Assembly: GCA_029834535.1 (NCBI GenBank)
Contig: JAQMWT010000238.1
Span: 62,001 to 126,000, forward strand
Source of the DNA: Chrysophaeum taylorii
Taxonomy: Eukaryota; Sar; Pelagophyceae; Pelagomonadales; Pelagomonadaceae
DNA length: 64,000 nucleotides
Direction: 5' to 3'
A program made the position numbers and the translations under genes. Below the pieces are notes generated by a model. The model was given only the letters and a program-made list of their open reading frames with translations. It was not told the DNA's origin and ran no database searches. This document shows, piece after piece, positions 1 through 64,000 of this stretch; position 1 is the first letter of the stretch, and every line of letters starts with the position of its first letter.

Positions 1-146
1 AGAGTGGGGTGAGTGGGTGTGAGCACGAGTGGGTTTACGCCGGGATAGAGATTGGGACTAAGTGAACTAACTGACCAGGTGAACTTACTGGGACCAGACC
101 TGAACTTACTAGGGTTAGAGATTGGGACTAGGTGAACTTACTGGCC
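1..146. repeat. short direct repeats upstream of RER1
   Basis: A block beginning agagattgggacta and followed by a gtgaac..actg segment occurs near 46-75 and again near 116-146. The first 49 bases (gagtgggtgtgagcacgagtgggt type) resemble a block near 32860-32900, so this is probably dispersed repeat DNA that runs up to the RER1 start. No gene is visible before 195. Confidence 0.5.
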
Positions 147-194
147 TGCGCTTGTTTGAGTTTAATCCTAAACCATCAGGGCAGCGACGCGACG

Positions 195-758
195 ATGCTT
201 CACGACGTCGGCGAGGACGAGGGTCGGAGTGGTTCGTCGTTGGGGGTGTCGGTGTCGCGGCAATTCCAGTACCTGCTCGACCGGTCGACGGTGTATGTTG
301 GGGCTCGATGGATCGTCTTCGGGGCGTGCGTGAGTCTATACGCTTTACGGGTTTATCTGGTGAACGGCTGGTACATCGTTACCTATGGGCTTGGTATATT
401 TTTGCTCAACAACCTCATCGGGTTCTTGAGCCCCCAGGTCGACCCCGACAGCGAGGGCCCCGTGCTTCCGACGCGTAACGACGACGAGGAGTACCGGCCA
501 TTCTCGAGGCGCGTTCCGGAATTCAAGTTTTGGTACTCGTCGACCAAGGGGGTCTTGACGGCCCTCGTGATGACCTTCTTTTCCGTCTTTGACATTCCCG
601 TCTTCTGGCCGATCCTCGTCGTCTACTTCTTCGCGCTCTTCTTCCTCACCATGAAGCGCCAAATTAAGCACATGATCAAACACAAGTACGTCCCGTGGTC
701 TATGGGCAAGAAGTCGTACGACGGCGCCACTAGACACCACCCCAAGTCCAACAAGTAA
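195..758 (+). CDS. RER1: RER1 family ER retention/retrieval receptor
   Basis: Rer1 is a four-helix membrane receptor of the early Golgi that returns escaped ER membrane proteins and unassembled subunits to the ER in COPI vesicles. The 187-residue product follows the family almost end to end: [14 protein letters not shown] at the first helix, [11 protein letters not shown], the FLSPQVDP loop, [31 protein letters not shown] and the C-terminal [16 protein letters not shown] block. Length matches the usual 190-200 residues. The frame is open further upstream to 132, but the family begins with a short acidic tail, so I chose the ATG at 195 ([10 protein letters not shown]). It has no introns. The identification is firm; only the start is uncertain. 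Confidence 0.95.
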
Positions 759-2023
759 TCTATCACCACGCTGCGCTCCTCTTCTTTTTTCCTCCAGGGA
801 GAAGGAGATTATTTATCGACGACGCCACGACCCCCCCCCCTCTTTATAACTTTCTCTGCAAAAATATAACAACGGACTTCTTATTCGCGGGACAGAAAAT
901 AATATAAATAAATAAATAAATAAATAATGCGGCCGTTGATATAGCGCTCTTTAGGACGGCCGACCACGCCGGGACGGCGCGCCAGCAGGCCCGACCTTGT
1001 CAAACTTTCTTGCTCTTTTGTAGTTGCTCCTTGGCGCCGTCGTTGAAAAATATGCTAACGGGAAGAAGAGATACCGTCGAGGTTTTGAAGGCTCACCACT
1101 CTTCTACTTCACCTTCAATGGCCCTTATTTATTTTTAGCCAGGGTTCTCGAGCGAGACACCCAATCTGCTTCTCACACCGTGTCACCCTCAACTCCCCAT
1201 TGTGACGCGCTAATTCACGGCCCTGGGAGATCTCATAAAATCGCACTTTGTTCTTCTCCACTCGCAATTGTCGTCACTCAAGAATTCACTAACTAGAATG
1301 TCGGCACAACCCGAGTGACCCTTTCGCCTCGCCCAGGGAATGTGTTATTCGCTCGACTGGTATTTACTATTGCCTTCCGAGCAAGCGCCCTCGGGCTGTG
1401 CTTCAAACCCGGGATCGGGATTAACAGATGGCGACTCGTCGAGTCGCCGCATTATTAAGGTGCCGTGTGCGATTCTTGCCCACCGACTTTTGAAATAAAT
1501 TGCCGCTTCACACCCCGCGAAGCGCAATCAGCGGTAGTACCGCCACGGCGACCTTTGACAGCGGGCCCTTCTCGCCTTCGCAAGCACATGATAGCACGAT
1601 CATAGGGTCGCGAAGGTCGTGCCCCGCGTCCTTCACCCGCACTCGCATTCGGAACGTCGTCGCTATCCGCCCGCGGCACGAGATCGTTGCTTTAAGTTGC
1701 GGTAGTGGTTCTTTCGCTGCGCGTGTTTCGCCAACTAATAACGCAGCGGACGCAATTGGCGCAGTGCCGCGCACACCACTATCGCAATTGCGAAAGAGCC
1801 GCTCGTCGCGCCGAAAACGAAGCCGTTGGTCCATGAGAATCTTAAACTCGAAGACGCTCGGCACCGTTACAGTTCTTCGACAAGGCGAGGACGCTTCTTA
1901 GATATGCTTCCGTGCGCAGTGTAGAAGCGCGCAAAAACCATAAACTCTCAAAAGTTTAGGCGGAGTGACCTCGAGACTCGACGGAGACGAGCTTAGAACT
2001 TGAGTTTGGATTTGGTGGCATTC
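759..2023. other. intergenic spacer, no convincing gene
   Basis: This is the spacer between RER1 and the retroelement relic. It holds an AAAT tetranucleotide run near 905-926, which with the preceding A/T-rich stretch may lie in the RER1 3' region. Open frames on both strands (for example 1500-1901) have arginine-rich, domain-free translations and look like chance frames. No RT, RNase H or integrase segment was found here, although the truncated retroelement would be expected to continue this way. Confidence 0.5.
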
Positions 2024-2034
2024 TCAAAAAAAGG

Positions 2035-2841
2035 TTAGATACACGGCGGACTTGCATGAAAATAAGAATGCTTCCAAAAATCTGAATGTAAATACGACAA
2101 CACCAAGTCGTATGCACGACGATGAGATTTCCCCAACTCGTGCAAAACATAGGGAATCTTCGGAAAAATTGATGAGCGCAAAGGTGGCTCGGACTTGTGG
2201 ACAAGCATCCAAAGCCAAGACAATGCGAAATGAACTGCCATATAGTTCTTTGCATCGCCGGATACCACCCAACGTTGATCCTCCAGCGCCAGCAAAATAG
2301 ACGACGACAAAGGTGTAGGTGATGAGTATCCAAACCAAGGAGGCGTGCTTAGATAGCAGCTCCTTAGCAGTCGCTTCCACCTCCATTTCTGGTGTTTTTT
2401 TTTCACTTTTTCATCTGGAGGTGGCTCAGGAGGAGGTCTGTCACTCAAGACATCCTCCTCGACTTCATTCTCCTCAACAGCAGCCATGAGAGTCGCATGA
2501 CAAACGTCCTCAGTGGCTCCTAGCTGCATGTTGACACATCCTTCATGCGGCATGATCTCACCTTCGACCACCGGGACTTCGGGGTCGATACCAATGGGTT
2601 CTTCACCAATGTGCTCCACGGCCGCGTGAACTTCGTTTGGCTCGTCTGAGCAATAAGATGAATGGGAGCCAGGTACGAGGCGGAGATCTGGGAGGAGTGA
2701 CGATAAGGTCGGAATGCTTGGCCCTTTTCCAGCGGCACATCGCACTCCGTCTCCAGGAAATACGGTCGGCTCGGAAGAAGAAATCGAGTATTCGTCACGT
2801 GCGCGAAATGAGGGATGACATCTTCCTCGTCTGCAGGGCAT
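2035..2841 (-). pseudogene. frame-broken cytosine-5 DNA methyltransferase segment of the retroelement
   Basis: One frame (about 2394-2169) carries YFAGAGGSTLG, the AdoMet-binding motif I of C5 methyltransferases, followed by ALDACPQVRATFALINF, which fits motif II and the following helix. A second frame carries HASPPC at 2058-2041, the catalytic Cys motif IV. The frames connect at a T5 run (minus strand, near 2170-2161). Upstream, the proline/acidic linker (PPPEPPPDEKVKKK) connects to the motif I frame at an A9 run (2403-2395). A stop follows motif IV at 2035-2037 and no later motifs are recognisable. C5 methyltransferases captured by algal retrotransposons are known from published work; a relic of such an enzyme is my inference. 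The copy cannot be active as it stands. Confidence 0.55.
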
Positions 2842-3583
2842 TGAAGTTGGTCTTCCGCTTTTTCGGCAGCCTTATCACCGCGATGAGCATGATGGTGATT
2901 CTCTCTAGCACGAAAATAGAGCGCAGCAGACTGTCATAGCTCCACGGTTTACCAACTGGCGTCCAGGTTTTGGTATTCCCATCTTGTATAGCGAGCTTAG
3001 CTGTCGGGAACATCTGCACTACCTGCGGAGTCGCATCGAATGCATCATTGTAGAGGACAACTCCATGCTGGTCTTGTGGCGAAGCGGAGGTCCGATTCTT
3101 GATAACTCCGATGGTCACTTCAGAACGCCGGAAAATAGCTCTCTCTGTTGCATAATCCAAAATCGTACCCAAGAGTCGTAGTTCTCGTGCTCCCAATAGT
3201 AACTGCCCATTAGGTTGACCAACAAAGAACATGAGCAGTATGGATGTCGTTAGCACCAAGGAAATCCGGAGAATGACCCATTCTCGGATAGCAGCTCCCG
3301 AACCTCCTGGCCCATTCAGAGTACGAATCGTAGGGAGGGGCTGACGATAGATGATATTGCCGTCACGATCAAGTTTGCGATACAAGCGGTGATCGATGTA
3401 GGGGGAATCAGCCATGCCATCCAAACCGGCAGCGATGATGGAATATTTCGAACCGTCTATCGAAGAGACAGCCACAGGCACATACGTCAAAGAGGCGGAT
3501 CTCGCGCCATCGTACCTCACGGCTTTATTTTCACGATGGTCGTGATTCTGAGCGGTACACAACGCAGTCTGAGGGCAGAAACT
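2795..3583 (-). pseudogene. retroelement aspartic-protease-like segment
   Basis: This frame is the direct continuation of the Gag frame after one TAG codon (3586-3584). It holds an AGLDGMADSPYIDHRL stretch where retroviral-type proteases have a D-S/T-G active site followed by a Phe/Tyr-Ile strand. About 85 residues on comes a QLLLGARELRLLG stretch resembling the C-terminal flap-side hydrophobic-Gly motif. The D-S/T-G triad itself is not intact. The family call rests on position after Gag and on these two weak motifs. Confidence 0.4.
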
Positions 3584-6106
3584 CTAGAAATCCGAAGAGA
3601 CGGAAGGGTGAACGGCGTAACGCTCGGCGCAGTCTTCCCTCGGTGGCACTATATCCATAGCAACCAATGTATCCCGTCCCACACGAACGATCGTATATCC
3701 CAATCCGTCACGATTATCTTCGTCTTCCGAGGGAACTCTGGGTGCAACCCCGGTGGTCACTTCGGTACTTTGCCCCTGCTCCTCCACCCACGCATCTTCA
3801 CTGATGACCAAAAGGGAAGGAGGTTCCATGGGCTCACCAGGGGAATAGCCTTCTGCAGAGAAGCTATCATCATCGGCTCCAACATCGTCATCGTCACCGT
3901 CACACACGTTGCCTTCCATGAGCTCAGAATACTGCACAATGCAGTAGTCCGCTCGCTTAGCATCATCCTGATCTTCGCCAAGCACTTCAAGCCACTGAGC
4001 GGCGACACCATCATTGCGCTGGCTAGGGTTTGCTCTCTGCGGCTGTTGCCCTCTCACCGTTGGAGCCGTCTGCTGTGATTGACGAAGTAAGTTCATCGTA
4101 TTGACAGCCGTAGTCAGATCCTCCAGGCGCACCGAGGTCTGAGCGGTCCGCTGCACTGCGGGCTGCCTTCGGACCACCTGCTGTTGAGTGCCTGCAACCA
4201 ACTGCTGTTGACCTGCACCTGGAACCTGTGCTGCTGTGTAGACCACCTGCGGCTGTTGTACAACGCGCGGCGCTAGCTGAGTCACCGAAGCCTGTCCTGC
4301 TGCAGCTAAAAGCGCCCGTCGGTACTGCCCCTGTCCCTCGGGCGTCGCTGGAAAACCCGCATTCGTCAACGTCCGAGCAGCACGTCTCTTCCTCGGGGGA
4401 TTGTCCGGCACAGGACACACACCGATGTCATGGCCAAAACTACCATGCCGACCGCAACCAAGGCACGTCGCAATTGCTTGGCGCGTATTGGCATCAATCC
4501 CCTGTGGTAGCCATGTTCCGGATCCCGAATCAGTAACATAACCAACCCGCTGTACTGGCTGCAGCTGCTGCATCTGCTGCTGCTGCTGCTCTCCCCTCGT
4601 CCGTGGCGCGCGCCCCTTTCCCTTCTCCTTCTTAATCGCCTCTTCGATGTTGGCAGAAGGGTTGGCTTCCAAAATCTTGTAGATCTGGATGGTCAACTGA
4701 ATGACATCGTTGAGCGTCAGAGTAGCTGCTCTCATATGAGGCGAGGCCTGTGCAAGCTCGACACTCGTCCACAAACGCTCAGAATCGAGCCCAGCAGCAA
4801 AGAGTGACCGAAACGCGCCGGGGTCAGTGTCGCGACCCGACATTGCCCGCCACTGGCCGAATTTCTGTACCCAACGCGCAATGTACTTGCTCAGGGATAA
4901 ATTCCCTTGCCGTAAATTGAACCATTCACGTTCAAGCTCCTCGACCGTAGCCCGAGGTGGGCAAGGGAGCTTCGTCGCCTCTTGCATAGCATCCAGACAG
5001 TCCTCATCATGCTGGCGCAACTCTTTTAACGTGATGGTTCCTTCTTTGTACTTCTTCCACATCTGCGGCCGTTCGGCTTCCCATTTGCGATAAGCTTCCA
5101 TAGGGGCGAGTTGATACTCGCCTCCGATCACGTTCATCGCTATCGAAGGTTTGTCAATTCTGCCTTCCATCATACGCCGCAATTGCATCCACCACGCGTC
5201 CACCTCATCCTGGTCCTTAGTAATTTGCCCATTGAGAGGCGAAAACGTGATACGAGTCATACCAGCAATTCCCTTCTTGATATTAAGTACCTCTTCTTCG
5301 TTACGAGGACGTGCTGAACCGGGGTCCGTATGATGCTGCGGGGTAGGCTCCGGTCGACTTCGCGGTGGCTGGTCATCGATCAGTGCCGATACAGCGTCAT
5401 CCTCTTCGGGCGTAACACGCGTGGTATCCGGAGAGGCTGGCAGTGCCTCTCGAGCCTGCGTGGATTCCTCCACCATTCGTCGAAGTCGATCGTTGTCGAT
5501 CCGCTGCCGCTCCATTTCTGATCGTTGTTGCTGCGCGTCGCGGCGGGCGCGCTCTATTTCACGTAGGACTTGCTCGATCTGCTACTGGTACATCTCGAAT
5601 CGTTCGTTGATGGTCTGCAGAATCTCGGGGTCGATATCCAATCGACGATCTGCCGCAGCTCTCGTATTCGCGGATGGTGGCCTAGGAGGTGCACTCTCCT
5701 CTGGTCCACGCATCGCAGTAGAAAATCCGGTCCGCTGGAGATGACTCCGTAGCATTCATCGCACGTTCGTAGGTAGTCGTGCGTGCGGGAACGTCGGCTC
5801 ACCCGGTCTTGAGGTTTCGTCTGGCGCAACCGTAGCTCCCCCTTCGCCGGCGCGTGGATCCGGAAGGATGACCAAGCGTGGGGGGCTGTCGAGGCTATCA
5901 GATGATCTTGCCTCTCTTCTTATGCCGCTTTCCTCGGCTGCTTCCGGCCGTTGAAAGGGCGTGCTGAATGGTGTTCTTCCACTGGACGAAAAAGGAGTCG
6001 CCGCACTGAATCGTTGCAGACGCTCCTGTGCGTCCCGAAACCACTGCGGTCGTTCTGTCATTGGCCTTTCTGCCAAGACCGCGCTTTGCCCGGATAATAG
6101 GATCAA
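3584..6106 (-). pseudogene. retroelement Gag polyprotein (second copy) with in-frame stops
   Basis: The longest open stretch (5515-3584, 643 residues) has an N-terminal coiled coil, a Gag capsid-like helical region (WFNLRQGNLSLSKYIARWVQ, then FRSLFAAGLDSERLW), a basic stretch, a Gln-rich linker and a zinc-knuckle-like CLGCGRHGSFGHDIGVCP with wider spacing than canonical CCHC. The C-terminal 130 residues are acidic. The same frame continues upstream through a TAG at 5584-5582 and a TGA at 5758-5756 up to 6106, and both flanks look coding: a Ser/Pro-rich Gag head, then an EQVLREIERARRDAQQQR coiled coil. So the head is broken by two stops. A TAG at 3586-3584 separates it from the protease-like segment. 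Confidence 0.65.
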
Positions 6107-6913
6107 TCCGAACGCTCAGAACTCGCCTGTTGTACTCTTTTCCGTCAGACAGCAAAATGCCGGCAGCCGTCTGACTGCGCGCTGTACCGGTGCGCTGGAC
6201 TTTCGGAAGTATTTGCCTTGCGCGTGAAGGCTATGGACGGCCTTCCCGGTGCTGTCGCGAGGTGGTCTGCCTCGCGCGAGCTAGGTTAGGTCTTACCACT
6301 CTTTTTTTAGGTCTTATAAATGTTTTGCCTGGTTGAGTCGTAGTGACTCCGCTCCCCGTCTGATCCGAATCACGTAAAATGAACCCTGCAGCGGTACCCG
6401 TGATCCCCTGGATCTTCACCCACAAATGCGTCGGCTTCGCACTCACTCGACCGTTACGAGCCGACTCGCCACCGAAAAAGAGGAGATCGATAGTCTGGGA
6501 GTTGGACTATCGATTCCCGTTTCTGAGACCACTGTAGTGGTTTTCTCTCAGATACCCGCCCCTCTTGGCCGGACCAGAGGCCTCAACAAGCCCTTTCTCC
6601 CAACCCGAACCGCGGGTGAAACCACCACACGCCCGATCTCAGCGTAAACACTCACGCCATCTCACAAATCGGACAATCAAATGAGGGTAATAGCAAGAAG
6701 ACAGCAAGAAAGCAACACAAATATGCCTGGTACATTGGGTTCAGTGGAAGCGCAGGTGAGAGGGTGTCAAGGTGACACCCCCCCCCCCATAATCGCAAGG
6801 TCTGGGCAATAATCAGGGTAAGTCAGGTGGCAGGCAGGTAAGTGAGGGGATGGGCGTTACTGCCACACGTACCAGGCTGCTGGGTTGTCCATGACTTTGG
6901 GAGGTGCATCTCC
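6107..6913. other. non-coding spacer between the two Gag regions
   Basis: No convincing coding sequence. It contains an 8-bp hairpin, GGGTGTCA / TGACACCC at 6762-6780, running into an 11-base C tract (6778-6788). This might be the remains of an LTR or leader region, but no matching second copy was found in the window and no primer-binding site could be assigned. Confidence 0.4.
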
Positions 6914-8326
6914 CTACGGCTTCTGACCTCCTTTGGAAGTCGCCATCGCGCGGGCTCCGCGCACTCGAGGCGGTCGATTCGGATTTGGGGGAGGTCGTTG
7001 CCCGCGATCTTTCCTCCTCTCTTCCATCGCCAGCACGTGATCGTTCTCCAAGCGTAGTATCAGTGCCATCGTCTCGGTGAAGGTCGTATACCGTCCCGGG
7101 TTGCAGCTGGGCGCGTCCCGGACTTTCCTTCGCAGTTCCTCCGACTTCAGCCCGTGGATCAGATAATAAAGCATCTCAACGTCATCAATGCGGCGACCAG
7201 AAGCAGCGCAAAAGGCTTGAGCTTCGCGTTGGAACTTCCTGCAATACGTCTGGACATGACGCTCATTATTCTTTTTTTTCTTCGCCGAGCTCTGAGTGAC
7301 TCTTCTCAACTTCCATAGCAGCTCTTCCTGCAGCTCTGCCTGCGTACGCGGAGGTCGGCAGATCGATCTAAGATAACCCAGAATGCGTAGGCAGTACTGC
7401 TTATTCAATCGACGTATCCGTCTAACCTCTGATCCATGATCCTCGTCGTTCGCGTCCAAACGCAGATAAAATTGCGGAGGGTGCGCCAACTCTTCGCAAA
7501 GCCTCTCGTATTCCTGCGGGTACTCCCAGAAAATGAGTGTCATCGCATCGCGGAGATGAACCGGTAGCAGGAAGCGCAGCTTCTCAACCGAATAGTGTTT
7601 CTCAGATAGCGCACTCATCACCACCGAGGAGTCCTAATCGAACTGATTTTGGTCGCGTCCGTCAATCACCAGCTTTAAGCTTTTCAGTCCACCGCTCGAT
7701 CGGCTTCCTGAGGTCTTGATAATGGCTTTGAGACCAAGGCGGTTGCAAGAACCTCCGCCGATAAACCCTAGAAGAGCCTCGTCTCTTTGCCATCATCGTC
7801 GTCGTTGCGCGCGGATCTTGCGTCATGAACGTCGGCGTCGCGATACCGGTCCGATTGTTCCGCCGGAACTCGACGGCCTCGACCCGTGCCTCTTGGCCCA
7901 TCGGCGTTCCTAGCTGCGGACTTGGGTTCGGCCTCACGGCGACGTCGATTGGACTCTTCTCGGAGACCATGCAGCCTTTCTCGTTCTTCGTGCAGTTCTG
8001 CCCGTGTCGCGTCCATTTCTTGCCGGCGCAGCAGCTCTTCGTGCTGCCGTAGTAGATCGGCTTCACGCTTTCCTCGCCGCAGTTATTCACTCTAACTCGG
8101 CCTGATCCGCTTGGCGCTCTCCTGATACGGTGCCTTTGAACCTGCGCCTTACGAGCGTATCCGGCACCTGTTCGTCTCCCGAACACCGGGCCCGGTTGGA
8201 AGCCGGAACGTTCGCAGTGGGACGGGATGAGTCGCTGCTGGCCATGGGCGCTGCGCTTGACGACTCTGCTACGGAAGAGAGGGCGGCTATGCCCGAGGAC
8301 GGACCGGACCTCGCGGTAGACGACAT
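6914..8326 (-). pseudogene. retroelement Gag (first copy), frame-broken
   Basis: The C-terminal part (7624-6914) reads as a Gag capsid domain: YCRKFQREAQAFCAASG, YYLIHGLKSEELRRKVRDAP, then a helix with MALILRLENDH and a basic Pro/Arg tail (PPPNPNRPPRVRGAR). Upstream, other frames carry a coiled coil (about 8070-7768, RQHEELLRRQEMDATRAELH) and a Ser-rich head beginning at an ATG at 8326. At least two indels separate these pieces (near 8085 and between about 7960 and 7660). The capsid differs clearly from the Gag at 3584-6106, and no zinc knuckle is visible. Confidence 0.55.
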
Positions 8327-8518
8327 GCGCGTGTAGACGCAGGGGTGGCGTTGTCGGTATTGCGCAGCAAATCCTTTGGTTGAAAAACTAGCCCCCTCGA
8401 AGAGAGAGTGTTTGCCAAAGCTCTTCGGGTGATTGATGCGTGCGCGAAACCGTCGTCGCCAGCTCAGTATATAAGTACATTGCATACTAAACGGATCGCG
8501 AAAAACGGGAAGTTCAAT

Positions 8519-8519
8519 G

Positions 8520-8576
<57 letters not shown>
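8519..8576. repeat. (TCTG)n microsatellite
   Basis: About 14 uninterrupted copies of a TCTG tetranucleotide between the retroelement and the next gene. The Cys/Leu/Ser-rich frames across it are an artefact of the repeat. Confidence 0.95.
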
Positions 8577-9087
8577 GGTGTGACGTGTTCGTCGTCGTTG
8601 GAGGCTTGGCATCTTTGTTGCCGTCGTCGCCCCTGCCGTCCGCTCGTGCCTCTACGGCCGGTACCATTTCAACCTGCACCGTCGTGCTTGATATCCTCGT
8701 CGCGCTCAACAGGCGCGTAGCGCAAGTCCATAACGCTTACCTTCAACACGCTTGCGCCATCGACACAACCATTGCGCGGCCTCGCACCCCGATCCCACCC
8801 TGTCTCCCCCGTCGAGCAGGGCTTACGCACCTACACGGCGCATTCATGCAGGCCTCGTCTTTGGCGCCTTTGGAGAAAGAAGCCAGTGCGGCAGGAATGC
8901 CACGAACATTCCTCAAAAACGGAGTGTAGCGCGGCTTGTGACAATGCTACTGTCAATAGGAGAACAAGAATCTTGTCTGTTGGATACTTTATTAGACAAC
9001 ATCCTAAAATAGACGTCATACTTGAACCCGAAGACATAGAGAGGCTCAAAACGGACCTCTTGTTCGCGCGCGGAACAGAAAAAAGTA

Positions 9088-10233
9088 ATGCGGCCGTTGG
9101 TGGCGCTGGCGCTCGGCTACAACGAGACCTGGCGGCCCGCGTGGCTTGCCGAGGGCGGGGTCGTGCTGCCACCGCGCGCTCCACACCCCGAGATCGCGGC
9201 AACGTTCGGCGCCGCCTGGAACGTCGCGTTCTACCGTGCGAACGGCACCTGGAACGGCATCGGGCGGTGGCTTCACTCGAACGACTTCGCCAACGAGACC
9301 TGCGCCGTCTCCAAGGCGCGCGGCCACAGCCAGCTCACGATGGCCCGGGCCTTTGACGTGCGAGACTTCGCCTTGGCGCACTTCCAGGAATTTTCGGCGC
9401 CCGAGAACGCGATTCGTTGTGCCAAATTTCTCGGCGAACCCAAACTCTTCGCGCTTCGCGAGACGCGCTACGTCTACGCGCACGCGCTCCCCCAGTGGAC
9501 CAACCACACCTGCGAGTTTGGCGAGGAGGCGTTCGGGACGTGGAACGAGACGCGCCGCGAGTGTTTTCGGCGGTCGAGGCACAAAAATTTCTTCTTTCGT
9601 CCAGGAAAAAAAAACGATGCGGTCTTGCTGAGCTACACCGAGCGACCCGACCCCGAGGTCACGACGGCGAAGAATTTTGTCTTCTTCGAGTGTGGAGAAG
9701 ATGCCTTGTGTGCGGTGGTCCTCGTCCAGCCGCACCGGATCTATCGCGTCGACGCCGCCTCGGGTTTCATGGAGCCGCTCTCGACGGCCTGGGGCACCAG
9801 GCTGGGTTTTGGTCCGCACGTCGACCTCCGGTTGTCGGCGGGGGTCGTCAAGCTCGACGGAAGCTATCTCGTTGCCGCGCACGTCGCTCCCCAACCACTA
9901 TTCGACGGCGAATTCCCCCGCCAGAAACGTATGACCTTCTTCTACGAATTTTCGCCCGACTATCCCCACGGCATCCTCTGTGCGACGCCGCTCGTCAGCT
10001 TTGGCTTCAGCGAAACCCTCGAGTACGTGACCCATCTCGAGCGCCACGGTGACCACCTCTTCGTCTCCTTCGGAATTGACAACTGCTTCAGCGCCCTCGT
10101 CCAACTCCCCGTCGAGGTCTTCAAAGACCTCTGCCTCCCGCCCCCCGTCCTCCACCCCAACTTCCTTCTCGTCATCGACCTCCGCAACCGGACCCTCCGC
10201 CGCTCGACCTTCGACCCCATCTCCCCGCTATAA
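9088..10233 (+). CDS. beta-propeller protein, possibly GH130-like glycoside family
   Basis: The 381-residue product has a long uninterrupted frame with the GC-rich third positions of neighbouring genes. It shows repeated beta-strand blocks spaced like propeller blades: EPKLFALRETRYVYAH, then GVVKLDGSYLVAAHVA, then FFYEFSPDYPHGI, then HLFVSFGIDNCFSALVQLPV near the C terminus. The last block resembles the closing 'vsyGi.Dc.a.v..l' strand of five-bladed glycosidase-type propellers such as GH130 mannoside phosphorylases and related glycosyltransferase-linked proteins. Several N-x-S/T sites (NETW, NGTW, NETC, NHTC) would suit a secretory protein, but no signal peptide is present at this start, so a 5' exon or truncation is possible. 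The gene is likely real; the family call is tentative. Confidence 0.6.
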   Translation: MRPLVALALGYNETWRPAWLAEGGVVLPPRAPHPEIAATFGAAWNVAFYRANGTWNGIGRWLHSNDFANETCAVSKARGHSQLTMARAFDVRDFALAHFQEFSAPENAIRCAKFLGEPKLFALRETRYVYAHALPQWTNHTCEFGEEAFGTWNETRRECFRRSRHKNFFFRPGKKNDAVLLSYTERPDPEVTTAKNFVFFECGEDALCAVVLVQPHRIYRVDAASGFMEPLSTAWGTRLGFGPHVDLRLSAGVVKLDGSYLVAAHVAPQPLFDGEFPRQKRMTFFYEFSPDYPHGILCATPLVSFGFSETLEYVTHLERHGDHLFVSFGIDNCFSALVQLPVEVFKDLCLPPPVLHPNFLLVIDLRNRTLRRSTFDPISPL

Positions 10234-12352
10234 TTGGTATTAGTACGGCCAAACAGCTTCATCCGAGCTCTGATGAAGCTGGTTTTCGAGAACTCATACC
10301 GCCGGCAACGACGGCACTCTCCGCGGGCGGTCGATGCATTCTCGAGTTGTTTTTTGGCGCGAGGCGCACCAGTGACGAGCATGCTGGCTGTCAACCTCGA
10401 AAAAACAACTCCACCGCGGAGCCACGCGTCGTGGCATATTATGTCTCGACTACTGCCAACTTGTTACTTACCCGAGCGACGTCTTTTTGCACGGCGCTCC
10501 GCCGGATGCGGCGCACAAAAAACAGCCAACAGCTGCTTAAGGTGATCCAACTCCTTAGCAGATCGAGAAGCAACGGAGAGCTTTTATTCTGCCAGGAACT
10601 CGATCTCACGGCGTTTTTTTCCAGGTGACCGACTGAATTGATCGACATCGCGTAAGGTATTCTTCGCCCGACGCGCATCAATTTCGCGGCCTCGGCGCTC
10701 AAGCAGCAATCCGTCGCTCGCGGTCGCTGGCACGAAGCGTTGAAGTCCACCTTGGTTGTTGTTGTTGTTGTTGTTGGAATGCGCCGCCGCGAACGCCTCG
10801 TCACGACTATCGTCTGATTGGGCACAAGCTCGTCATCCGTCGCCACCGTATTTGCTGGTCCGCGAAGTCAGCGTCCCTCTTTTTGCGCGGCTGCCACGAC
10901 ATCGTGTCCCCACAGACTCTTCGAAGGCTGCCGAGGACGCGGAGCAGTTAAAGCACCTCATGCTCACGAATCTTGCCGCCCCAGGGACGTTTAGCGCGGG
11001 CGACATACTTCGCAAAGGCAATTCACGCCCGAGTGAACAAATCACGGCGGTCTTCTGCGCGAGTTCGTCAGCGCCGACCACGAGGAAAAACACCCACCTG
11101 AACCGCATGGATGATGGCTGGACGAATACCTATATTAGCGAACTACAGCGAAAGTATCCGTGGGGGGCGGGCGAGGCCCCTCTGTGTCTGCTTCGACGAC
11201 GGCGCGCTATTACGTTATATTTTCGTCGAAGCATCGAGCACGAAGCACCACCGAACATCAAGAAACGCAATGGCTGTCTTCAACGCATGGCTGTGAGAGT
11301 GTTCTCTCTGTATCTGAAAGACGTGTGCCCGTGCGAGCTAACGAGAAACGGCGGCATTGAAAGAAGCGGCGTGTATGCGCGTGGCCAGCGCGGGAGATAA
11401 GATGCAACCCACGACGTTTTGAGTACGATCTCTTCGACGGGAGGCAGACTCCGAACAACCGTGGAATCATTAGTTCGGGAGAACAGAGCATTCCACGCGA
11501 AGAGGTCGACCCGTCGCGCCAGGGCGTATGTATGAGCACGAGTCGCCGTGGCGGCTCTCGAGTGGGCAAGAGCCAGATAAGTAACAGGAGTAGGCTCTTG
11601 CTTCTTTACTGCGCACTTGTCGCCCGCCTGCCCGCCCGGGTTGATATCGGCGGCGGGAGCGCCATCAGAGCCTGGGCAGTGGGAAAGCGCGCGCGAAAAG
11701 TGCGGCCGCTAAAAATGGCGCGCGTACTGCGGATTCGACGTCCTTTGTGACGCGGACTTCGCGACACAAAGGAGTACCTCGAGCAAGCTCTCGAAGAAGA
11801 CCATTGGCTTGGTTGTTCTGCCGACGCCCTTGTTTGGTCGTAGCATCGCGGGTGATAGTGAAGATTTTTTCGTCGCCATATCGTTTTAAAAAACGGCAGC
11901 GTAATAATAATTCGAGGGCCACTCGAAGTCACGGGGTCGGGATTGCGGCGCCCTCCCGAGTTTGGTTCTCCTTGTGTTCCCACGCTTGCCACCCACGACC
12001 TCACTCGCACCACGGCCGGCTTGTGCTTTGTTGATGATGCTTTGTGGTATTCGATTACGCGCCGCGGGTCAATGTTTGTTCAGTGCTCCTAACCCTTTCG
12101 TAGTGACCCTAACCCTTATTTTCGTAGTCTTCTACCACCATTAACATTGCGAATCTCTAACGCCGTGTCCATCACGGGCTCCCTCTAGATCAATCACTCC
12201 TGGTTTTTGTCTCTTCAAGTTTGCAACCTCTTCTCTGAGTTCTTCGCAATCCAATTCAACATCACCAAACCGCTGGTGGTGCAAGCCCCCCCTCGATCTC
12301 GCGGCACAGAACTGGCGGCCTTGGGTCTACGATACCGCCGTGTTATTTCGTC
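10234..12352. other. 2.1-kb intergenic region, nothing recognised
   Basis: Both strands carry only short frames with no domain signature. A TTG run lies at about 10753-10776, and short CCCTAA-like stretches near 12088-12116 are too few to be telomeric. It may be old repeat DNA beside the LINE relic. Confidence 0.4.
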
Positions 12353-13961
12353 ATGGACGCTCACAGCTCGGTGTTGATGACTCGGGTCACATTGGGCCTT
12401 TATCAGCCAAACGTGGTGAAATTTCTGTTATTCTTTTTGACCCCGGTATGCATAACTCGGGGGATCCAGCGGTCTCCCGCTAGCGAGTATCTTGACGTTT
12501 CGGATTCAATTCGTCATATTGTCGACGATTTTGTGGCTAAGCTCCGCGCCGTTCCGGTATCCCCGGATAGCACACGCTATCTTCTTGACCAAGTGCTTTT
12601 GAGCAGGCTTGCCTTATTTTTTTCGTAATGAACGTTTCGAACAGCGCTTTGTGGATTCACTTCAACGTGAAGTGGAGTCTCTGTTGTTGAAACGAGCGCG
12701 TTTGGGCGAACGAACTAATCGGTTGGTTTTATACAAACACCCGCAAATCTCGGAGGTGGTGCCGGCTTACCATCCTTGGTTGACAAAATTCATGCGGATC
12801 GTCTGCAGTGGATGGCGCGTTTGTTGCATCGGGGTGGCCTCGCGACACGGTTCATTGAGGCTCTCATTCGTCAGGCACAAATGCGTTTTGGCGACAGTTC
12901 TCCCGTCTTCGAATCCAGCCATATCCTGCAAATGCCAAATAGATCACCTCTATTGCCACGGACCGCACACGTTTCGGGTGGGTGGAGGGCACCATCGTAT
13001 GGGCTAGTACAAATGACGTGCAACTTACTGGGGGTGGTCCGCTCCCTTGCACCGCTGCTCCATCTGATCGCACTGTTGTCGATCTTTCTTGCGCTAGCTG
13101 TTGGTTGGCCGGTCTCTGATATTATCAAGCTGCAGCGGGCGTGCCACGAGAACGAGGTCAAGGTGATGTCAAGCCTCACGGCGGACGGATATGCCTTCCA
13201 TGACGCATGTATTCCTCGTTCAGCGGTGGACCGTGCTTGGTTCGTCGCGCGCTCGAAGACATTACTCCGTGTGGATGCTGCCGGCCTTGTTAGGCCCGAA
13301 TTTCGGGCCGATCGCGCCATGGCAGGTATCATCCGTGGTGACGTTGCCTTGAGCATGTTTGACGGCCACCTGCGTATAGTCGAGGTGCAAGACACGGATG
13401 GCGATAACGCGCTTGTCTGTGAATTGGAATCTCGGACATATCACCGCGAGCTGCAGCCAGGTACAGCTGACGGTAAACTCAAAGGGGTTTGGTACCCACG
13501 GTGTCACGGGCCGCGTCAGACACACACGCATCCTTTTTTGCGCTGGCGGTGACCAGTACCCTTTGACCCCGAAGGCTGTGCTGTGCGACCGTTTCGCGTG
13601 CTTCCCTATGATTTGTCACTTGACTGGGATCCTGCAGCATGGTTTGTCCCGAAAGCCACGGCCGTTGCGGTCCCTTGCGTCGGTATACGTCGCCTTCCCG
13701 TGTTCAAAACGCCGCCGCCCCGCTGGCGAGTTTCATCGGGAACCTTTCTCTTTGCCGTTAAGTCTGGCTGCAACGCGTAACGAAATTACTTGTTTCCATA
13801 CCCGCCGCCGCGCATCCAACCCTGCCTCCCACGTCCTCCACTCTCCCCCCGACCTTGGTTCGGGCACCTACGCTGCGACTGTCGCCGCCCGGTTTCCTAT
13901 GTGGGCCACGCCTTGTTCTGCGCTTGATGGCTGTGGTCCTAGACCGCCCATCGATAATCTC

Positions 13962-14417
13962 TACGTGGCCAGCGACGGATCCGTGTCCAAAGGTGAGGGT
14001 GGAGCTGCTGCAGCCATTTTCGATCCTTTGGCCCCCCGCCTCCACGCTTTCGCTTTGCGGGTCGCTCCCGGTCCTGGAACTCTATCTGCGTATCGTGCTG
14101 ATGTCAAGGGCATCTATGCCGCACAAGCTGCACTTTGGTCCCTTCGTGATGTACTCCCTCGGTTACCTGCGAAAGCTGTTCTTGGCAATAAAGGCGCTGT
14201 GCTCGCACATTCTGGCCTCTCGCGGCGCGTGCCAGTCACATCCAGCGATGTTTGGGATGAGATTGCGCACTTCACTCCACGCTTAACGACACGTTTTGGT
14301 TCATATGACCTCGAGTGGGTGTAAGGCCACCCGGAACGTCGCAAATCTTCTTCCCAGTTCACCTTTGTCGAGTCTCTCCAACATCTTGCTGATGACCATG
14401 CGGCGCGTGGCCGGTAA
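13962..14417 (+). pseudogene. LINE RNase H domain, inactive
   Basis: YVASDGSVSKGEGGAAAAIF gives the first catalytic Asp strand of RNase H. AYRADVKGIYAAQAALW sits where the catalytic Glu helix should be, but the Glu is replaced. VLGNKGAVLA sits at the second Asp strand with Asn instead. After EWV a TAA interrupts the frame, yet the same frame goes on as GHPERRK and HLADDHAARGR, which is the terminal RNase H helix with its final Asp, before a second TAA at 14415-14417. This is clearly a dead copy. Confidence 0.6.
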
Positions 14418-14718
14418 GGAGCGGGTGCGGATGACCCTTCTTGCACGCATTTCATGGCCGAGGTTGGTTTGTCACCTTCCAGCGCGGCGTCTGTTTGATG
14501 GGGTTTGCTCCACTTTGCTGACGCAGCTTGGCATTGCGCGCCTTTGCGCTTATGAGCCTGCCAATGTCCATCCTCTCACTTTGCTCTTCCGGACATCCTT
14601 TGTCGGCCCGTGCAAGCCATTCATGACGCGTGCCACGCAGGTTAAGTTCCTCGTGGAGCAATTAGCCACCCGACAGCGCTCTGCTGCTGCCTGGGGGTTT
14701 GTTGTCCCTGATCACACG

Positions 14719-14778
14719 TGTCGCTGTTGTCGCCGCCCTGGTTCTTCCGGGTCGCTTCGCCATCTTCTGACTACCTGC
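14719..14778 (+). other. CCHC zinc knuckle at the LINE C terminus
   Basis: Codons for Cys at 14719 and 14728, His at 14761 and Cys at 14776 give C-x2-C-x10-H-x4-C (CRCC ... HLLTTC). This is in another frame from the RNase H domain, so at least one indel lies between them. LINE second ORFs commonly end with such a knuckle. Confidence 0.5.
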
Positions 14779-15592
14779 CCACATCCCACTTTGACGACGG
14801 CGAGACAGATTTATGTGGCTAGTCTGCTGCTCTATCCGCTTGCACTCTCGCCAGCTTGACTTTCCAGGACTGGTTGACTTCACGTCTCTCTGCTTCCCAC
14901 ACTGCTCTTGTACTTGATCTACGACCAGGACGTTCATCTGCCCTACCCTTCGCATATGGCACCGACGATGCTTATGACTTCGTGCGCAGTCGTTTGCCGG
15001 CGGCGCTTATTCGACATCCTTGTTGCTCGTGACGTCGATGCTGATGACGTGTGGTTACCTTGTCTTCTCGCGACATAAATTTGGCCGCCTCGCCCAGACC
15101 AAATTAGGGAGGCCTGTTTGGGAGGTCTGGCATCATGCTGCAACCGTCGTTGAGCGTCGTCTCCTCGTGTGTCTTTTTTATTTTATTTTTTTTCATCACC
15201 ACGCCCGCCGCTACTCTCTCTTCTTCTTCTTTCCCCTTGCCCTCTTCGAGCTCCTTACGTCACTCCTTCTTGCCTAGCTCCCTTCTCTGATGAGAGTTAG
15301 CGTTCTTGCTTCATCCGTGTTCCCCTCAGCGCGCATATCCTTTGCATTATTCTTGGCGTTTCCTTGTTTCCTTGCGTTCATCCCATTTTGGCTCGTTGAG
15401 CCTGGGAGTTGCACATCATAATAATTATCGAGAAGGTGAAGGCAATTATTATAGAATCTGATTCATTCATTCATTCAGGACAAAAGATTACAAACAGGCA
15501 TTATTTAGAGAGTTGTTGCCCCGTCTTCAAGGGCGAGCGGTCGAACCCATTCAGTTAGTATGGTGGTCGCCGATGACAGGCCTCCTACTTTT

Positions 15593-17809
15593 TCAACGAG
15601 AAGAAGAAGAAGAAGAAGAAGAAGTGACCCGAAGTTCACAGGTTTCTTCTTCTTCTTGTTGTCGTTTGTAGTTTGGCGAAGATGAAGGGTGGTCTTCGAG
15701 GAGCCAGGCCTTGTTGGCTTGGGCGAGGTAGTCGGAAAGGGCTCCAGTGTGATTGTGGAATTGGGCCTCGTGAAGGGCATCGTGGCCCCAGCGATCCTCG
15801 AGGGTCGGGTTGGCGCCGTTGTCGAGCAAGACGCGGCAGACCGAGAAGGCGCCGACGGCGGCGGCGAGCATGAGGGCCGTGCGATTGTCGTAGTCGCCCG
15901 CGTCGGGGTTCGCCCCGGCGCGCACGTACCTGGAAACCAGGGCCGTGTCTCCCGCGGCCGCGGCCGCGCAGAGACGGTGCGCGAGACTTTGGTCGGAAAG
16001 GCCCAAGGGTCCGAGCCGTCGAAGCGCGTCGATGATGTCGTCGTGGCCGTTGATGACGGCTTCGAGGAGGGGGGTGGTTCCAAAGCGGTCGGTTTTGGGC
16101 GTCGCGCCAGCCTCGAGCAAAACTCGAACGCAGGCAGAGTGACCGTTGGCGGCGGCCAAATGGAGCGCCGTCCGGCCGTCGTAGTCGGCCTGGACGAGGT
16201 CCACGGGGACCATATCGAGAAGCCGGCGGAGCTGGGCGTCGTCGCCGTTGGCGGCGACGTGGCAATGAAGTGCCGCGAGATCGTGAGACGCTCGCGAGAC
16301 GTCTCTCGCGACGGTCTCCTTGACGCCTCGGATAGCCTGGATAAACCAGGGCTCGTTCGGTTTGAGGATCTCGACGGGTCCTCCGACCGCAGAGCCGCCA
16401 TCGTCGGTCGCCGCCTTTTCGAGCCGTTCGGTCTCGTCGAGCAACGAGCTGCGGAGGGTGAACCACTCGTTCGGAAAGCATGCCTCGAGCTCCCTGCGAT
16501 CTGATTCGTTGAGGGAGAGGATGCGGACGAAGGTCGTCGCGACGACGGTCCACGGTTGGTGCATCGCGACGACGAAGGCTCCGAAGGTTGCGCCCGGATG
16601 CAGGAGCGCGACGTCCGAGATGCCGGCCGTCCCCGAGACGACGACGCAGCACCGCGTTACCATGTCGCCTCCGCGAATCAACTCCATGCCTCGGACGAAA
16701 GCTTCGTCCTTGACGAGGGAGACGCATTTCGAGACAAATCCGTTCGAGACGCCAGGGAACGCCGCGCGAACGGACGTCCCGAAGCGCTCGTGTCGTATTC
16801 TGAAGGCGACGGACGCGGGCAACGAGTCTACGTCGACGCGGGCGAGCCTCAAGGAGAGCCGCAGGTATTCGCGTGTCGCGTTCGCGACGCTCTCGGATAT
16901 GTTTTCGAGCTTGAGCATGCGCTCGAACCGCGCGATGCGCGCGCGCTGTTCTGCGAGGTCCGTGTCGGCTCGCGTGGCCAACGCCGAAATGCCTCCGACG
17001 ATATTCGCGATCAGGAGCACGTTGATGAGCACGTACGCAATCATGGCGGTGATTTCGGACTTTGAGACGGGCGACAGGTCGCCGTAGCCGACCGTCGACG
17101 CCGTGATCACCGAAAAATAAAGAGCGTGGAGGTACTGATGATTGGCCGACGCGTCGATCAGGTCCGGCGCGTGCGCGCCGACCCACGTCTCCTCGGTGAA
17201 GCCCTTCCACCGCGCGAGGAGCCAGAAGAAGCATGCTGCGTAGTGTGTGGTGAAGCAGAGCAGAGTGATATTCCGGAGGGTCGACGGCACGTAGTGCGGG
17301 ACCATAAGATTCGTCTCGAGATATACGAAGACTCCGTTCAAGTTTGCGACGTAAAGGAACCTCAACACGCCGACCCACCGTAGCTCGGGGGCGGCGGACG
17401 CGAGGTCGAAGCCGAGCGGTAAGAGCGAGGCGACGACGACCTGCGCGACGATGCTCGCGACGTTGGTCGAAACGATTTCGATGTCTCCGCGCCACCGGAC
17501 GGCTCCGAACGCGTAGAGGGCGAGGAACGCGCAGGACGAGGCAATCTGGACCCCGAATAACGAGCAGATGTAGGGGTCCTCGGCGCCCGAGAACGCGAGC
17601 CGCGGTCCGAGGGCGAACAGGCTCAGGATGCACGTCGCGGCCAACGCGAACGCGTACAAAGCCTGTTCCCAGTGCTTGTTCTGCTCGTGTGTCAGCACAT
17701 GCGCCCAGGGCGCGACCTCGCGGCCCTCGTGGTGGTGGTGGTGCTGTTGTTGTTGTTGCTGTTGTTGTTGTTGTTTGTTCAGGGCGCCGCCGGCGGCCGC
17801 GGCGTGCAT
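15593..17809 (-). CDS. Shaker/CNG-like potassium channel with C-terminal ankyrin repeats
   Basis: The 738-residue protein resembles plant AKT/SKOR-type potassium channels. Order: Gln/His-rich N terminus (10 Gln then 5 His, from a CAA run), S1-S4 helices (about 45-175), S5, and a pore with the K+ selectivity filter TVGYGD at residues 239-244. S6 follows, then a linker and a cyclic-nucleotide-binding-like domain (about 360-470), then ankyrin repeats from about 545 (DGRTALHLAAANGHSACVRV, TALMLAAAVGAFSVCRVLLD). It ends in a Ser run from an AGA-type repeat. The S4 segment has few regularly spaced arginines, and the nucleotide-binding domain lacks an obvious phosphate-cassette Arg, so gating may be neither strongly voltage- nor cNMP-driven. 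It is divergent from the kinase-like gene at 17976. Confidence 0.9.
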   Translation of the reverse strand: MHAAAAGGALNKQQQQQQQQQQHHHHHEGREVAPWAHVLTHEQNKHWEQALYAFALAATCILSLFALGPRLAFSGAEDPYICSLFGVQIASSCAFLALYAFGAVRWRGDIEIVSTNVASIVAQVVVASLLPLGFDLASAAPELRWVGVLRFLYVANLNGVFVYLETNLMVPHYVPSTLRNITLLCFTTHYAACFFWLLARWKGFTEETWVGAHAPDLIDASANHQYLHALYFSVITASTVGYGDLSPVSKSEITAMIAYVLINVLLIANIVGGISALATRADTDLAEQRARIARFERMLKLENISESVANATREYLRLSLRLARVDVDSLPASVAFRIRHERFGTSVRAAFPGVSNGFVSKCVSLVKDEAFVRGMELIRGGDMVTRCCVVVSGTAGISDVALLHPGATFGAFVVAMHQPWTVVATTFVRILSLNESDRRELEACFPNEWFTLRSSLLDETERLEKAATDDGGSAVGGPVEILKPNEPWFIQAIRGVKETVARDVSRASHDLAALHCHVAANGDDAQLRRLLDMVPVDLVQADYDGRTALHLAAANGHSACVRVLLEAGATPKTDRFGTTPLLEAVINGHDDIIDALRRLGPLGLSDQSLAHRLCAAAAAGDTALVSRYVRAGANPDAGDYDNRTALMLAAAVGAFSVCRVLLDNGANPTLEDRWGHDALHEAQFHNHTGALSDYLAQANKAWLLEDHPSSSPNYKRQQEEEETCELRVTSSSSSSSSR

Positions 17810-17975
17810 CTATCTCCTCCTGGTCTCTCTATGGCGAACTCTGAGTCATTCATTCCAAGAAACGAGGGTAAGTAATAATAATAATGGTAGTAAGTCCTCG
17901 TACGCCTTATTATATTCCCCTCCTTTTGATGATATACGTCACCAACGGCCACCGGAAATTCGAAAAAATCCAAAG
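17810..17975. promoter_or_regulatory. 166-bp divergent promoter region
   Basis: This is the only DNA between the start codons of the potassium channel (minus) and the kinase-like gene (plus), so both promoters must fit here unless they overlap coding sequence. It contains A/T-rich stretches (AATAATAATAATGG near 17873-17886). No defined core element can be assigned by eye. Confidence 0.4.
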
Positions 17976-19148
17976 ATGGGAGAGATGTTACTACTACTAC
18001 TGGTCTCAGAAGTGTTGTGGCTGTCGTTGGCCATGACGGTGTTTTTGATCCGCGAAGCGTACGAGAGCGTGATGCGTCTGGTGGACGGCGGGTTGCCCCG
18101 GAGCGTGGAGGAGATGGAGGTGCTGCTGAAGGCGGAGGCGGTGGCGACGCCGGCGATGGAGGGTAACGGAAGCGTCCGCGCGTGGCTGCGCTTAGAGGCG
18201 CGGCGCGTGTTCGCGAAGATACCGGGTCGGGGAATAGGGCGCGTGGTGCTGACGGTATCGGGGGCGTACGAGAACGAGGTCGCTGCGTACCGGTCGCTCC
18301 CTCGGCTCGGGCTTCCGGCAAAAATGTTCCCCCGATGCGAGGTCGCCGTCGCGAGGGGAAACCGTTTCCTGTTGCTGCTGGAGGACCTCGGAGCATCGCG
18401 GGACGCGCGGCTGCCGAGAATAGAGGACCCGCACCCGATCGCGAATGCGCGGCTCGTTTTGGCAGCTCTAGCCGAGCTGCACGCGCCGTTCCTCGACGAG
18501 CCAATCGGCTGGACGCCGCGAGAGACGCCGTTCTTGCGACTTATCGCCGACCACGCGCTGAGGGTGTGCGAGCGGAGGTACGGCTTGACGGCCAACGCGA
18601 AGGAGGCGTTCCGGGTATTCGTCGACAACTTCCGAGTAGTGAGGTCGGCGTGGGATTCCGGAACTCGCACCCTAGTGCACGGCGACGCGCATCTAGGAAA
18701 CACCTTTTTTGCGGAGGGTCGCGCGGGCTTCTACGACCTGCAGTGCGTCGCGCGCGAACACCCGATGCGCGACGTGTCCTTCCACCTCCTCTCCTCTTGC
18801 GATCCGGTGGACCTCGAGGCCGGGGGCGAGTCGGAGCTCGTCCACTTCTACGTCCTTTCGCTCAACGCGAGGCTCTCTAGCAACGACGCGAAGCTCGACC
18901 CCGAGGAGACGTGGGACCAGTACCGGCTCCACGCCCTCTGGGCCCTGGTCGCCTGCGTGATGCGCGCGGGGGCGGGCGACCTCGTCGATCCCGCCGCGGC
19001 GACCCTCCTTCTCTCGCGCGTTTCCGTTGGCATCGACCGCCTCGGCACCCTCGCCGCCCTCAAGGCCCTCGTCTTTTCGGCCCACCACCCTGCTCGTAGT
19101 AGTAGGAAAGCACAGAGCCTCTCCCCGATGTTGAGTAAGCAGTGCTAG
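17976..19148 (+). CDS. membrane-anchored APH/CHK (ecdysteroid-kinase-like) small-molecule kinase
   Basis: The 390-residue protein has a kinase-like fold of the aminoglycoside-phosphotransferase superfamily. FAKIP provides a candidate ATP-binding Lys, GAYENEVAAYRSL resembles the helix C Glu motif of EcKinase/CHK-like proteins, and LVHGDAHLGN (about residues 232-241) is the Brenner-type catalytic loop. FYDLQ stands in for the metal-binding DFG, as in CHK families. Substrates in this superfamily include choline, sugars, antibiotics and steroids; none can be chosen here. The N terminus (MGEMLLLLLVSEVLWLSLAM) is a hydrophobic helix, suggesting ER or membrane anchoring. The frame is open upstream, but the ATG at 17976 gives the sensible N terminus. 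No introns. Confidence 0.75.
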   Translation: MGEMLLLLLVSEVLWLSLAMTVFLIREAYESVMRLVDGGLPRSVEEMEVLLKAEAVATPAMEGNGSVRAWLRLEARRVFAKIPGRGIGRVVLTVSGAYENEVAAYRSLPRLGLPAKMFPRCEVAVARGNRFLLLLEDLGASRDARLPRIEDPHPIANARLVLAALAELHAPFLDEPIGWTPRETPFLRLIADHALRVCERRYGLTANAKEAFRVFVDNFRVVRSAWDSGTRTLVHGDAHLGNTFFAEGRAGFYDLQCVAREHPMRDVSFHLLSSCDPVDLEAGGESELVHFYVLSLNARLSSNDAKLDPEETWDQYRLHALWALVACVMRAGAGDLVDPAAATLLLSRVSVGIDRLGTLAALKALVFSAHHPARSSRKAQSLSPMLSKQC

Positions 19149-19201
19149 ACTTAGACGATTCTCGCATACCGCAAATCGCACCACCACCACCGGGCGCCCT
19201 G

Positions 19202-19603
19202 CTAGACCTGGTTCTGGATGATTCTCACCAGAAGCTGGCGGCGGTCCCGGGCGCGGGCCAGGGCCGCCGCGCGCGCCGACGGCGAGAGCGACTCTCCGCC
19301 GCGCGCCCCGGGGTCGTGGGAGGCCACCTGGATGCGGGGGTGAGCGGGCTCGGGGGGCGCAGCCACCGCAGGGAGTCGCCGCGGCCTCTTCTTCTTCTTC
19401 TTTTTCGTCGTCGTCGTCGTCACGATGTCTTGCCGCAGGGGCGGCGCGGTCGGCATCAGTTTCTCGGGCGGCGGGGGGATGGGCGGGAGCTTCCCGACGA
19501 CGATGGGGTTCGGGGCATGCTTGATCTTGATATTGATCGGCGGGTCCCACTTCCACCACTTCCGGTCGTCGTCGTCGTCGACCACTCGCCGTTGCGCCGC
19601 CAT
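19202..19603 (-). CDS. small hypothetical basic protein
   Basis: A 133-residue frame fits between two plus-strand genes. It starts at an ATG at 19603 and reads as an acidic patch (DDDDD), KWWKWDPPINIKIKHAPNP, a Pro-rich stretch, Lys and Thr runs, and a C-terminal helix with SARAAALARARDRRQLL. It resembles no family I know. The non-repetitive start and end look more protein-like than the other frames, but coding status is uncertain, and the Thr/Lys runs come from simple repeats. Confidence 0.45.
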   Translation of the reverse strand: MAAQRRVVDDDDDRKWWKWDPPINIKIKHAPNPIVVGKLPPIPPPPEKLMPTAPPLRQDIVTTTTTKKKKKKRPRRLPAVAAPPEPAHPRIQVASHDPGARGGESLSPSARAAALARARDRRQLLVRIIQNQV

Positions 19604-19696
19604 CGATCGTTGTCGTTGTCGTCGTCGTCGTCGTTAAACCCCTTTCATCATCAATAATTAATTCATTACTTAACCCTCATAAGTTAGTTAACCCTA

Positions 19697-20251
19697 ATGG
19701 CAAAAGTAGTGGCCTTGTTCTTGGCTGCAGCCTCTGTGTCGCGCATCATCGACGACGACAGGGTCGCCAGCGAAGAGTGCGCGGACCTCTACGAGGCCAT
19801 CATCGGGTGCGCCGGCGCGGCCCCGGAGGACGACGACTTTGTTTTAGGCTACTCGTACTATTACGACGACACCAACGCTCAGTTCTGCGCCGACATCGAC
19901 ACCTTCTGCGACGTGTCGAGGGAGACCTTTGGGCGGTGCGGGGACGAGTACGTCGCGTACTTGGAGTGCTATGCGAGCGTGATTTGCGAAAGGACGATCG
20001 CTTGTCCCGTCGAGGCTTTCACAGACGGCGACGAAGAAAAACGGCGGCGGGTGAGCGGCTCGGCGGTGCTCGTGGTCTTCGCGGTCGTGTCGCTGTCGGC
20101 GGTGGCCTTCGGTTTGACCTCGTACGCCCTCCTCCGCCGCCAGCGCAAGCTGATTTGCCAAAGGGACCCCCACATCGCGATCGCCCCCTTCGAGGACACT
20201 ACCTTTACCACCACCGCGAGGGACCATCACCACCACGAAATGTTGACCTAA
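19697..20251 (+). CDS. small type I membrane protein with Cys-rich ectodomain
   Basis: The 184-residue product has a short N-terminal hydrophobic signal (MAKVVALFLAAASVS). An acidic ectodomain of about 100 residues follows, with at least nine cysteines (CADLYEAIIGCAG, FCADIDTFCDVSRETFGRCG, ECYASVICERTIACP) that probably form disulfides. A transmembrane helix (VLVVFAVVSLSAVAFGLTSYALL) comes next, then a short tail with a His cluster. No known family was recognised; function unknown. Its stop is 4 bases from the stop of the next, convergent gene. Confidence 0.75.
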   Translation: MAKVVALFLAAASVSRIIDDDRVASEECADLYEAIIGCAGAAPEDDDFVLGYSYYYDDTNAQFCADIDTFCDVSRETFGRCGDEYVAYLECYASVICERTIACPVEAFTDGDEEKRRRVSGSAVLVVFAVVSLSAVAFGLTSYALLRRQRKLICQRDPHIAIAPFEDTTFTTTARDHHHHEMLT

Positions 20252-20255
20252 TCAA

Positions 20256-21170
20256 TCAATCAATCATGTCCTCGAGCACCTCCCCGATCTCTGTGCGGGG
20301 GCGGAAGGTGGTTTTCGCCAGGCGCTCGCGGAAGGCGGCGAGGGAGGGGTGGGTCCACGCGTCCCCAATCTTCTCGCGCGCGCAATCCCAGGAAATGGCG
20401 GCGGCCCGGCCCACGCCCTCACACTTGGCGCCAACCGCCGCGCGCCATTTTGGTGGTGGGTGTTTCTGGGGGGGCTCGAGGACCTCCTTGACCTCCTCGG
20501 GTTCGGCGTCGAGCGCCTCGAGGACGTCGTCCCCGGCCACGGTGCCCGTCTTGACAAGCGTCAAGTCCAGAGCGCAGAGCTTCCCCGGGCCGACCCAAGC
20601 GGGACACTCCCCGAAGCGCGTGTAGGTGATGCCCTGGTCGGTCTTGGCGTAGGTCTCGCGGCACTTGAGGCCGCGCTTCGCCCGGTCGAGGGAAGCCGTC
20701 GAGCCGCGGGCCCCGACACCGACGAGGCGGCGCTTGGGGGTCGGTCGGCCGTCGGGGGAAAGGTAGACGTCGAGGCGCTGGCCCGTGAAGGTGGCGGTCG
20801 AGGGGGCGACGCGGCGGCCGTCGACGACCGCGTCTACGTCCACCGTTCGGCCGTCCTCGCGCAGTTCTTGCCGGACGACGCTCACGTAGTCCGAGGGCTG
20901 CGAGACCTTGCGCTTCCCAAAGGCCGACAGATCGAGGCCGGTCGAAGGATCTTTGTACCGGTACCGTCGCGCGACGGCGGTCGTGCTCTCGTTCACGTCG
21001 CGGCACGTCTCGAGGCCCTCGACGCGCGCGAGGAGTCGCCCCGTGGCGGGGTCCGAGAGCTCGCCCGAGGCGCGCCACACCGAGGTCCGCTCGGGGGTCG
21101 TCCGGAACGCCCGGAACGCCTCGAAATTATTATCGGCGGCGGCAGCCAAGGCGAGCACCACGAACATCAT
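20256..21170 (-). CDS. secreted hypothetical protein, about 304 residues
   Basis: The frame is open to 21587, but that extension is Arg/Pro/Ser-rich and non-protein-like. The ATG at 21170 gives MMFVVLALAAAADN, a plausible signal peptide, so I start there. The mature part has repeated beta-type blocks (WRASGELSDPATGRLLARVEG, FTGQRLDVYLSPDGRP) and four to five cysteines, including LETCRDV, GLKCRETY and GAKCEGVG. It ends in an amphipathic region (PSLAAFRERLAKTTF). No family recognised. Convergent with the gene ending at 20251. Confidence 0.7.
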   Translation of the reverse strand: MMFVVLALAAAADNNFEAFRAFRTTPERTSVWRASGELSDPATGRLLARVEGLETCRDVNESTTAVARRYRYKDPSTGLDLSAFGKRKVSQPSDYVSVVRQELREDGRTVDVDAVVDGRRVAPSTATFTGQRLDVYLSPDGRPTPKRRLVGVGARGSTASLDRAKRGLKCRETYAKTDQGITYTRFGECPAWVGPGKLCALDLTLVKTGTVAGDDVLEALDAEPEEVKEVLEPPQKHPPPKWRAAVGAKCEGVGRAAAISWDCAREKIGDAWTHPSLAAFRERLAKTTFRPRTEIGEVLEDMID

Positions 21171-22573
21171 GAGGGTTTTGTTTTGTGCTTCAATTCGGGG
21201 GGTGGTAAATCTCTGACCTCTTTTCTTGGAACCAAGAGCGACGGCGCCGCGGCTCGACGATGGTGGTCTCGATGGGCATGTTGAACGTCGGCGCTGTGGA
21301 CTTGCGCTGAACGCCGATCGACAGGATGGGTCGACCGCTGGCATGTTGAAGAAGAGTTGCCGCTCAAAACCGTCGTAGAGGCGGCGTGGGGCGACGACGT
21401 CCCTCCCAAAAGACGCCGAAGGCCTCAGAGGAGGAGGACGGCTCGTGACGGTACGTGGGAGCGAACCACGTCGTGGCGAAAACCATCGATGATGGAGGTT
21501 GTAGTGCACAAAAGGCCGCGAAAAGCAAGTTATGTGAGCGCGTCGTGCCCGCCGGTACTCTAGGAGTCTCATACGTAGGAGTCTCATGTACCGATGATGC
21601 GGAGGCTACCGGGACTGAAGACGGTGGCGCCGAATACACCTCTGGTGGTCCAAGAGGAAACGTCCCAAGCGGCAGGGGTGGTTTCCGACGGAACGCGCTG
21701 GTCCGGCGGCGGGCAGCAGCACGGGTTGCGGTTCGTTGAGCGCGGGCAGTGGCAGCCCGTGCAGCAGCAGCAGCTTCGAGTGTTGGACTGCCGCTGCCAA
21801 CTTGTCTAATAGCACTGGATCATCACGCGTGCGGCGGTGGGCTGCGGCTTTGGCGGCATGGCTGCTACGGAAGGGAATTCAGTAAGGCCCGGAAGGAAGA
21901 CCGGGAGAATGCGCAGACTCCCGGACGAAAAAGTAACTAGAGGAGGCCAGGCCGGGGCATGGAATGTAGCGTCATCCAACGCACAGGATGAGGAGGCTTT
22001 TATTATAGGACGTGCGTTTTCTCGGACGCAGAAAGGAGAGTCCCCGGGAAGCAAGCTCCTCTCGTTGAAGCTTTTGGTGGTGCGCGACGCGGGGGAAAAG
22101 ACCGCAATTAGACGAATGGCAACCAACTCGACTCGTCTTGTTAGTTTCATCTTCAGCGTTCCCCGGCCATACCTCGCCCCGCTGCGGCAAAAGAACGAAG
22201 GTTCCAGCAGGCAAGCAAGCAACCAAGCACGCTTCCAACTTGCCTTTGTTTGTGGGGGGGCACTCCAAAAGTGTGACCGTTCCTAAATTAAAAATAGCAA
22301 CGGACCGCATATCGCCTCAATAATAAATAAAAGTTAATTATTCGCTTTCGCAAAGCGAACGGAACCTGGAAAAAAAGATAGGGTTATTATTACTATTATA
22401 AAAAGTGATTGTGAGAAAAGGCACAGTTCTCGAAAAAGGTCCGGTAGGTATATAGCCCACACACCACAAAAAAAAGGATTAATTATCCTTTTGTTGTTTC
22501 ACAACAAAAAAGGGCGGGCGATGGCGATGGAAAAGTTGGTGGTGATGATGATAGCGGCGGCGTGAAATAAAGG
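21171..22573. other. intergenic region upstream of myosin
   Basis: Several frames of 60-150 residues overlap here on both strands with no domain and composition unlike neighbouring genes. An A/T-rich stretch with a small palindrome (CGCTTTCGCAAAGCG near 22344-22358) precedes the myosin start and may hold its promoter. Nothing else was recognised. Confidence 0.4.
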
Positions 22574-25500
22574 ATGAATATTTACGTGAGCAGCGAGGAT
22601 AAGGTATGGGTGAAGGGTCGTATCGCGTCGATGTCGTACGAGGGGGGGAAGCGGTGCCATGTGGTGGTAAACGACGAGACGAAGGAGTGCGTGTTGCCCG
22701 AGGAGCTGATGCTTCAGGAGCCGCAGGCCCTCGAGAAGGTTGAAGATTTGTGCCAGCTCGGGCACGTGCACGAGGCGACGATACTGGACACGATCGAGGC
22801 GCGGTTCGAGAAGGAGATGCCGTACACGGCGGCGGGCGACGTCGTGCTGGCGGTGAACCCGTACAAGTGGTTGAACTTGTACACGAAGGAGATTCAGAGG
22901 GATCACGAGACGCTGACGGCGCGGGAGGCGCACATCTATTCGGTGTCGGCCGCCGCGGCCAAGGGGGCGGCGCGGGGCGAGGACCAGTCGATTCTGGTAT
23001 CGGGCGAGTCTGGCGCGGGAAAAACGGAGACGGTCAAGCTCGTGCTCGCGCACCTCGCGGAGATGGCTCAGCACGGGGATTCGACCAAGGCGATCGTCGA
23101 GCAGGTGGTGCGCGCGGGGCCTTTGCTGGAGTCTTACGGGAACGCGGCGACGCTCCGGAACGGGAACTCGTCGCGGTTCGCCAAGTTCTTGCGGGTGGAG
23201 TTCGAGAGGCAGACGATGGCGATGGAAGGGTCGTGGTGCGAGACGGCGCTGTTGGAGAAGACGAGGGTTGTGGAGCGCGGCGAGGGGGAGAGGAGCTTCC
23301 ACGTGTTTTACGAGATTGGGGGGTCGGGGGCATACCTCGAGCCGCGATGCGGGAGCGCCGCGGCCGACGCGGCTCGCGGGAAGACGGACGCCGAGGCGCG
23401 CGAGCAGATGAAGAACACGCTGGGATGTTTTTTGGACGAGTCTGAAATCGAAGAACTGTTTGCAGCCGTGCGGGCCGTGCTCGCGCTCGGGGACCTCGAG
23501 GTGGATGAGAGTCGTAGTAGTAGTAGTAGTAGTAGTAGTCCGAAGACGACGGAAAAAGTGGCGAAGATGCTCGGCTGCTCGGCCGATTCGCTGCGGTTGG
23601 GTCTGACGTCGCGCGACGTCCGAGGCCACGAAGTTGCGCTCGAGCCGCACCAGTCCGTTGCGGCGAGGGACGCGCTGGCCAAGGAGCTGTACAACCGCAT
23701 CTTCCAGGCGGTGGTTGTGCTGTCGAACGCCTCGACGCAGCAACGCGACGAACGCGGCGTTATCGTGGGGATGTTAGATTTGTTCGGGTTTGAGTTTTAC
23801 TCGACCAAAAACGGCTTCGAGCAACTGTTGATCAATTTTGCCAACGAGCGGCTCCAGCAGCGATTTGTCGCCGACGTCCTCGCCCGCGCCCAGCAGGAAC
23901 TGGTGGCCGAGGGTATTCCGTGGGCGCACGTGGAGTACGACGACAACGCGGAAATTCTGCGGCTTATCGAAGGCCGAGCGGGGCTCGTCGACATCCTGAA
24001 CGAGGAGTGCATCCGCGGCGCTTCCGGGACCGACGCGAATTTCGTCGACAAGCTGTTGGCCTTTCACAAGGGTCACCCGAACCTCGCGACCCCCAAAATC
24101 CGCATGGGGCACGGAGCGTTGCCGTTCTCGATCTCGCACTACGCGGGCACCGTCTTGTACGCGTGCGATCGTTGGGTCGAGACGAACCGCGACGTGCTGC
24201 CCGCGCGGCTCGACGCCGCCATGCTCGCCGGACGCCAGAAGAAGGCTCGCCTCGGCACCCCGGCCTCGATATTCGCCACCTACTCGACAAAAACCGCCAA
24301 AAAGTCCCGCGGATCGCGGCTTTCGACGCACGAAACCGTCGCGTCGAAATTCCGCGCGCAACTCCGCGACCTGATGACGGCGATTTCCGCGACAAAGTGC
24401 CGGTACGTCCGGTGCATCCGGCCCAACGACAAGGCCAAGCCGATGGGGTCGCCCCGCTCCTTCGACCGCGTCGCCGTCGTCGAACAGCTGAGGTGCTGCG
24501 GCGTGCTCTCGGCGCTCCGCGTCTCGCGCGCGGGCTACCCCGACCGCGTTCGCGTTCGCGTCTTCGTGGAGCGCTTCGTCGCGTGCGGGCCATCGCCCTC
24601 CACGACGCTGCGGCGGTGTCGCGAGAACTCCTCCATGACGAGTTCGGCCTCGGCCGACTTTTTGTCCTCGGACGACGCCGACGACCACTTCGAGCTCGAT
24701 CCCCACGTCGTCGTCGCGTCCAAGCCTTGGAAGGCGGCGGCCGAAGCGATCGTCGCGACCATCGGAGCCGCCGTCGCGAATCGCGTCTTTATTGGCAAAA
24801 CCAAAGTCTTTCTGCGCGACGGAGCCATCGACGAGCTCGAGCGCCGCCGCGCGGCCGCCTGCTTCGAGTCGGCCTCCAAGATCCAATCCAAGTTCAGAGG
24901 TTTTAAGGATCGCGACAAATACCTCAAGACGCGCGCGGCCGTGATTCTCCTCCAAGCTCTCGGCCGCCGGCTCCTCGCGAAGCGCCGCGCAAAAGAACTC
25001 CGCCGGTCCGTCAGAGCCTGCAAAGCGATCCAGTCCCTCGCGAGGGGCTACCTCGTGAGGAAAAAAGGCGTCTACGCTCGAGCTCGAAAGGCGACGCTCC
25101 TCATCCAGGTCGCCGCGCGCCTCGTTATCGCCAAAGTAGTCGCCAAGCGCACGCGCGACTTCAAGGCCAAGGGCCGCCGTCTCGACACCCTCACCTCCAA
25201 GCTCCGGGACCTCTCCACCCACCACGTCGAGGACCTTCCAAAAAAAAAAAAGGAAGGCGACGAAAAATCGATCGTCGCGGCCGCCAAGGAGGTCGCGGCC
25301 GACGCCTCCAAGGCCCTCGACGATCTCCGCCACGAGAACGCCGCTCTCCGCGAGCGGTGCGCCGCCGCCGAAGCCCGCGCCGAGGCCTGGCGCGCCGCCA
25401 CCTCCAAATCCAAGCAGCGCGAAGCCCAGCTCCTCGCGATGGTCGACGAAGCGAGGCGCGAGGCCAAAGACGCGCACGACAAGCGACGCAAGGCCTCTGC

Positions 25501-26176
25501 CGCCGCGGCCGCCTCGCAGAACGGCACCGAAGCGGCGAACGCCTACTCCCGCCTCCGCCAGCAGATGCTCAACGCCCACAACATCAATCCCGAGCTCCGG
25601 AAAAGAATTTTGGAGAAGCGCCGCCCCAACCGCTCGGTTACCGTCACCCAGCAGCAACTCCGCGACTTCCGAGCTATGCTCGTCACCAAGGGCCTCGACG
25701 TCCTCAAGCATTCCACCTCGGGCAAGGCCGTCAAGCGCCGCCTCCGCCTCACGGAAACAGGTGCCGAACTCTACTGGGAGCGGACCGACGGACACTCGGC
25801 TCGTTCCAAAGAACTCTTCAAGCTCTCGGAATGCCTCGAAGTCAGAGCCGCCCACGACGTCGACCCCGACTCCAAGGGAAACAAGCTCGTCTGCGGCACC
25901 AAGACCCTCCGCCGCTCCATGGAGGCCAAGAACTGGGCCCTAGCCTTTTCCTTCATCTACTCCGCGCGCACCATCGACCTCCAGCTTCCCTCGGCCCGCG
26001 AGACCAAGGTCGCCATACGTTACTGCAAGGCCCTCGTCCAGGAGGCCCGGGCCAAGGCCCTCCGCGATCTCCTCGAACAGTACGACGAAGAAGACCCCTC
26101 CAACCTCGACCACGAGATTCTCGAGTCCGTCGCCAGTCCGCCGAACATGTCCGACGGTCGCGCCGTCGCATTCTAA
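22574..26176 (+). CDS. unconventional myosin heavy chain with IQ motifs and C-terminal PH-like domain
   Basis: The 1200-residue actin motor is intact. An SH3-like N terminus leads to the P-loop GESGAGKT (residues 144-151), switch I NGNSSRFAKF, switch II DLFGFEFY with GFEQLLINFANERLQQRF, and the actin-binding/converter region (CRYVRCIRPND, VEQLRCCGVLSALRVSRAGYP). About four IQ-type motifs (about 766-855; IQSKFRGFKDRDKY, IQSLARGYLVRKKG) would bind calmodulin-like light chains. A short coiled coil follows, then a PH-like domain (about 1040-1155) with strands around LKHSTSGKAVKRRLRL and the closing AIRYCKALVQEA helix. A Ser run from a (TAG)n repeat lies in loop 1 or near it (23511-23541). A lipid-binding PH tail suggests membrane cargo. 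Single exon. Confidence 0.95.
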   Translation: MNIYVSSEDKVWVKGRIASMSYEGGKRCHVVVNDETKECVLPEELMLQEPQALEKVEDLCQLGHVHEATILDTIEARFEKEMPYTAAGDVVLAVNPYKWLNLYTKEIQRDHETLTAREAHIYSVSAAAAKGAARGEDQSILVSGESGAGKTETVKLVLAHLAEMAQHGDSTKAIVEQVVRAGPLLESYGNAATLRNGNSSRFAKFLRVEFERQTMAMEGSWCETALLEKTRVVERGEGERSFHVFYEIGGSGAYLEPRCGSAAADAARGKTDAEAREQMKNTLGCFLDESEIEELFAAVRAVLALGDLEVDESRSSSSSSSSPKTTEKVAKMLGCSADSLRLGLTSRDVRGHEVALEPHQSVAARDALAKELYNRIFQAVVVLSNASTQQRDERGVIVGMLDLFGFEFYSTKNGFEQLLINFANERLQQRFVADVLARAQQELVAEGIPWAHVEYDDNAEILRLIEGRAGLVDILNEECIRGASGTDANFVDKLLAFHKGHPNLATPKIRMGHGALPFSISHYAGTVLYACDRWVETNRDVLPARLDAAMLAGRQKKARLGTPASIFATYSTKTAKKSRGSRLSTHETVASKFRAQLRDLMTAISATKCRYVRCIRPNDKAKPMGSPRSFDRVAVVEQLRCCGVLSALRVSRAGYPDRVRVRVFVERFVACGPSPSTTLRRCRENSSMTSSASADFLSSDDADDHFELDPHVVVASKPWKAAAEAIVATIGAAVANRVFIGKTKVFLRDGAIDELERRRAAACFESASKIQSKFRGFKDRDKYLKTRAAVILLQALGRRLLAKRRAKELRRSVRACKAIQSLARGYLVRKKGVYARARKATLLIQVAARLVIAKVVAKRTRDFKAKGRRLDTLTSKLRDLSTHHVEDLPKKKKEGDEKSIVAAAKEVAADASKALDDLRHENAALRERCAAAEARAEAWRAATSKSKQREAQLLAMVDEARREAKDAHDKRRKASAAAAASQNGTEAANAYSRLRQQMLNAHNINPELRKRILEKRRPNRSVTVTQQQLRDFRAMLVTKGLDVLKHSTSGKAVKRRLRLTETGAELYWERTDGHSARSKELFKLSECLEVRAAHDVDPDSKGNKLVCGTKTLRRSMEAKNWALAFSFIYSARTIDLQLPSARETKVAIRYCKALVQEARAKALRDLLEQYDEEDPSNLDHEILESVASPPNMSDGRAVAF

Positions 26177-26740
26177 TCTTCTTCTGCTTCTTCTTCTGCT
26201 TCTTCTTCTGCCACTTCTTACGCTCGCGCTTGCGCTTACGCTTGCGCTTACGCTTACGGTTACGGTTACGCTTGCGCTTACGCCCGCCCGCAAAATGATT
26301 CATCATTCGCATCAAAAGCCGGTCGTTCTCATTTTGCCACCTCTCGCGCGTCGACCTGTCTCTTTCTTTCTTTCTTTCTTTCTTCTTTAGGTCCGAGTCT
26401 GACTCTGAGTCTGCCTGCCCCTTCCTGCCTGCCTGCCTGCCTGCCTTTCTTCCTGGGTTATAGCATAGACCTGACCCAATGGCTGCTGCCATTTTCGTCG
26501 CGGCGTACCTACGCGACGGACGCACGCACCTGGTCCTTCCAACCTACCTATTATACCTCGAGGCGCTGGCGAAAGAAAGAAAGAAAGAAATAAAGAAAGA
26601 AAGAAAGAAAGATTACCCGACAGTTCGTTCGTTCGTTCGTTCGTTCGTTCGTTCGCGACGACCAAAGTCATTATTACCTATCTAATATGTCCCTCGACCT
26701 CCGAAGCTTCGATGATGATGATGATGATGATGATAAAAAT
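26177..26740. repeat. cluster of distinct microsatellites
   Basis: Between the myosin stop and the helicase gene lie at least seven simple repeats in about 560 bases: CTTCTTCTG units (from about 26170), CGCTTA/CGGTTA hexamers (26218-26284), TTTC (about 26361-26385), CTGC (about 26418-26450), AAAG (about 26570-26612), GTTC (about 26623-26655) and GAT (about 26708-26732). Long frames across them are repeat artefacts. Confidence 0.9.
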
Positions 26741-26893
26741 GGCGCTCCCTTTCTTACTTTTCGACGCACGTCATTAGTGCGTGCGAGGGCCCTGGTGTGC
26801 GACGCAAAAAACTGCGAAGCTGCTAGACGGAAAAGAAAGAAAACAGTGTTCCGTTCCATTATTATTATCCGTTGGGAAAGCGACACAAACAAA

Positions 26894-28364
26894 ATGGGCG
26901 AGGAAGAAACCCTGAGCTCGGGAGTCGCCAAGCTCGGGACGTCAAGCAACGAGGAGGTGGAGACGTCGTCGGGGGAACGCATGCGCGTGGAACGCGCGTC
27001 GGGTGTCGGGGAGCTTCGCGCGATCAAGGCCTGGGAGGAACTCGAACTGTCCGAGTCGAAGAAGAAGCAACTGCTGCAGGGGGTGTACGGAGCGCGGTTC
27101 GACAAGCCATTCATGATCCAGGAAGCCGCCGTCCCGCTGATCCTCGAGGGGTTTAGCGCAAAGCCGCGCGTCTGCCTGCTGGCGCAGGCCAAGTCGGGAT
27201 CCGGCAAGACAGCAGCTTTCGTCCTAGGAATGCTCCACAACGTCGACCTCAAAGTCGCCGCCCCGCAGGCCGTGTGCGTCTGCCCGACCCGCGAGCTCGC
27301 GCAGCAAAACGCGTCCGTGTGCCGCGACATCGGCAAAACCTTAATCGAAACGGAAGGCCTCGAGGTCGACGTCGTCGTCAGGGCCGGCGGCGGCGATCGG
27401 CGCGCCGAACAGAGGGAATCCCGCCGCCAGACGACGGCCCACGTCGTCGTCGGAACCCCCGGAAAGTTTCTTGAAAAGATACGCCTCAAGCGCCTCGATG
27501 TGGGAAGGGTCACGACCCTCGTCCTCGACGAGGCCGACGAGATGGACGCCAAGGGTTTGCGCGAGACGACGAGAGAAATTCGCGACGCTCTCCCCCGCGA
27601 CCTCCAGGTCCTCTGCTTCTCCGCGACCTACACCCTCGACGGCATCCGCGATATCGAAAAATCCGTCTTCAAGGGCCACCCTTGCGACAAGATATTCGTC
27701 GAAACGAAGGACGACGATCGCGTCGGCCCGCGAGACGACAAGGTCGTCACCATGGTCGACCAGATCCTCCACGTCTGGGTCGACGCGACCCAGCATCCCC
27801 AGGGAAAAGACGGGGTCGTCGAGGACATCTTCGACCTCCTCCAGGCCCAGCAAGCCTATATCTTCGTGAACACTCGCGATCAGGCCAGGAACGCGCAGCG
27901 CTTGCTCCAGTCCAAGGGCTTCAGCACCGTCGTCCTCACGGGCTCGGGCAAGTCCCAGACCGATGGCATGACGGCCGATCAGCGCGATCAAGCCATGGCC
28001 GACTTTCGCGACGGAAAAATCAAGGTCATGATTACTACCAACGTCCTCTCGCGCGGCATCGACGTTACCGGCGTCAACATCGTCATCAACTACGACTTGC
28101 CCGTCGATTTCGAGACCCAACAGGCCGACGTCGAGACCTACGTCCACCGCGTCGGCCGGACCGGTCGCGCGGGGGCGCGAGGCTTCGCGATCAATCTCAT
28201 CAACCCCAGGACCGCCGACCTCGCCAACCTCGAGCGCATCGAGACCTACTGCTTCGGCAAGCAGAATCCCCCCTTCTCCAAGATCCTCAAGCTCCCGGAC
28301 GCGACCGACGTCGAGGCCATCAAAGACATGGCGAAAAAACACCTCCTCCTCAAACAACAGGACC

Positions 28365-28399
<35 letters not shown>

Positions 28400-28417
28400 C
28401 CGAATGATGTATCATAA
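26894..28417 (+). CDS. DBP5: Dbp5/DDX19-type DEAD-box RNA helicase
   Basis: This ATP-dependent RNA helicase is most like Dbp5/DDX19, which remodels mRNPs at the nuclear pore during mRNA export. Over 507 residues it shows the Q motif region (KPFMIQEAAVPLIL), motif I AQAKSGSGKTAAF (about residue 98), PTRELAQQN, GTPGKF, DEADEMD (motif II), SAT (motif III), VFVNTRDQA-type motif IV, SRGIDVTG (motif V) and HRVGRTGRAG (motif VI). KAWEELELSE before the Q motif and AQAKSGSGKT are Dbp5-like. The frame is open up to 26687 through a GAT microsatellite, but the ATG at 26894 begins the acidic N terminus expected of Dbp5. A CAA repeat adds a poly-Gln tail just before the stop. Confidence 0.9.
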
Positions 28418-28989
28418 GAAGAATGATTTAATTCTTGAGAAACAGAGATTCTGATCGGGCGCCGCCGCCGGCGGCGGCGGCGGCTTTCATTTCTCATCGC
28501 TTGCTTCGTGACTTACTATTACAATAGAGGAAACGCGATCAAAAAAAATCTTCGAGTAAAATCTCGTCGTGGTCCGTGGTTGATTGTGCGAGAGTCTTGG
28601 ACGTATTGTACATTGCGGAAGGAACCTTGGTTTTTTTTCGCGCGACTTCATGCGCATGACGTGTCCCGCTGCCTCCTCCAAATGGCTGGCCATGCACCAC
28701 CACCCGCAGGTCGAAGGGGGGGGGCAAGGCAGAGTCGGCGTGGTCTGGTGCGGGATTTATTTATTGACGTCGTCATAATCAATATTATTACTCCTACTAG
28801 GAAACATATTACTATTATGAATTTTTTGTTTGTTTGTACGACTTGATTGATAAAGCCAAGTTAGTAGATAGTACTATTATTGGAAGTTGCATTTCAAACT
28901 TTTGAAGCACGGCAGTTTCCGTTTAAAGAAAGAAGCGGGCTTGAACACCAGCCACCATCCCGGATTATATTAGAGGGCTCAAATAATAA
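28418..28989. other. intergenic spacer with GC-rich palindromic tract
   Basis: No gene recognised. A GCCGCCGCCGGCGGCGGCGG tract near 28461-28482 could fold as a hairpin shortly downstream of the helicase stop. A/T-rich DNA (28790-28870) precedes the next start. Confidence 0.4.
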
Positions 28990-29862
28990 ATGTTTTGGTG
29001 GTTGGTGGGCGGCGTCGTTGGCGGCGCGACCGCGCAGATCTGCGATGACGACCTGCGGTTGGTCGACGTCGAGGGTGAGGGCAGCTGGAACCTGGATCTG
29101 CCGTACGCGTGTGCCCCCTGGGTCCACGTTGTCGTCGCATCCTCCAGCAACAGCATCGCCGTGGCGTGGTATCTCGTGTCGCGCGAAGAGCGCGAGGCGA
29201 TCAATTGCACGAGGTCCTGTGCTGTGCCCCCCATCGAGGTGCGCACGGGTTTTGGCGTCGTCGGCGAGGCGCGTGATGGCCGAGGTCTCGAGCTGTTTGC
29301 GAGCGACGACAGTTCGAGCATTCGGCCAGTTCTCCTGAGCTCTCGAGGGGTCGTCGTGGGCCACGAGGTCGTGGTTGCCAACTTTACCTCGGGCCTCGGG
29401 GACTTTCCGGCGCCCGAGCACCGAGCCGCGGACCGCGTACCGGTCGGAACGTATTCGTACGCCGAAAATGGCACCGTCTGCCTCGGGCTCGTCCTCGAGC
29501 CAATCGCCGAAAAGTCATCATCCAAGGCAACCAAGCTCAACACGGCGGCCTATGTCACCATCTTGCTCCTCACCGTATTTGTTGCAGGCATGTGGGCGGC
29601 CATTCGCGCCCTCGTCAAGCAGAACAAGATCCGTGATACTACTGATGGAAGCTGGGCGTCCTCCTCGGACGCCTCCGACGAGGTCTTGAACGTTTTAACC
29701 ATCGCCGCCGCCGCGCAACAGGCGCCCTCTTCACCACCACCACCACCACCACTCAAGGAGAGGCCCGCGCCCCTGCGCTTGAGTCCGCGCGGAGCGCGCG
29801 CCGTGGAAACCCTCGATGTCACCGCCTCGGAATCCTCCCTCAACGCAGTGGGGTCTGTCTAG
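28990..29862 (+). CDS. type I membrane protein of unknown function
   Basis: The 290-residue product begins with a signal peptide (MFWWLVGGVVGGATAQIC). An extracellular or lumenal domain of about 170 residues follows, with several cysteines and N-x-S/T sites, then one transmembrane helix (AAYVTILLLTVFVAGMWAAI). A cytosolic tail of about 90 residues contains a proline run (SSPPPPPPLKERPAP) that could bind SH3 or WW domains. No family recognised. The start lies next to A/T-rich DNA, and the GC-rich codon use matches neighbouring genes. Confidence 0.75.
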   Translation: MFWWLVGGVVGGATAQICDDDLRLVDVEGEGSWNLDLPYACAPWVHVVVASSSNSIAVAWYLVSREEREAINCTRSCAVPPIEVRTGFGVVGEARDGRGLELFASDDSSSIRPVLLSSRGVVVGHEVVVANFTSGLGDFPAPEHRAADRVPVGTYSYAENGTVCLGLVLEPIAEKSSSKATKLNTAAYVTILLLTVFVAGMWAAIRALVKQNKIRDTTDGSWASSSDASDEVLNVLTIAAAAQQAPSSPPPPPPLKERPAPLRLSPRGARAVETLDVTASESSLNAVGSV

Positions 29863-30149
29863 GGCCGTACCTTTCTTCTGTTCTGTGCGCCGTGTGATTT
29901 TATTATCTACACGCATTCCCTCCCTCCTTCCCTCCCTTCCCCCGAATAGAAAAGAACGGAGAAGGACTGAGTACCCGTCGCGGGCCGAAGGTGCAGTACT
30001 ACGATCACAAGATTACAATGATCACAATACGATCACAATTTCTTTCTTTCTTTCGCGACTTATTTTTATCAGCAAGCTCTGTGATGTGTGGTCGTGGTGG
30101 TGGGTCGAGACCGTGCGCTATTCGCGCGCATGAGAGAAGGAACCGCTTT
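29863..30149. other. short intergenic spacer between convergent genes
   Basis: A 287-base gap between the stop of the type I membrane protein and the stop of the TLC-like protein. It contains CCCT/TTTC-type simple sequence (about 29917-29940 and 30041-30056) and no gene. Confidence 0.5.
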
Positions 30150-30229
30150 TTAATGATGTGGTCGAGACATCACCATCGCGGCGTCCTCCGCTACAGAGGC
30201 GGGATTGTTCTTCGTGTCGTTGTTGTTGC

Positions 30230-30269
<40 letters not shown>

Positions 30270-31271
30270 GCAACGCGGTTGGTTCGCGGCGTAGCGCGGG
30301 AGCATCGAGCAGAGCTTGGCGAACCAGAGGATCTGGAGGAGGTTGAGCGGGAAGAGGACAAAGGTGCGGGCGTCGTAGCCAACCGAAAGGCAGATGTGTC
30401 TGGTCACGAGAGGGAGGTAGACAACTCTGGCGAGCGCAAAGGCGGCGAGGAAGGCACAAAAGGCAGCAAAGGTTTTGTGGCGCTGCCAGTAGTGCATGAG
30501 GGGAGTGGAGGCCTCGACCAGCAAGACCCTGGAGCCCATGAGGCGGATGGGCTGGGTTTCCTGGAGGCAGCACGCGACGAGGACGAGGGCGATAAGCGCG
30601 TGAGTCGCGTACATCCAGTCGCGTATGAGAGAACACGTGATAAAATCGACCGCAAAGTAGGCGCAGGAAAAGGCGAGGGCCGCGATCGTGAAGTCGTGGG
30701 CCGAGGTGAAGAGGACGAGGACACAGACGACTACGGCGTGGACGTCGTGGACGGACGAATTGGCGACGAAGCGCTCGGGACCGGCGTGCGCGGCCACCGC
30801 ACCCCAGGCGAGGGCGAAGAGCAGCGTGCGGTCGAGGGGGGTCGGCGTGGTGACGAGCAAATAAAAGTAAAAAGGGAGCAAGTGCCAGAGCACGTGACAC
30901 CAAATCCACGACGGAGAGTCCCTCGAGTGATTGAGGTAGAACGCCAACGCGAAAGCGATCGTTGAAGCGGCGAGCGAGACCCACCACCAAGGGGAGGCCG
31001 CGTAGAGCCTGCACGCCCAGGCGACCATCGCCGTCGCGAACGTTACGTCGGGCCAGAACGGCCCTCGCCCCAGAAAGACGACATCACCCACGTACGACAG
31101 CACGGACTGGCACGGTCCGCAGCACGCGAAGGCGATCGCCCTGTCCCCGAACTTGGCCACGAGCTCCTCTCGCTTCAGACCCAGCACCAAAGCGCTCCAC
31201 AGGGCGAAGCTCCAGGACGAGAGTCGATACACCGTGTGGTGCCGTGCGATCCCATAACTCTTTTTCCCCAT
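30150..31271 (-). CDS. multi-pass membrane protein with C-terminal TLC-like domain
   Basis: The 373-residue product has about ten hydrophobic helices. The C-terminal half (HALIALVLVACCLQETQPIR, then LLVEASTPLMHYWQRHKTF, then LARVVYLPLVTRHI) follows the TRAM-LAG1-CLN8 (TLC) pattern of TLCD-type proteins, in which a conserved Glu-x-Ser-Thr-Pro segment precedes a Trp. The N-terminal half has SWIWCHVLWHLLPFYFYLL, with His pairs reminiscent of membrane hydrolases, but no family can be named. TLC proteins act in sphingolipid or lipid homeostasis. The frame is open to 31586, but that overlaps the next gene; the ATG at 31271 (MGKKSYG) is the reasonable start. A TTG repeat makes a poly-Asn tract near the C terminus. 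Confidence 0.7.
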
Positions 31272-31328
31272 AAGAAGAAACTTATTATTACCCCCTGCTC
31301 CTGCAACTACTAACGCCGAATAATACGT
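31272..31328. promoter_or_regulatory. 57-bp divergent intergenic region
   Basis: Only 57 bases separate the start codons of the TLC-like protein (minus) and the 99-residue protein (plus). The stretch is A/T-rich on the left and contains GAATAATACG near the plus-strand start. Promoter elements for both genes must lie here or inside the neighbouring coding regions. Confidence 0.45.
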
Positions 31329-31628
31329 ATGGACGACGATGACGAGCTGTGGTCGGTAGACGTCGTGGTGCGGGACAAGGTCATCACGGTGAGCTGCGGG
31401 GACGCGACGCAACGGATCAAATGGCTCGGCCACGTCAGCATCGCGAGGTACGACGAACGCAACTTCCAGGGCTGGAAGCAGCTCGGCGTCCCGACAAAGT
31501 TTGCACGCGCCGACGGCACCCAGCTCGACCCCGGCGCCGTCATTCGCGACACGATTCGAAACGGCGAGACCATCTTTGTCCACCACAGCCTCGACCCCCA
31601 GGACGCCGACCCAGCAGAACGGACCTAA
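31329..31628 (+). CDS. small acidic protein, possible ubiquitin-like fold
   Basis: A 99-residue frame: an acidic start (MDDDDELW), then a beta-strand-rich body (VDVVVRDKVITVSCGDATQ, IKWLGHVSIARYDERN, FARADGTQLDPGAVIRDTIR, GETIFVHH). The strand-turn-helix-strand pattern and the ending strand suggest a ubiquitin-like or PB1-like fold, but I cannot name a family. GC-rich third positions and its exact fit between flanking genes argue that it is real. Its stop codon abuts the stop codon of the convergent kinase gene with no intervening base. Confidence 0.65.
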   Translation: MDDDDELWSVDVVVRDKVITVSCGDATQRIKWLGHVSIARYDERNFQGWKQLGVPTKFARADGTQLDPGAVIRDTIRNGETIFVHHSLDPQDADPAERT

Positions 31629-32663
31629 TTAATGATTTAGACCACCACCTTCTTCTTCTTCTTCTTCTTCTTCTTCTTGATGGGACAACCACCCCCGCGA
31701 GAGGCGGCGCTCCGCCATGACCCCAAGCACCGTCGACCTGAATTTGCGGCGGAGGTTGTACTTGGTCATGTTGTCGATGAAGTACGGGAGGTGGAGGTTG
31801 GCGACCTCGTCGGTTTTCATCCACGGGTGTTCGAAGACCTGATCTGACGAAATACGCTTCGCCGGGTCGACTGTAAGGAGCCGCGTCACGAGATCCTTGG
31901 CCTGCTGCGAGACCGAGTCCCAGTACGGCGAGCCAAACTCGTAGGTTCCCGCCTTGATGAGCTTGAAGATGGCCGCGTTGTTGTTGTTTTCGTCGAAGAA
32001 CGGCGGGTAGCCGCACAACAGTATGTACAAGATGACGCCGAGCGACCAGAGGTCGCACTCCTTCCCGTAGCCTCGCTTCGTCAAAATTTCGGGGCTCACG
32101 TACCCGGGGGTCCCGCAGGCCGTCGAGAGGGCGTTCCTATCAGACAGCAGAGACGCGAGACCAAAGTCCGCGAGCTTGAGCGTCTCCGCCTCGGGGCCTT
32201 GGAAATCGGCATAAAGCAAATTCTCAGGTTTCAGGTCGCGATGGACGACCCCCTTGGCGTGACAGTGTCCGATCGCCTCCACCATCTGGGCGAAGGCCAC
32301 TCTCGCCTCGTGTTCGCCGTAGTGACTCTTCTCGACGATACGGTCGAACAGCTCGCCGCCCTTGCACAACTCGAGCACCATCACCAGGCTCGACTCAAAA
32401 CTGTAGATCTCGTGGAGGCACACGATGTTGTGGTGCGACACGCGTCGCATCGTCTTGATCTCCAAATCCAACGCCTCGACGTCGTTCTGGGACAACGCCT
32501 TCACATCAATAATCTTCACAGCACGCTCGATACTTCCGTCTCTCAGCGACGTCCCCAAAACAACCTTCGCAAAGCTCCCCTTTCCGAGCACGCGGCCCAG
32601 CTTGTAGTCCTGCCGCACGTCGTACTTGCGCACAAACGGATCCTTTTCCACGCCGACGTTCAT
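31629..32663 (-). CDS. CaMK-family serine/threonine protein kinase
   Basis: The 344-residue kinase is complete and looks catalytically competent: Gly-loop GKGSFAKV, AVKIID (ATP Lys), VHRDLKPENLL, LADFGLASLL (DFG), CGTPGYVSPEIL (APE), WSLGVILYILLCGYPPF and RLLTVDPAKRISSDQVFEHPW. This pattern is that of CaMKI/DCLK-like kinases. The segment after the kinase core (LPYFIDNMTKYNLRRKFRS) is a basic amphipathic stretch that could be an autoinhibitory, calmodulin-binding element. A TTC repeat on the plus strand encodes a poly-Glu run just before the end. A TTG codon precedes the chosen ATG. It is convergent, with zero spacing, with the 99-residue gene. Confidence 0.9.
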   Translation of the reverse strand: MNVGVEKDPFVRKYDVRQDYKLGRVLGKGSFAKVVLGTSLRDGSIERAVKIIDVKALSQNDVEALDLEIKTMRRVSHHNIVCLHEIYSFESSLVMVLELCKGGELFDRIVEKSHYGEHEARVAFAQMVEAIGHCHAKGVVHRDLKPENLLYADFQGPEAETLKLADFGLASLLSDRNALSTACGTPGYVSPEILTKRGYGKECDLWSLGVILYILLCGYPPFFDENNNNAAIFKLIKAGTYEFGSPYWDSVSQQAKDLVTRLLTVDPAKRISSDQVFEHPWMKTDEVANLHLPYFIDNMTKYNLRRKFRSTVLGVMAERRLSRGWLSHQEEEEEEEEEGGGLNH

Positions 32664-33892
32664 CAACGCAACCGTCTCTGGTTTTCGAGGAAGGGACGAT
32701 TGCAGGATATCGGAATTTTTGTCCGTTGGAAACCGGAAGATACACCGCGGAATACCGAGATACTGCTACAACACGAAATGAAATGAAATGAAATGAAATA
32801 AAATGAAGAAGACCTGCGACGGTTGTTCCTTTTTCACGAGATTGGCGGGGGTGAGAGAGGAGAGTGGGTGTACGCACGAGTGGGTGTGAGCCGATAATAG
32901 GGGCGGCAAGGCGCCAGCAGCCTAATAACTGTCCGGGCGCCGCCAGGGACCCGCGGCCGAGAGACGGAGGAGGGCCCGTTGGCGTTTCTGTAATCGCGGG
33001 CTCCCTGAAGTGTGCGTAATGTCGTTGCCGGAGGTGGGCGGTGGCTGCACCGCCTTCGACATACTGGAGGCCCGCAAGAAGGAGACGGGCACGCTCGCGG
33101 TGCGCCGTGATGGAGAGACGCCCGTAGAGAGGGTTAGTTTTTGTACTTTTTGGTGTTGGGGGAGTCTGAGCCGACGAAGCACGCCGGAACCGTGCGCATG
33201 CACGACTCGGGGTACACACAACCTCGCTAGTGTCGTTGGCGTCGAGGCGCCTCAGCTCTTCTGCGCCAATGTGGCGCCGCCTTCGACGCACACGGGCCTC
33301 GCCAGCAGAGCGCGAGCCTTCGCAAAGGCGCGCCGGGCGTCGTCGAGATCTCAGCAGAGCAGGGCGCGTTATTTTGAATGAACGCGCCCTCGTAAACTAT
33401 TGCGGCGTGGTCCTAAGCGAAATAGGCTGTCTATCCTACCCTCACATTTTAATTTGATTGATTGATTGATTGATTGATGGTCCCAATCAGTAGCACCACG
33501 TTTGCCTGCCTGTCCTGTCTGTCGCAAGAGACACAGCGCGCTCGTCGCGGCTGGTCACGTTTCAAGTCAACACCGCCTGGGCTATCTGCGATGGCGGCGG
33601 CCGACGTCGATGTCTCGGCTCTGCGTCGCTCATCAGTGCCCGCGCCACCACAGTCCGAAGAACAAACAAAGCCTATGTCGTCGGTCCGCAGCATTAATTC
33701 ATTTTCCTGCGTCGACTAGAACGACAACGCCAATTTCTTCATTCATTCGCCACCCACGGCCTGTGAATAGACAGACGCTATCTAATATAAGCTGCTTTTT
33801 GATCAGATCAGAGCGCGCTACAACACAAAACCTTCGAGTAATTAATAACTGTTTCCTCCTTACTCCTAAACCCCGATCGATCGAGGAGAAAG
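32664..33892. other. 1.2-kb repeat-bearing intergenic region
   Basis: Contains a GAAAT pentanucleotide run (about 32776-32803), a gagtgggtgt-type repeat near 32860-32900 shared with the window start, and a GATT run (about 33456-33478). A plus-strand frame from an ATG at 33019 (MSLPEVGGGCTAFDILEARK) is followed by a GT-type splice-like site at about 33133, but no downstream exon is recognisable. I do not call a gene. Confidence 0.4.
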
Positions 33893-35344
33893 ATGGCTAC
33901 TCCGCTGGCTCTCGCACCGAGGGAGAACATGGCGTTGACGCTCGCCGACAGCTTTTTGAACGACCTCGAGGCACTGGAGGCTTCGTCGGATGATGATGAT
34001 GATGAGGAGGAGGAGGCGCCCTTGGAGGAAGTGCTCGAGTCGATGGGGGGTCAGTTTGAGGAGATCGGGAAGCTGCGGGGGTCGGAGCGGTACCGGCGGC
34101 ACCTCGCGGCCATAAGAAAGGGTGAGGGGGGGGGGGAGTACCAGTTGATCGTGGAGTCGAACGAGGTGCTCGAGAAGATCGAGGCGGAGATCGGGGTCGT
34201 GCACCGGCGGGTCGAGGAGATTTACTCGAGGAAATTTCCCGAGCTCGGGACGCTGGTGCCGTCCAAGGTGGACTACGTGCGCGTGGTGAAGCGCATGCGG
34301 AACGAGACCGACATGACAAAGGTTGACCTGAGCGACATTTTGCCGCCGTCGGTGGTGATGGTGGTGTCGGTGACGGGATCGACGACGTCGGGGGGCGAGC
34401 TGTCGTCGCGGGAGCTCGAGGCGTGCGTAGCCGGGTGCGACGAGGTGCTGGGGCTCGAAGAGGACAAGGGCGTGATTCTGGAGTACATCGAAGCGCGCAT
34501 GGCTGCCCTCGCCCCGAATCTGACGCGGCTGCTGAATTCGTCGGGGCTCGCCGCGATGCTCGTCGGAATGGCGGGCGGCCTCGACAAGCTCGCGGTGGTG
34601 CCCGCGTGCAACCTGACCGTGATGGGGCAGGAGAAGCGGACCGAACTGGGAGGGTTTGGGATGACGGCCGCCATGCCGCACACGGGGGTGTTGTTCTTCT
34701 GCGACCTCGTCCAGACGGCGCCGGGCTTTCTTCAGAAGAAGGTGCTGAAGATGATCGCGAGCAAGGCGTCCCTGGCGGCGCGGGTCGACGCGTTTGGGTC
34801 GGGGGGGGCGCAGGGCCAGCAGATGCGGGACGAGATAAAAACGAAAATCGAGAAGCTCTGCGAGCCCCCCAAGGCCCAGAAGGTCAAGGCGCTCCCGCCC
34901 CCCGACGTAATGACGGGAAAGAAGAAGCGCGGAGGGAAGAGGGTGCGCAAGGCTAACGACAAGCTACGGATGACGGAGATGCGGACCCTCGCGGCCAAGC
35001 GCGCCTTTGGTCTCGAGGCGGCGACCGAGTACGGCGACGATAGCATGGGCTTGGACACGGGGCTGTTGACGGGCGACTCGAACAGCGCGCGCGCTCCTTT
35101 GGTCAAGGACAAGAAGAAGAAGAAGAGCGATTCTTCTTCTGCGTCCGAGCCCAAGCGGAAGATGGTGGTCCAGATGTCGTCGTCGGGGGCGACGAACGGG
35201 CTCTCCTCCTCTTTGGTGTTCACGCCCGTCCAGGGTATCGAGCTCGCGAATCCCACCGCGCAGCAGCAGCAGCAGAAGGTGGACGCGGCGAACGAGAAGT
35301 GGTTTTCCTCGTCCTCGGGGTTCCAGTCGGCGCTCCCCCAGTAG
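33893..35344 (+). CDS. PRP31: U4/U6 snRNP component Prp31
   Basis: Prp31 bridges U4 snRNA/15.5K and the U5 snRNP and is needed to form the tri-snRNP. The 483-residue product shows, in order: an acidic N terminus, a NOSIC-type coiled coil (YQLIVESNEVLEKIEAEIGVV, KFPELGTLVPSKVDYVRVVK), the Nop domain (NLTRLLNSSGLAAMLVGMAGGL, ACNLTVMGQEKRTELGGF, HTGVLFFCDLVQTAPGFLQKK) and the Prp31 C-terminal basic region (KKKRGGKRVRKANDKLRMTEMR). Length is near the usual 470-500. No introns in this copy. Its presence shows that the spliceosome is maintained despite the intron-poor window. Confidence 0.95.
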   Translation: MATPLALAPRENMALTLADSFLNDLEALEASSDDDDDEEEEAPLEEVLESMGGQFEEIGKLRGSERYRRHLAAIRKGEGGGEYQLIVESNEVLEKIEAEIGVVHRRVEEIYSRKFPELGTLVPSKVDYVRVVKRMRNETDMTKVDLSDILPPSVVMVVSVTGSTTSGGELSSRELEACVAGCDEVLGLEEDKGVILEYIEARMAALAPNLTRLLNSSGLAAMLVGMAGGLDKLAVVPACNLTVMGQEKRTELGGFGMTAAMPHTGVLFFCDLVQTAPGFLQKKVLKMIASKASLAARVDAFGSGGAQGQQMRDEIKTKIEKLCEPPKAQKVKALPPPDVMTGKKKRGGKRVRKANDKLRMTEMRTLAAKRAFGLEAATEYGDDSMGLDTGLLTGDSNSARAPLVKDKKKKKSDSSSASEPKRKMVVQMSSSGATNGLSSSLVFTPVQGIELANPTAQQQQQKVDAANEKWFSSSSGFQSALPQ

Positions 35345-35388
35345 CCCCCCGGAAACGTGGTGGTGCTCTAGTTGGTTTTCAACTCGTC

Positions 35389-36726
35389 CTAGACTACGGG
35401 GATCTGGTCGGCGGGGAGTCGGGGGTCTCCGAGGGGATAGAGGTGGCCCTCGTGGAGAACCGAAAGGTCGGCGAGGCGCCAGCGGGTCCGGATAGTCGCG
35501 AGGATGCTGGGGGCGTAGTCGCGGTCGATGAGACGGCGCGTCTGGTCGGGAAGGGTCGAGTAGGCGCGCCAGAAGGTCCAGCCGGCAACGTCCCTTGGCT
35601 TGCCGCAGTGCGCGCACGCCGTCAAGCCCGGGGCGTTGGCGCCGAATCTGCCCGTCTCAAAGCGCGAGTGGTAGCACCCGAGGCAGCGCCACGCGTCCCG
35701 GGGTCCCGGGGGATATTGGCGGAAATCGAAGAGAACGGCCGAGTTGCTCGAGGGCGTCTCGCCGCGGGTCGTCAAGAAGTCGGGCGTCCAGGTGGAGAGC
35801 TCGTACTCGCGGTCCCGCCAGCTGCCTTGGCCGCGCGACTGGACCACAGATTCGAGTTCGCCGGGCACCGCCCGGTGCGCGCGCGGAGCTTCGGGCGGCG
35901 AATCGTCGACGTTCTCGACCCTCAAGACGCTCAGTTTCCGGTGCGGCTCGAGGCCGTTCCAGTGGCGCCAATACTCGCCAGACCGCCACAGGAGCGTAAA
36001 GTGGTCGCCGCCGTGCAGCACAAAAATCGGGAGCTCGGGCGTCTTGAGCCCTCTGGAGACGACCGCGTTCGTCTCGTCGCGCGCGAGGAAGCCGATCGTC
36101 CCCCTCTCGCGGGGGGAAAAGAAGGACCCCGCCGCAACCCCGCGCACGAGGAGGTCGATGAGCTCGGGCCCGCAGAAGGCGTGGGGGCTTGAGACGAGGG
36201 GGAGCGAGGACCCCGGCTCGGAAGCGACGTCGTTCCTGACCGCTTCCGCGCCGCGCGTCAGGACGAGCGACAGGCAGAAGAGCGCGAGGCCTCCCGGCCG
36301 GAAGAAGTCATCCACTCCCCCGTCCTCCGAAATTTCCCCCCCGACGCGGTCTCTCCACCGTGCGAATTTGGGGCTACCGCACCGTCCGAGAGCCGAGACC
36401 ATCGCCTCGCTCACGGCATCGCGCGCGGGCCTCGCTTCGGCCGCGAGAGCAAGCGCGTTCAGAGCCGCGAGGGCGCCGCACGGCCCGTTCTCTCGCTGCA
36501 CGAGCAGCGGGAGATCCTCCGAAGACTCCAGCACCTCGATGCCCTGAAGCCACGCGCCGGGCACGCCCGACTCTCCAAAGAGGATCGAATGCGCCTCGGA
36601 GGAGGACGACGAAACGCCCATCACCTCGTCGTGGAGCCGGATGGCCGCCTCCACCGACCCGGCCATCTCCAAGAATTGGGCGGCCTCGAGGGCACCGCAC
36701 CCCGTCGCGCCGCGGATCAAGTCCAT
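35389..36726 (-). CDS. MINDY-3/4-type deubiquitinase
   Basis: The 445-residue protein fits the MINDY (DUF4205) Cys protease family, which trims Lys48-linked ubiquitin chains. The catalytic Cys lies in QRENGPCGALAALNAL (Cys83). The later LPIFVLHGGDHFTLLW carries the catalytic His (His242), and GTIGFLARDE matches the family strand before it. An N-terminal UBA-like helix bundle (residues 1-37, AAQFLEMAGSVEAAIRLHDE) may bind ubiquitin. A C-terminal C-x2-C...C-x2-C zinc finger (WRCLGC ... CAHCGKPRD) is followed by a helical segment. It is convergent with Prp31, 44 bases between stops. Confident family call; which MINDY subgroup is uncertain. Confidence 0.85.
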   Translation of the reverse strand: MDLIRGATGCGALEAAQFLEMAGSVEAAIRLHDEVMGVSSSSSEAHSILFGESGVPGAWLQGIEVLESSEDLPLLVQRENGPCGALAALNALALAAEARPARDAVSEAMVSALGRCGSPKFARWRDRVGGEISEDGGVDDFFRPGGLALFCLSLVLTRGAEAVRNDVASEPGSSLPLVSSPHAFCGPELIDLLVRGVAAGSFFSPRERGTIGFLARDETNAVVSRGLKTPELPIFVLHGGDHFTLLWRSGEYWRHWNGLEPHRKLSVLRVENVDDSPPEAPRAHRAVPGELESVVQSRGQGSWRDREYELSTWTPDFLTTRGETPSSNSAVLFDFRQYPPGPRDAWRCLGCYHSRFETGRFGANAPGLTACAHCGKPRDVAGWTFWRAYSTLPDQTRRLIDRDYAPSILATIRTRWRLADLSVLHEGHLYPLGDPRLPADQIPVV

Positions 36727-36854
36727 TCTTTATTCTGGCCGACTCGGGGGGTATCCTAAAGGGATCCGGGCTCGACCTCGAGCAGGGGTAACTAACTCTG
36801 AGCCGGGCAATGATACCTTTGCTTTAGTTCGAGCGGGTGGAGTTGCTCCGTAGG

Positions 36855-37080
36855 ATGCTTAAACTCGGATTTCGAGAGAGCGCGAGCTCAAACGCACGTC
36901 GGATCCCGCGGACTTCCGACAGAACATCCGGCGGACACACCACACACAAGGGCGCACCGCAGAGGAGCATGCTGTCTCAGCTCGCTCCAGAGTCGCGGCG
37001 CTCCCCTCGGCCTCCTTTCCTCGTAGGAGGGTCGAGCCCTCGCCAGCCGCCATCTCCGTCGTAAGAGGTGTCTGTCGCCT
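36855..37080. repeat. dispersed repeat copy, related to 48690-48912
   Basis: The stretch starting with GAGAGAGCGCGAGCTCAAA, through CTCGCGGACTTCC-like and CCAGAG(T/C)CGCGGCGCTCCCCTC sequence, to a TAAGAGG(T/C)GT-type end is collinear with DNA at the 3' end of the tyrosine-recombinase relic. Both copies have diverged by substitutions and indels, so this is a second 3' fragment of the same transposon family. Confidence 0.6.
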
Positions 37081-37090
37081 CGGCGCTAGC

Positions 37091-37223
37091 AGAGCACTGG
37101 TGAGGTAGCAGAGCACTGGTGAGGTAGCTGAGCACTGGTGAGGTAGCTGAGCACTGGTGAGGTTGCAGAGCACTGGTGAGGTAGCAGAGCACTGGTGAGG
37201 TAGCTGAGCACTGGTGAGGCAGC
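37091..37223. repeat. seven tandem copies of a 19-bp repeat
   Basis: The unit (A/T)GAGCACTGGTGAGGTAGC occurs seven times head to tail (7 x 19 = 133 bases). The only variation is at the first base and at the fourth-to-last base (A, T or C). It is a minisatellite beside the transposon fragment. Confidence 0.9.
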
Positions 37224-37424
37224 TGCCGCACGGAAAGAAAGCCGCGCATGCTACCTGAGCCGGGACGTAAGCAGCCCTCGAGCACCCGTCGTGGTCATCG
37301 TCGACGTGGTGTTTGAGCCGTGGGCAAGAAGTGACTATTGTCCTTCTTCTCCCAGAGATGCGGCCCCCAAGCTTACTTATTATTCGCAGTTATTATAGTC
37401 ATGTTATTGCCTCAGGGGCTTGTT

Positions 37425-38666
37425 TCATTGCAGCGTAAGGACGCGCTTGAGGAGGGGCGAGTGGCTGGTGAGCTTGTAGACAGCCTCCCAATCTTCGACC
37501 GGCGTATCGAAGACGACTTTGTCCGCGAGGTCGGCCGTCGTCCCGGAAACGGCTGCGTTGAGCCGGTGGAGGAGGGCGATGGACAGCCCCTTCTGGACAT
37601 CGTAGTCGACCCCGAAAAAACCCTGGATCGCGTCCGACCCGAAGATCAGCTCATCCCAAAAGCTGAAGAGCGTGACGGCGCCGTTAGTAAACGGAATGGG
37701 GATAGGGATGCGGAACGAGTCCTCGTACCCCACGTGGCTCCCTACCATGATTCGCGCGAGTGCCGATCTCTTGGGCGGCGCGGCGTCGTACACGTCTTTC
37801 ACCGAGCTCGGGGAGACGATCTGGTCCTGATCGGCCGAGACGAGCACGATTTCTGGTTCTGAGGATCCATAGGCATCGAAAAGTTTGGGGTATGTCGCCG
37901 GATCTCCCGCGAGGTGCGGATTGAGTTCGGTCTTCACAGCGCCATCCGAGAGGGGGGACATGACGAAAATCGACGCGGCGTCCTTCCCATCTCTGAGGAG
38001 CGACGGCACGACGAGGGCGCCGGCGCCTCCCATCGAATGCCCCACGAAGGAAAGCACCCCCAGCTCCTTCCGGAGCATTTCGACGCTCCGGAGGCCGTCG
38101 ATGATCAGGGCGCTCTGCAGTTTCGCTCTCAGTTTCCACCACCCCGACACCGTTTCTACTTTCTCGAAGATAACGTCGAAAAGCCACGTCTTTGGGGCGA
38201 CCACTTCCAGCCCCGACGCCGCCATGGCGCGCAGCATCGTTTCGTAGTTTTTCGGTTGTTGCGAGAAGCCGTGCAAGAACACGACGCCGCCTTTTGGCGA
38301 GCCTTCCGCCGGCAACAACACGACCGCCTTCGCCTTCCGCGATACTTCGACCGCCTCCCGCGACAGCGGCGGTGTCCGCATTGGCAGCTCCACCGTGCCC
38401 TGTTTCACCGCTACCCCGGTCGTTGCCTCCTCGCCGTTCGCGTCAACGATTACCGTTTTCCACTCCGCGCTTCTCGCGACCTGCGGCAATGCCAGCGCCA
38501 ACAACGCCGCGGATACTCCCTTCGCCGTCTTCTTGAGGGCCATCTTCTTCTGCGCGGGGCTCAGAGACCACGCGTCGGCCTTCGGCGCTTTCGCCGCGAG
38601 CTCGAATCCGCCGACGGCCGCCGCGACGAAGCATGCGAGCTTCAAGTCGGAAGACGACCCACGCAT
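37425..38666 (-). CDS. chlorophyllase-like / dienelactone-type alpha/beta hydrolase, probably plastid-targeted
   Basis: The 413-residue serine hydrolase has an N-terminal hydrophobic signal (CFVAAAVGGFELAAKA), then a basic stretch and a second hydrophobic segment (AALLALALPQVARSA). This arrangement could be a bipartite plastid presequence with a thylakoid-type second signal. The fold shows VVFLHGF (oxyanion region), nucleophile elbow GHSMG (Ser211), VLVSADQDQIVS (acid residue about 279-281) and GSHVGYED (His311). These follow the chlorophyllase/PETase-like hydrolase pattern. The natural ester substrate (chlorophyll, lipid or other) cannot be decided from sequence. Confidence 0.8.
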   Translation of the reverse strand: MRGSSSDLKLACFVAAAVGGFELAAKAPKADAWSLSPAQKKMALKKTAKGVSAALLALALPQVARSAEWKTVIVDANGEEATTGVAVKQGTVELPMRTPPLSREAVEVSRKAKAVVLLPAEGSPKGGVVFLHGFSQQPKNYETMLRAMAASGLEVVAPKTWLFDVIFEKVETVSGWWKLRAKLQSALIIDGLRSVEMLRKELGVLSFVGHSMGGAGALVVPSLLRDGKDAASIFVMSPLSDGAVKTELNPHLAGDPATYPKLFDAYGSSEPEIVLVSADQDQIVSPSSVKDVYDAAPPKRSALARIMVGSHVGYEDSFRIPIPIPFTNGAVTLFSFWDELIFGSDAIQGFFGVDYDVQKGLSIALLHRLNAAVSGTTADLADKVVFDTPVEDWEAVYKLTSHSPLLKRVLTLQ

Positions 38667-39169
38667 AGCAACAAGAACTCTTGACTGCTCGACTCACTAC
38701 TTCAAGGATTTTGGACTTCAAACTACAACGACGACCTTTGTTGAAGTTCGACTCGTGTCGACCTATCGATCATCAGAACTACTTCCCATCTAGGAAGTTT
38801 GAACACAAAATTCTTCAGGTTATTATTAGACACCCTTGTAATCCTGAACTTGTCGCACCTTTCGTCCATCTCGACCTCGTTTCCGCACCCGAACGACTCG
38901 TAGCGAAAGAAAGAAAAACGTGTTCTTAGCACAGGTGGCGGCGGCTGGAAGTTGGTAGAAAGCGCCGCAAACGACGACGCCCTTTATTGCACTGCACGCA
39001 AAGGCGATGTGATATCAAAAGCCGCACGTGGTTGTTTGGGCACTGACTTTTTTTTGAGGGCACGCGCGTGTGTCCACACACCATCGAAAGCACGTTGAGT
39101 TACGTACTACGCCGCCGCCATTTTTTGCGAGCGAGAATGCGCACTATTGGACATTGATGAGACGAGCGG

Positions 39170-39270
39170 CTGACTTTCATTTGGCACTACTACTATCCTA
39201 TTATTCTGCCCTTGACTTCGACTGACTTTCATTTGGCACTACTATCCTATTATTCTGCCCTTGACTTCGA
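39170..39270. repeat. two-copy tandem duplication, about 50 bp
   Basis: CTGACTTTCATTTGGCACTA... to ...GCCCTTGACTTCGA occurs at 39170-39221 (52 bases) and again at 39222-39270 (49 bases). The copies are identical except for one extra CTA triplet in the first, so the duplication is recent. Confidence 0.95.
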
Positions 39271-40117
39271 GACGCGCTCTCGCAGATGAGCGGTAACTTG
39301 CACATGCCGTCTTCGCCATTCATGTGCGCAGGCTTTCTCTTTATTGCCTGGAAGGCCGCGTTCTGCTGTCAGTCGTAAAAACTCTGCGGGTGCGTTCAGG
39401 AAGCCAGCAGTCGAAAAGTTCTGTTCGCACGACAGCTGCGGATTTCGACAACAAGACGATCGTCGGTGCCTGCGAGAACAGTCGATTTTATTCTAGCCGG
39501 CCTCGGTGGTCGCCTGAAGTGCTGGTCGTCGTCGTTAGGGACACGTTTCTGCGAGGAAACTGCTTCTCTCGCCGCAATTTTCCCGCTTGTGCGTCGGAAT
39601 CTGCGAGCATCCTGGTGTCAAGCTGACGGGTGTCGACTCTTCCCTTTTCGACGTTTTTTTTTATTGTTTGACTCTCTTTTCATGTTATTCTCAACTACGA
39701 CGTCCGCGAGACCTCGAAAAACACGGTCTGCTTGCCACTACACACTCTCTTCATTTCGACGACGTCCAAGCAGCAGCGTGCGTCCCTGATGCGCGCGCGC
39801 GGTTTTTTTTCGGGGACTCAGGTGCGACCCGTTGCTGTTGTGTCTCCATTTGGATTTTCTTTGCGCGGGGGGGCGAAAAAATTCCCTTGAAGAGGGGATA
39901 GATATTATTACACCACCAACTTCTCATCCACACCCTTACTACAAAGTTTTGTGGAGATCTTCGAGGGAATGGAATCTTCCACGATGGGTAGTGTTTCGAT
40001 CGACCGATCGATACAAGGGGAGCATGATTGCTTCCACAGTTCATTGCGTAGAATGGGTAGGGGGTTCCAGCAGGGTAAGGGTAAATAAATAAGGGTTAGA
40101 ATCACTGAAGATCGATC

Positions 40118-40319
40118 CACAGGGGTATATATAGCCCCGGGCACTCACACACACCAGGACCGGCATTCCTACCCTCACCTTTTGGTTATGGGCCCTCGAA
40201 CGCGCTCGAGGTGAACGCGCGATCCACCTCGAGCGCTTTAAGGGCCCATAACCAAAAGGTGAGGGTAGGAATGCCGGTCCTGGTGTGTGTGAGTGCCCGG
40301 GGCTATATATACCCCTGTG
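40118..40319. repeat. 96-bp near-perfect inverted repeat (hairpin-forming)
   Basis: Arm 1 (40118-40213) and arm 2 (40225-40319) are reverse complements apart from a few bases near the GGGCCC segment, separated by only 11 bases. Each arm includes ACAGGGGTATATATAGCCCC at the outer end and CGCTCGAGGTG at the loop end. Such a large palindrome can extrude as a cruciform or be transcribed into a long hairpin. It resembles a foldback/MITE element, but no target-site duplication could be assigned. Confidence 0.95.
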
Positions 40320-40457
40320 CGATCATCTGTGCCGCCGGATCTCGTATCCCTGGCCCCAGCTACAGGAAGCTTCGAAAATTATTGACTTCGAAAGTGGCTA
40401 TAGCTTGGTCGTGATGCAAGGGCGGGCGCTTGCTTATGAGATACTAATAATTGTCGG

Positions 40458-40829
40458 CTAGCCGCGCGTGCCCGGGTCTTCTCTGAAGTTGAGATCTCGG
40501 TTGTCGTCGAGTGTCTGCGCAAAGTCGAGGTCCGTTTTGTTTTCGCTCATTTCGGCCTGGTAGAGCTCGAGCTCCTGCTGAAGCTGTGCGATGAGGGGCT
40601 TGACGTCGCTGAGGCCGCCCGCCATTCGTTGGAGTTCGGCACGCTGTTGAGCCTTGCGCGCCACCTGGAGCACGCCGACGTAGCGGTTCGAGCTGCGCTT
40701 GTGGACCGCCTCGAGCATCGGGACGATACTTCCGTTGTTGATGTCGTAGTACTGCTCGGACGGCTCCTCGGCGCTGCTGAGAGGCGACAACCTACCTCTC
40801 ATGAGCAACCCAGCGACGAAGAGCAACAT
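40458..40829 (-). CDS. possible nucleus-encoded plastid RNA polymerase omega subunit
   Basis: The 123-residue product has a short hydrophobic N terminus (MLLFVAGLLMRG) that could be a signal for plastid import across the extra membranes of a secondary plastid. The core KRSSNRYVGVLQVARKAQQR, followed 15 residues later by VKPLIAQL, resembles cyanobacterial and algal RpoZ, in which SNRY....VA.RAK precedes a KP.I..I segment. Omega stabilises the beta' subunit of bacterial-type RNA polymerase. The C-terminal part is acidic and helical. Similarity is short, so a coiled-coil protein of other function remains possible. Divergent from the DTW gene, 61 bases between starts. Confidence 0.45.
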   Translation of the reverse strand: MLLFVAGLLMRGRLSPLSSAEEPSEQYYDINNGSIVPMLEAVHKRSSNRYVGVLQVARKAQQRAELQRMAGGLSDVKPLIAQLQQELELYQAEMSENKTDLDFAQTLDDNRDLNFREDPGTRG

Positions 40830-40890
40830 GAATACGGGTAATTAATTATTAATCATCGAGGGTTTTTACGACATACGGAGGGGGTTAGGG

Positions 40891-41619
40891 ATGAACGCTG
40901 AAGAGAATATGGAGAGGGTCGCGCGGATCGTGGAGGACAAGGAGCGGCGGCTCGCTGCGAGGCGATGCGTGAGGTGCTGGCACCCGGCGTGCATCTGCAG
41001 CAATCTCCGACCGCTCCCGATCGCGAGCGAAGTCCGCGTGTTCGTGCTTTGTCACTGGCGCGAGTTTGGGAACGCCGGGGACGATGCCAAGCTCCTGTGC
41101 GCTGCGGACGATCGGAGCGAGTTGTTCGTGTACGGGCGGCGCGGAGACTGCGAGCGCCTCGTCGAGGCCCTCGAGCCCTTCGAGCACGCAGTGCTGCTAT
41201 TTCCGGACGCCAAAGCCTTAAGCGTCGCCGAAGCGTCGGGATCTCGGAAGCGGCCGCTCGCCGTCGTCGTCGTCGACGCCCCCTGGACCCTCGCGCGCAA
41301 GATGGCCAAACGCCTCGATGCCCTTCGCGAAATTCCCCACGTCAAGCTCGACACGGACCTCGTCTCTGCCTACGCGCGCGCGCAGTCCCAGCCGGGGCGC
41401 GTCTGCACGCTCGAGGCGATCGGGCTCTTCCTGAGCGCTGTTGGCGAGACCCAGGCCTTGGACGCCTGCCGCCACCTCGTCCACCTCAACAACACGGCTC
41501 TCAAAGGCGTCCCCTCCTCGGAACTTTACGACGTAAGAGGCGACCACAAGGGCCACCCCGCCTGGTACTTCGGCGAGACTCTTCTTATCAGCAGGAGGAG
41601 GTTGAATTCATTAAATTAA
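40891..41619 (+). CDS. DTW-domain tRNA-uridine aminocarboxypropyltransferase (DTWD2/TapT-like)
   Basis: DTW proteins transfer the 3-amino-3-carboxypropyl group from AdoMet to uridines in tRNA (acp3U). The 242-residue product has the N-terminal zinc-type CVRCWHPACIC motif, a VFVLCHWREFGNAGDDAKLL block that matches the family's 'H..E......', AVLLFPDAKAL (family LFPG-like) and the active-site strand VVVDAPWTLARKM. In that strand the usual D-T-W reads D-A-P-W. VCTLEAIGLFLSAVGE fits the conserved 'sTlEA' helix. The DTW-to-DAPW change is worth noting. It is 37 bases upstream of grpE on the same strand. Confidence 0.85.
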   Translation: MNAEENMERVARIVEDKERRLAARRCVRCWHPACICSNLRPLPIASEVRVFVLCHWREFGNAGDDAKLLCAADDRSELFVYGRRGDCERLVEALEPFEHAVLLFPDAKALSVAEASGSRKRPLAVVVVDAPWTLARKMAKRLDALREIPHVKLDTDLVSAYARAQSQPGRVCTLEAIGLFLSAVGETQALDACRHLVHLNNTALKGVPSSELYDVRGDHKGHPAWYFGETLLISRRRLNSLN

Positions 41620-41656
41620 AGAACACGAGCTCTCTCTTATTATTCCTCTTTTCGCG

Positions 41657-42349
41657 ATGATGCTCGTCGGGCTGTTGTCGGTGGCGGTGGCGTGGTCGCA
41701 CGTCGCGCGCATGCCGACGCGTCGCGTGGAGGTGTACAGCGAGGCGACCGAGGTGGACGAGGTGTCGTCGTCGCTCAAGGAGCGAATCAGCGAGCTCGAG
41801 GATGTGGTGCGGACGAAGAGGTTGGCCTTTGAGGACGCGCGCGATGCCGCGAGTGACGCGGGAAAGAGCGGGTACTTGCGTCTCGCTGCGCAGATCGAGG
41901 ACTACCGACGAGCCTCCAAGGGCTCGGCGGCGATGTCGGTCGAGCGGACCAAGGTGGCCGTGTTCAAGGCGCTTCTGCCCGTGGTCCAAGGCTTTGAAGT
42001 TGCACTGGCGATAGATCCTGAGACCCCGATCCAGAAAAACTACGCCGAGGTCTACCGCAGCCTGATGGTCGCCTTGACGGGGTCCGGCTTGGATGAGTTT
42101 CACGCTGTTGTGGGCGAGACCTTCGACGCCGCGAGACACGAGGCCGACGAGACTCCGACGGGGCCCGCGACTGTCCTGGCCGAGCTCCGGCCGGGTTTTA
42201 AGGTCCAGGCGACGGGCGATATCATCCGCCCGGCCAAGTGTACCATCGAGATCATCCAGCCCCAGGAGGAGGAGAAGCAGGAGAAGCTCGACGACGACGA
42301 CGACGATGAGAAGGGCGAGGAGGGCACCGCCGCCGCCGCCGCCGCTTGA
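41657..42349 (+). CDS. grpE: GrpE nucleotide-exchange factor, organellar
   Basis: GrpE releases ADP from DnaK-type Hsp70 in bacteria, mitochondria and plastids. The 230-residue product has a hydrophobic N terminus (MMLVGLLSVAVAWSHVARM), suggesting import into a secondary plastid. It has the long GrpE coiled coil (VSSSLKERISELEDVVRTKR), the four-helix head (KALLPVVQGFEVALAID) and the beta domain (ETFDAARHEADE, then RPGFKVQATGDIIRPAKCTI). The last carries the GrpE signature near its end, in which F-D-x-x-x-H-x-A is followed by R-P-A. The acidic C-terminal tail comes from GAC/GAG runs. Confidence 0.9.
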   Translation: MMLVGLLSVAVAWSHVARMPTRRVEVYSEATEVDEVSSSLKERISELEDVVRTKRLAFEDARDAASDAGKSGYLRLAAQIEDYRRASKGSAAMSVERTKVAVFKALLPVVQGFEVALAIDPETPIQKNYAEVYRSLMVALTGSGLDEFHAVVGETFDAARHEADETPTGPATVLAELRPGFKVQATGDIIRPAKCTIEIIQPQEEEKQEKLDDDDDDEKGEEGTAAAAAA

Positions 42350-42371
42350 GTTCGCTGGTGCCCGCGCGTGA

Positions 42372-42442
42372 TCGTCGTCGTCGTCGTCGTCGTATTATGT
42401 ATGATATGATATGATATAATATGATATGATATGATATGATAT
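42372..42442. repeat. (CGT)n and (ATATG)n microsatellites
   Basis: A CGT run (about 42372-42393) is followed by about eight ATATG pentanucleotides (about 42401-42442) in the short gap between two convergent genes. Confidence 0.9.
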
Positions 42443-42479
42443 GCAGGAGCGATAATGGTGGGGGGTCTCTAGTCATATA

Positions 42480-43613
42480 CTAGAGGAGGTGCGAGATGAG
42501 CATCTGCCTCGGGACCCCCGGTGTCCAGCCGAGGCGGCCGTGTCCGGCAATGAGATTGTCGAGGATTGCGACGTCGCCGGTCTCGAGGGTGAGGGCGACA
42601 GAGTTTTTCCACCAGGACCCCCGGATCTCAGCGAGCATGTCCCCGGGGATGGGTGTGCCGTCGGCGAAGGAGGTGTCGTAGGGCGGACCGAGGGAAGTGT
42701 CGATGTGGGGCGCGAGGTCGAAGTAGTCTCTATGGTTGGTGTGAATGCCGTTGAAAAACAACGTGTCGCCCGTGCGATTGTGGGTGGTGCAGGGGGGCAG
42801 AACGGTGTGGAAATCGAGGGTGTCCCGGGGGCCCCACTCCCAGGTGGTGGGGCCGCGGTCGGTGGGGAGGCGCTGGAGCGCGGCGTCGACCTCGCGCTTG
42901 CTATCGGTAAAGAAGCGGCGCTGCCAGGTGAAGGTGGAGTTTGGAGCGGCGTTTCTGCTCCAGAGTCTTTTGTCGTAGCGAACGCCGCCGCGTCGCTCGA
43001 AGGCAGCAACGATTCCCGCCGCCACCATGTCTCGCGTGACGGCGCGCATGTTGGTGAGAACGGTTTCGCCGCCCGCGCCGGGAGGGGGTCCACGGAGCAT
43101 CATGAAGGCGAGCTTGGAGGGGAAAAGCGGGTTGTGGGCCATGTCCTGGTGGGGCTCGATCGTGTGGTCCGCGGGCTCGTCGCTCGCCGACCTGACGCCG
43201 CGCGCAACCACAGACCGCGCCGTGCCGCCGCCCTCGAGGAACACCGACTTCAAGCCGAGGAGCGAGACGAACCGGCCGAGATCCTCGGACCGAGACAATG
43301 GAAGTCCCCGGAACACGACCGCGCCGTGAATGTCGAGGGCCGCGTCGAGCGCCGTGCGCGCGGCCACCGCGTACGCCGCGAGGGATCGGGTGGGGTCGGT
43401 GACGGCGGGATTGGTGGCCTCGAGCACCAGCGGGAAGTCTCCTCTCGGCGAAAATATGGTCGACGGCAACCGCGACGAGTTGCCGGAGGGCAAATTCTTG
43501 CGACCGCGGACCTTGACGGGGCTGCCAGCTGGGGGGACCGACCGGACCAGCAACCCCCCTTGGTCCACCACCAATTTGTGCGCCGCCACCACGACGAGGA
43601 CCACCAACAACAT
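42480..43613 (-). CDS. TauD/TfdA-family Fe(II)/2-oxoglutarate dioxygenase
   Basis: The 377-residue enzyme belongs to the clavaminate-synthase/TauD-like hydroxylases. HGAVVFRGLPL is the conserved N-terminal strand. EPHQDMAHNPLFPSKL supplies the HxD iron ligands, and the distal LDNLIAGHGRLGWTPG with PRQMLI supplies the second His and the 2-oxoglutarate-binding Arg. The N terminus (MLLVVLVVVAAHKLVV) is a signal or membrane anchor, so the enzyme probably works in the ER/Golgi or plastid route. The substrate cannot be read from the sequence. Its start is 151 bases from that of BBS9, divergent. Confidence 0.85.
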   Translation of the reverse strand: MLLVVLVVVAAHKLVVDQGGLLVRSVPPAGSPVKVRGRKNLPSGNSSRLPSTIFSPRGDFPLVLEATNPAVTDPTRSLAAYAVAARTALDAALDIHGAVVFRGLPLSRSEDLGRFVSLLGLKSVFLEGGGTARSVVARGVRSASDEPADHTIEPHQDMAHNPLFPSKLAFMMLRGPPPGAGGETVLTNMRAVTRDMVAAGIVAAFERRGGVRYDKRLWSRNAAPNSTFTWQRRFFTDSKREVDAALQRLPTDRGPTTWEWGPRDTLDFHTVLPPCTTHNRTGDTLFFNGIHTNHRDYFDLAPHIDTSLGPPYDTSFADGTPIPGDMLAEIRGSWWKNSVALTLETGDVAILDNLIAGHGRLGWTPGVPRQMLISHLL

Positions 43614-43764
43614 TATCAGCCACCAAAGTAGCAGCAGCAGACGGGCGATAAATATATGGATACCTTTTATCGCCGGTTAGAGAGTTGAAGTGCAAGCGAA
43701 GTTCATTCTTCGGATTATGATCATTACCCTCTTCGAAACTAACGCCCGGGACGACGACCGACCA

Positions 43765-46344
43765 ATGAGCCTGTTCAAAGCCCGGAGCTGGTGGTCGACC
43801 AAAGTGGTCGAGGAGGAGTTCGGGGACGGGGGGCTCGCCGTAGACGGCGATGGACACGTGGTGACGGGCTCGCTCCAAGGCCGCGTCCGCGTCCACGCGC
43901 CCTCAACAACAACCCACGAGGCGACGACATTGTTGATCGAGGAGGACCTCGAGGCCCCCGTCTTGGCGGTGGAATTTGGCCGGCTCAACCAGACGAGCGT
44001 CGCGCTCGCCGTGCTCCACCCCCGCAAGCTCTGCGTGTTCGGCGTCGAGCAGCGCCGCGACCACCACGAATTGGTCGCGCTCTACTCTCACAAGCTCGGG
44101 CCCGACCATTTTAGCGCGTACGGCATGTGCGTCGGCGGCTTTGGAGGCCAACGCGGCGGAAACCGCGACATGATCCTCGTGCAGAGCCTGGACTGCCGGG
44201 TGGTCGTCTTCGACCAAGACGCCCAAGTTCTGACGCGTCGCCTCGCCGACTGCCTGCTTCCCGGGCCCGTCTGCTACTCGCCCGCCTCCGACAGCCTCGT
44301 CGCCCGGACTTCGGCCCTCGAACTCCTGAGCTACAAGTACGACGCTTTCGTCGCGAGCGACGACGACCAAGTTCCCGTCGTCGTCAAGGGCATCACCGCG
44401 CGCCGAGCGATGGCCGCCGACTGGACGTTGGACGTGGGCGAGATGGTGGTCGACATACGGTCTGCGAAAAAACTCAAGCTCGTGGTCGCCCTCGGCGAAC
44501 GCAGCCTCTTCGTCGTCGTCTCGGCAAGTGGCGCGCTTCTCGCGCATCGCCTCCTCGAGTTCGAACCGGTGGCAATCTGCACCTACGATCGCTCGCCGGA
44601 CTCTGAGGCCCTCGTCGTCGGGGGCCTCGACGGCAGGCTCGCAATTTTCCAGCTCCCCGACTGCCGCACGCTTTGGGTCGCGAGGCCCGCGCACGCAGAC
44701 CCCCCCGTCGCCATCCAGGTCTGCGACCTCCCGGACAACAAGCCCGGCATGCTCGCGGTCCTCGACGTCGCCGGCCGCGCGAGTCTCCAGTACCTCGGCA
44801 CGGAGCCGACGAGGGACGTCGCCGTCGCCGCGCCCTCGACCGAGCGCTACAAGGACCTCGTCCAGGAGATGCGTCGCCTCAAAGGAAAACTCAAAACCAT
44901 TAAGACGCCGCCGCCGCCGCCGCCGTCGCCGTCAGAGAAGACTTCGGCTCGAAGAAGAAGAAGAAGAAGAAGAAGAAGAAGAGGAAGCCTCCTGTCGATT
45001 CGCGCGGAGGTTTCTATCGACGAAAACGAAAGGCCGCTCGACGACGAAGAAGACCTCGCATTGGTGAGGATTCCGGCCGTCCACGAGGAGTACCCCGAAA
45101 CGGCGCCCGTCGAAGAGTCCTTGCTGAGCGCGACGGCCAGGGTCTGGGTGTCGTGCGGCGAGGCCCTAGACGCGACCGCGACGCTCGCGGCCCCCGCGTG
45201 GGTCTACTGCGAAGCCCCGGCGCGCGCGTGCCGGGTCGCCGGCACTCCGCGACTCGTCGAGATGGTCATGTACGCCACCGCAAAACCGCCGGCCTCGATG
45301 ACGGCGCGCGTCACGGCAACAGCGCCCCAGCGCGGCGTCGCTTCGACCTTTCGGCTCCCGTTAAACCTCGTTTGTAGGCTGCTGGTCCCGCCGACTCGCG
45401 AAGCCAAATACAAACTCACGCTCGACACCGATCGCGAGGCCGTATCCCTCGGGCTCCTGTTTGTCGACGCCTGCCGCCGCGCGAACCTCGACCCCGCCGA
45501 CGCCGCGACTGCCGTGTCTTTCGAGTTCTGGTTCCGCGCGGAAAACGACAACGCCGCTAAGGCGACCGTCCTCGCGTCAAAGAAAAAGGGGAGTTATCGA
45601 GTCCAGGCGACGGCCGTCCCGGCGCTCTGGCTCGTCGCCGACGAGCTCCGGAGACGCGTCGAAAACTACTGGGACGAGGTCCTCGTCTCGTTCAACGACG
45701 ACCTCCCGCTGACTGACGTTTACGCGGCCGTAGACGCCCACCACTCCGCCCGCGCTAGAGTCCGCGAGGCCGAATCCAGACTCAACGACGCGACCCACGA
45801 GCTCCGCGTCCTCGAGAAGCGCATCTTGGTCCGCTTCAAGGACTCGCGCCCGGCGCCCCTCCACCACCTCGACACCCTCCTCGACCAATCCTCCCAGCGC
45901 GTCCTCCAATTGGCGACCAAAGTCCAGAAAGCGCAGGCCGACCGCGACCGGGCCGCCACAATCCTGAGCGCCTCGCTCGGGCTCTTCTTGTTGCTCTGCG
46001 ACCTCCGTTTCTCCCTCGATCCCCGCCAGTCGGCCGTCCTCGCCTCCCACTTTAATCCCGACGTCGACGCCTGGAACAACACTGCCCTCGACGACTCTCG
46101 CGCCGGATGGGAGGAACTCACGGACGCCTCCCTCACCTTCTTCCTCAAGACGGCCCTTTCCACAAAAAAAAACGTCGCTGCCCTCCAAGCGCCCCAGACC
46201 CTCGCCTTTCCCCCGACCACCGACAAGCTAAAAAAGCACATCGCCATGGTCTGTGACCGCCTCGAGCGCGGCGCGAGACCCAAGACCCACCACGACCAGA
46301 CGCCCCATGCAACAACAAAAGAAGATGACCAAAATATCCTATAG
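43765..46344 (+). CDS. BBS9: BBS9 / PTHB1, BBSome subunit
   Basis: The BBSome is the coat that moves membrane proteins in and out of cilia, and BBS9 is its central scaffold. The 859-residue product matches the family: it begins MSLFKARSWWSTK, the hallmark BBS9 start, followed by an N-terminal beta-propeller (VDGDGHVVTGSLQGRVRVHAP, LVQSLDCRVVVFDQDAQ, FEPVAICTYDRSPDSEALVV). Beyond a low-complexity basic linker it has the GAE-like domain, platform and helical C terminus of PTHB1. Length is close to animal BBS9 (about 890). A GAA/AGA repeat inserts a run of about 12 arginines in the linker. The frame is open upstream to 43690, but the conserved start sets 43765. It shows that the organism builds cilia. 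Confidence 0.95.
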   Translation: MSLFKARSWWSTKVVEEEFGDGGLAVDGDGHVVTGSLQGRVRVHAPSTTTHEATTLLIEEDLEAPVLAVEFGRLNQTSVALAVLHPRKLCVFGVEQRRDHHELVALYSHKLGPDHFSAYGMCVGGFGGQRGGNRDMILVQSLDCRVVVFDQDAQVLTRRLADCLLPGPVCYSPASDSLVARTSALELLSYKYDAFVASDDDQVPVVVKGITARRAMAADWTLDVGEMVVDIRSAKKLKLVVALGERSLFVVVSASGALLAHRLLEFEPVAICTYDRSPDSEALVVGGLDGRLAIFQLPDCRTLWVARPAHADPPVAIQVCDLPDNKPGMLAVLDVAGRASLQYLGTEPTRDVAVAAPSTERYKDLVQEMRRLKGKLKTIKTPPPPPPSPSEKTSARRRRRRRRRRRGSLLSIRAEVSIDENERPLDDEEDLALVRIPAVHEEYPETAPVEESLLSATARVWVSCGEALDATATLAAPAWVYCEAPARACRVAGTPRLVEMVMYATAKPPASMTARVTATAPQRGVASTFRLPLNLVCRLLVPPTREAKYKLTLDTDREAVSLGLLFVDACRRANLDPADAATAVSFEFWFRAENDNAAKATVLASKKKGSYRVQATAVPALWLVADELRRRVENYWDEVLVSFNDDLPLTDVYAAVDAHHSARARVREAESRLNDATHELRVLEKRILVRFKDSRPAPLHHLDTLLDQSSQRVLQLATKVQKAQADRDRAATILSASLGLFLLLCDLRFSLDPRQSAVLASHFNPDVDAWNNTALDDSRAGWEELTDASLTFFLKTALSTKKNVAALQAPQTLAFPPTTDKLKKHIAMVCDRLERGARPKTHHDQTPHATTKEDDQNIL

Positions 46345-46422
46345 GTGTTGTTCCAAAATCCGGGGATCCTTTTATTTTTGAAAAAGCTCCCGTCACCTTT
46401 AGGATTTTTGAAAGGGCGATCG

Positions 46423-48912
46423 ATGGGCGACGACCAAGGCATCGGGAGCAGAGGGACGTCCGAGTCGACCAGAAACACGCAGGCCAACCACGAGCGCATC
46501 TTCGGCAAGTTCTTGGCGTGGGCGGTGGAGCGCGGGCACTACGGCGAGGACTTGTGTACCGACATCGCGGCCATCGACGAGGCCAAAGCGACGGAACGGA
46601 GGTTATACGTTAGCTGAATGCGAAGTACGTGGTGGATGATTACACTATCGAGCTGGGAAGAAAGAACGCGGGCCAGCGGCTCCGCATTGGCCCCGCGACC
46701 AAAATTACCTCGGCGTCGTCGTCGCGAACTTCTTCTCCATCAAGTACGAGGCGATCGGCTCGGCGGAGACCTAGCTCTTCTTCACCTGCCTCGACCGCGA
46801 CTCCAACACGGACTCTGCCATCTGGTGGCGGGGCGTTAGAACGAACGTCCGGCGCGAGATCTTCATCCGCACCATCGACTCCGGCGAGGAGCCAGATCAG
46901 TCCCCTGAGCCAGATCAGTCCCCTTCACCTCTGTCCCTCAGACGTCGAGGAGATCGTCGAGGCCTGCGCCAAGGCCGACACTGCCGAGGCTGCCAGGCGC
47001 ATGTACACGATCACCGTCGCCAACCAGGTTACCGGCCGCAGCGCCGAGGCCGCGACGATCAATGGCGACGGCCTCTCCTGGGACCCCCCGCGCTTGAAGA
47101 TGTTGTTCGGCGACATCTGGCAAGTCAAGACGTCGAAGCTCGAGGTGTGCGCCTTGTTCGCCGGCAACGACCAGTACTGCGTCTTCTTCCTGAACTAGGG
47201 CGACAACTTTGCGCTCTGAACCGCCCCGCTGCATCCGAGGACGACTGCGTCGGCTGGCTACTGCCCGAGCTGAAGGATGTCGACAAGCCAGGCGAGAAGA
47301 TCGGGAGCTTCCTCGAGGCCCTTCTGCCTCGTCGTCGTGGTGGTGCCGCTGGCTACGCCGACTTCGCCATCGATACCCTCCCTAAAACGACATCTGCGCC
47401 GGTAGCTTCCGGCCCGGCGCCATCAACTTGCTCGCGTCGAAAATGCCCGAGTGCTTTGTCGCGCGCGTCGTGACGGGCCACGACAATACCAGTCTCAGCG
47501 CCCTTTACAACTACCTCGACCCCGAGCGAGCCCTCCTCATGCCCGGCGTCGTCGTCATGGCTGGCTACGACGCGCAGCCGTGGACCAATCTCGGGAAAGG
47601 CCCCGTCCCCGCCGACTTCGAGCACCTCTGTGCGCTCGTCGACCGCGCGGACTTAGACCGCATGATTGACAAGCTCTTCTTCATCCACGATATCGTCGGC
47701 CCATACCATCGAGGCGGTTCCCTTCGGCCAGCGATTGAGGCCGCGTTCGCAAGCATCATCATGTACTATGAGGACCGAGAGCGGCGCGGCGAGATGCGGC
47801 GAGTCGGCAGCAAGCTACGCGCCTGCTAAATTGCCACCTTCGACCACAGAGCCGCGGACCCGGAAGCCGACGCGACATTCCGTGACTGGAGCAAGCCCCT
47901 CCGCGGCAAGTTCCAGCAGTCCGACAACTTGCACCTCACGGCACGGGCGGCCTCGGGCGAGATTTGCAGCAGCCCATCGTCCAGGCCATAACCAGGCTAA
48001 TGGGCGTTGTTGGGAGTCAGGAGCGGAAAATCGCCGACCTGCAGGATGCCTTGGCGACGTCGCGCCTGGAGATGGCGAACTTGAAGAACACGGTTTCGAA
48101 CATATCCAAGTCAGTGGCGGCGGCGGAGGCGGCGGCGGCGGCGCCGGCAATATCGAGAGCGCATGCGGGCGCGGTGGCAGCGGACTCGCGGCTGGCGTGG
48201 ATGCTGCAGGAGACAATGCCGATGCGCCCGTGCTCCCGCTCCGCATCGCCCGGCTTCAAATGTTCGACCGGTGACACCTCGCGCTTTTCTCATGCCCATG
48301 CGGGGGCCATCGACGGCGACAGTCGAGTCGATTGCGGGCGCGAGTACGCCCGAATTCTTCGTGCGCTGCGTGTGGCTTGGTGGCAGCATCCCAGCAAACT
48401 TGAAGAGCCAGGAGAAGTCCCGCGCACAGCAGGTGTTCAGCTGGTTCAATGACATGGCCACGTTAAAAGAAAGGGAGTCGCTGATGCGGACGATGGGCAA
48501 TGACGAGGCGACTCGTCGAAGCTGGCTCTGGCGACAAAGCTCGACAGTCTCATCCAGGATCGTTTCGGGAGCGCGTATCGTCGAGACTTGGGCATTGATG
48601 TGCCGACGCAACTTCTATTTTACGACAAGAAGGGCAAGAAGCGGAAGCGCCAGACCATATGGAGGTTGGCAGCATCTGCGAGCGGTTGGAGCAAAACGCT
48701 GAAAACGAGCTCGAGAGAGCGCGAGCTCAAAGACGCGTTAAATCTCGCGGACTTCCAGGACTTCCGGGCACAGGGCGCGCCGCGTCGCATGCTGGCTGCG
48801 CCCGCTCCAGAGCCGCGGCGCTCCCCTCAGCGTCTTCCCACGTCGGAGTCGAGCCCCTGTCCGAGCCCTTGCTAACCGTAATCGCGCGTTTAGTAAGAGG
48901 CGTTGGTTGCCT
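46423..48912 (+). mobile_element. tyrosine-recombinase (Crypton-like) transposon relic
   Basis: Pieces in different plus-strand frames assemble into one decayed ORF. They are: a head (46423-46617, KFLAWAVERGHYGEDLC), an internal DNA-binding region (VDDYTIELGRKNAGQRLRIG), the recombinase catalytic region (46938-47829), and a coiled coil (47964 onward, QAITRLMGVVGSQERKIADL). A C-terminal basic domain (about 48440-48660, TKLDSL and FYDKKGKKRKR) ends it. Frameshifts and stops occur near 46616, 46772, 47197, 47216 and 47390. Its 3' 220 bases recur at 36855-37080. Cryptons and related YR elements encode a tyrosine recombinase plus a DNA-binding domain. Confidence 0.6.
46629..47829 (+). pseudogene. 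tyrosine recombinase catalytic region, frame-broken
   Basis: VTGRSAEAATINGDGLSWD gives the first catalytic Arg (codon 47037-47039). WQVKTSKLEVC fits the beta-hairpin Lys. The last part, in another frame, reads GSFRPGAINLLASKMPECF (second Arg, but Gly where HxxR would have His) and VVTGHDNTSLSALYNYLDP. That stretch carries the GH motif (His codon 47479-47481) and the candidate nucleophile Tyr at 47506 or 47512. The order R...K...R...H...Y is that of tyrosine recombinases. At least three frame breaks lie inside. Confidence 0.6.
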
Positions 48913-49002
48913 TGTCCGCGCACTTGCCCACCCGGTGTGGGCCGCCGAGCACGGGGGACTCGTGGAAATCTGGCGGAGCCCGAGCCCCGCCGCCGGCCGG
49001 GA

Positions 49003-49081
49003 GCCAAAAACCCGGGCTCCGTCCGGGTTTTTGGCCGACCCCCGGGATGATTCATTTTCGGTTGTACGACAACAACCGAAA
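49003..49081. repeat. two adjacent hairpins directly before the NPHP4 start
   Basis: GCCAAAAACCCGG (49003-49015) and CCGGGTTTTTGGC (49023-49035) form a perfect 13-bp hairpin with a 7-base loop. A second inverted repeat, TTTCGGTTGT (49056-49065) / ACAACCGAAA (49072-49081), runs into the A of the NPHP4 ATG. They may be transposon-end remnants or regulatory hairpins. Confidence 0.85.
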
Positions 49082-51829
49082 TGGCGGGTCTTCGTCGGAC
49101 GACCGGGTTGACGAAGCGCAAGGTAAAGAGCGAGCGGCGGCGACGGCGATGGCAGGCGTTTTCGCGGCGGCGGCGGCGGGTCGCGGTCGAGGAGGGGCCG
49201 CACATCGCGACGCGGCTGATCCCTGTGTGCCTGAGGTTGCGGCGGAGTGAGGGCTGGTCCGCGCCTCCCGGCGTGAAGAAGCACATGATCTGCGTGTCGC
49301 TGAGCTTCTTCGACTGCGCGAGCCGGCGGTTCTTCGGCGGAACCTGGGTGAGCCGCATGGTCGAGCCAAAGGCGGAATTCGAGGAGTTGGCGTACTGGTG
49401 CACTCGGGTCGACGACCCGGCGTGCGTGCTGGTGGTGGAGCTCGTCGCCTGCGAGGTGGTCGAGGGGCGGTGCGCCGCGCAGTACGGGTGCGGCTGGACA
49501 ATCCTCCGGTTATTTGGGGAGGGCAGCGACACGCGCGTCGACGCGGCGACGGACGACGAAAATACGAAAAAATTTATCGCGTGCGACGTTTTCGACGGAA
49601 CTCCCCGACGCCTCGCGACGGCCGCCGAGGCCTTGGGGGTGACGAGGTCGTTGCCAATGCCCTCGGCCCGGGAGCTCGCGGCCGCCGCCGGGAGCTCGCC
49701 CGCGTGTTCGATAGAGTATCGGCTGCGGCGGCACGACGAGCTAAGCCGCGTCGCTCATCTCCTCGCGGAAGACGAGGTCGTCGGGGCTAACGAAATGGTG
49801 CCCGGCCTCGCGACCGGCGTGCTCGGGCGGGTTGAGAGGCCCCCCAAGCTCGCGGCCTCGGTGGTCCTGGAGATCCGCGAGCTGCGCGTCAAGGTGCGCG
49901 ACCGCGCGCGCCTCGAGCAGACGCTCGCGCGATACGCGGGATCCAAGATCGTCGCGCGGCGCGTCGCGGTCGGCCTCCACAACGGCCGCGCCCTCACGCT
50001 CCGGGATCGGGCGGACGCCGTGGACGGCTGGAAGCGCATGGACTTGACGCGCGCCGATGGCGACGTGATGGCGATTTCTGAAGACGCGACGACAGAGCTT
50101 CCGGGTTTCGCTCGTCACCGGCTCGTCGCGCTCGTGGTCGCCCTCGAGTACGAGCTCGAGAGTGCGAAGAAGCGCGTCTTTCTCGGGGCCCAGGCCTACG
50201 TGCCCTTCGACGGCCGACGACTCAGGTTGCGGACGGGCAGGGATTTGAATTACGTCGAGCTAGAGTTAGAGCATCCTCGCGAAGATCTCGCCGCGGACGC
50301 TCTCGTCTTCCCGCCCCGCGACGCCGCGGGCGACGGCGACTTCGAGGGTCTCGAGGGAAAAAACAATTTGGGGCACAACACTCTCGTCGGCCTCCAGCTC
50401 CGGGCGCGCGATGGCGCCCGAAATCTCGACGACGAGACCCCCGACCGCGACTCGGACGACTCTTCTTCGGGCGACGACGAGTCTCCGTATCTCGACGACA
50501 ATCTCGAGCCCGCCCCCAGCGAGGACAGCAGCGCCGTGGTGGATCCTTATCCAAGGAGACCGAGGCATCAATCTTCGACGACGAGGAGGAGGAGGGGTCA
50601 GCACAATATTCCCGCGGATGATGACGACTCGACGTCCACCTCGACGCCGCCGCCGCCCGAGCGGATCTCTCCTCCTCCTCCTCGTCGAGAAACAACAGAG
50701 ACGATGATGAGAGCCGGTCTCGGGAGCATCCGCCGCGAGACGGAGGAGAGGCTCTGGCCATCCCGGAGCTCGCTCCTCGCCCGCACGCTCGAGGCACCGA
50801 TTCACCGCGCCGAGGGAGGCGGGGTCGTCGCGCCGAGATGCGACGACAACAACAACAACAACAAGGTTGTCGTCGTGGTCAAGAATACCGCGACGCCGTT
50901 GTCGCGGGCCGACCGCGCGAGGCTGTCGCGGCAGGGCGTCGCCAACGTCGACGAGACCCCGCACCCACAAAGCTACGATCTCAGTCTCGAGGCGACGGAC
51001 CCCCTCGGACGCCACGAAATCACGATTCAGTTCGCGGCCCTTCGAAAGACGAGCGACGACGCACAGTTCCCGAGGTCCGTGTACTTCACCTACCAATTCT
51101 ACACCCACCCCCCCACGCGCACCGAGCGTCTCCGGGTGTTAAGGGGCGACGAATTGGTTGCACCGCTCGTCCGGTCTCGCGACGAGCCCGGCCTCGCGCT
51201 CAAGTATGTCGTCGACACGACCAACGCTCGGCCCAACGAGGCCGAGCATTTGTTCGAGTACCTCGCTAAGAAGACCCTGCGCGTCGACGTCTGGGACGCC
51301 GAGAGCCGCCTCGGCCTCGGCCAGCTCAAAGTGCCCCTCGACGGACTCCTGCGCCAGCGAGCTCCGGTAGCCAAGGCCGCCCACGAGTATCCCGTCCTCC
51401 CGATCGAGGCTTCGGTGGACCAGCACCTCATCGACGGCGGATTGCGGACCGACCGCCTTGACTACCTCTACGTTCAGGTCGTCATGTGCAACTACGGCGA
51501 GCGCGGGCAGCGACGAGACGAAAAGGAGACCACCACGGTACAGGACGGCAAAGGAGACTACTCCGCGGACGACGACGACGACGACGACGACGACGTGTCC
51601 GGCTGGCGGAACAAGAGCCTCGACGCCGCCGAGCGCAGCAAGGCGATGTTGACGGCGCTCCAGGGCCGCGATAGCCACGGCCGACCACGGAACGACGCCG
51701 AAGCCCTGGGCGCCTTGGCCAAGGCACGCCAGCCCAAGCACCGCGTGAGGGCCAAGCCTCTGACGACGGCGTGCGAGACGTCGTCGACGCTGCTCGCGGC
51801 GTCGCGGAGGCCTGCCGTTTCCACTCCCG

Positions 51830-51860
<31 letters not shown>

Positions 51861-54800
51861 GGAGACGGCGGTGACGTACGACGAGGTGCAGCAGCTGGTC
51901 CGGCGGTTCCGCGACGAGCACGGGCGCGTCAAGTACAAGGGGCCACTCCTGGCGCTCCTGGAGGCGCCCGACGCGCGGGCGGTCGAAAGGCGGCTGATGC
52001 GCGTGGTGAAGCGCGCCGAGGAAAGCGGGACGCCACTCGAGCGCGTGTTCGGGTCGTTCGACACGAACCGCGACGGGACCGTGTCGCTCGCGGAGCTCGA
52101 GGAGGCGTTGCGGGGGCTCGGGTGCCCCGCCGGCGCGGCGGCCGGGCTGCTGCGGCGGTTCGACGCCGACGGCGACGGCCGCATCTCGCTAAAGGAGTTC
52201 GTGGCGCGCGTGAAGAGGGGGGAGCGGCAAAAGTCTTCTTCTTCCTCGCCGTCGTTGACGGCGTTCGAGGCACGCGTCAAGGCGATGCTCCTCAAGGCGG
52301 AGGAGCTCGGGGCGTCCGTGGTCGACGCGTTCCGGCAGTTCGACGCGGACGACGACGGGACGTTGACGGAGGCCGAGGTCGGCGCGGCCTTCCGGTCGCT
52401 CGACCAGAGGCTGTCGGCGTCGGAAGTGCGAAAACTCTTCAGGCACCTCGACAAGGACGGGAGCGGCGGCATCGAGGTCTCGGAGTTGCTCGCGTTCGCG
52501 GGCCGCGACGCGACGGACCACCTCGAGATGAAGCTCCGGGTGCTCCTCCAAGCCGCGGAGCGCAAGGGGATCGCCGTGGCCGACGTGTTCGCGGCGTGGG
52601 ATGCCGACGGCTCGGGAACGCTCAGTCGCGTCGAGCTCGAGAGGGGACTCAAAGCGCTCTCTTCCACCAAAGGAGGAGGAGACCGCGAGAGCTTCGAGGC
52701 GTTGCTGAACCGGCTCGACGCCGACCGGTCGGGCGAGATCCAAGTCGAGGAGCTCTACGCGTTTGCAAAACTGGACTACGCTGCGTTTGTCGAGGCGCGG
52801 CTCCGGCAAATTCTGGTCGTCGCCGCGCGCGACTACGACGTGTCTCTGGACGCGGTTTTTCGCGAATGGGACTCGGACGGCTCGGGGACAATTTCGGCCG
52901 AAGAACTCGAGCGGGGATTGTTGTCGCTCAGGCCGTGGGGGCGCCTCGACGAGCGCGAGGTCGAGACGCTCCTCCGGCGCATCCACGTCACGACGCTCCG
53001 GGAATTCGTGGAATTCGCCGGCGGCGATTACTCGGCCCTCGTCGCCGAGCGGCTGCGGCGCGTGCTCGCGCGGGCCGAAACGAAGGGTACCTCTCTGGAC
53101 GCGGCCTTCGCGCAGTGGGATGCCGACGACTCGGGGGAAATTTCGCGCTCGGAACTCGTGCAGGGCCTGCGCGCGCTCGGCTTCGACGACATTCTAGAAG
53201 AAGAAGAAGACGACGGCGGCGGCGTGATCGCCGAGAGGTACGCGCTCGGCGACCTCTACGCCTTCATGGGCCGCGACCCCGTGGTGGTGTTGGAAGCCAA
53301 GCTGCGGCGCGTGATCCACACCTCGGGGATCTCGGCGAGCGAGGCCTTCAAGCACTTCGACAAGAACGGCGACGGCGCGATCGCCGAGCCCGAGCTCGCC
53401 GCCGGGCTTCGAGAACTTCCCGGTTTCGACGGCGTCTCGGACGCCGAGGCCCGCAGCCTGGCGAGCTTGTTTGGAAAGGAGACCATCTCCGTGCAAGACT
53501 TCGAGAGGCAGGTCGGCACCAAGGCGACGGCCGACGCCGAGGCCGCCGCGCTCTCGTCGTTGAGGGAAGCGATGACGAGAGGAGGAGCCAAAAAAAAATT
53601 CGCGACGTTTCGGGGACTCGCGCGAGCGGTGAAACGGAGGTGTCCCGAGAATCTCGACGGCCTTACCCAGGTGTTCCGCGACGTGGGTGCCGAGCCGCCC
53701 GGGGACGAGGCAACCCTCGGGATTCTTAAGCTTCGATTCGAGAACTCGCCGAAAGCGTTTCTCGCGTTCTGCGAACGCGCCGGCGTCGCGACACCAAAGG
53801 AGATTGCCCAGTCGCGCGGCGAGCCCCAGCTCGAAGCGCCGTCGACTCCAGCGAGCGCCGCCCTCGCGCTCGACAAGCTACGGGGACTCGACGCCGACGC
53901 CTTCCGGGTTCTCGACGTCGACGGCAGCGGCGCGTTGAGCGCCGACGAGTTGCGCGAGGGGCTCGGCCTCACCAAGGCCGACGCCCGGCGCGTCGTCGAG
54001 GCCCTCGACACCGATGGCAACGGCGCCGTCGACCTCGACGAGTTGCTGCGCTTCTCTTCGCCTCCTGACGATCCCTCTGAGAAAGTCGCCGCGAAGATTC
54101 GCCAAGTCCTCCGCCGAAAATTCTCCAATTCTTCTTCCTTTCGGGACTACTTAAATCAGCAGCACCGCGACGTCAATCTCGCGGCAGCCCTCGATGTTGC
54201 CACCGGCTTATTCCGCCACGTCTCGCGCGTCGACGTGGAAAAAGTGTTGCCCAGCACGCGAGAGGCCCTTTTCGATTTCCTCGACGGTAATAAATCATCA
54301 TCATCATCGATACGCCGCCTCGACGCGACCAAAGAGAAGCTCCGCGCGATCCTGCTCCGCGCCGAGGAGATGGGCACCTCGCTCGAGGAATGCTTCGGGA
54401 CGCTCGACGAAAACAAAGACGGCACCATCGCGGTGCCCGAATTGCGCCGCGGTCTCGAGCGTCTCGGCCTCGACTTCGACCAAGTTCGCGACCTCTGCGC
54501 TAGTTTTGACGGCCCCATCGATCTCCGCGAGTTCCTGCGCTTCGTGCGCGGCGAAGAAGAAGAAGACGAAGAAGAAGAAGAAGAAAAGGACGAGGAGCTA
54601 GTGCTGCCGCAGTACGAGTTCTCGCTCGACCCCGACGCGCGAGTCGTCGAGAAGAAGGTTCGACGAGCGGCGCGCCAACTCCAGGCTAGAGGCGTCGACG
54701 TGCGCGCGCTGCTCGCGCAATACGACCCCCAAGACGACGGCGCGATAGCGAGATCCGACTTCGTCCACGTCCTCATGCAGCTCGGCCTCTCGCTTCTCGA

Positions 54801-56475
54801 GGTCCAGCCCAAGATTCTTCTTGGAGACGAATGCTCGACGGTGCGAAGACGACAACTCGCGCAGCTCGCGAGGGTCAGGCGCGGTGGTGCCGCCGCGGCG
54901 CCGAGACCTCTCGTCGCGCCTCCCCTCGATTACGGCAACAACAACAACGACGACGAACTGGCTCTGGTCAAGTGGTACCGCGAGGGCGCGAAACGCGACA
55001 TGGTCAAGTCGATGCTGAGGAAGGCGATGGTTACGACGGTCACGATTCACCCGAGTTTCGGCGAGACTGCGTGGTTCGAGCACGCGGTCACGAATCCGCT
55101 CGACCACGCCGAGCGCGTGCTCATCGAGATCGAGACCGACGTCGTCCTGAGTCAAGGCACGCTACGGGTTATCACGTCCTCCGAAGAGTGGGCCCGCTTG
55201 CGCCGACTAAGATCCCCCGCGTGCGGCGACGTCGGCCGAAAAAATATCGAGCCAGACATGATCGACGCGACGGGCGAGGTGCCCAACATCATGCTCATGC
55301 CCGCGGAGACCGTTCGCGTGCCCTTCGCATTCCTGCTCCTCGAGCCACCCACGCCCGACGCGAGGTTCGGCCGCGACGACAAACCCTTCGGATCCGCGAC
55401 CGCGCGCTTCGTTTCCGCCGCGGGCTTCGCGGTGTCCGTGCTTCGCGTCGAGACTCGCGTCCATCCGTGCGTCGTCGACCGCACGCTCCGGTTCTACCAG
55501 CCCGAGGGCGAGATCCTCAAGAGAGCTATAAGGGTTGCCGCGCCCCCCAGAGCAGCGCGACGCCGCCACCACCACCGCCGCGGAATGCTCGAGGCGGCGA
55601 TCGGGCCGCAAATCATCGACGAAGAAGAAAACGGCGACGACCTGTTCGTGCACTGCGTCGCGCGAGGCGACACGACCGACGTCTCCGTCACGTGGCGCGC
55701 TCTGGATCACGGCGGCGGCCACGAGGTGCTCGTAAAGTGCGACGGCGTCGCGCGCTTTCCCGCCGTCGGCGAGTTTTACGTTTTGTTGTTTCGAGACAGG
55801 TTCTGCGCGCGGCTCGCCGAGCTCTGGCACTGCGTCGTTCACTCTCGCTTGCGCGCCGACGCCAACGGCCTCGCCGGCCAGTCGATGGGCGTCGACCTCG
55901 TCGTCAACGGCGACGCGGCACCGCGCACCGTCCGGGCGTACTGCGGCGACGCGACGGGCGGACCTCTCGAGGCTTTCACGACCTTCGACCCGCCGACCCA
56001 TTTCCGCCTCGTGCCGCGCGCTCACAACAAGTTCGCCGTCCATTACCGCCCGACTATTCCGGGATCTGCCAAACTCCACGTCCACCTCGTCGACGTCGAC
56101 ACCAGAGACCTCGTCGCCGCCTGGCTCCTGACGGCCGTCGCCGCCTCGCCCGCCATCACGAAAACCTACGACGTCGAGCTCCCCCTCGACAGACCCGCCA
56201 CCAAGCGCATCCCCTACCGCAACCCCTGGAATAAACCCAAGGCCCTCGCGCTCGTCTCGTCCGACCCTGCCCTCGTCCGACCCCGCGTCCATCCCGCCGT
56301 CCACATTCCGCCCAACGGCCTCGAATACCTCCGCCTCTACTTCGCCCCCATCACCCGCCCGGGCCTCGTCCAGGCCTTCCTCTACCTCAACGACGCACAA
56401 ACTGACCAGTCGGAGGCCGTCTTCCTCCTCCGCCTCCTCGCCTCCTCGAGGCAACAACAACCGTGCGATGCCTAG
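49081..56475 (+). CDS. NPHP4: nephrocystin-4 (NPHP4) homologue with an inserted EF-hand array
   Basis: NPHP4 sits in the ciliary transition zone and controls which proteins enter the cilium. This 2464-residue frame has the NPHP4 N-terminal part (CVSLSFFDCASRRFFGGTWV, CGWTILRLFG, the GTPRRL block, VGLHNGRALTLRDR). A second C2-like part follows (about 615-800: YFTYQFYTHPPTRTERL, LRVDVWDAESRLGLGQLKVP). The C-terminal Ig-like repeats (about 1960-2464) include HPSFGETAWFEHAVTNP, LHVHLVDVDTRDLVAAWLL and KRIPYRNPWNKPKALALVSS. Between residues about 915 and 1890 lies an array of about 13 EF-hand loops (DTNRDGTVSLAE, DADGDGRISLKE, DKDGSGGIEVSE and so on) plus degenerate partners, absent from animal NPHP4 (about 1430 residues). 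No stop, frameshift or intron breaks the frame. Poly-Gln (about residue 917) opens the array. Confidence 0.9.
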
Positions 56476-57139
56476 TCAGTCTCCCCTGTGATTTCCTAGT
56501 CAATCAATTCCAATCAATCAATCGTCGGCGTGAACACACTTGCGCTGCGTAGAATGCGCCACCTGCAGTTGGGGAGACGAAAATATACTTTAATTGGGAA
56601 ATACATGTCGTCTGGCGCAGCATAGATCGATCTACGACCACAGCCTCTTCTGAGGCTGCTTCGAAACTTCTTATTGTTGCCTGCGACATCGCCGCCGCCG
56701 CCGCCGCCGCCTTGAGATGCTAAAAGGTGGTCAACCTCCTTTTTTCTTCCCAGAACGCCCTGGACCGGCGAACCTCTGGCCCGGAAGCGAAGCGAGCTAG
56801 GAGTCAGACAGTCGATCAAAATCATTTTTCGCCCGATTGGTCGAGGGTGCCGCCGGGCGCGCACTGCTGCACGATACCTTCGTCGTGCGAGCATGGGCTA
56901 TTTTTGTCGGTCACTTGAGTACGCACACGCGAAAATCCCTCGACCATGTCATAAAATATTCCACTTGTCGTTCAATGTCGGCCATTTACACCTTTCTTAA
57001 TATATTGGCGCCGGGGCCCTCATCGTCGTCTGACTTCTTCGGATGATGATGATCTCTTCGAAGAGATAGATAGATACCTTCGACTTTGTAAAGTGTTATT
57101 ATTATTGCCACCACCGCCATGGTCTTTAAATGTCGACTG
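56476..57139. other. intergenic spacer between convergent genes
   Basis: Holds AATC repeats just after the NPHP4 stop, a GCC run (about 56691-56713) and A/T-rich sequence. No gene recognised. Confidence 0.5.
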
Positions 57140-58371
57140 CTAAGAGGGGGGTGTGGGGAGCATGAAGGATGTGGGTGGTTTGTGCGCCATGGTCTTCCAC
57201 TTGAAAAGGTTAATTATTAGAGTCACCCTAGATCCGCAGTCGAAGGGGGGGCCGTGGTGCTCCCAATTGTCAACGATGTCGACGATAGCGCCGGCCGTGC
57301 CGGCGAGAACGATGAGAATAGTGAGGGCTATGTGAAAGTTGGCCTCCCGGCGGCGGTGTTCTTCCTTGGGGCGTGCGTGTTTGTAGAGGAGAGCCGGGAT
57401 GGCGAAGTTGGGGGGGGCGGAGGCGAAGGCCCCGATCAGAGAGACGAGGTCGGGGAAGAACGGAACGGCATTGGCGACGAACCAGGCTGACGCCGTGATT
57501 GCGGACGTCAAGGCGAGCCAGCAGCGATTCGAGTCCTCGAGGTCGAGGTGGCTCTGGAGGGTTTTGGCGAGGGGCTGGAGGTTGATCGCGTAGGAAACGG
57601 ATACGTGCGCGAAGAGGCACGCGCCCGCCCGCGGGTCTCCGTAGCCACTCGTCGCTGGAAATAGCGTCGAGGAGAAAGGCTGGTGGGCGGGGGACTGAGC
57701 GTCGGGATCGCGCTGCTCGCGTCGCACGTTCAGGAGCAGTTTTTTTGCGTTCCCCATCGCGAAGACGCACGAGCCGACAGCCGCGCTCGCGCGGAGCGCC
57801 GCGCGCCACCGGGGCGCGCCGAGGTGCGGCGGGAGCCAGGCGGGGTCGTAGGGCCAATGCCTCGCCGCCAGGCACGAGCCCAGCACGACGAAGACGCTCG
57901 AGATCGACGCGAGGCTCGGCCACCTCAGCTTTGTCATCGTGCGGGTCGCTTGCGCGAGCGCGAGTACCGACGCCGCGGCAGCAAAGCTCGAGAGCGCCGT
58001 GCACGAGGCGCCGACGGCGAGCTCGAGGCCGTTTGACATGACGAGCGCGTACTGTCCCAGAACCAGAAACAAGTTCGAGTACCACGCCGCCAGGATGATC
58101 GCCTTGGTCGTCGCTCCGCACCCCGCGCCGAGCTCGCAAAAGTCGCGCGCACGTCCCCCTCGCGCGGCCTCGATCACCAGCGTGCCGGCGCTCAAGTTGA
58201 GCACAAAGTTCGTCACACCATCAACGCACCGAACCTCCCGATACCGAGGGTCCACGCGTCCCCCGGTAGCGCGAGGACACCAGTCCCCACGCAGTCCGCC
58301 ACGAGCAGCACCGCACCGCCCAACACGCCGTAGCCCCCCCGAGACTCGGACACGAGAGCATACTCCGACAT
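57140..58371 (-). CDS. AAAP-family amino-acid transporter with an internal frame break
   Basis: The family (SLC38/AVT type) moves amino acids across plasma or vacuolar membranes with 11 helices. The conserved first helix (GGYGVLGGAVLLVADCVGTG, then GVLALPGDAW) is read from the ATG at 58371, but that frame stops at TGA 58215-58213. The rest, from TNFVLNLSAGTLVIEA through SYAINLQPLAKTLQ to PPNFAIPALLYKH, is in another frame that continues to 57140. The two join at a GTGTG stretch, where removing two bases or rereading one would restore frame. No intron-sized gap exists. Either a recent mutation, a sequencing error or a programmed shift explains it. The C-terminal helices look intact. Confidence 0.7.
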
Positions 58372-60737
58372 GACCACCTTCGAGTCTGGCGCGCACACAT
58401 GGGACCATCGCATCAATCCGGGTAAGGGAAACGTGGTTGGTCTCATCGGGGGCCAAAACACAAACGGGGACTAAAACCATGCATTAAACGTCAACTTGGC
58501 TTTTGCTCCAAAAGTAAAGCGTCTCGGTACGCAACGTGGCGGCACTTTACATGTTGCATCATGATGTTGACGACGACGACGGGCTCTCTTTCTGCGGCAA
58601 GCGACTGGTCGTTCGGTATCCTATGGCTCTGATAAGTTGCGGGGATTCGGTGTAGGCACCAGGGCAGAAGAGGCGGCGATCTCGGGGCTCCTGTTTTGGC
58701 TTGTGGTCTACGAAACCGCGCTATAAAGCGAGCGCCAAGTTCCTGTCGTACGGCTCGAGCCTCGTTTCCAGGCACTCGGGCATCACCTCTGGCGCTTTAC
58801 ACCCGTCGATTCCAGCGTCCTACTCTATCGCTGCCGGAGTAGTACTTCGCCAAGTGTTCGGAACATGTCCTTATCATTCACAGACTCAGTGTCGCTTCTT
58901 TCGCGCGCTCCTTGCGCTCAATTTTAGCTCGAACCGAAAAGGCATGTACCCCATGTTCTTCTTCTTCTTCTTCTTCTTCATTTTCCTCTTCTTTCGAATC
59001 TCCACGCCCGTATCAAACAAACTCATCCTACTAATTAATGCCTAGACGATGGGTGCTATCTACAGAGTGCCGATGGCATTGTTATATGCCGAGAGCTCGT
59101 AGCTTCACGCCGCTTTTGGGGGGCTCGTTTTTTGTTGTCGGGGTGGGAAGGGAGTGTTTACTCCCGTGTTGTTGCGGTCCTCGCCACCTCGCTGCGGTCA
59201 ACGAAGCTCGGACCCTCCCCCTGACCTCTCCTATTGCCTCCTGTGTGCGCTTCTCGCCAGTTGTCTCTTTTTTGCTCTTCGATTTCTAGTGTGGGTGTCG
59301 AGATTCAACGAAGTTGTTCAGTGGCCCCGATGATGATGACGACGACGACGCTGTGGGGGCGGCGGCTATACCGGAGATTGGGCGTGGTGGGGCTGGGCTA
59401 TGAGGGTGGCAGGGCTGATTTCCATGCCGGGTTTCATGCAACTCTACGGTATGTGGAAGTTGGATGCCCCCCAGATTATGATTGCTCGCGTCTTCAAGTG
59501 GGACGACAGAGATACGCGGGCAGTCCCCGACTGTTGGTGATGTATCGGAAGGGCGTGCTCCGAGCTGCGTCGCCTCGCCCCTTGCTCGTCATAGGCACCA
59601 CGGCCGCCGAGTCCGCCCCGAGTAAATTCCTCCCCCCGAGGATGTCTGTCGGGGTAGGTGCCCACCAGGCTCGCCTGGATCAGGTAAAACTCGGCTCGAA
59701 ATGCAGTAGGAATAGTAACGTTTAGAGTTGCGGAGAGAGGGGCCGATTGTGCTGACGACGATGATCGGTGGAGTGCTGTTTGCGTGCCTGGTGTGACGAC
59801 GACACAACGCGACTACGGTAGCTCGTCGGATGCGTATTTGCGTCAAATAGGACGGGGTCTAGAGGTGCAGCATGGGCTGGTGGTCAAGAGGCGGCTCAAT
59901 GTTTGGTAATGCACGAGGAGGCGAATTGAACGGCGTTCCGTAATCAGACGATTTTTTTTTGCGCGGCTTCTCGTTGGTCGTACGGATTCAACCTTGAAAG
60001 TTGCTTGGCTGGGTAGAACTTGGTGAAAAGCCGAGTTTTGAGTTGGGACGAGTTTGGTGGGATTAGGGCCGGCGCGGCAGGGCTTTGGTTGGGAAAAAAA
60101 AAAAAAAAGTTAGAAAAGGGGGGGGGAGGAGCGCGGCTGGTAACTCCGACGAGCTCGTTTAGCTTCCCCTGCGACTCTCGCGGCATACGGCGTGGCGCAG
60201 ACGATCACTCTCGCGTTCGTCCTCGAGCGCGCCAATCGGGTCCTCGTCGCCGGCGTGCGCTTCTTCTAGACGATCATCACGCCGCTCTGCAATTGCAATA
60301 CGCTTGGCCTCGCGTCGACGCTCGAGCAGCATCGCCGTATCCTCGTCGCTGGCGGCAAGAGCTTCACGACGAGCGGCTCGCAATCGCCCCATCTTGTCGC
60401 GACGGACCGCATGTTCTTCGCGCTCGAGAAAAGCGATCGTCTCGAACACGCCACAAGCGCTTCCACGCATCAACAGCGCGCTTGTACACTTTCTCTTCGC
60501 CATTCCACTCCTGGGCGAGGACACACTCGGAGTACCAGTTCCTTTTCAAAGGAACTTGCCCCTCTTTCGTTTTCCCGCACGATCTCCCGCCTCGCCGAGC
60601 GCCGGACGGTTTGTCTCGTCATCCCGGGCCGCGCGGCGGTCCGCCGTCGCTCTCCACGATGGGGCGCGCCACGTGACGCACATTGAAGAACTCTTCCCGT
60701 GTATTGCGGTTCCAACCCTTAAACCCCAAAAAATAAG
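58372..60737. other. 2.4-kb intergenic region, nothing convincing
   Basis: Holds a TTC run (about 58953-58980) and homopolymers (A15 near 60099, G9 near 60119). A minus-strand frame at 60524-60159 is helical and basic (LEREEHAVRRDKMGRLRAAR), but it has no domain and may be a Gag-like fragment. IBA57 promoter DNA must lie just before 60738, where ATAAG precedes the ATG. Confidence 0.4.
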
Positions 60738-61616
60738 ATGCTGAGGAAGGTGATCGCGTTGCGCGGCAATGATACCGTGAAGGTGCTGCAGTCGCTGTGC
60801 ACAAACGACGTGGCGGGGTGGGAGTCGGGGCTGCTCGCGACGGCGTTTCTCACCAACAAGGGTCGGGTGCTGTGCGACGCCATACTGTACCGGACAGAGG
60901 ACTCGTCGGTGTTGGTGGACGTGGCCGCGGAGAGCTTTGGAGGGCTCGTGCGGCACCTGAAGATGTACAAGCTACGGGCGCAGGTGAGCATCGAGGCGAC
61001 GGACCTCGCCGTGTCGCGCGAGCGCGTGGGCGAGGTGTTGGCGGGGGGTACCGATCCCCGGGTCTCGGGACTCGGGGAAAGGTTCGTGTCTTCGGAGCGA
61101 GGTCCGGCGCCCGAGGTGCGGTCGCGGCTCGCGGTGGGTGTGAGTGAGGGCCCCGAGATCGTGGGGAGGATCCCGCTCGAGTGCAACCTCGATGCGATCA
61201 ACGCAATCAGCTTCTCCAAGGGGTGCTACCTGGGCCAGGAGTTGACCGCGCGCGCGAAGCATCGCGGCGCCGTGCGGAAGCGGCTCATGCCCCTTGTTAT
61301 GCGTCACCAGGCCCTGCAGGTGATGGCCGAGATTCCACCGTGCGAGGAGGCGCCGCCGGGGAAGGGGGAGGACAAGGTGCTGGCGGCGGACGGCGCGACG
61401 ATCGGTACGGTCGTCGCCGCCGATTCTGGCGTCGTCCTGGCCTTGCTCCGCCTCGACGCTGCCTTCGCGCCCGAGCCCCACTTTTCTATCAATGGCCGCC
61501 CGGCTTCGCCCTACCTCCCGCCCTGGTGGCTCGACGCGCACCTGGCGGCGCGAGAAGACGGTAGGATGGTGCTCCAGCCCGGAGGAGAGGGGGGCACGCC
61601 ATCTTCATCTTCTTAA
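60738..61616 (+). CDS. IBA57: IBA57 / YgfZ-type iron-sulfur cluster assembly protein
   Basis: IBA57 is a folate-binding-fold protein that works with ISCA1/2 to mature [4Fe-4S] proteins in mitochondria. The 292-residue product has the N-terminal LRGNDTVKVLQSLCTNDVAG and AFLTNKGRVLCDAILYR blocks. The family signature KGCYLGQELTARAKHRGAVR begins at residue 161 and includes the conserved Cys163. The C-terminal beta barrel contains VLALLRLDAAF. No obvious mitochondrial presequence is present at this start, so a short 5' exon or an internal targeting signal is possible. Its stop is 2 bases from the stop of the convergent CH-domain gene. Confidence 0.9.
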   Translation: MLRKVIALRGNDTVKVLQSLCTNDVAGWESGLLATAFLTNKGRVLCDAILYRTEDSSVLVDVAAESFGGLVRHLKMYKLRAQVSIEATDLAVSRERVGEVLAGGTDPRVSGLGERFVSSERGPAPEVRSRLAVGVSEGPEIVGRIPLECNLDAINAISFSKGCYLGQELTARAKHRGAVRKRLMPLVMRHQALQVMAEIPPCEEAPPGKGEDKVLAADGATIGTVVAADSGVVLALLRLDAAFAPEPHFSINGRPASPYLPPWWLDAHLAAREDGRMVLQPGGEGGTPSSSS

Positions 61617-61618
61617 TC

Positions 61619-63202
61619 TTAGACGTCGGCGATGCGGATGAGTTCGTGCAGAAAGGAAGTCCTGCTGCGCTTACGACGAGGTGGTGGTGGTGGTGGTGGT
61701 GGTGTTTCGACGATTTGCGGCGGCGACGTGGACTTTTTTCGGATGCCGACCTCGTAGGTGACGGGGATGTCGAAGGCCGGCGGCGGCACGCCAGCGAGTT
61801 TCGTACCATCATCATCATCATCATCATCATCAAAGGGGGGCGACAGTTTGGTCGTCGTCGTCGTCTTCTTCTTGGCGGGGATGGCATAAAAATCGTAAGT
61901 CTCTCGGGCCGTCACGGGAACTAGTTCGTCGAAGGCGATGTCGTAGTCGCCGTCGTCGTCCGCGAGGGCAGAGGCCGGCGGCACTTCGTCGAAGGCTATC
62001 TCAGTGGTGAGGGCCTCGGGAATGTCCGAGGAGACGGAGGCGAGGGCGTCGAGGGCGAAGAAGCCGAGATCGAGCTCGCCGAGGGGCTGGGGGAGGTCGG
62101 TGGAAATAACGAGGAGCGAAGGGTCGATCGCTGTGCAGCGGCAGAGGAGGGCGTCGTTGGGGACGAGAGGCGGAAGGACGGCGATACGAGCGTTGCCGTC
62201 GCGGCGCGCGAGGATGGACGACTCGTGAATGACGCACCGGCCGTAGGGTTCGTCATCGGTGCCGCCGAACCAGCCTATTTTCGATCTGACGAGGTGAATG
62301 ACGATGTCGGAGTTGGCGTCGCCCGTCTCGACGACGACGTCCTCGTCCCACCCCACTTCCCCGCGCAGCGGGGTCGCCGGGCGCGTCCGGCCGCTGGTCG
62401 ACCGGGGCGTGGTCGCGCAGCAGTAGAGCGGGTCGTTCCCGACAGCCCCCTTGACCCTTCGGAGCGTGAGAATGATCTTGGAGGCGCGGGGTCGCCGGGC
62501 GCGCCTGTACTCGAGGAGCCACGCGACCGCCGCCTGTTCGTCCGACGGGTCGCGGACGAGCGGAGGGACGCCGAAGGACCTCTCGGCAGCGCGCAGGGCC
62601 GTATCGAGGGGGGGGTGGTCCTCCCCGAAACGCGCGAGACCGTCGACCGCGACGAGAGCCAGAAAGGCGCTTCCGTCGCGAAACTTCGGCTGGAGCTCGG
62701 AAAGCTTTGAAATCCCGAGGACTCTGCCCGCGCGCGCGAGGACCCACGCGTAGAGCTCGTCCTTGATGGCCGCGTACGAGGCGGGGGGGCGTCCCAGACT
62801 CGTCATGAGGGTCCATATGAGTCCGAAGATACACGTCAAATTGCCGTCGTGAACGTCCGAGGGACTGATGTTCACGAGCGAAACGCCCAGCTCCTCGAGG
62901 GCGGAGAACAGCACGCTCAGCTTCTCGAGCTGGTGGATTTTTGTTGGTCTCGTGTCGAACACCACGTCGGTCACGCGCTTTTTGAGGGACCCGCGGCTCA
63001 GGACCTCGATCAAGTTGAACAACACCACGCCGTTCACGAGATCGCGCCGCAGGTTCTCTACCTTGGGGACGTGCCGGCCCCGAAGCACGCCGTTGATCCA
63101 CATGCAGTACAACCGTTCCTGCCGCTTGAGCCAACTCGCGCTGTCGCTGCGACGGAGCTGGGGGGGCTTGCGCCCGCTCCAGTCGCGCTCGTAGAGGCCC
63201 AT
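61619..63202 (-). CDS. tandem calponin-homology (CH) domain protein
   Basis: The 527-residue product begins with a pair of CH domains (about 20-240). CH1 has LYCMWINGVLRGRHVPKVEN, LRRDLVNGVVLFNLIEVLS and IFGLIWTLM. CH2 has LYAWVLARAGRVLGI, FRDGSAFLALVAVD and HPPLDTALRAAERSFGVPP. Paired CH domains bind F-actin in alpha-actinin, filamin and plastin families. The second half lacks a recognised domain and ends in a Pro- and Asp-rich region (VETPPPPPPPPRRKR). The frame is open to 63493, but that overlaps the next gene; the ATG at 63202 is the sensible start. Ser/Asp runs come from trinucleotide repeats. Confidence 0.8.
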   Translation of the reverse strand: MGLYERDWSGRKPPQLRRSDSASWLKRQERLYCMWINGVLRGRHVPKVENLRRDLVNGVVLFNLIEVLSRGSLKKRVTDVVFDTRPTKIHQLEKLSVLFSALEELGVSLVNISPSDVHDGNLTCIFGLIWTLMTSLGRPPASYAAIKDELYAWVLARAGRVLGISKLSELQPKFRDGSAFLALVAVDGLARFGEDHPPLDTALRAAERSFGVPPLVRDPSDEQAAVAWLLEYRRARRPRASKIILTLRRVKGAVGNDPLYCCATTPRSTSGRTRPATPLRGEVGWDEDVVVETGDANSDIVIHLVRSKIGWFGGTDDEPYGRCVIHESSILARRDGNARIAVLPPLVPNDALLCRCTAIDPSLLVISTDLPQPLGELDLGFFALDALASVSSDIPEALTTEIAFDEVPPASALADDDGDYDIAFDELVPVTARETYDFYAIPAKKKTTTTTKLSPPFDDDDDDDDGTKLAGVPPPAFDIPVTYEVGIRKKSTSPPQIVETPPPPPPPPRRKRSRTSFLHELIRIADV

Positions 63203-63307
63203 ATTTATGACAACAACAAGAAGAAGAAGAATACAACAACCCCATTCACCACCATCATCACCCAATATAAAAAAGTTCTGGCGCCGGCGCAAGCGTTGTG
63301 TCAAAAA

Positions 63308-64000
63308 ATGTCGTCCACGTTTCATCCCACGATGATGCCAACACCCGTCCCGACCGAGCTGAGCGAGTCGACGACCAGCACGAGCGGCGGGCTGGGGCTC
63401 GGGACCGTGGCCGTCGCCCTGATCGGCCTCGCGATCGCAGTCGTCTTGTTCATCCCTGTCGCCAAGTTCATCCGCGTCAACTGCTCCAAGCACCCACCCG
63501 ACCTCGGAGCCCTCGGGAGCTCGGCGAAATACGACGAGTGCAGGGGCCAGTCCTACGGCTTCATCTTCTTCGCGACCGTCTTCAACGCGACAGCCCTCGT
63601 CGCCGCCGTTCTCGCGGCTTCGGAAGACGTCGACGTCGTCGCGGAATTCGCCGTCGCTTACGTCTATACCAAAAAAGGAGACCTCGCCGTCGGCTTGCTC
63701 GGGTACGTTTTCGTCGACAGCGACGACAACCCCCAGGAATTTTACGCCTTTGACGACTCCCTCCCGAGGGACGACGAAATCGACTACGACTACGACTGGC
63801 GCGGCGACTGCGACGACGCCGGCGCTGCCGCCTACGGCATGCTCGTCCCCATCATTCTCGTCAAACTCCTCTCCTGCTTTCTCGTCTACAAGAGGGTCGA
63901 CCCCGCGGCCGATGCGGCCTGCTACAAGTGGCTCGCCGTCGTCGTCGACGCCGCGGGTGCCGTCCTCATTCTCGCCATGCTCCTCGACTTCAGCATGTCC
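63308..64000 (+). CDS. multi-pass membrane protein, partial (runs off the window)
   Basis: A frame starting at ATG 63308 stays open to the last base (231 codons). It has a Ser/Thr/Pro-rich start (MSSTFHPTMMPTPVPTEL), a transmembrane helix (TVAVALIGLAIAVVLFIPVA), a second helix around GFIFFATVFNATALVAAVLA, an acidic loop with paired Asp/Tyr (DDEIDYDYDWRGDCDD), and two more helices (MLVPIILVKLLSCFLVYK and WLAVVVDAAGAVLILAMLL). It resembles a four-helix membrane protein, and no family is recognised. Its start is 105 bases from that of the CH gene, divergent. The 3' end lies beyond the window. Confidence 0.7.
   Translation, partial: MSSTFHPTMMPTPVPTELSESTTSTSGGLGLGTVAVALIGLAIAVVLFIPVAKFIRVNCSKHPPDLGALGSSAKYDECRGQSYGFIFFATVFNATALVAAVLAASEDVDVVAEFAVAYVYTKKGDLAVGLLGYVFVDSDDNPQEFYAFDDSLPRDDEIDYDYDWRGDCDDAGAAAYGMLVPIILVKLLSCFLVYKRVDPAADAACYKWLAVVVDAAGAVLILAMLLDFSMS

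Follow-up and report, generated by a model that had tools for sequence, protein, structure and literature searches.

NPHP4 (nephrocystin-4) serves as a scaffold in the transition zone of cilia, where its partners include NPHP1 and RPGRIP1L. How Ca2+ at the flagellar base is read out into a change of gate, beat or shedding is an unsettled question, for which a core gate protein with a dozen canonical EF-hands in at least two algal classes provides a direct test case. In Paramecium, according to PMC7093003, NPHP4 is required for efficient Ca2+-triggered deciliation, and cells depleted of CEP290, RPGRIP1L or NPHP4 are impaired in shedding their cilia in response to Ca2+, the defect after depletion being suggested to lie in Ca2+ influx, upstream of a sensor. 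In the same paper, Paramecium RPGRIP1L stripped of its EF-hands still supported deciliation, indicating that EF-hands on a protein of the NPHP module can be unneeded for this response. For Chlamydomonas it names a protein linked to Ca2+/calmodulin and a TRP channel, located at the transition zone or immediately above it, as being involved (PMC7093003). Among the open-licence PMC papers listed by literature searches, most of them for NPHP4 or nephrocystin, no title or abstract opening dealt with EF-hands in NPHP4.

The DNA analysed here (the window) is a stretch of 64,000 nt from Chrysophaeum taylorii (GCA_029834535.1, JAQMWT010000238.1, positions 62,001-126,000 of the forward strand). One gene in the window encodes a protein in which, judged by sequence, NPHP4 halves almost certainly flank an EF-hand array. 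The gene and its NPHP4-like parts are as follows, where P0021 is an EF-free NPHP4-like protein of 1413 aa.

49081..56475, + strand: whole gene of the EF-hand-bearing NPHP4 homologue, 2464 aa, ATG start, a single stop-free frame
49279..50163, + strand: conserved NPHP4 block near the N-terminus, residues 67-361, containing SLSFFDCASRRFFGGTW, from alignments with P0021 and hand-entered human NPHP4
50902..51444, + strand: second of the conserved NPHP4 blocks, residues 608-788, containing the motifs SVYFTYQFY and VDVWDAES, from alignments with P0021 and hand-entered human NPHP4
54829..56472, + strand: C-terminal NPHP4 half, residues 1917-2464, a predicted row of beta-sandwich domains, from alignments with P0021 and hand-entered human NPHP4 and from the structure model

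The single unbroken frame described in an earlier note on this DNA is open throughout; shuffling the surrounding 14 kb 100 times gave no stop-free run longer than 466 codons, compared with 2464 for the gene. Codon-position composition is even, with GC3 at 0.74-0.91 across 13 blocks. Upstream, at 49048, the frame has a stop, and thereafter the sole in-frame ATG is 49081, a start supported by relatives P0004 and P0008, which have the same N-terminal block (LTKRxxKxERRxRRWQxFxRRRR) as the window protein.

Three collinear NPHP4-like blocks (N-terminal, middle and C-terminal) surround the array in the same order as in P0021, which bears out the proposal that NPHP4 can be read on both sides of it. 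The human NPHP4 sequence used for comparison was entered by hand and is taken to be correct, and the NPHP4 name leans partly on it; P0021 is 45% identical to this hand-entered sequence over 1452 columns. In the N-terminal block, which we take to be C2-like, residues 67-357 of the window protein were 25% identical to P0021 63-357 (24-sequence set, E 8e-13), and residues 74-361 were 26% identical to the hand-entered human sequence. The corresponding values were 32% (608-783 against P0021 599-789, E 3e-20) and 34% (629-788 against hand-entered human) for the second block, and 25% (1917-2453 against P0021 903-1411, E 5e-36) and 29% (hand-entered human) for the C-terminal half. The structure model of this half had a mean pLDDT of 79.7 and a pTM of 0.63, and in Foldseek its ranks 1-18 were chains of the axonemal central apparatus (E from 2e-21, with TM-scores of only 0.14-0.22), followed by immunoglobulin chains.

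In the Pfam scan, run on a model set without PF26190, no NPHP4 family model matched the window protein, P0021 or P0023 (a second EF-free NPHP4-like protein), and P0021 had no Pfam family whatever and no loop-pattern match. The search-database annotation assigned PF26186, PF26187, PF26189, PF26190 and PF26015 both to the window protein and to P0021, and a PDB search with the EF-free NPHP4 returned two weak spectrin matches alone (E 0.06 and 0.14). On sequence grounds, and with a family name drawn partly from the hand-entered human sequence, the window gene is taken to be the alga's NPHP4, a newly recognised ochrophyte variant. The earlier description of NPHP4 as a protein of about 1430-1500 aa lacking EF-hands does not hold for this protein, with its 2464 aa and 12 canonical loops; these are treated as features of the variant because the three blocks and the motifs bracketing the array are kept.

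The array and its boundaries are composed of the following features.

51736..51762, + strand: left boundary motif KHRVRAKPL (residues 886-894); visual comparison gave matches in EF-bearing relatives and looser ones in EF-free NPHP4
51868..52032, + strand: opening degenerate EF-like cap, residues 930-984, TYDEV...LLxLLxxP (alignment A1, nine sequences selected for having the motif, mean column identity 64%)
52036..54465, + strand: EF-hand array, hands 1-12, residues 986-1795, from Pfam and loop patterns
52060, 52162, 52342, 52450, 52600, 52717, 52870, 53119, 53359, 53914, 54007 and 54406, + strand: starts of the canonical loops (residues 994, 1028, 1088, 1124, 1174, 1213, 1264, 1347, 1427, 1612, 1643 and 1776)
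54613..54813, + strand: closing degenerate EF-like cap, residues 1845-1911, YEFSxDP...EKK.RR...RSDF (alignment A2, nine sequences selected for having the motif, mean column identity 63%)
54958..54993, + strand: right boundary motif LALVKWYREGAK, residues 1960-1971, counterpart of LRLIEAYRERCK in EF-free P0021

The earlier note had counted 13 loops in roughly 950 residues and suggested an EF-hand Pfam scan. Thirteen is the number of EF-hand_6 matches in that scan, together with 12 EF-hand_1 matches and 8 stretches matching the EF-hand pair model (lowest E 2.7e-70), while the canonical loops number 12 by a pattern requiring D1, G6 and E12 and 11 of those by a PROSITE-like pattern. The length was approximately right but slightly short, the array measuring about 980 residues from cap to cap (930-1911, nt 51868-54813) and 1065 between the flanking motifs. 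In 1000 shuffles of the protein, the D1/G6/E12 pattern gave a mean of 0.01 loops and a maximum of 1. From their ligand residues, most of the 12 loops are predicted, with good confidence, to bind Ca2+.

Calmodulin-lobe-like pairs follow one another along the array, with degenerate EF-like caps at both ends. In the relatives, loops were about 38 residues apart inside a pair, the interval from one pair to the next being about 50-60 residues. Helix-loop-helix repeats were present in the predicted array model, the overall shape of which is not readable at its middling confidence (pLDDT 71, pTM 0.46).

The array sits between two motifs that are also present, by eye, in EF-free NPHP4, and the insertion point was identical in seven EF-bearing proteins. 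The central linker was 918-1173 residues long in these seven, and 68 and 91 residues in the two EF-free proteins that made up the comparison set (P0021 and P0023). The hand-entered human sequence aligned to both flanks and not within the array; together with the loop-free P0021, this agrees with the claim that the array is absent from animal-type NPHP4.

The search for the same architecture elsewhere, also suggested earlier, found 16 other NPHP4-EF proteins, 12 of them with NPHP4 sequence on both sides, plus a partial protein from Phaeothamnion. The relatives come from collections tagged lgn, ena, jgi, ncbi and eukprot. Not every one of the 16 counts as independent, since P0006, P0008 and P0010 all belong to one species, Aureococcus anophagefferens. 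The best local alignments with these three covered 34% of the query at 46% identity (P0006, SO694_00027156), 49% at 34% (P0008) and 29% at 37% (P0010), and that with the partial Phaeothamnion confervicola protein (P0011) covered 11% at 46%. At least two ochrophyte classes therefore have the order: Pelagophyceae, and also Phaeothamniophyceae, the latter through a partial protein with the array and the C-terminal half. As far as the sequences indicate, the architecture is no oddity of this one genome. The Aureococcus relatives are labelled 'Ca2-binding protein' (P0008 and P0010) or 'EF-hand domain-contain...', and NPHP4 appears in none of the relatives' source names shown; an EF-hand-bearing NPHP4 would account for proteins labelled merely 'Ca2-binding protein'.

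Array identity with P0003 (the nearest relative), P0002 and P0004 was 50, 47 and 47%, near that of the N-terminal (46, 49 and 46%) and C-terminal flanks (57, 55 and 54%), indicating that the array is under constraint in the closest clade. In this seven-protein clade most of the 12 loops were canonical at the same places; two second-of-pair loops are lost and a third half-lost in the window protein, all of them intact in P0003. Outside the closest clade the array lagged behind the flanks in conservation (array identity against N- and C-terminal flanks: P0018, 26% against 29 and 40%; P0022, 22% against 29 and 35%; P0019, 23% against 26 and 36%; P0020, 23% against 28 and 34%), and several sites were non-canonical or out of register. 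By the two patterns, the distant relatives P0014, P0019, P0009 and P0020 had 3/4, 3/5, 7/5 and 7/6 loops, respectively.

In the tree, branches were long and the EF-free proteins were joined with support of 49/84 and in 53% of 200 bootstrap trees; because this placement is poorly supported, a single gain of the array before the two ochrophyte classes parted is only plausible. Recent tandem expansion as the origin of the array was ruled out, since the eight delimited units are just 26-46% alike. Derivation from the EF-like tail of an RPGRIP1-type partner was unsupported, the similarity between tail and caps being weak and non-specific. Cap A2 scored 13.4 bits against the tail (best of 300 shuffles, 3.3), compared with 20.1 for a generic EF array protein, and cap A1 scored 4.5 against a best shuffle of 4.4. 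No Pfam EF-hand was found in the tail, which as a genome query matched itself only. The closing cap as query matched the window gene, a truncated copy on contig C56 and weak EF-like sequences, the best other match (E 2.7e-4) lying within the array itself.

From what is known of the family, we infer a transition-zone location for the window protein. In the reading preferred here, the EF-hand array, some 980 residues long, would have been inserted into the central linker of NPHP4, probably in a common ancestor of at least two ochrophyte classes, and kept since, linking the N-terminal half with the C-terminal half and its beta-sandwich domains as a Ca2+-responsive tether. Upon a rise of Ca2+ at the flagellar base, the lobes would take up the ion, shift in conformation and open clefts for targets; the loaded lobes could give the two NPHP4 halves a different spacing or stiffness, or different partners, and the altered halves would in turn tune a barrier or shedding response. 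Taken as a whole (architecture, origin and tether), the inserted Ca2+-sensing array in ochrophyte NPHP4 is just on the probable side. The regulated-tether role by itself is tentative, and a Ca2+ response in vivo with an effect on the gate is conjectural. The boldest form of the proposal is doubtful: that in ochrophyte algae Ca2+ is sensed by the transition-zone gate itself, its NPHP4 array having been gained once before the split of Pelagophyceae and Phaeothamniophyceae, so that flagellar Ca2+ would reset the barrier/shedding switch directly, without a separate calmodulin-type sensor.

The array might instead be a long rod, always loaded or indifferent to Ca2+, that lengthens NPHP4 to fit the ochrophyte transition zone, Ca2+ stabilising the fold without carrying a signal; EF-hand arrays in ciliary microtubules seem to play such a part. 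When the array profile was searched against the PDB, EFCAB6, which we take to be located inside ciliary doublet microtubules, came first (E 1e-35, some 465 profile positions, among the best 60 of 396 matches), and this makes a structural role a serious rival, although a somewhat unlikely one. Foldseek ranks 1-11 were likewise chains of doublet-microtubule assemblies (Tetrahymena, Leishmania and T. brucei, E 1e-12 to 2e-4), but TM-scores of 0.07-0.16 for the first ten indicate a common repeat type and not a common shape. Among the best 60 of 396 matches, EFCAB6 scored 125 bits, a calmodulin-calcineurin fusion 114, radial spoke protein 7 94 and calmodulins about 85, and the score of EFCAB6 is also raised by its length, which is far greater. 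Insert length is broadly kept in the seven proteins whereas canonical loops vary in number, and deletion of the EF-hands of Paramecium RPGRIP1L was without effect on deciliation (PMC7093003), both as expected of a spacer; a pure spacer, however, would have no need of the full ligand sets seen in 12 loops, most of them canonical in the closest clade.

Twelve canonical sites in one chain could also serve as a local buffer, absorbing Ca2+ at the flagellar base and sharpening the compartment boundary without conformational signalling, but neither the exact position within NPHP4 nor the conserved caps are needed for buffering, and this is very unlikely. It is equally improbable that the protein has departed from the transition zone and acts elsewhere, for example in coccoid cells without flagella. 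Aureococcus, the source of relative P0006, was described without a flagellated stage, but the paper also gives the suggestion of a cryptic flagellated stage, on the ground that many ciliary genes are kept (PMC4736243). The window protein's own genome holds two B9-C2 loci, an RPGRIP1-type C2-C2_1 gene and a weak CC2D2A-type match, and a BBS9/PTHB1 gene adjoins the NPHP4-EF gene; the B9, RPGRIP1-type and BBS9 genes speak against such a departure, and the whole group counts in favour of the preferred reading. As to an artefact of gene model or assembly (two joined genes or a chimeric contig), a genome search with the C-terminal half matched the window gene and the C56 copy only, with no EF-free second NPHP4 among the matches. 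The C56 copy carries a stop and frame changes and had no match to window 49.0-54.06 kb, so the NPHP4-EF locus is structurally uneven in the assembly. Against this stand the single frame of even composition, the shared insertion point, and the same order in relatives from several collections, by which the artefact was ruled out with only the slightest residual probability; the earlier judgement that gene-model fusion is unlikely is thereby upheld.

The proposed Ca2+-responsive NPHP4 can be placed beside five known systems. Like EFCAB6 it is long and rich in EF-hands, but the best EFCAB6 stretches listed span positions 980-1968 of the 2512-position profile, taken as the EF part, and no EFCAB6 match to the NPHP4 ends was found among the best 60 of 396. 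With calmodulin it shares paired EF-hands, calmodulins and calmodulin fusions making up the best 60 of 326 single-sequence PDB matches (E about 1e-13); calmodulin, however, is a free protein of four hands, whereas the window array has about eight fused pairs with wider gaps between them. Paramecium RPGRIP1L, with its C-terminal EF-hands, is likewise a transition-zone protein of the NPHP module with extra EF-hands, but it is a protein other than NPHP4 (PMC7093003). In the Aureococcus and Phaeothamnion proteins, NPHP4 sequence and array are arranged as in the window protein over whatever length each one covers, and the loop counts differ. Conventional NPHP4 shares the three collinear blocks over its full length and, by eye, both linker-bracketing motifs, and where P0021 and P0023 have a short EF-free linker, the window protein has 1065 residues with 12 canonical loops.

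The frame at 49081-56475 (+) is free of stops over 2464 residues, which confirms the single unbroken frame claimed in the earlier note. When the 14 kb around it were mononucleotide-shuffled 100 times, the longest stop-free run was 466 codons. GC3 ranged from 0.74 to 0.91 in 13 blocks along the frame and codon-position composition was even throughout, indicating that the middle of the frame appears coding just as its ends do. The start at 49081 is also sound, since P0004 and P0008, two proteins returned by similarity searches, share a basic N-terminal block beginning a few residues past the start of the window protein.

The 1413-residue P0021, an NPHP4-like protein lacking EF-hands, was collinear with the window protein in three blocks (24-sequence set):
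P0021 63-357 with window protein 67-357, E 8e-13
P0021 599-789 with window protein 608-783, E 3e-20
P0021 903-1411 with window protein 1917-2453, E 5e-36

P0021 was 45% identical over 1452 columns to a working version of the human NPHP4 sequence, which itself aligned with the window protein across those three blocks (E 9e-19, 8e-24 and 4e-46). The putative name NPHP4 rests mainly on these matches to P0021 and to this human sequence. The earlier reading of NPHP4 on both sides of the array is upheld by the collinear blocks flanking it. The Pfam copy scanned returned no NPHP4 family match. Five accessions common to the window protein and P0021 (PF26186, PF26187, PF26189, PF26190 and PF26015) were listed unnamed in the database's domain list. 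The C-terminal half was modelled as beta-sandwich domains in a row (pLDDT 79.7), and its Foldseek matches 1-18 were all axonemal central apparatus chains, with low TM-scores (0.14-0.22), followed by immunoglobulin chains.

For the array, Pfam detected 13 EF-hand_6, 12 EF-hand_1 and 8 EF-hand pair stretches, while one loop pattern gave 12 loops and a PROSITE-like one 11, so the count of 13 proposed earlier holds by EF-hand_6 but not by loop patterns. The 12-loop pattern averaged 0.01 hits per shuffle over 1000 shuffles of the window protein, with a maximum of 1. An EF-hand profile, partly circular because it was built from these very hands plus the hands of five relatives, scored the same 12 hands at 24-39 bits and a half-hand at residues 1810-1824 at 8 bits; in the EF-free P0021 and P0023 it gave no score above zero. 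In relatives, the two loops of a pair lie about 38 residues apart and neighbouring loops of different pairs about 50-60, a spacing cleanest in P0003 and P0022. Two second-of-pair loops kept in P0003 are lost in the window protein and a third is half-lost. Since P0003 has 17 loops by the pattern giving 12 in the window protein, the ancestor of this clade probably carried a larger array than the window protein has today. The degenerate EF-like stretches at the start and end of the array were well conserved, with mean column identities of 64% and 63%, respectively, in nine sequences each, picked for having the motif.

A (K/R)xVRAxPL-type motif precedes the array and an LALVxWYREGxK-type motif succeeds it. 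Both motifs, picked by eye, were present in all nine proteins in which they were sought, more loosely in the EF-free ones. They lie 68 (P0021) and 91 (P0023) residues apart without EF-hands, and 918, 968, 983, 1065, 1069, 1125 and 1173 residues apart in seven EF-bearing proteins including the window's, which places the array in the central linker, with the N-terminal half before it and the beta-sandwich half after it.

Three protein searches, with about 8000 candidates scored each, yielded 22 proteins in addition to that of the window. NPHP4 sequence and EF-hands were combined in 16 (P0002-P0012, P0014, P0018-P0020 and P0022), four carried EF-hands only (P0013, P0015-P0017), and two carried NPHP4 sequence without EF-hands (P0021, P0023). 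The array was flanked on both sides in 12 of the 16, with a short N-terminal piece in P0006; P0007 and P0011 lacked the N-terminal side, P0010 and P0012 the C-terminal side. P0018, P0020 and P0022, the distant relatives put through Pfam, were all confirmed to carry EF-hands. The same architecture, proposed earlier for a search in other algae, was found, and the named sources of these 16 proteins are Aureococcus anophagefferens (Pelagophyceae; P0006, P0008, P0010) and Phaeothamnion confervicola (Phaeothamniophyceae; P0011, partial), both classes being ochrophyte. Separately, canonical EF-hand loops filled nearly the entire length of P0013 (3777 residues, about 90 loops) and P0015 (1553 residues, 37 loops).

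In the C-terminal-half tree, the window protein and Aureococcus fell in a seven-member clade (support 100/100), outside which lay Phaeothamnion, P0018/P0009, P0014 and P0019/P0020/P0022. A pelagophyte-like host for the window is the likely reading. Array identity to P0003, P0002 and P0004 was 50, 47 and 47%, compared with 46, 49 and 46% over the first 900 residues and 57, 55 and 54% over the C-terminal half. To the distant P0018, P0022, P0019 and P0020, array identity was 26, 22, 23 and 23%, and both flanks were above it (N-terminal 26-29%, C-terminal 34-40%). Because of these identities, and since array units are 26-46% alike among themselves, the array is older than the close clade and has been kept in register inside it; beyond that clade it has drifted more than the rest of the protein.

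Other features of the window and of the genome are as follows:
43690-46344 (+), BBS9/PTHB1 gene, E 3.4e-76, four PTHB1 domains in order
15593-17809 (-), potassium-channel-like protein that combines an ion channel domain with cyclic-nucleotide-binding and ankyrin domains
61619-64000 (-), open frame with a calponin-homology domain, extending beyond the window
contig C56 34416-42945 (loci L017, L022), second NPHP4 copy, compared with window 46391-59011

The BBS9/PTHB1 and NPHP4 genes are neighbouring ciliary genes on one strand, the former 2.7 kb upstream. The channel layout resembles that of plant-type Shaker channels. The C-terminal part of the C56 copy showed 96% protein identity (90-100% when aligned as three segments lying in three frames), with a stop inside the match plus frame changes. 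Its DNA matched only 46391-48996 and 54060-59011 (six blocks, 92-96% identity), with no match to the window between 49.0 and 54.06 kb; it is either a truncated duplicate or a haplotype that has been rearranged. The same genome holds two B9-C2 loci, a weak CC2D2A-type match and an RPGRIP1-type gene whose domains are C2-C2_1 and C2. The RPGRIP1-type protein on contig C92 (L018, 2148-5525, +) ends in a tail reminiscent of the Paramecium RPGRIP1L EF tail; a profile picks out a single degenerate EF-hand-like unit there (13.4 bits), which Pfam does not recognise.

The ligand sets retained in the array favour real Ca2+ binding, which may carry a signal. We tentatively propose, as a possibility short of even odds, that the array would act as a Ca2+-responsive tether between the NPHP4 halves. 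NPHP4 is a transition-zone protein. In Chlamydomonas, the flagellar protein content of NPHP4 mutants is abnormal (PMC6070942); in Paramecium, Ca2+-triggered deciliation is impaired on NPHP4 depletion, for which the authors suggest a Ca2+ influx defect (PMC7093003). A mainly structural array, acting as a rod, is the competing and somewhat less probable reading, with EFCAB6 as the best PDB match of the array profile (E 1e-35), doublet-microtubule assembly chains as array Foldseek matches 1-11, and deciliation intact with Paramecium RPGRIP1L minus its EF-hands (PMC7093003) all speaking for it.

Searches of a collection of open-licence papers listed no title or abstract opening on EF-hands inside NPHP4, and on that account their presence within NPHP4 would be new; EF-hands on an NPHP-module protein are already known, with Paramecium RPGRIP1L as the precedent (PMC7093003).
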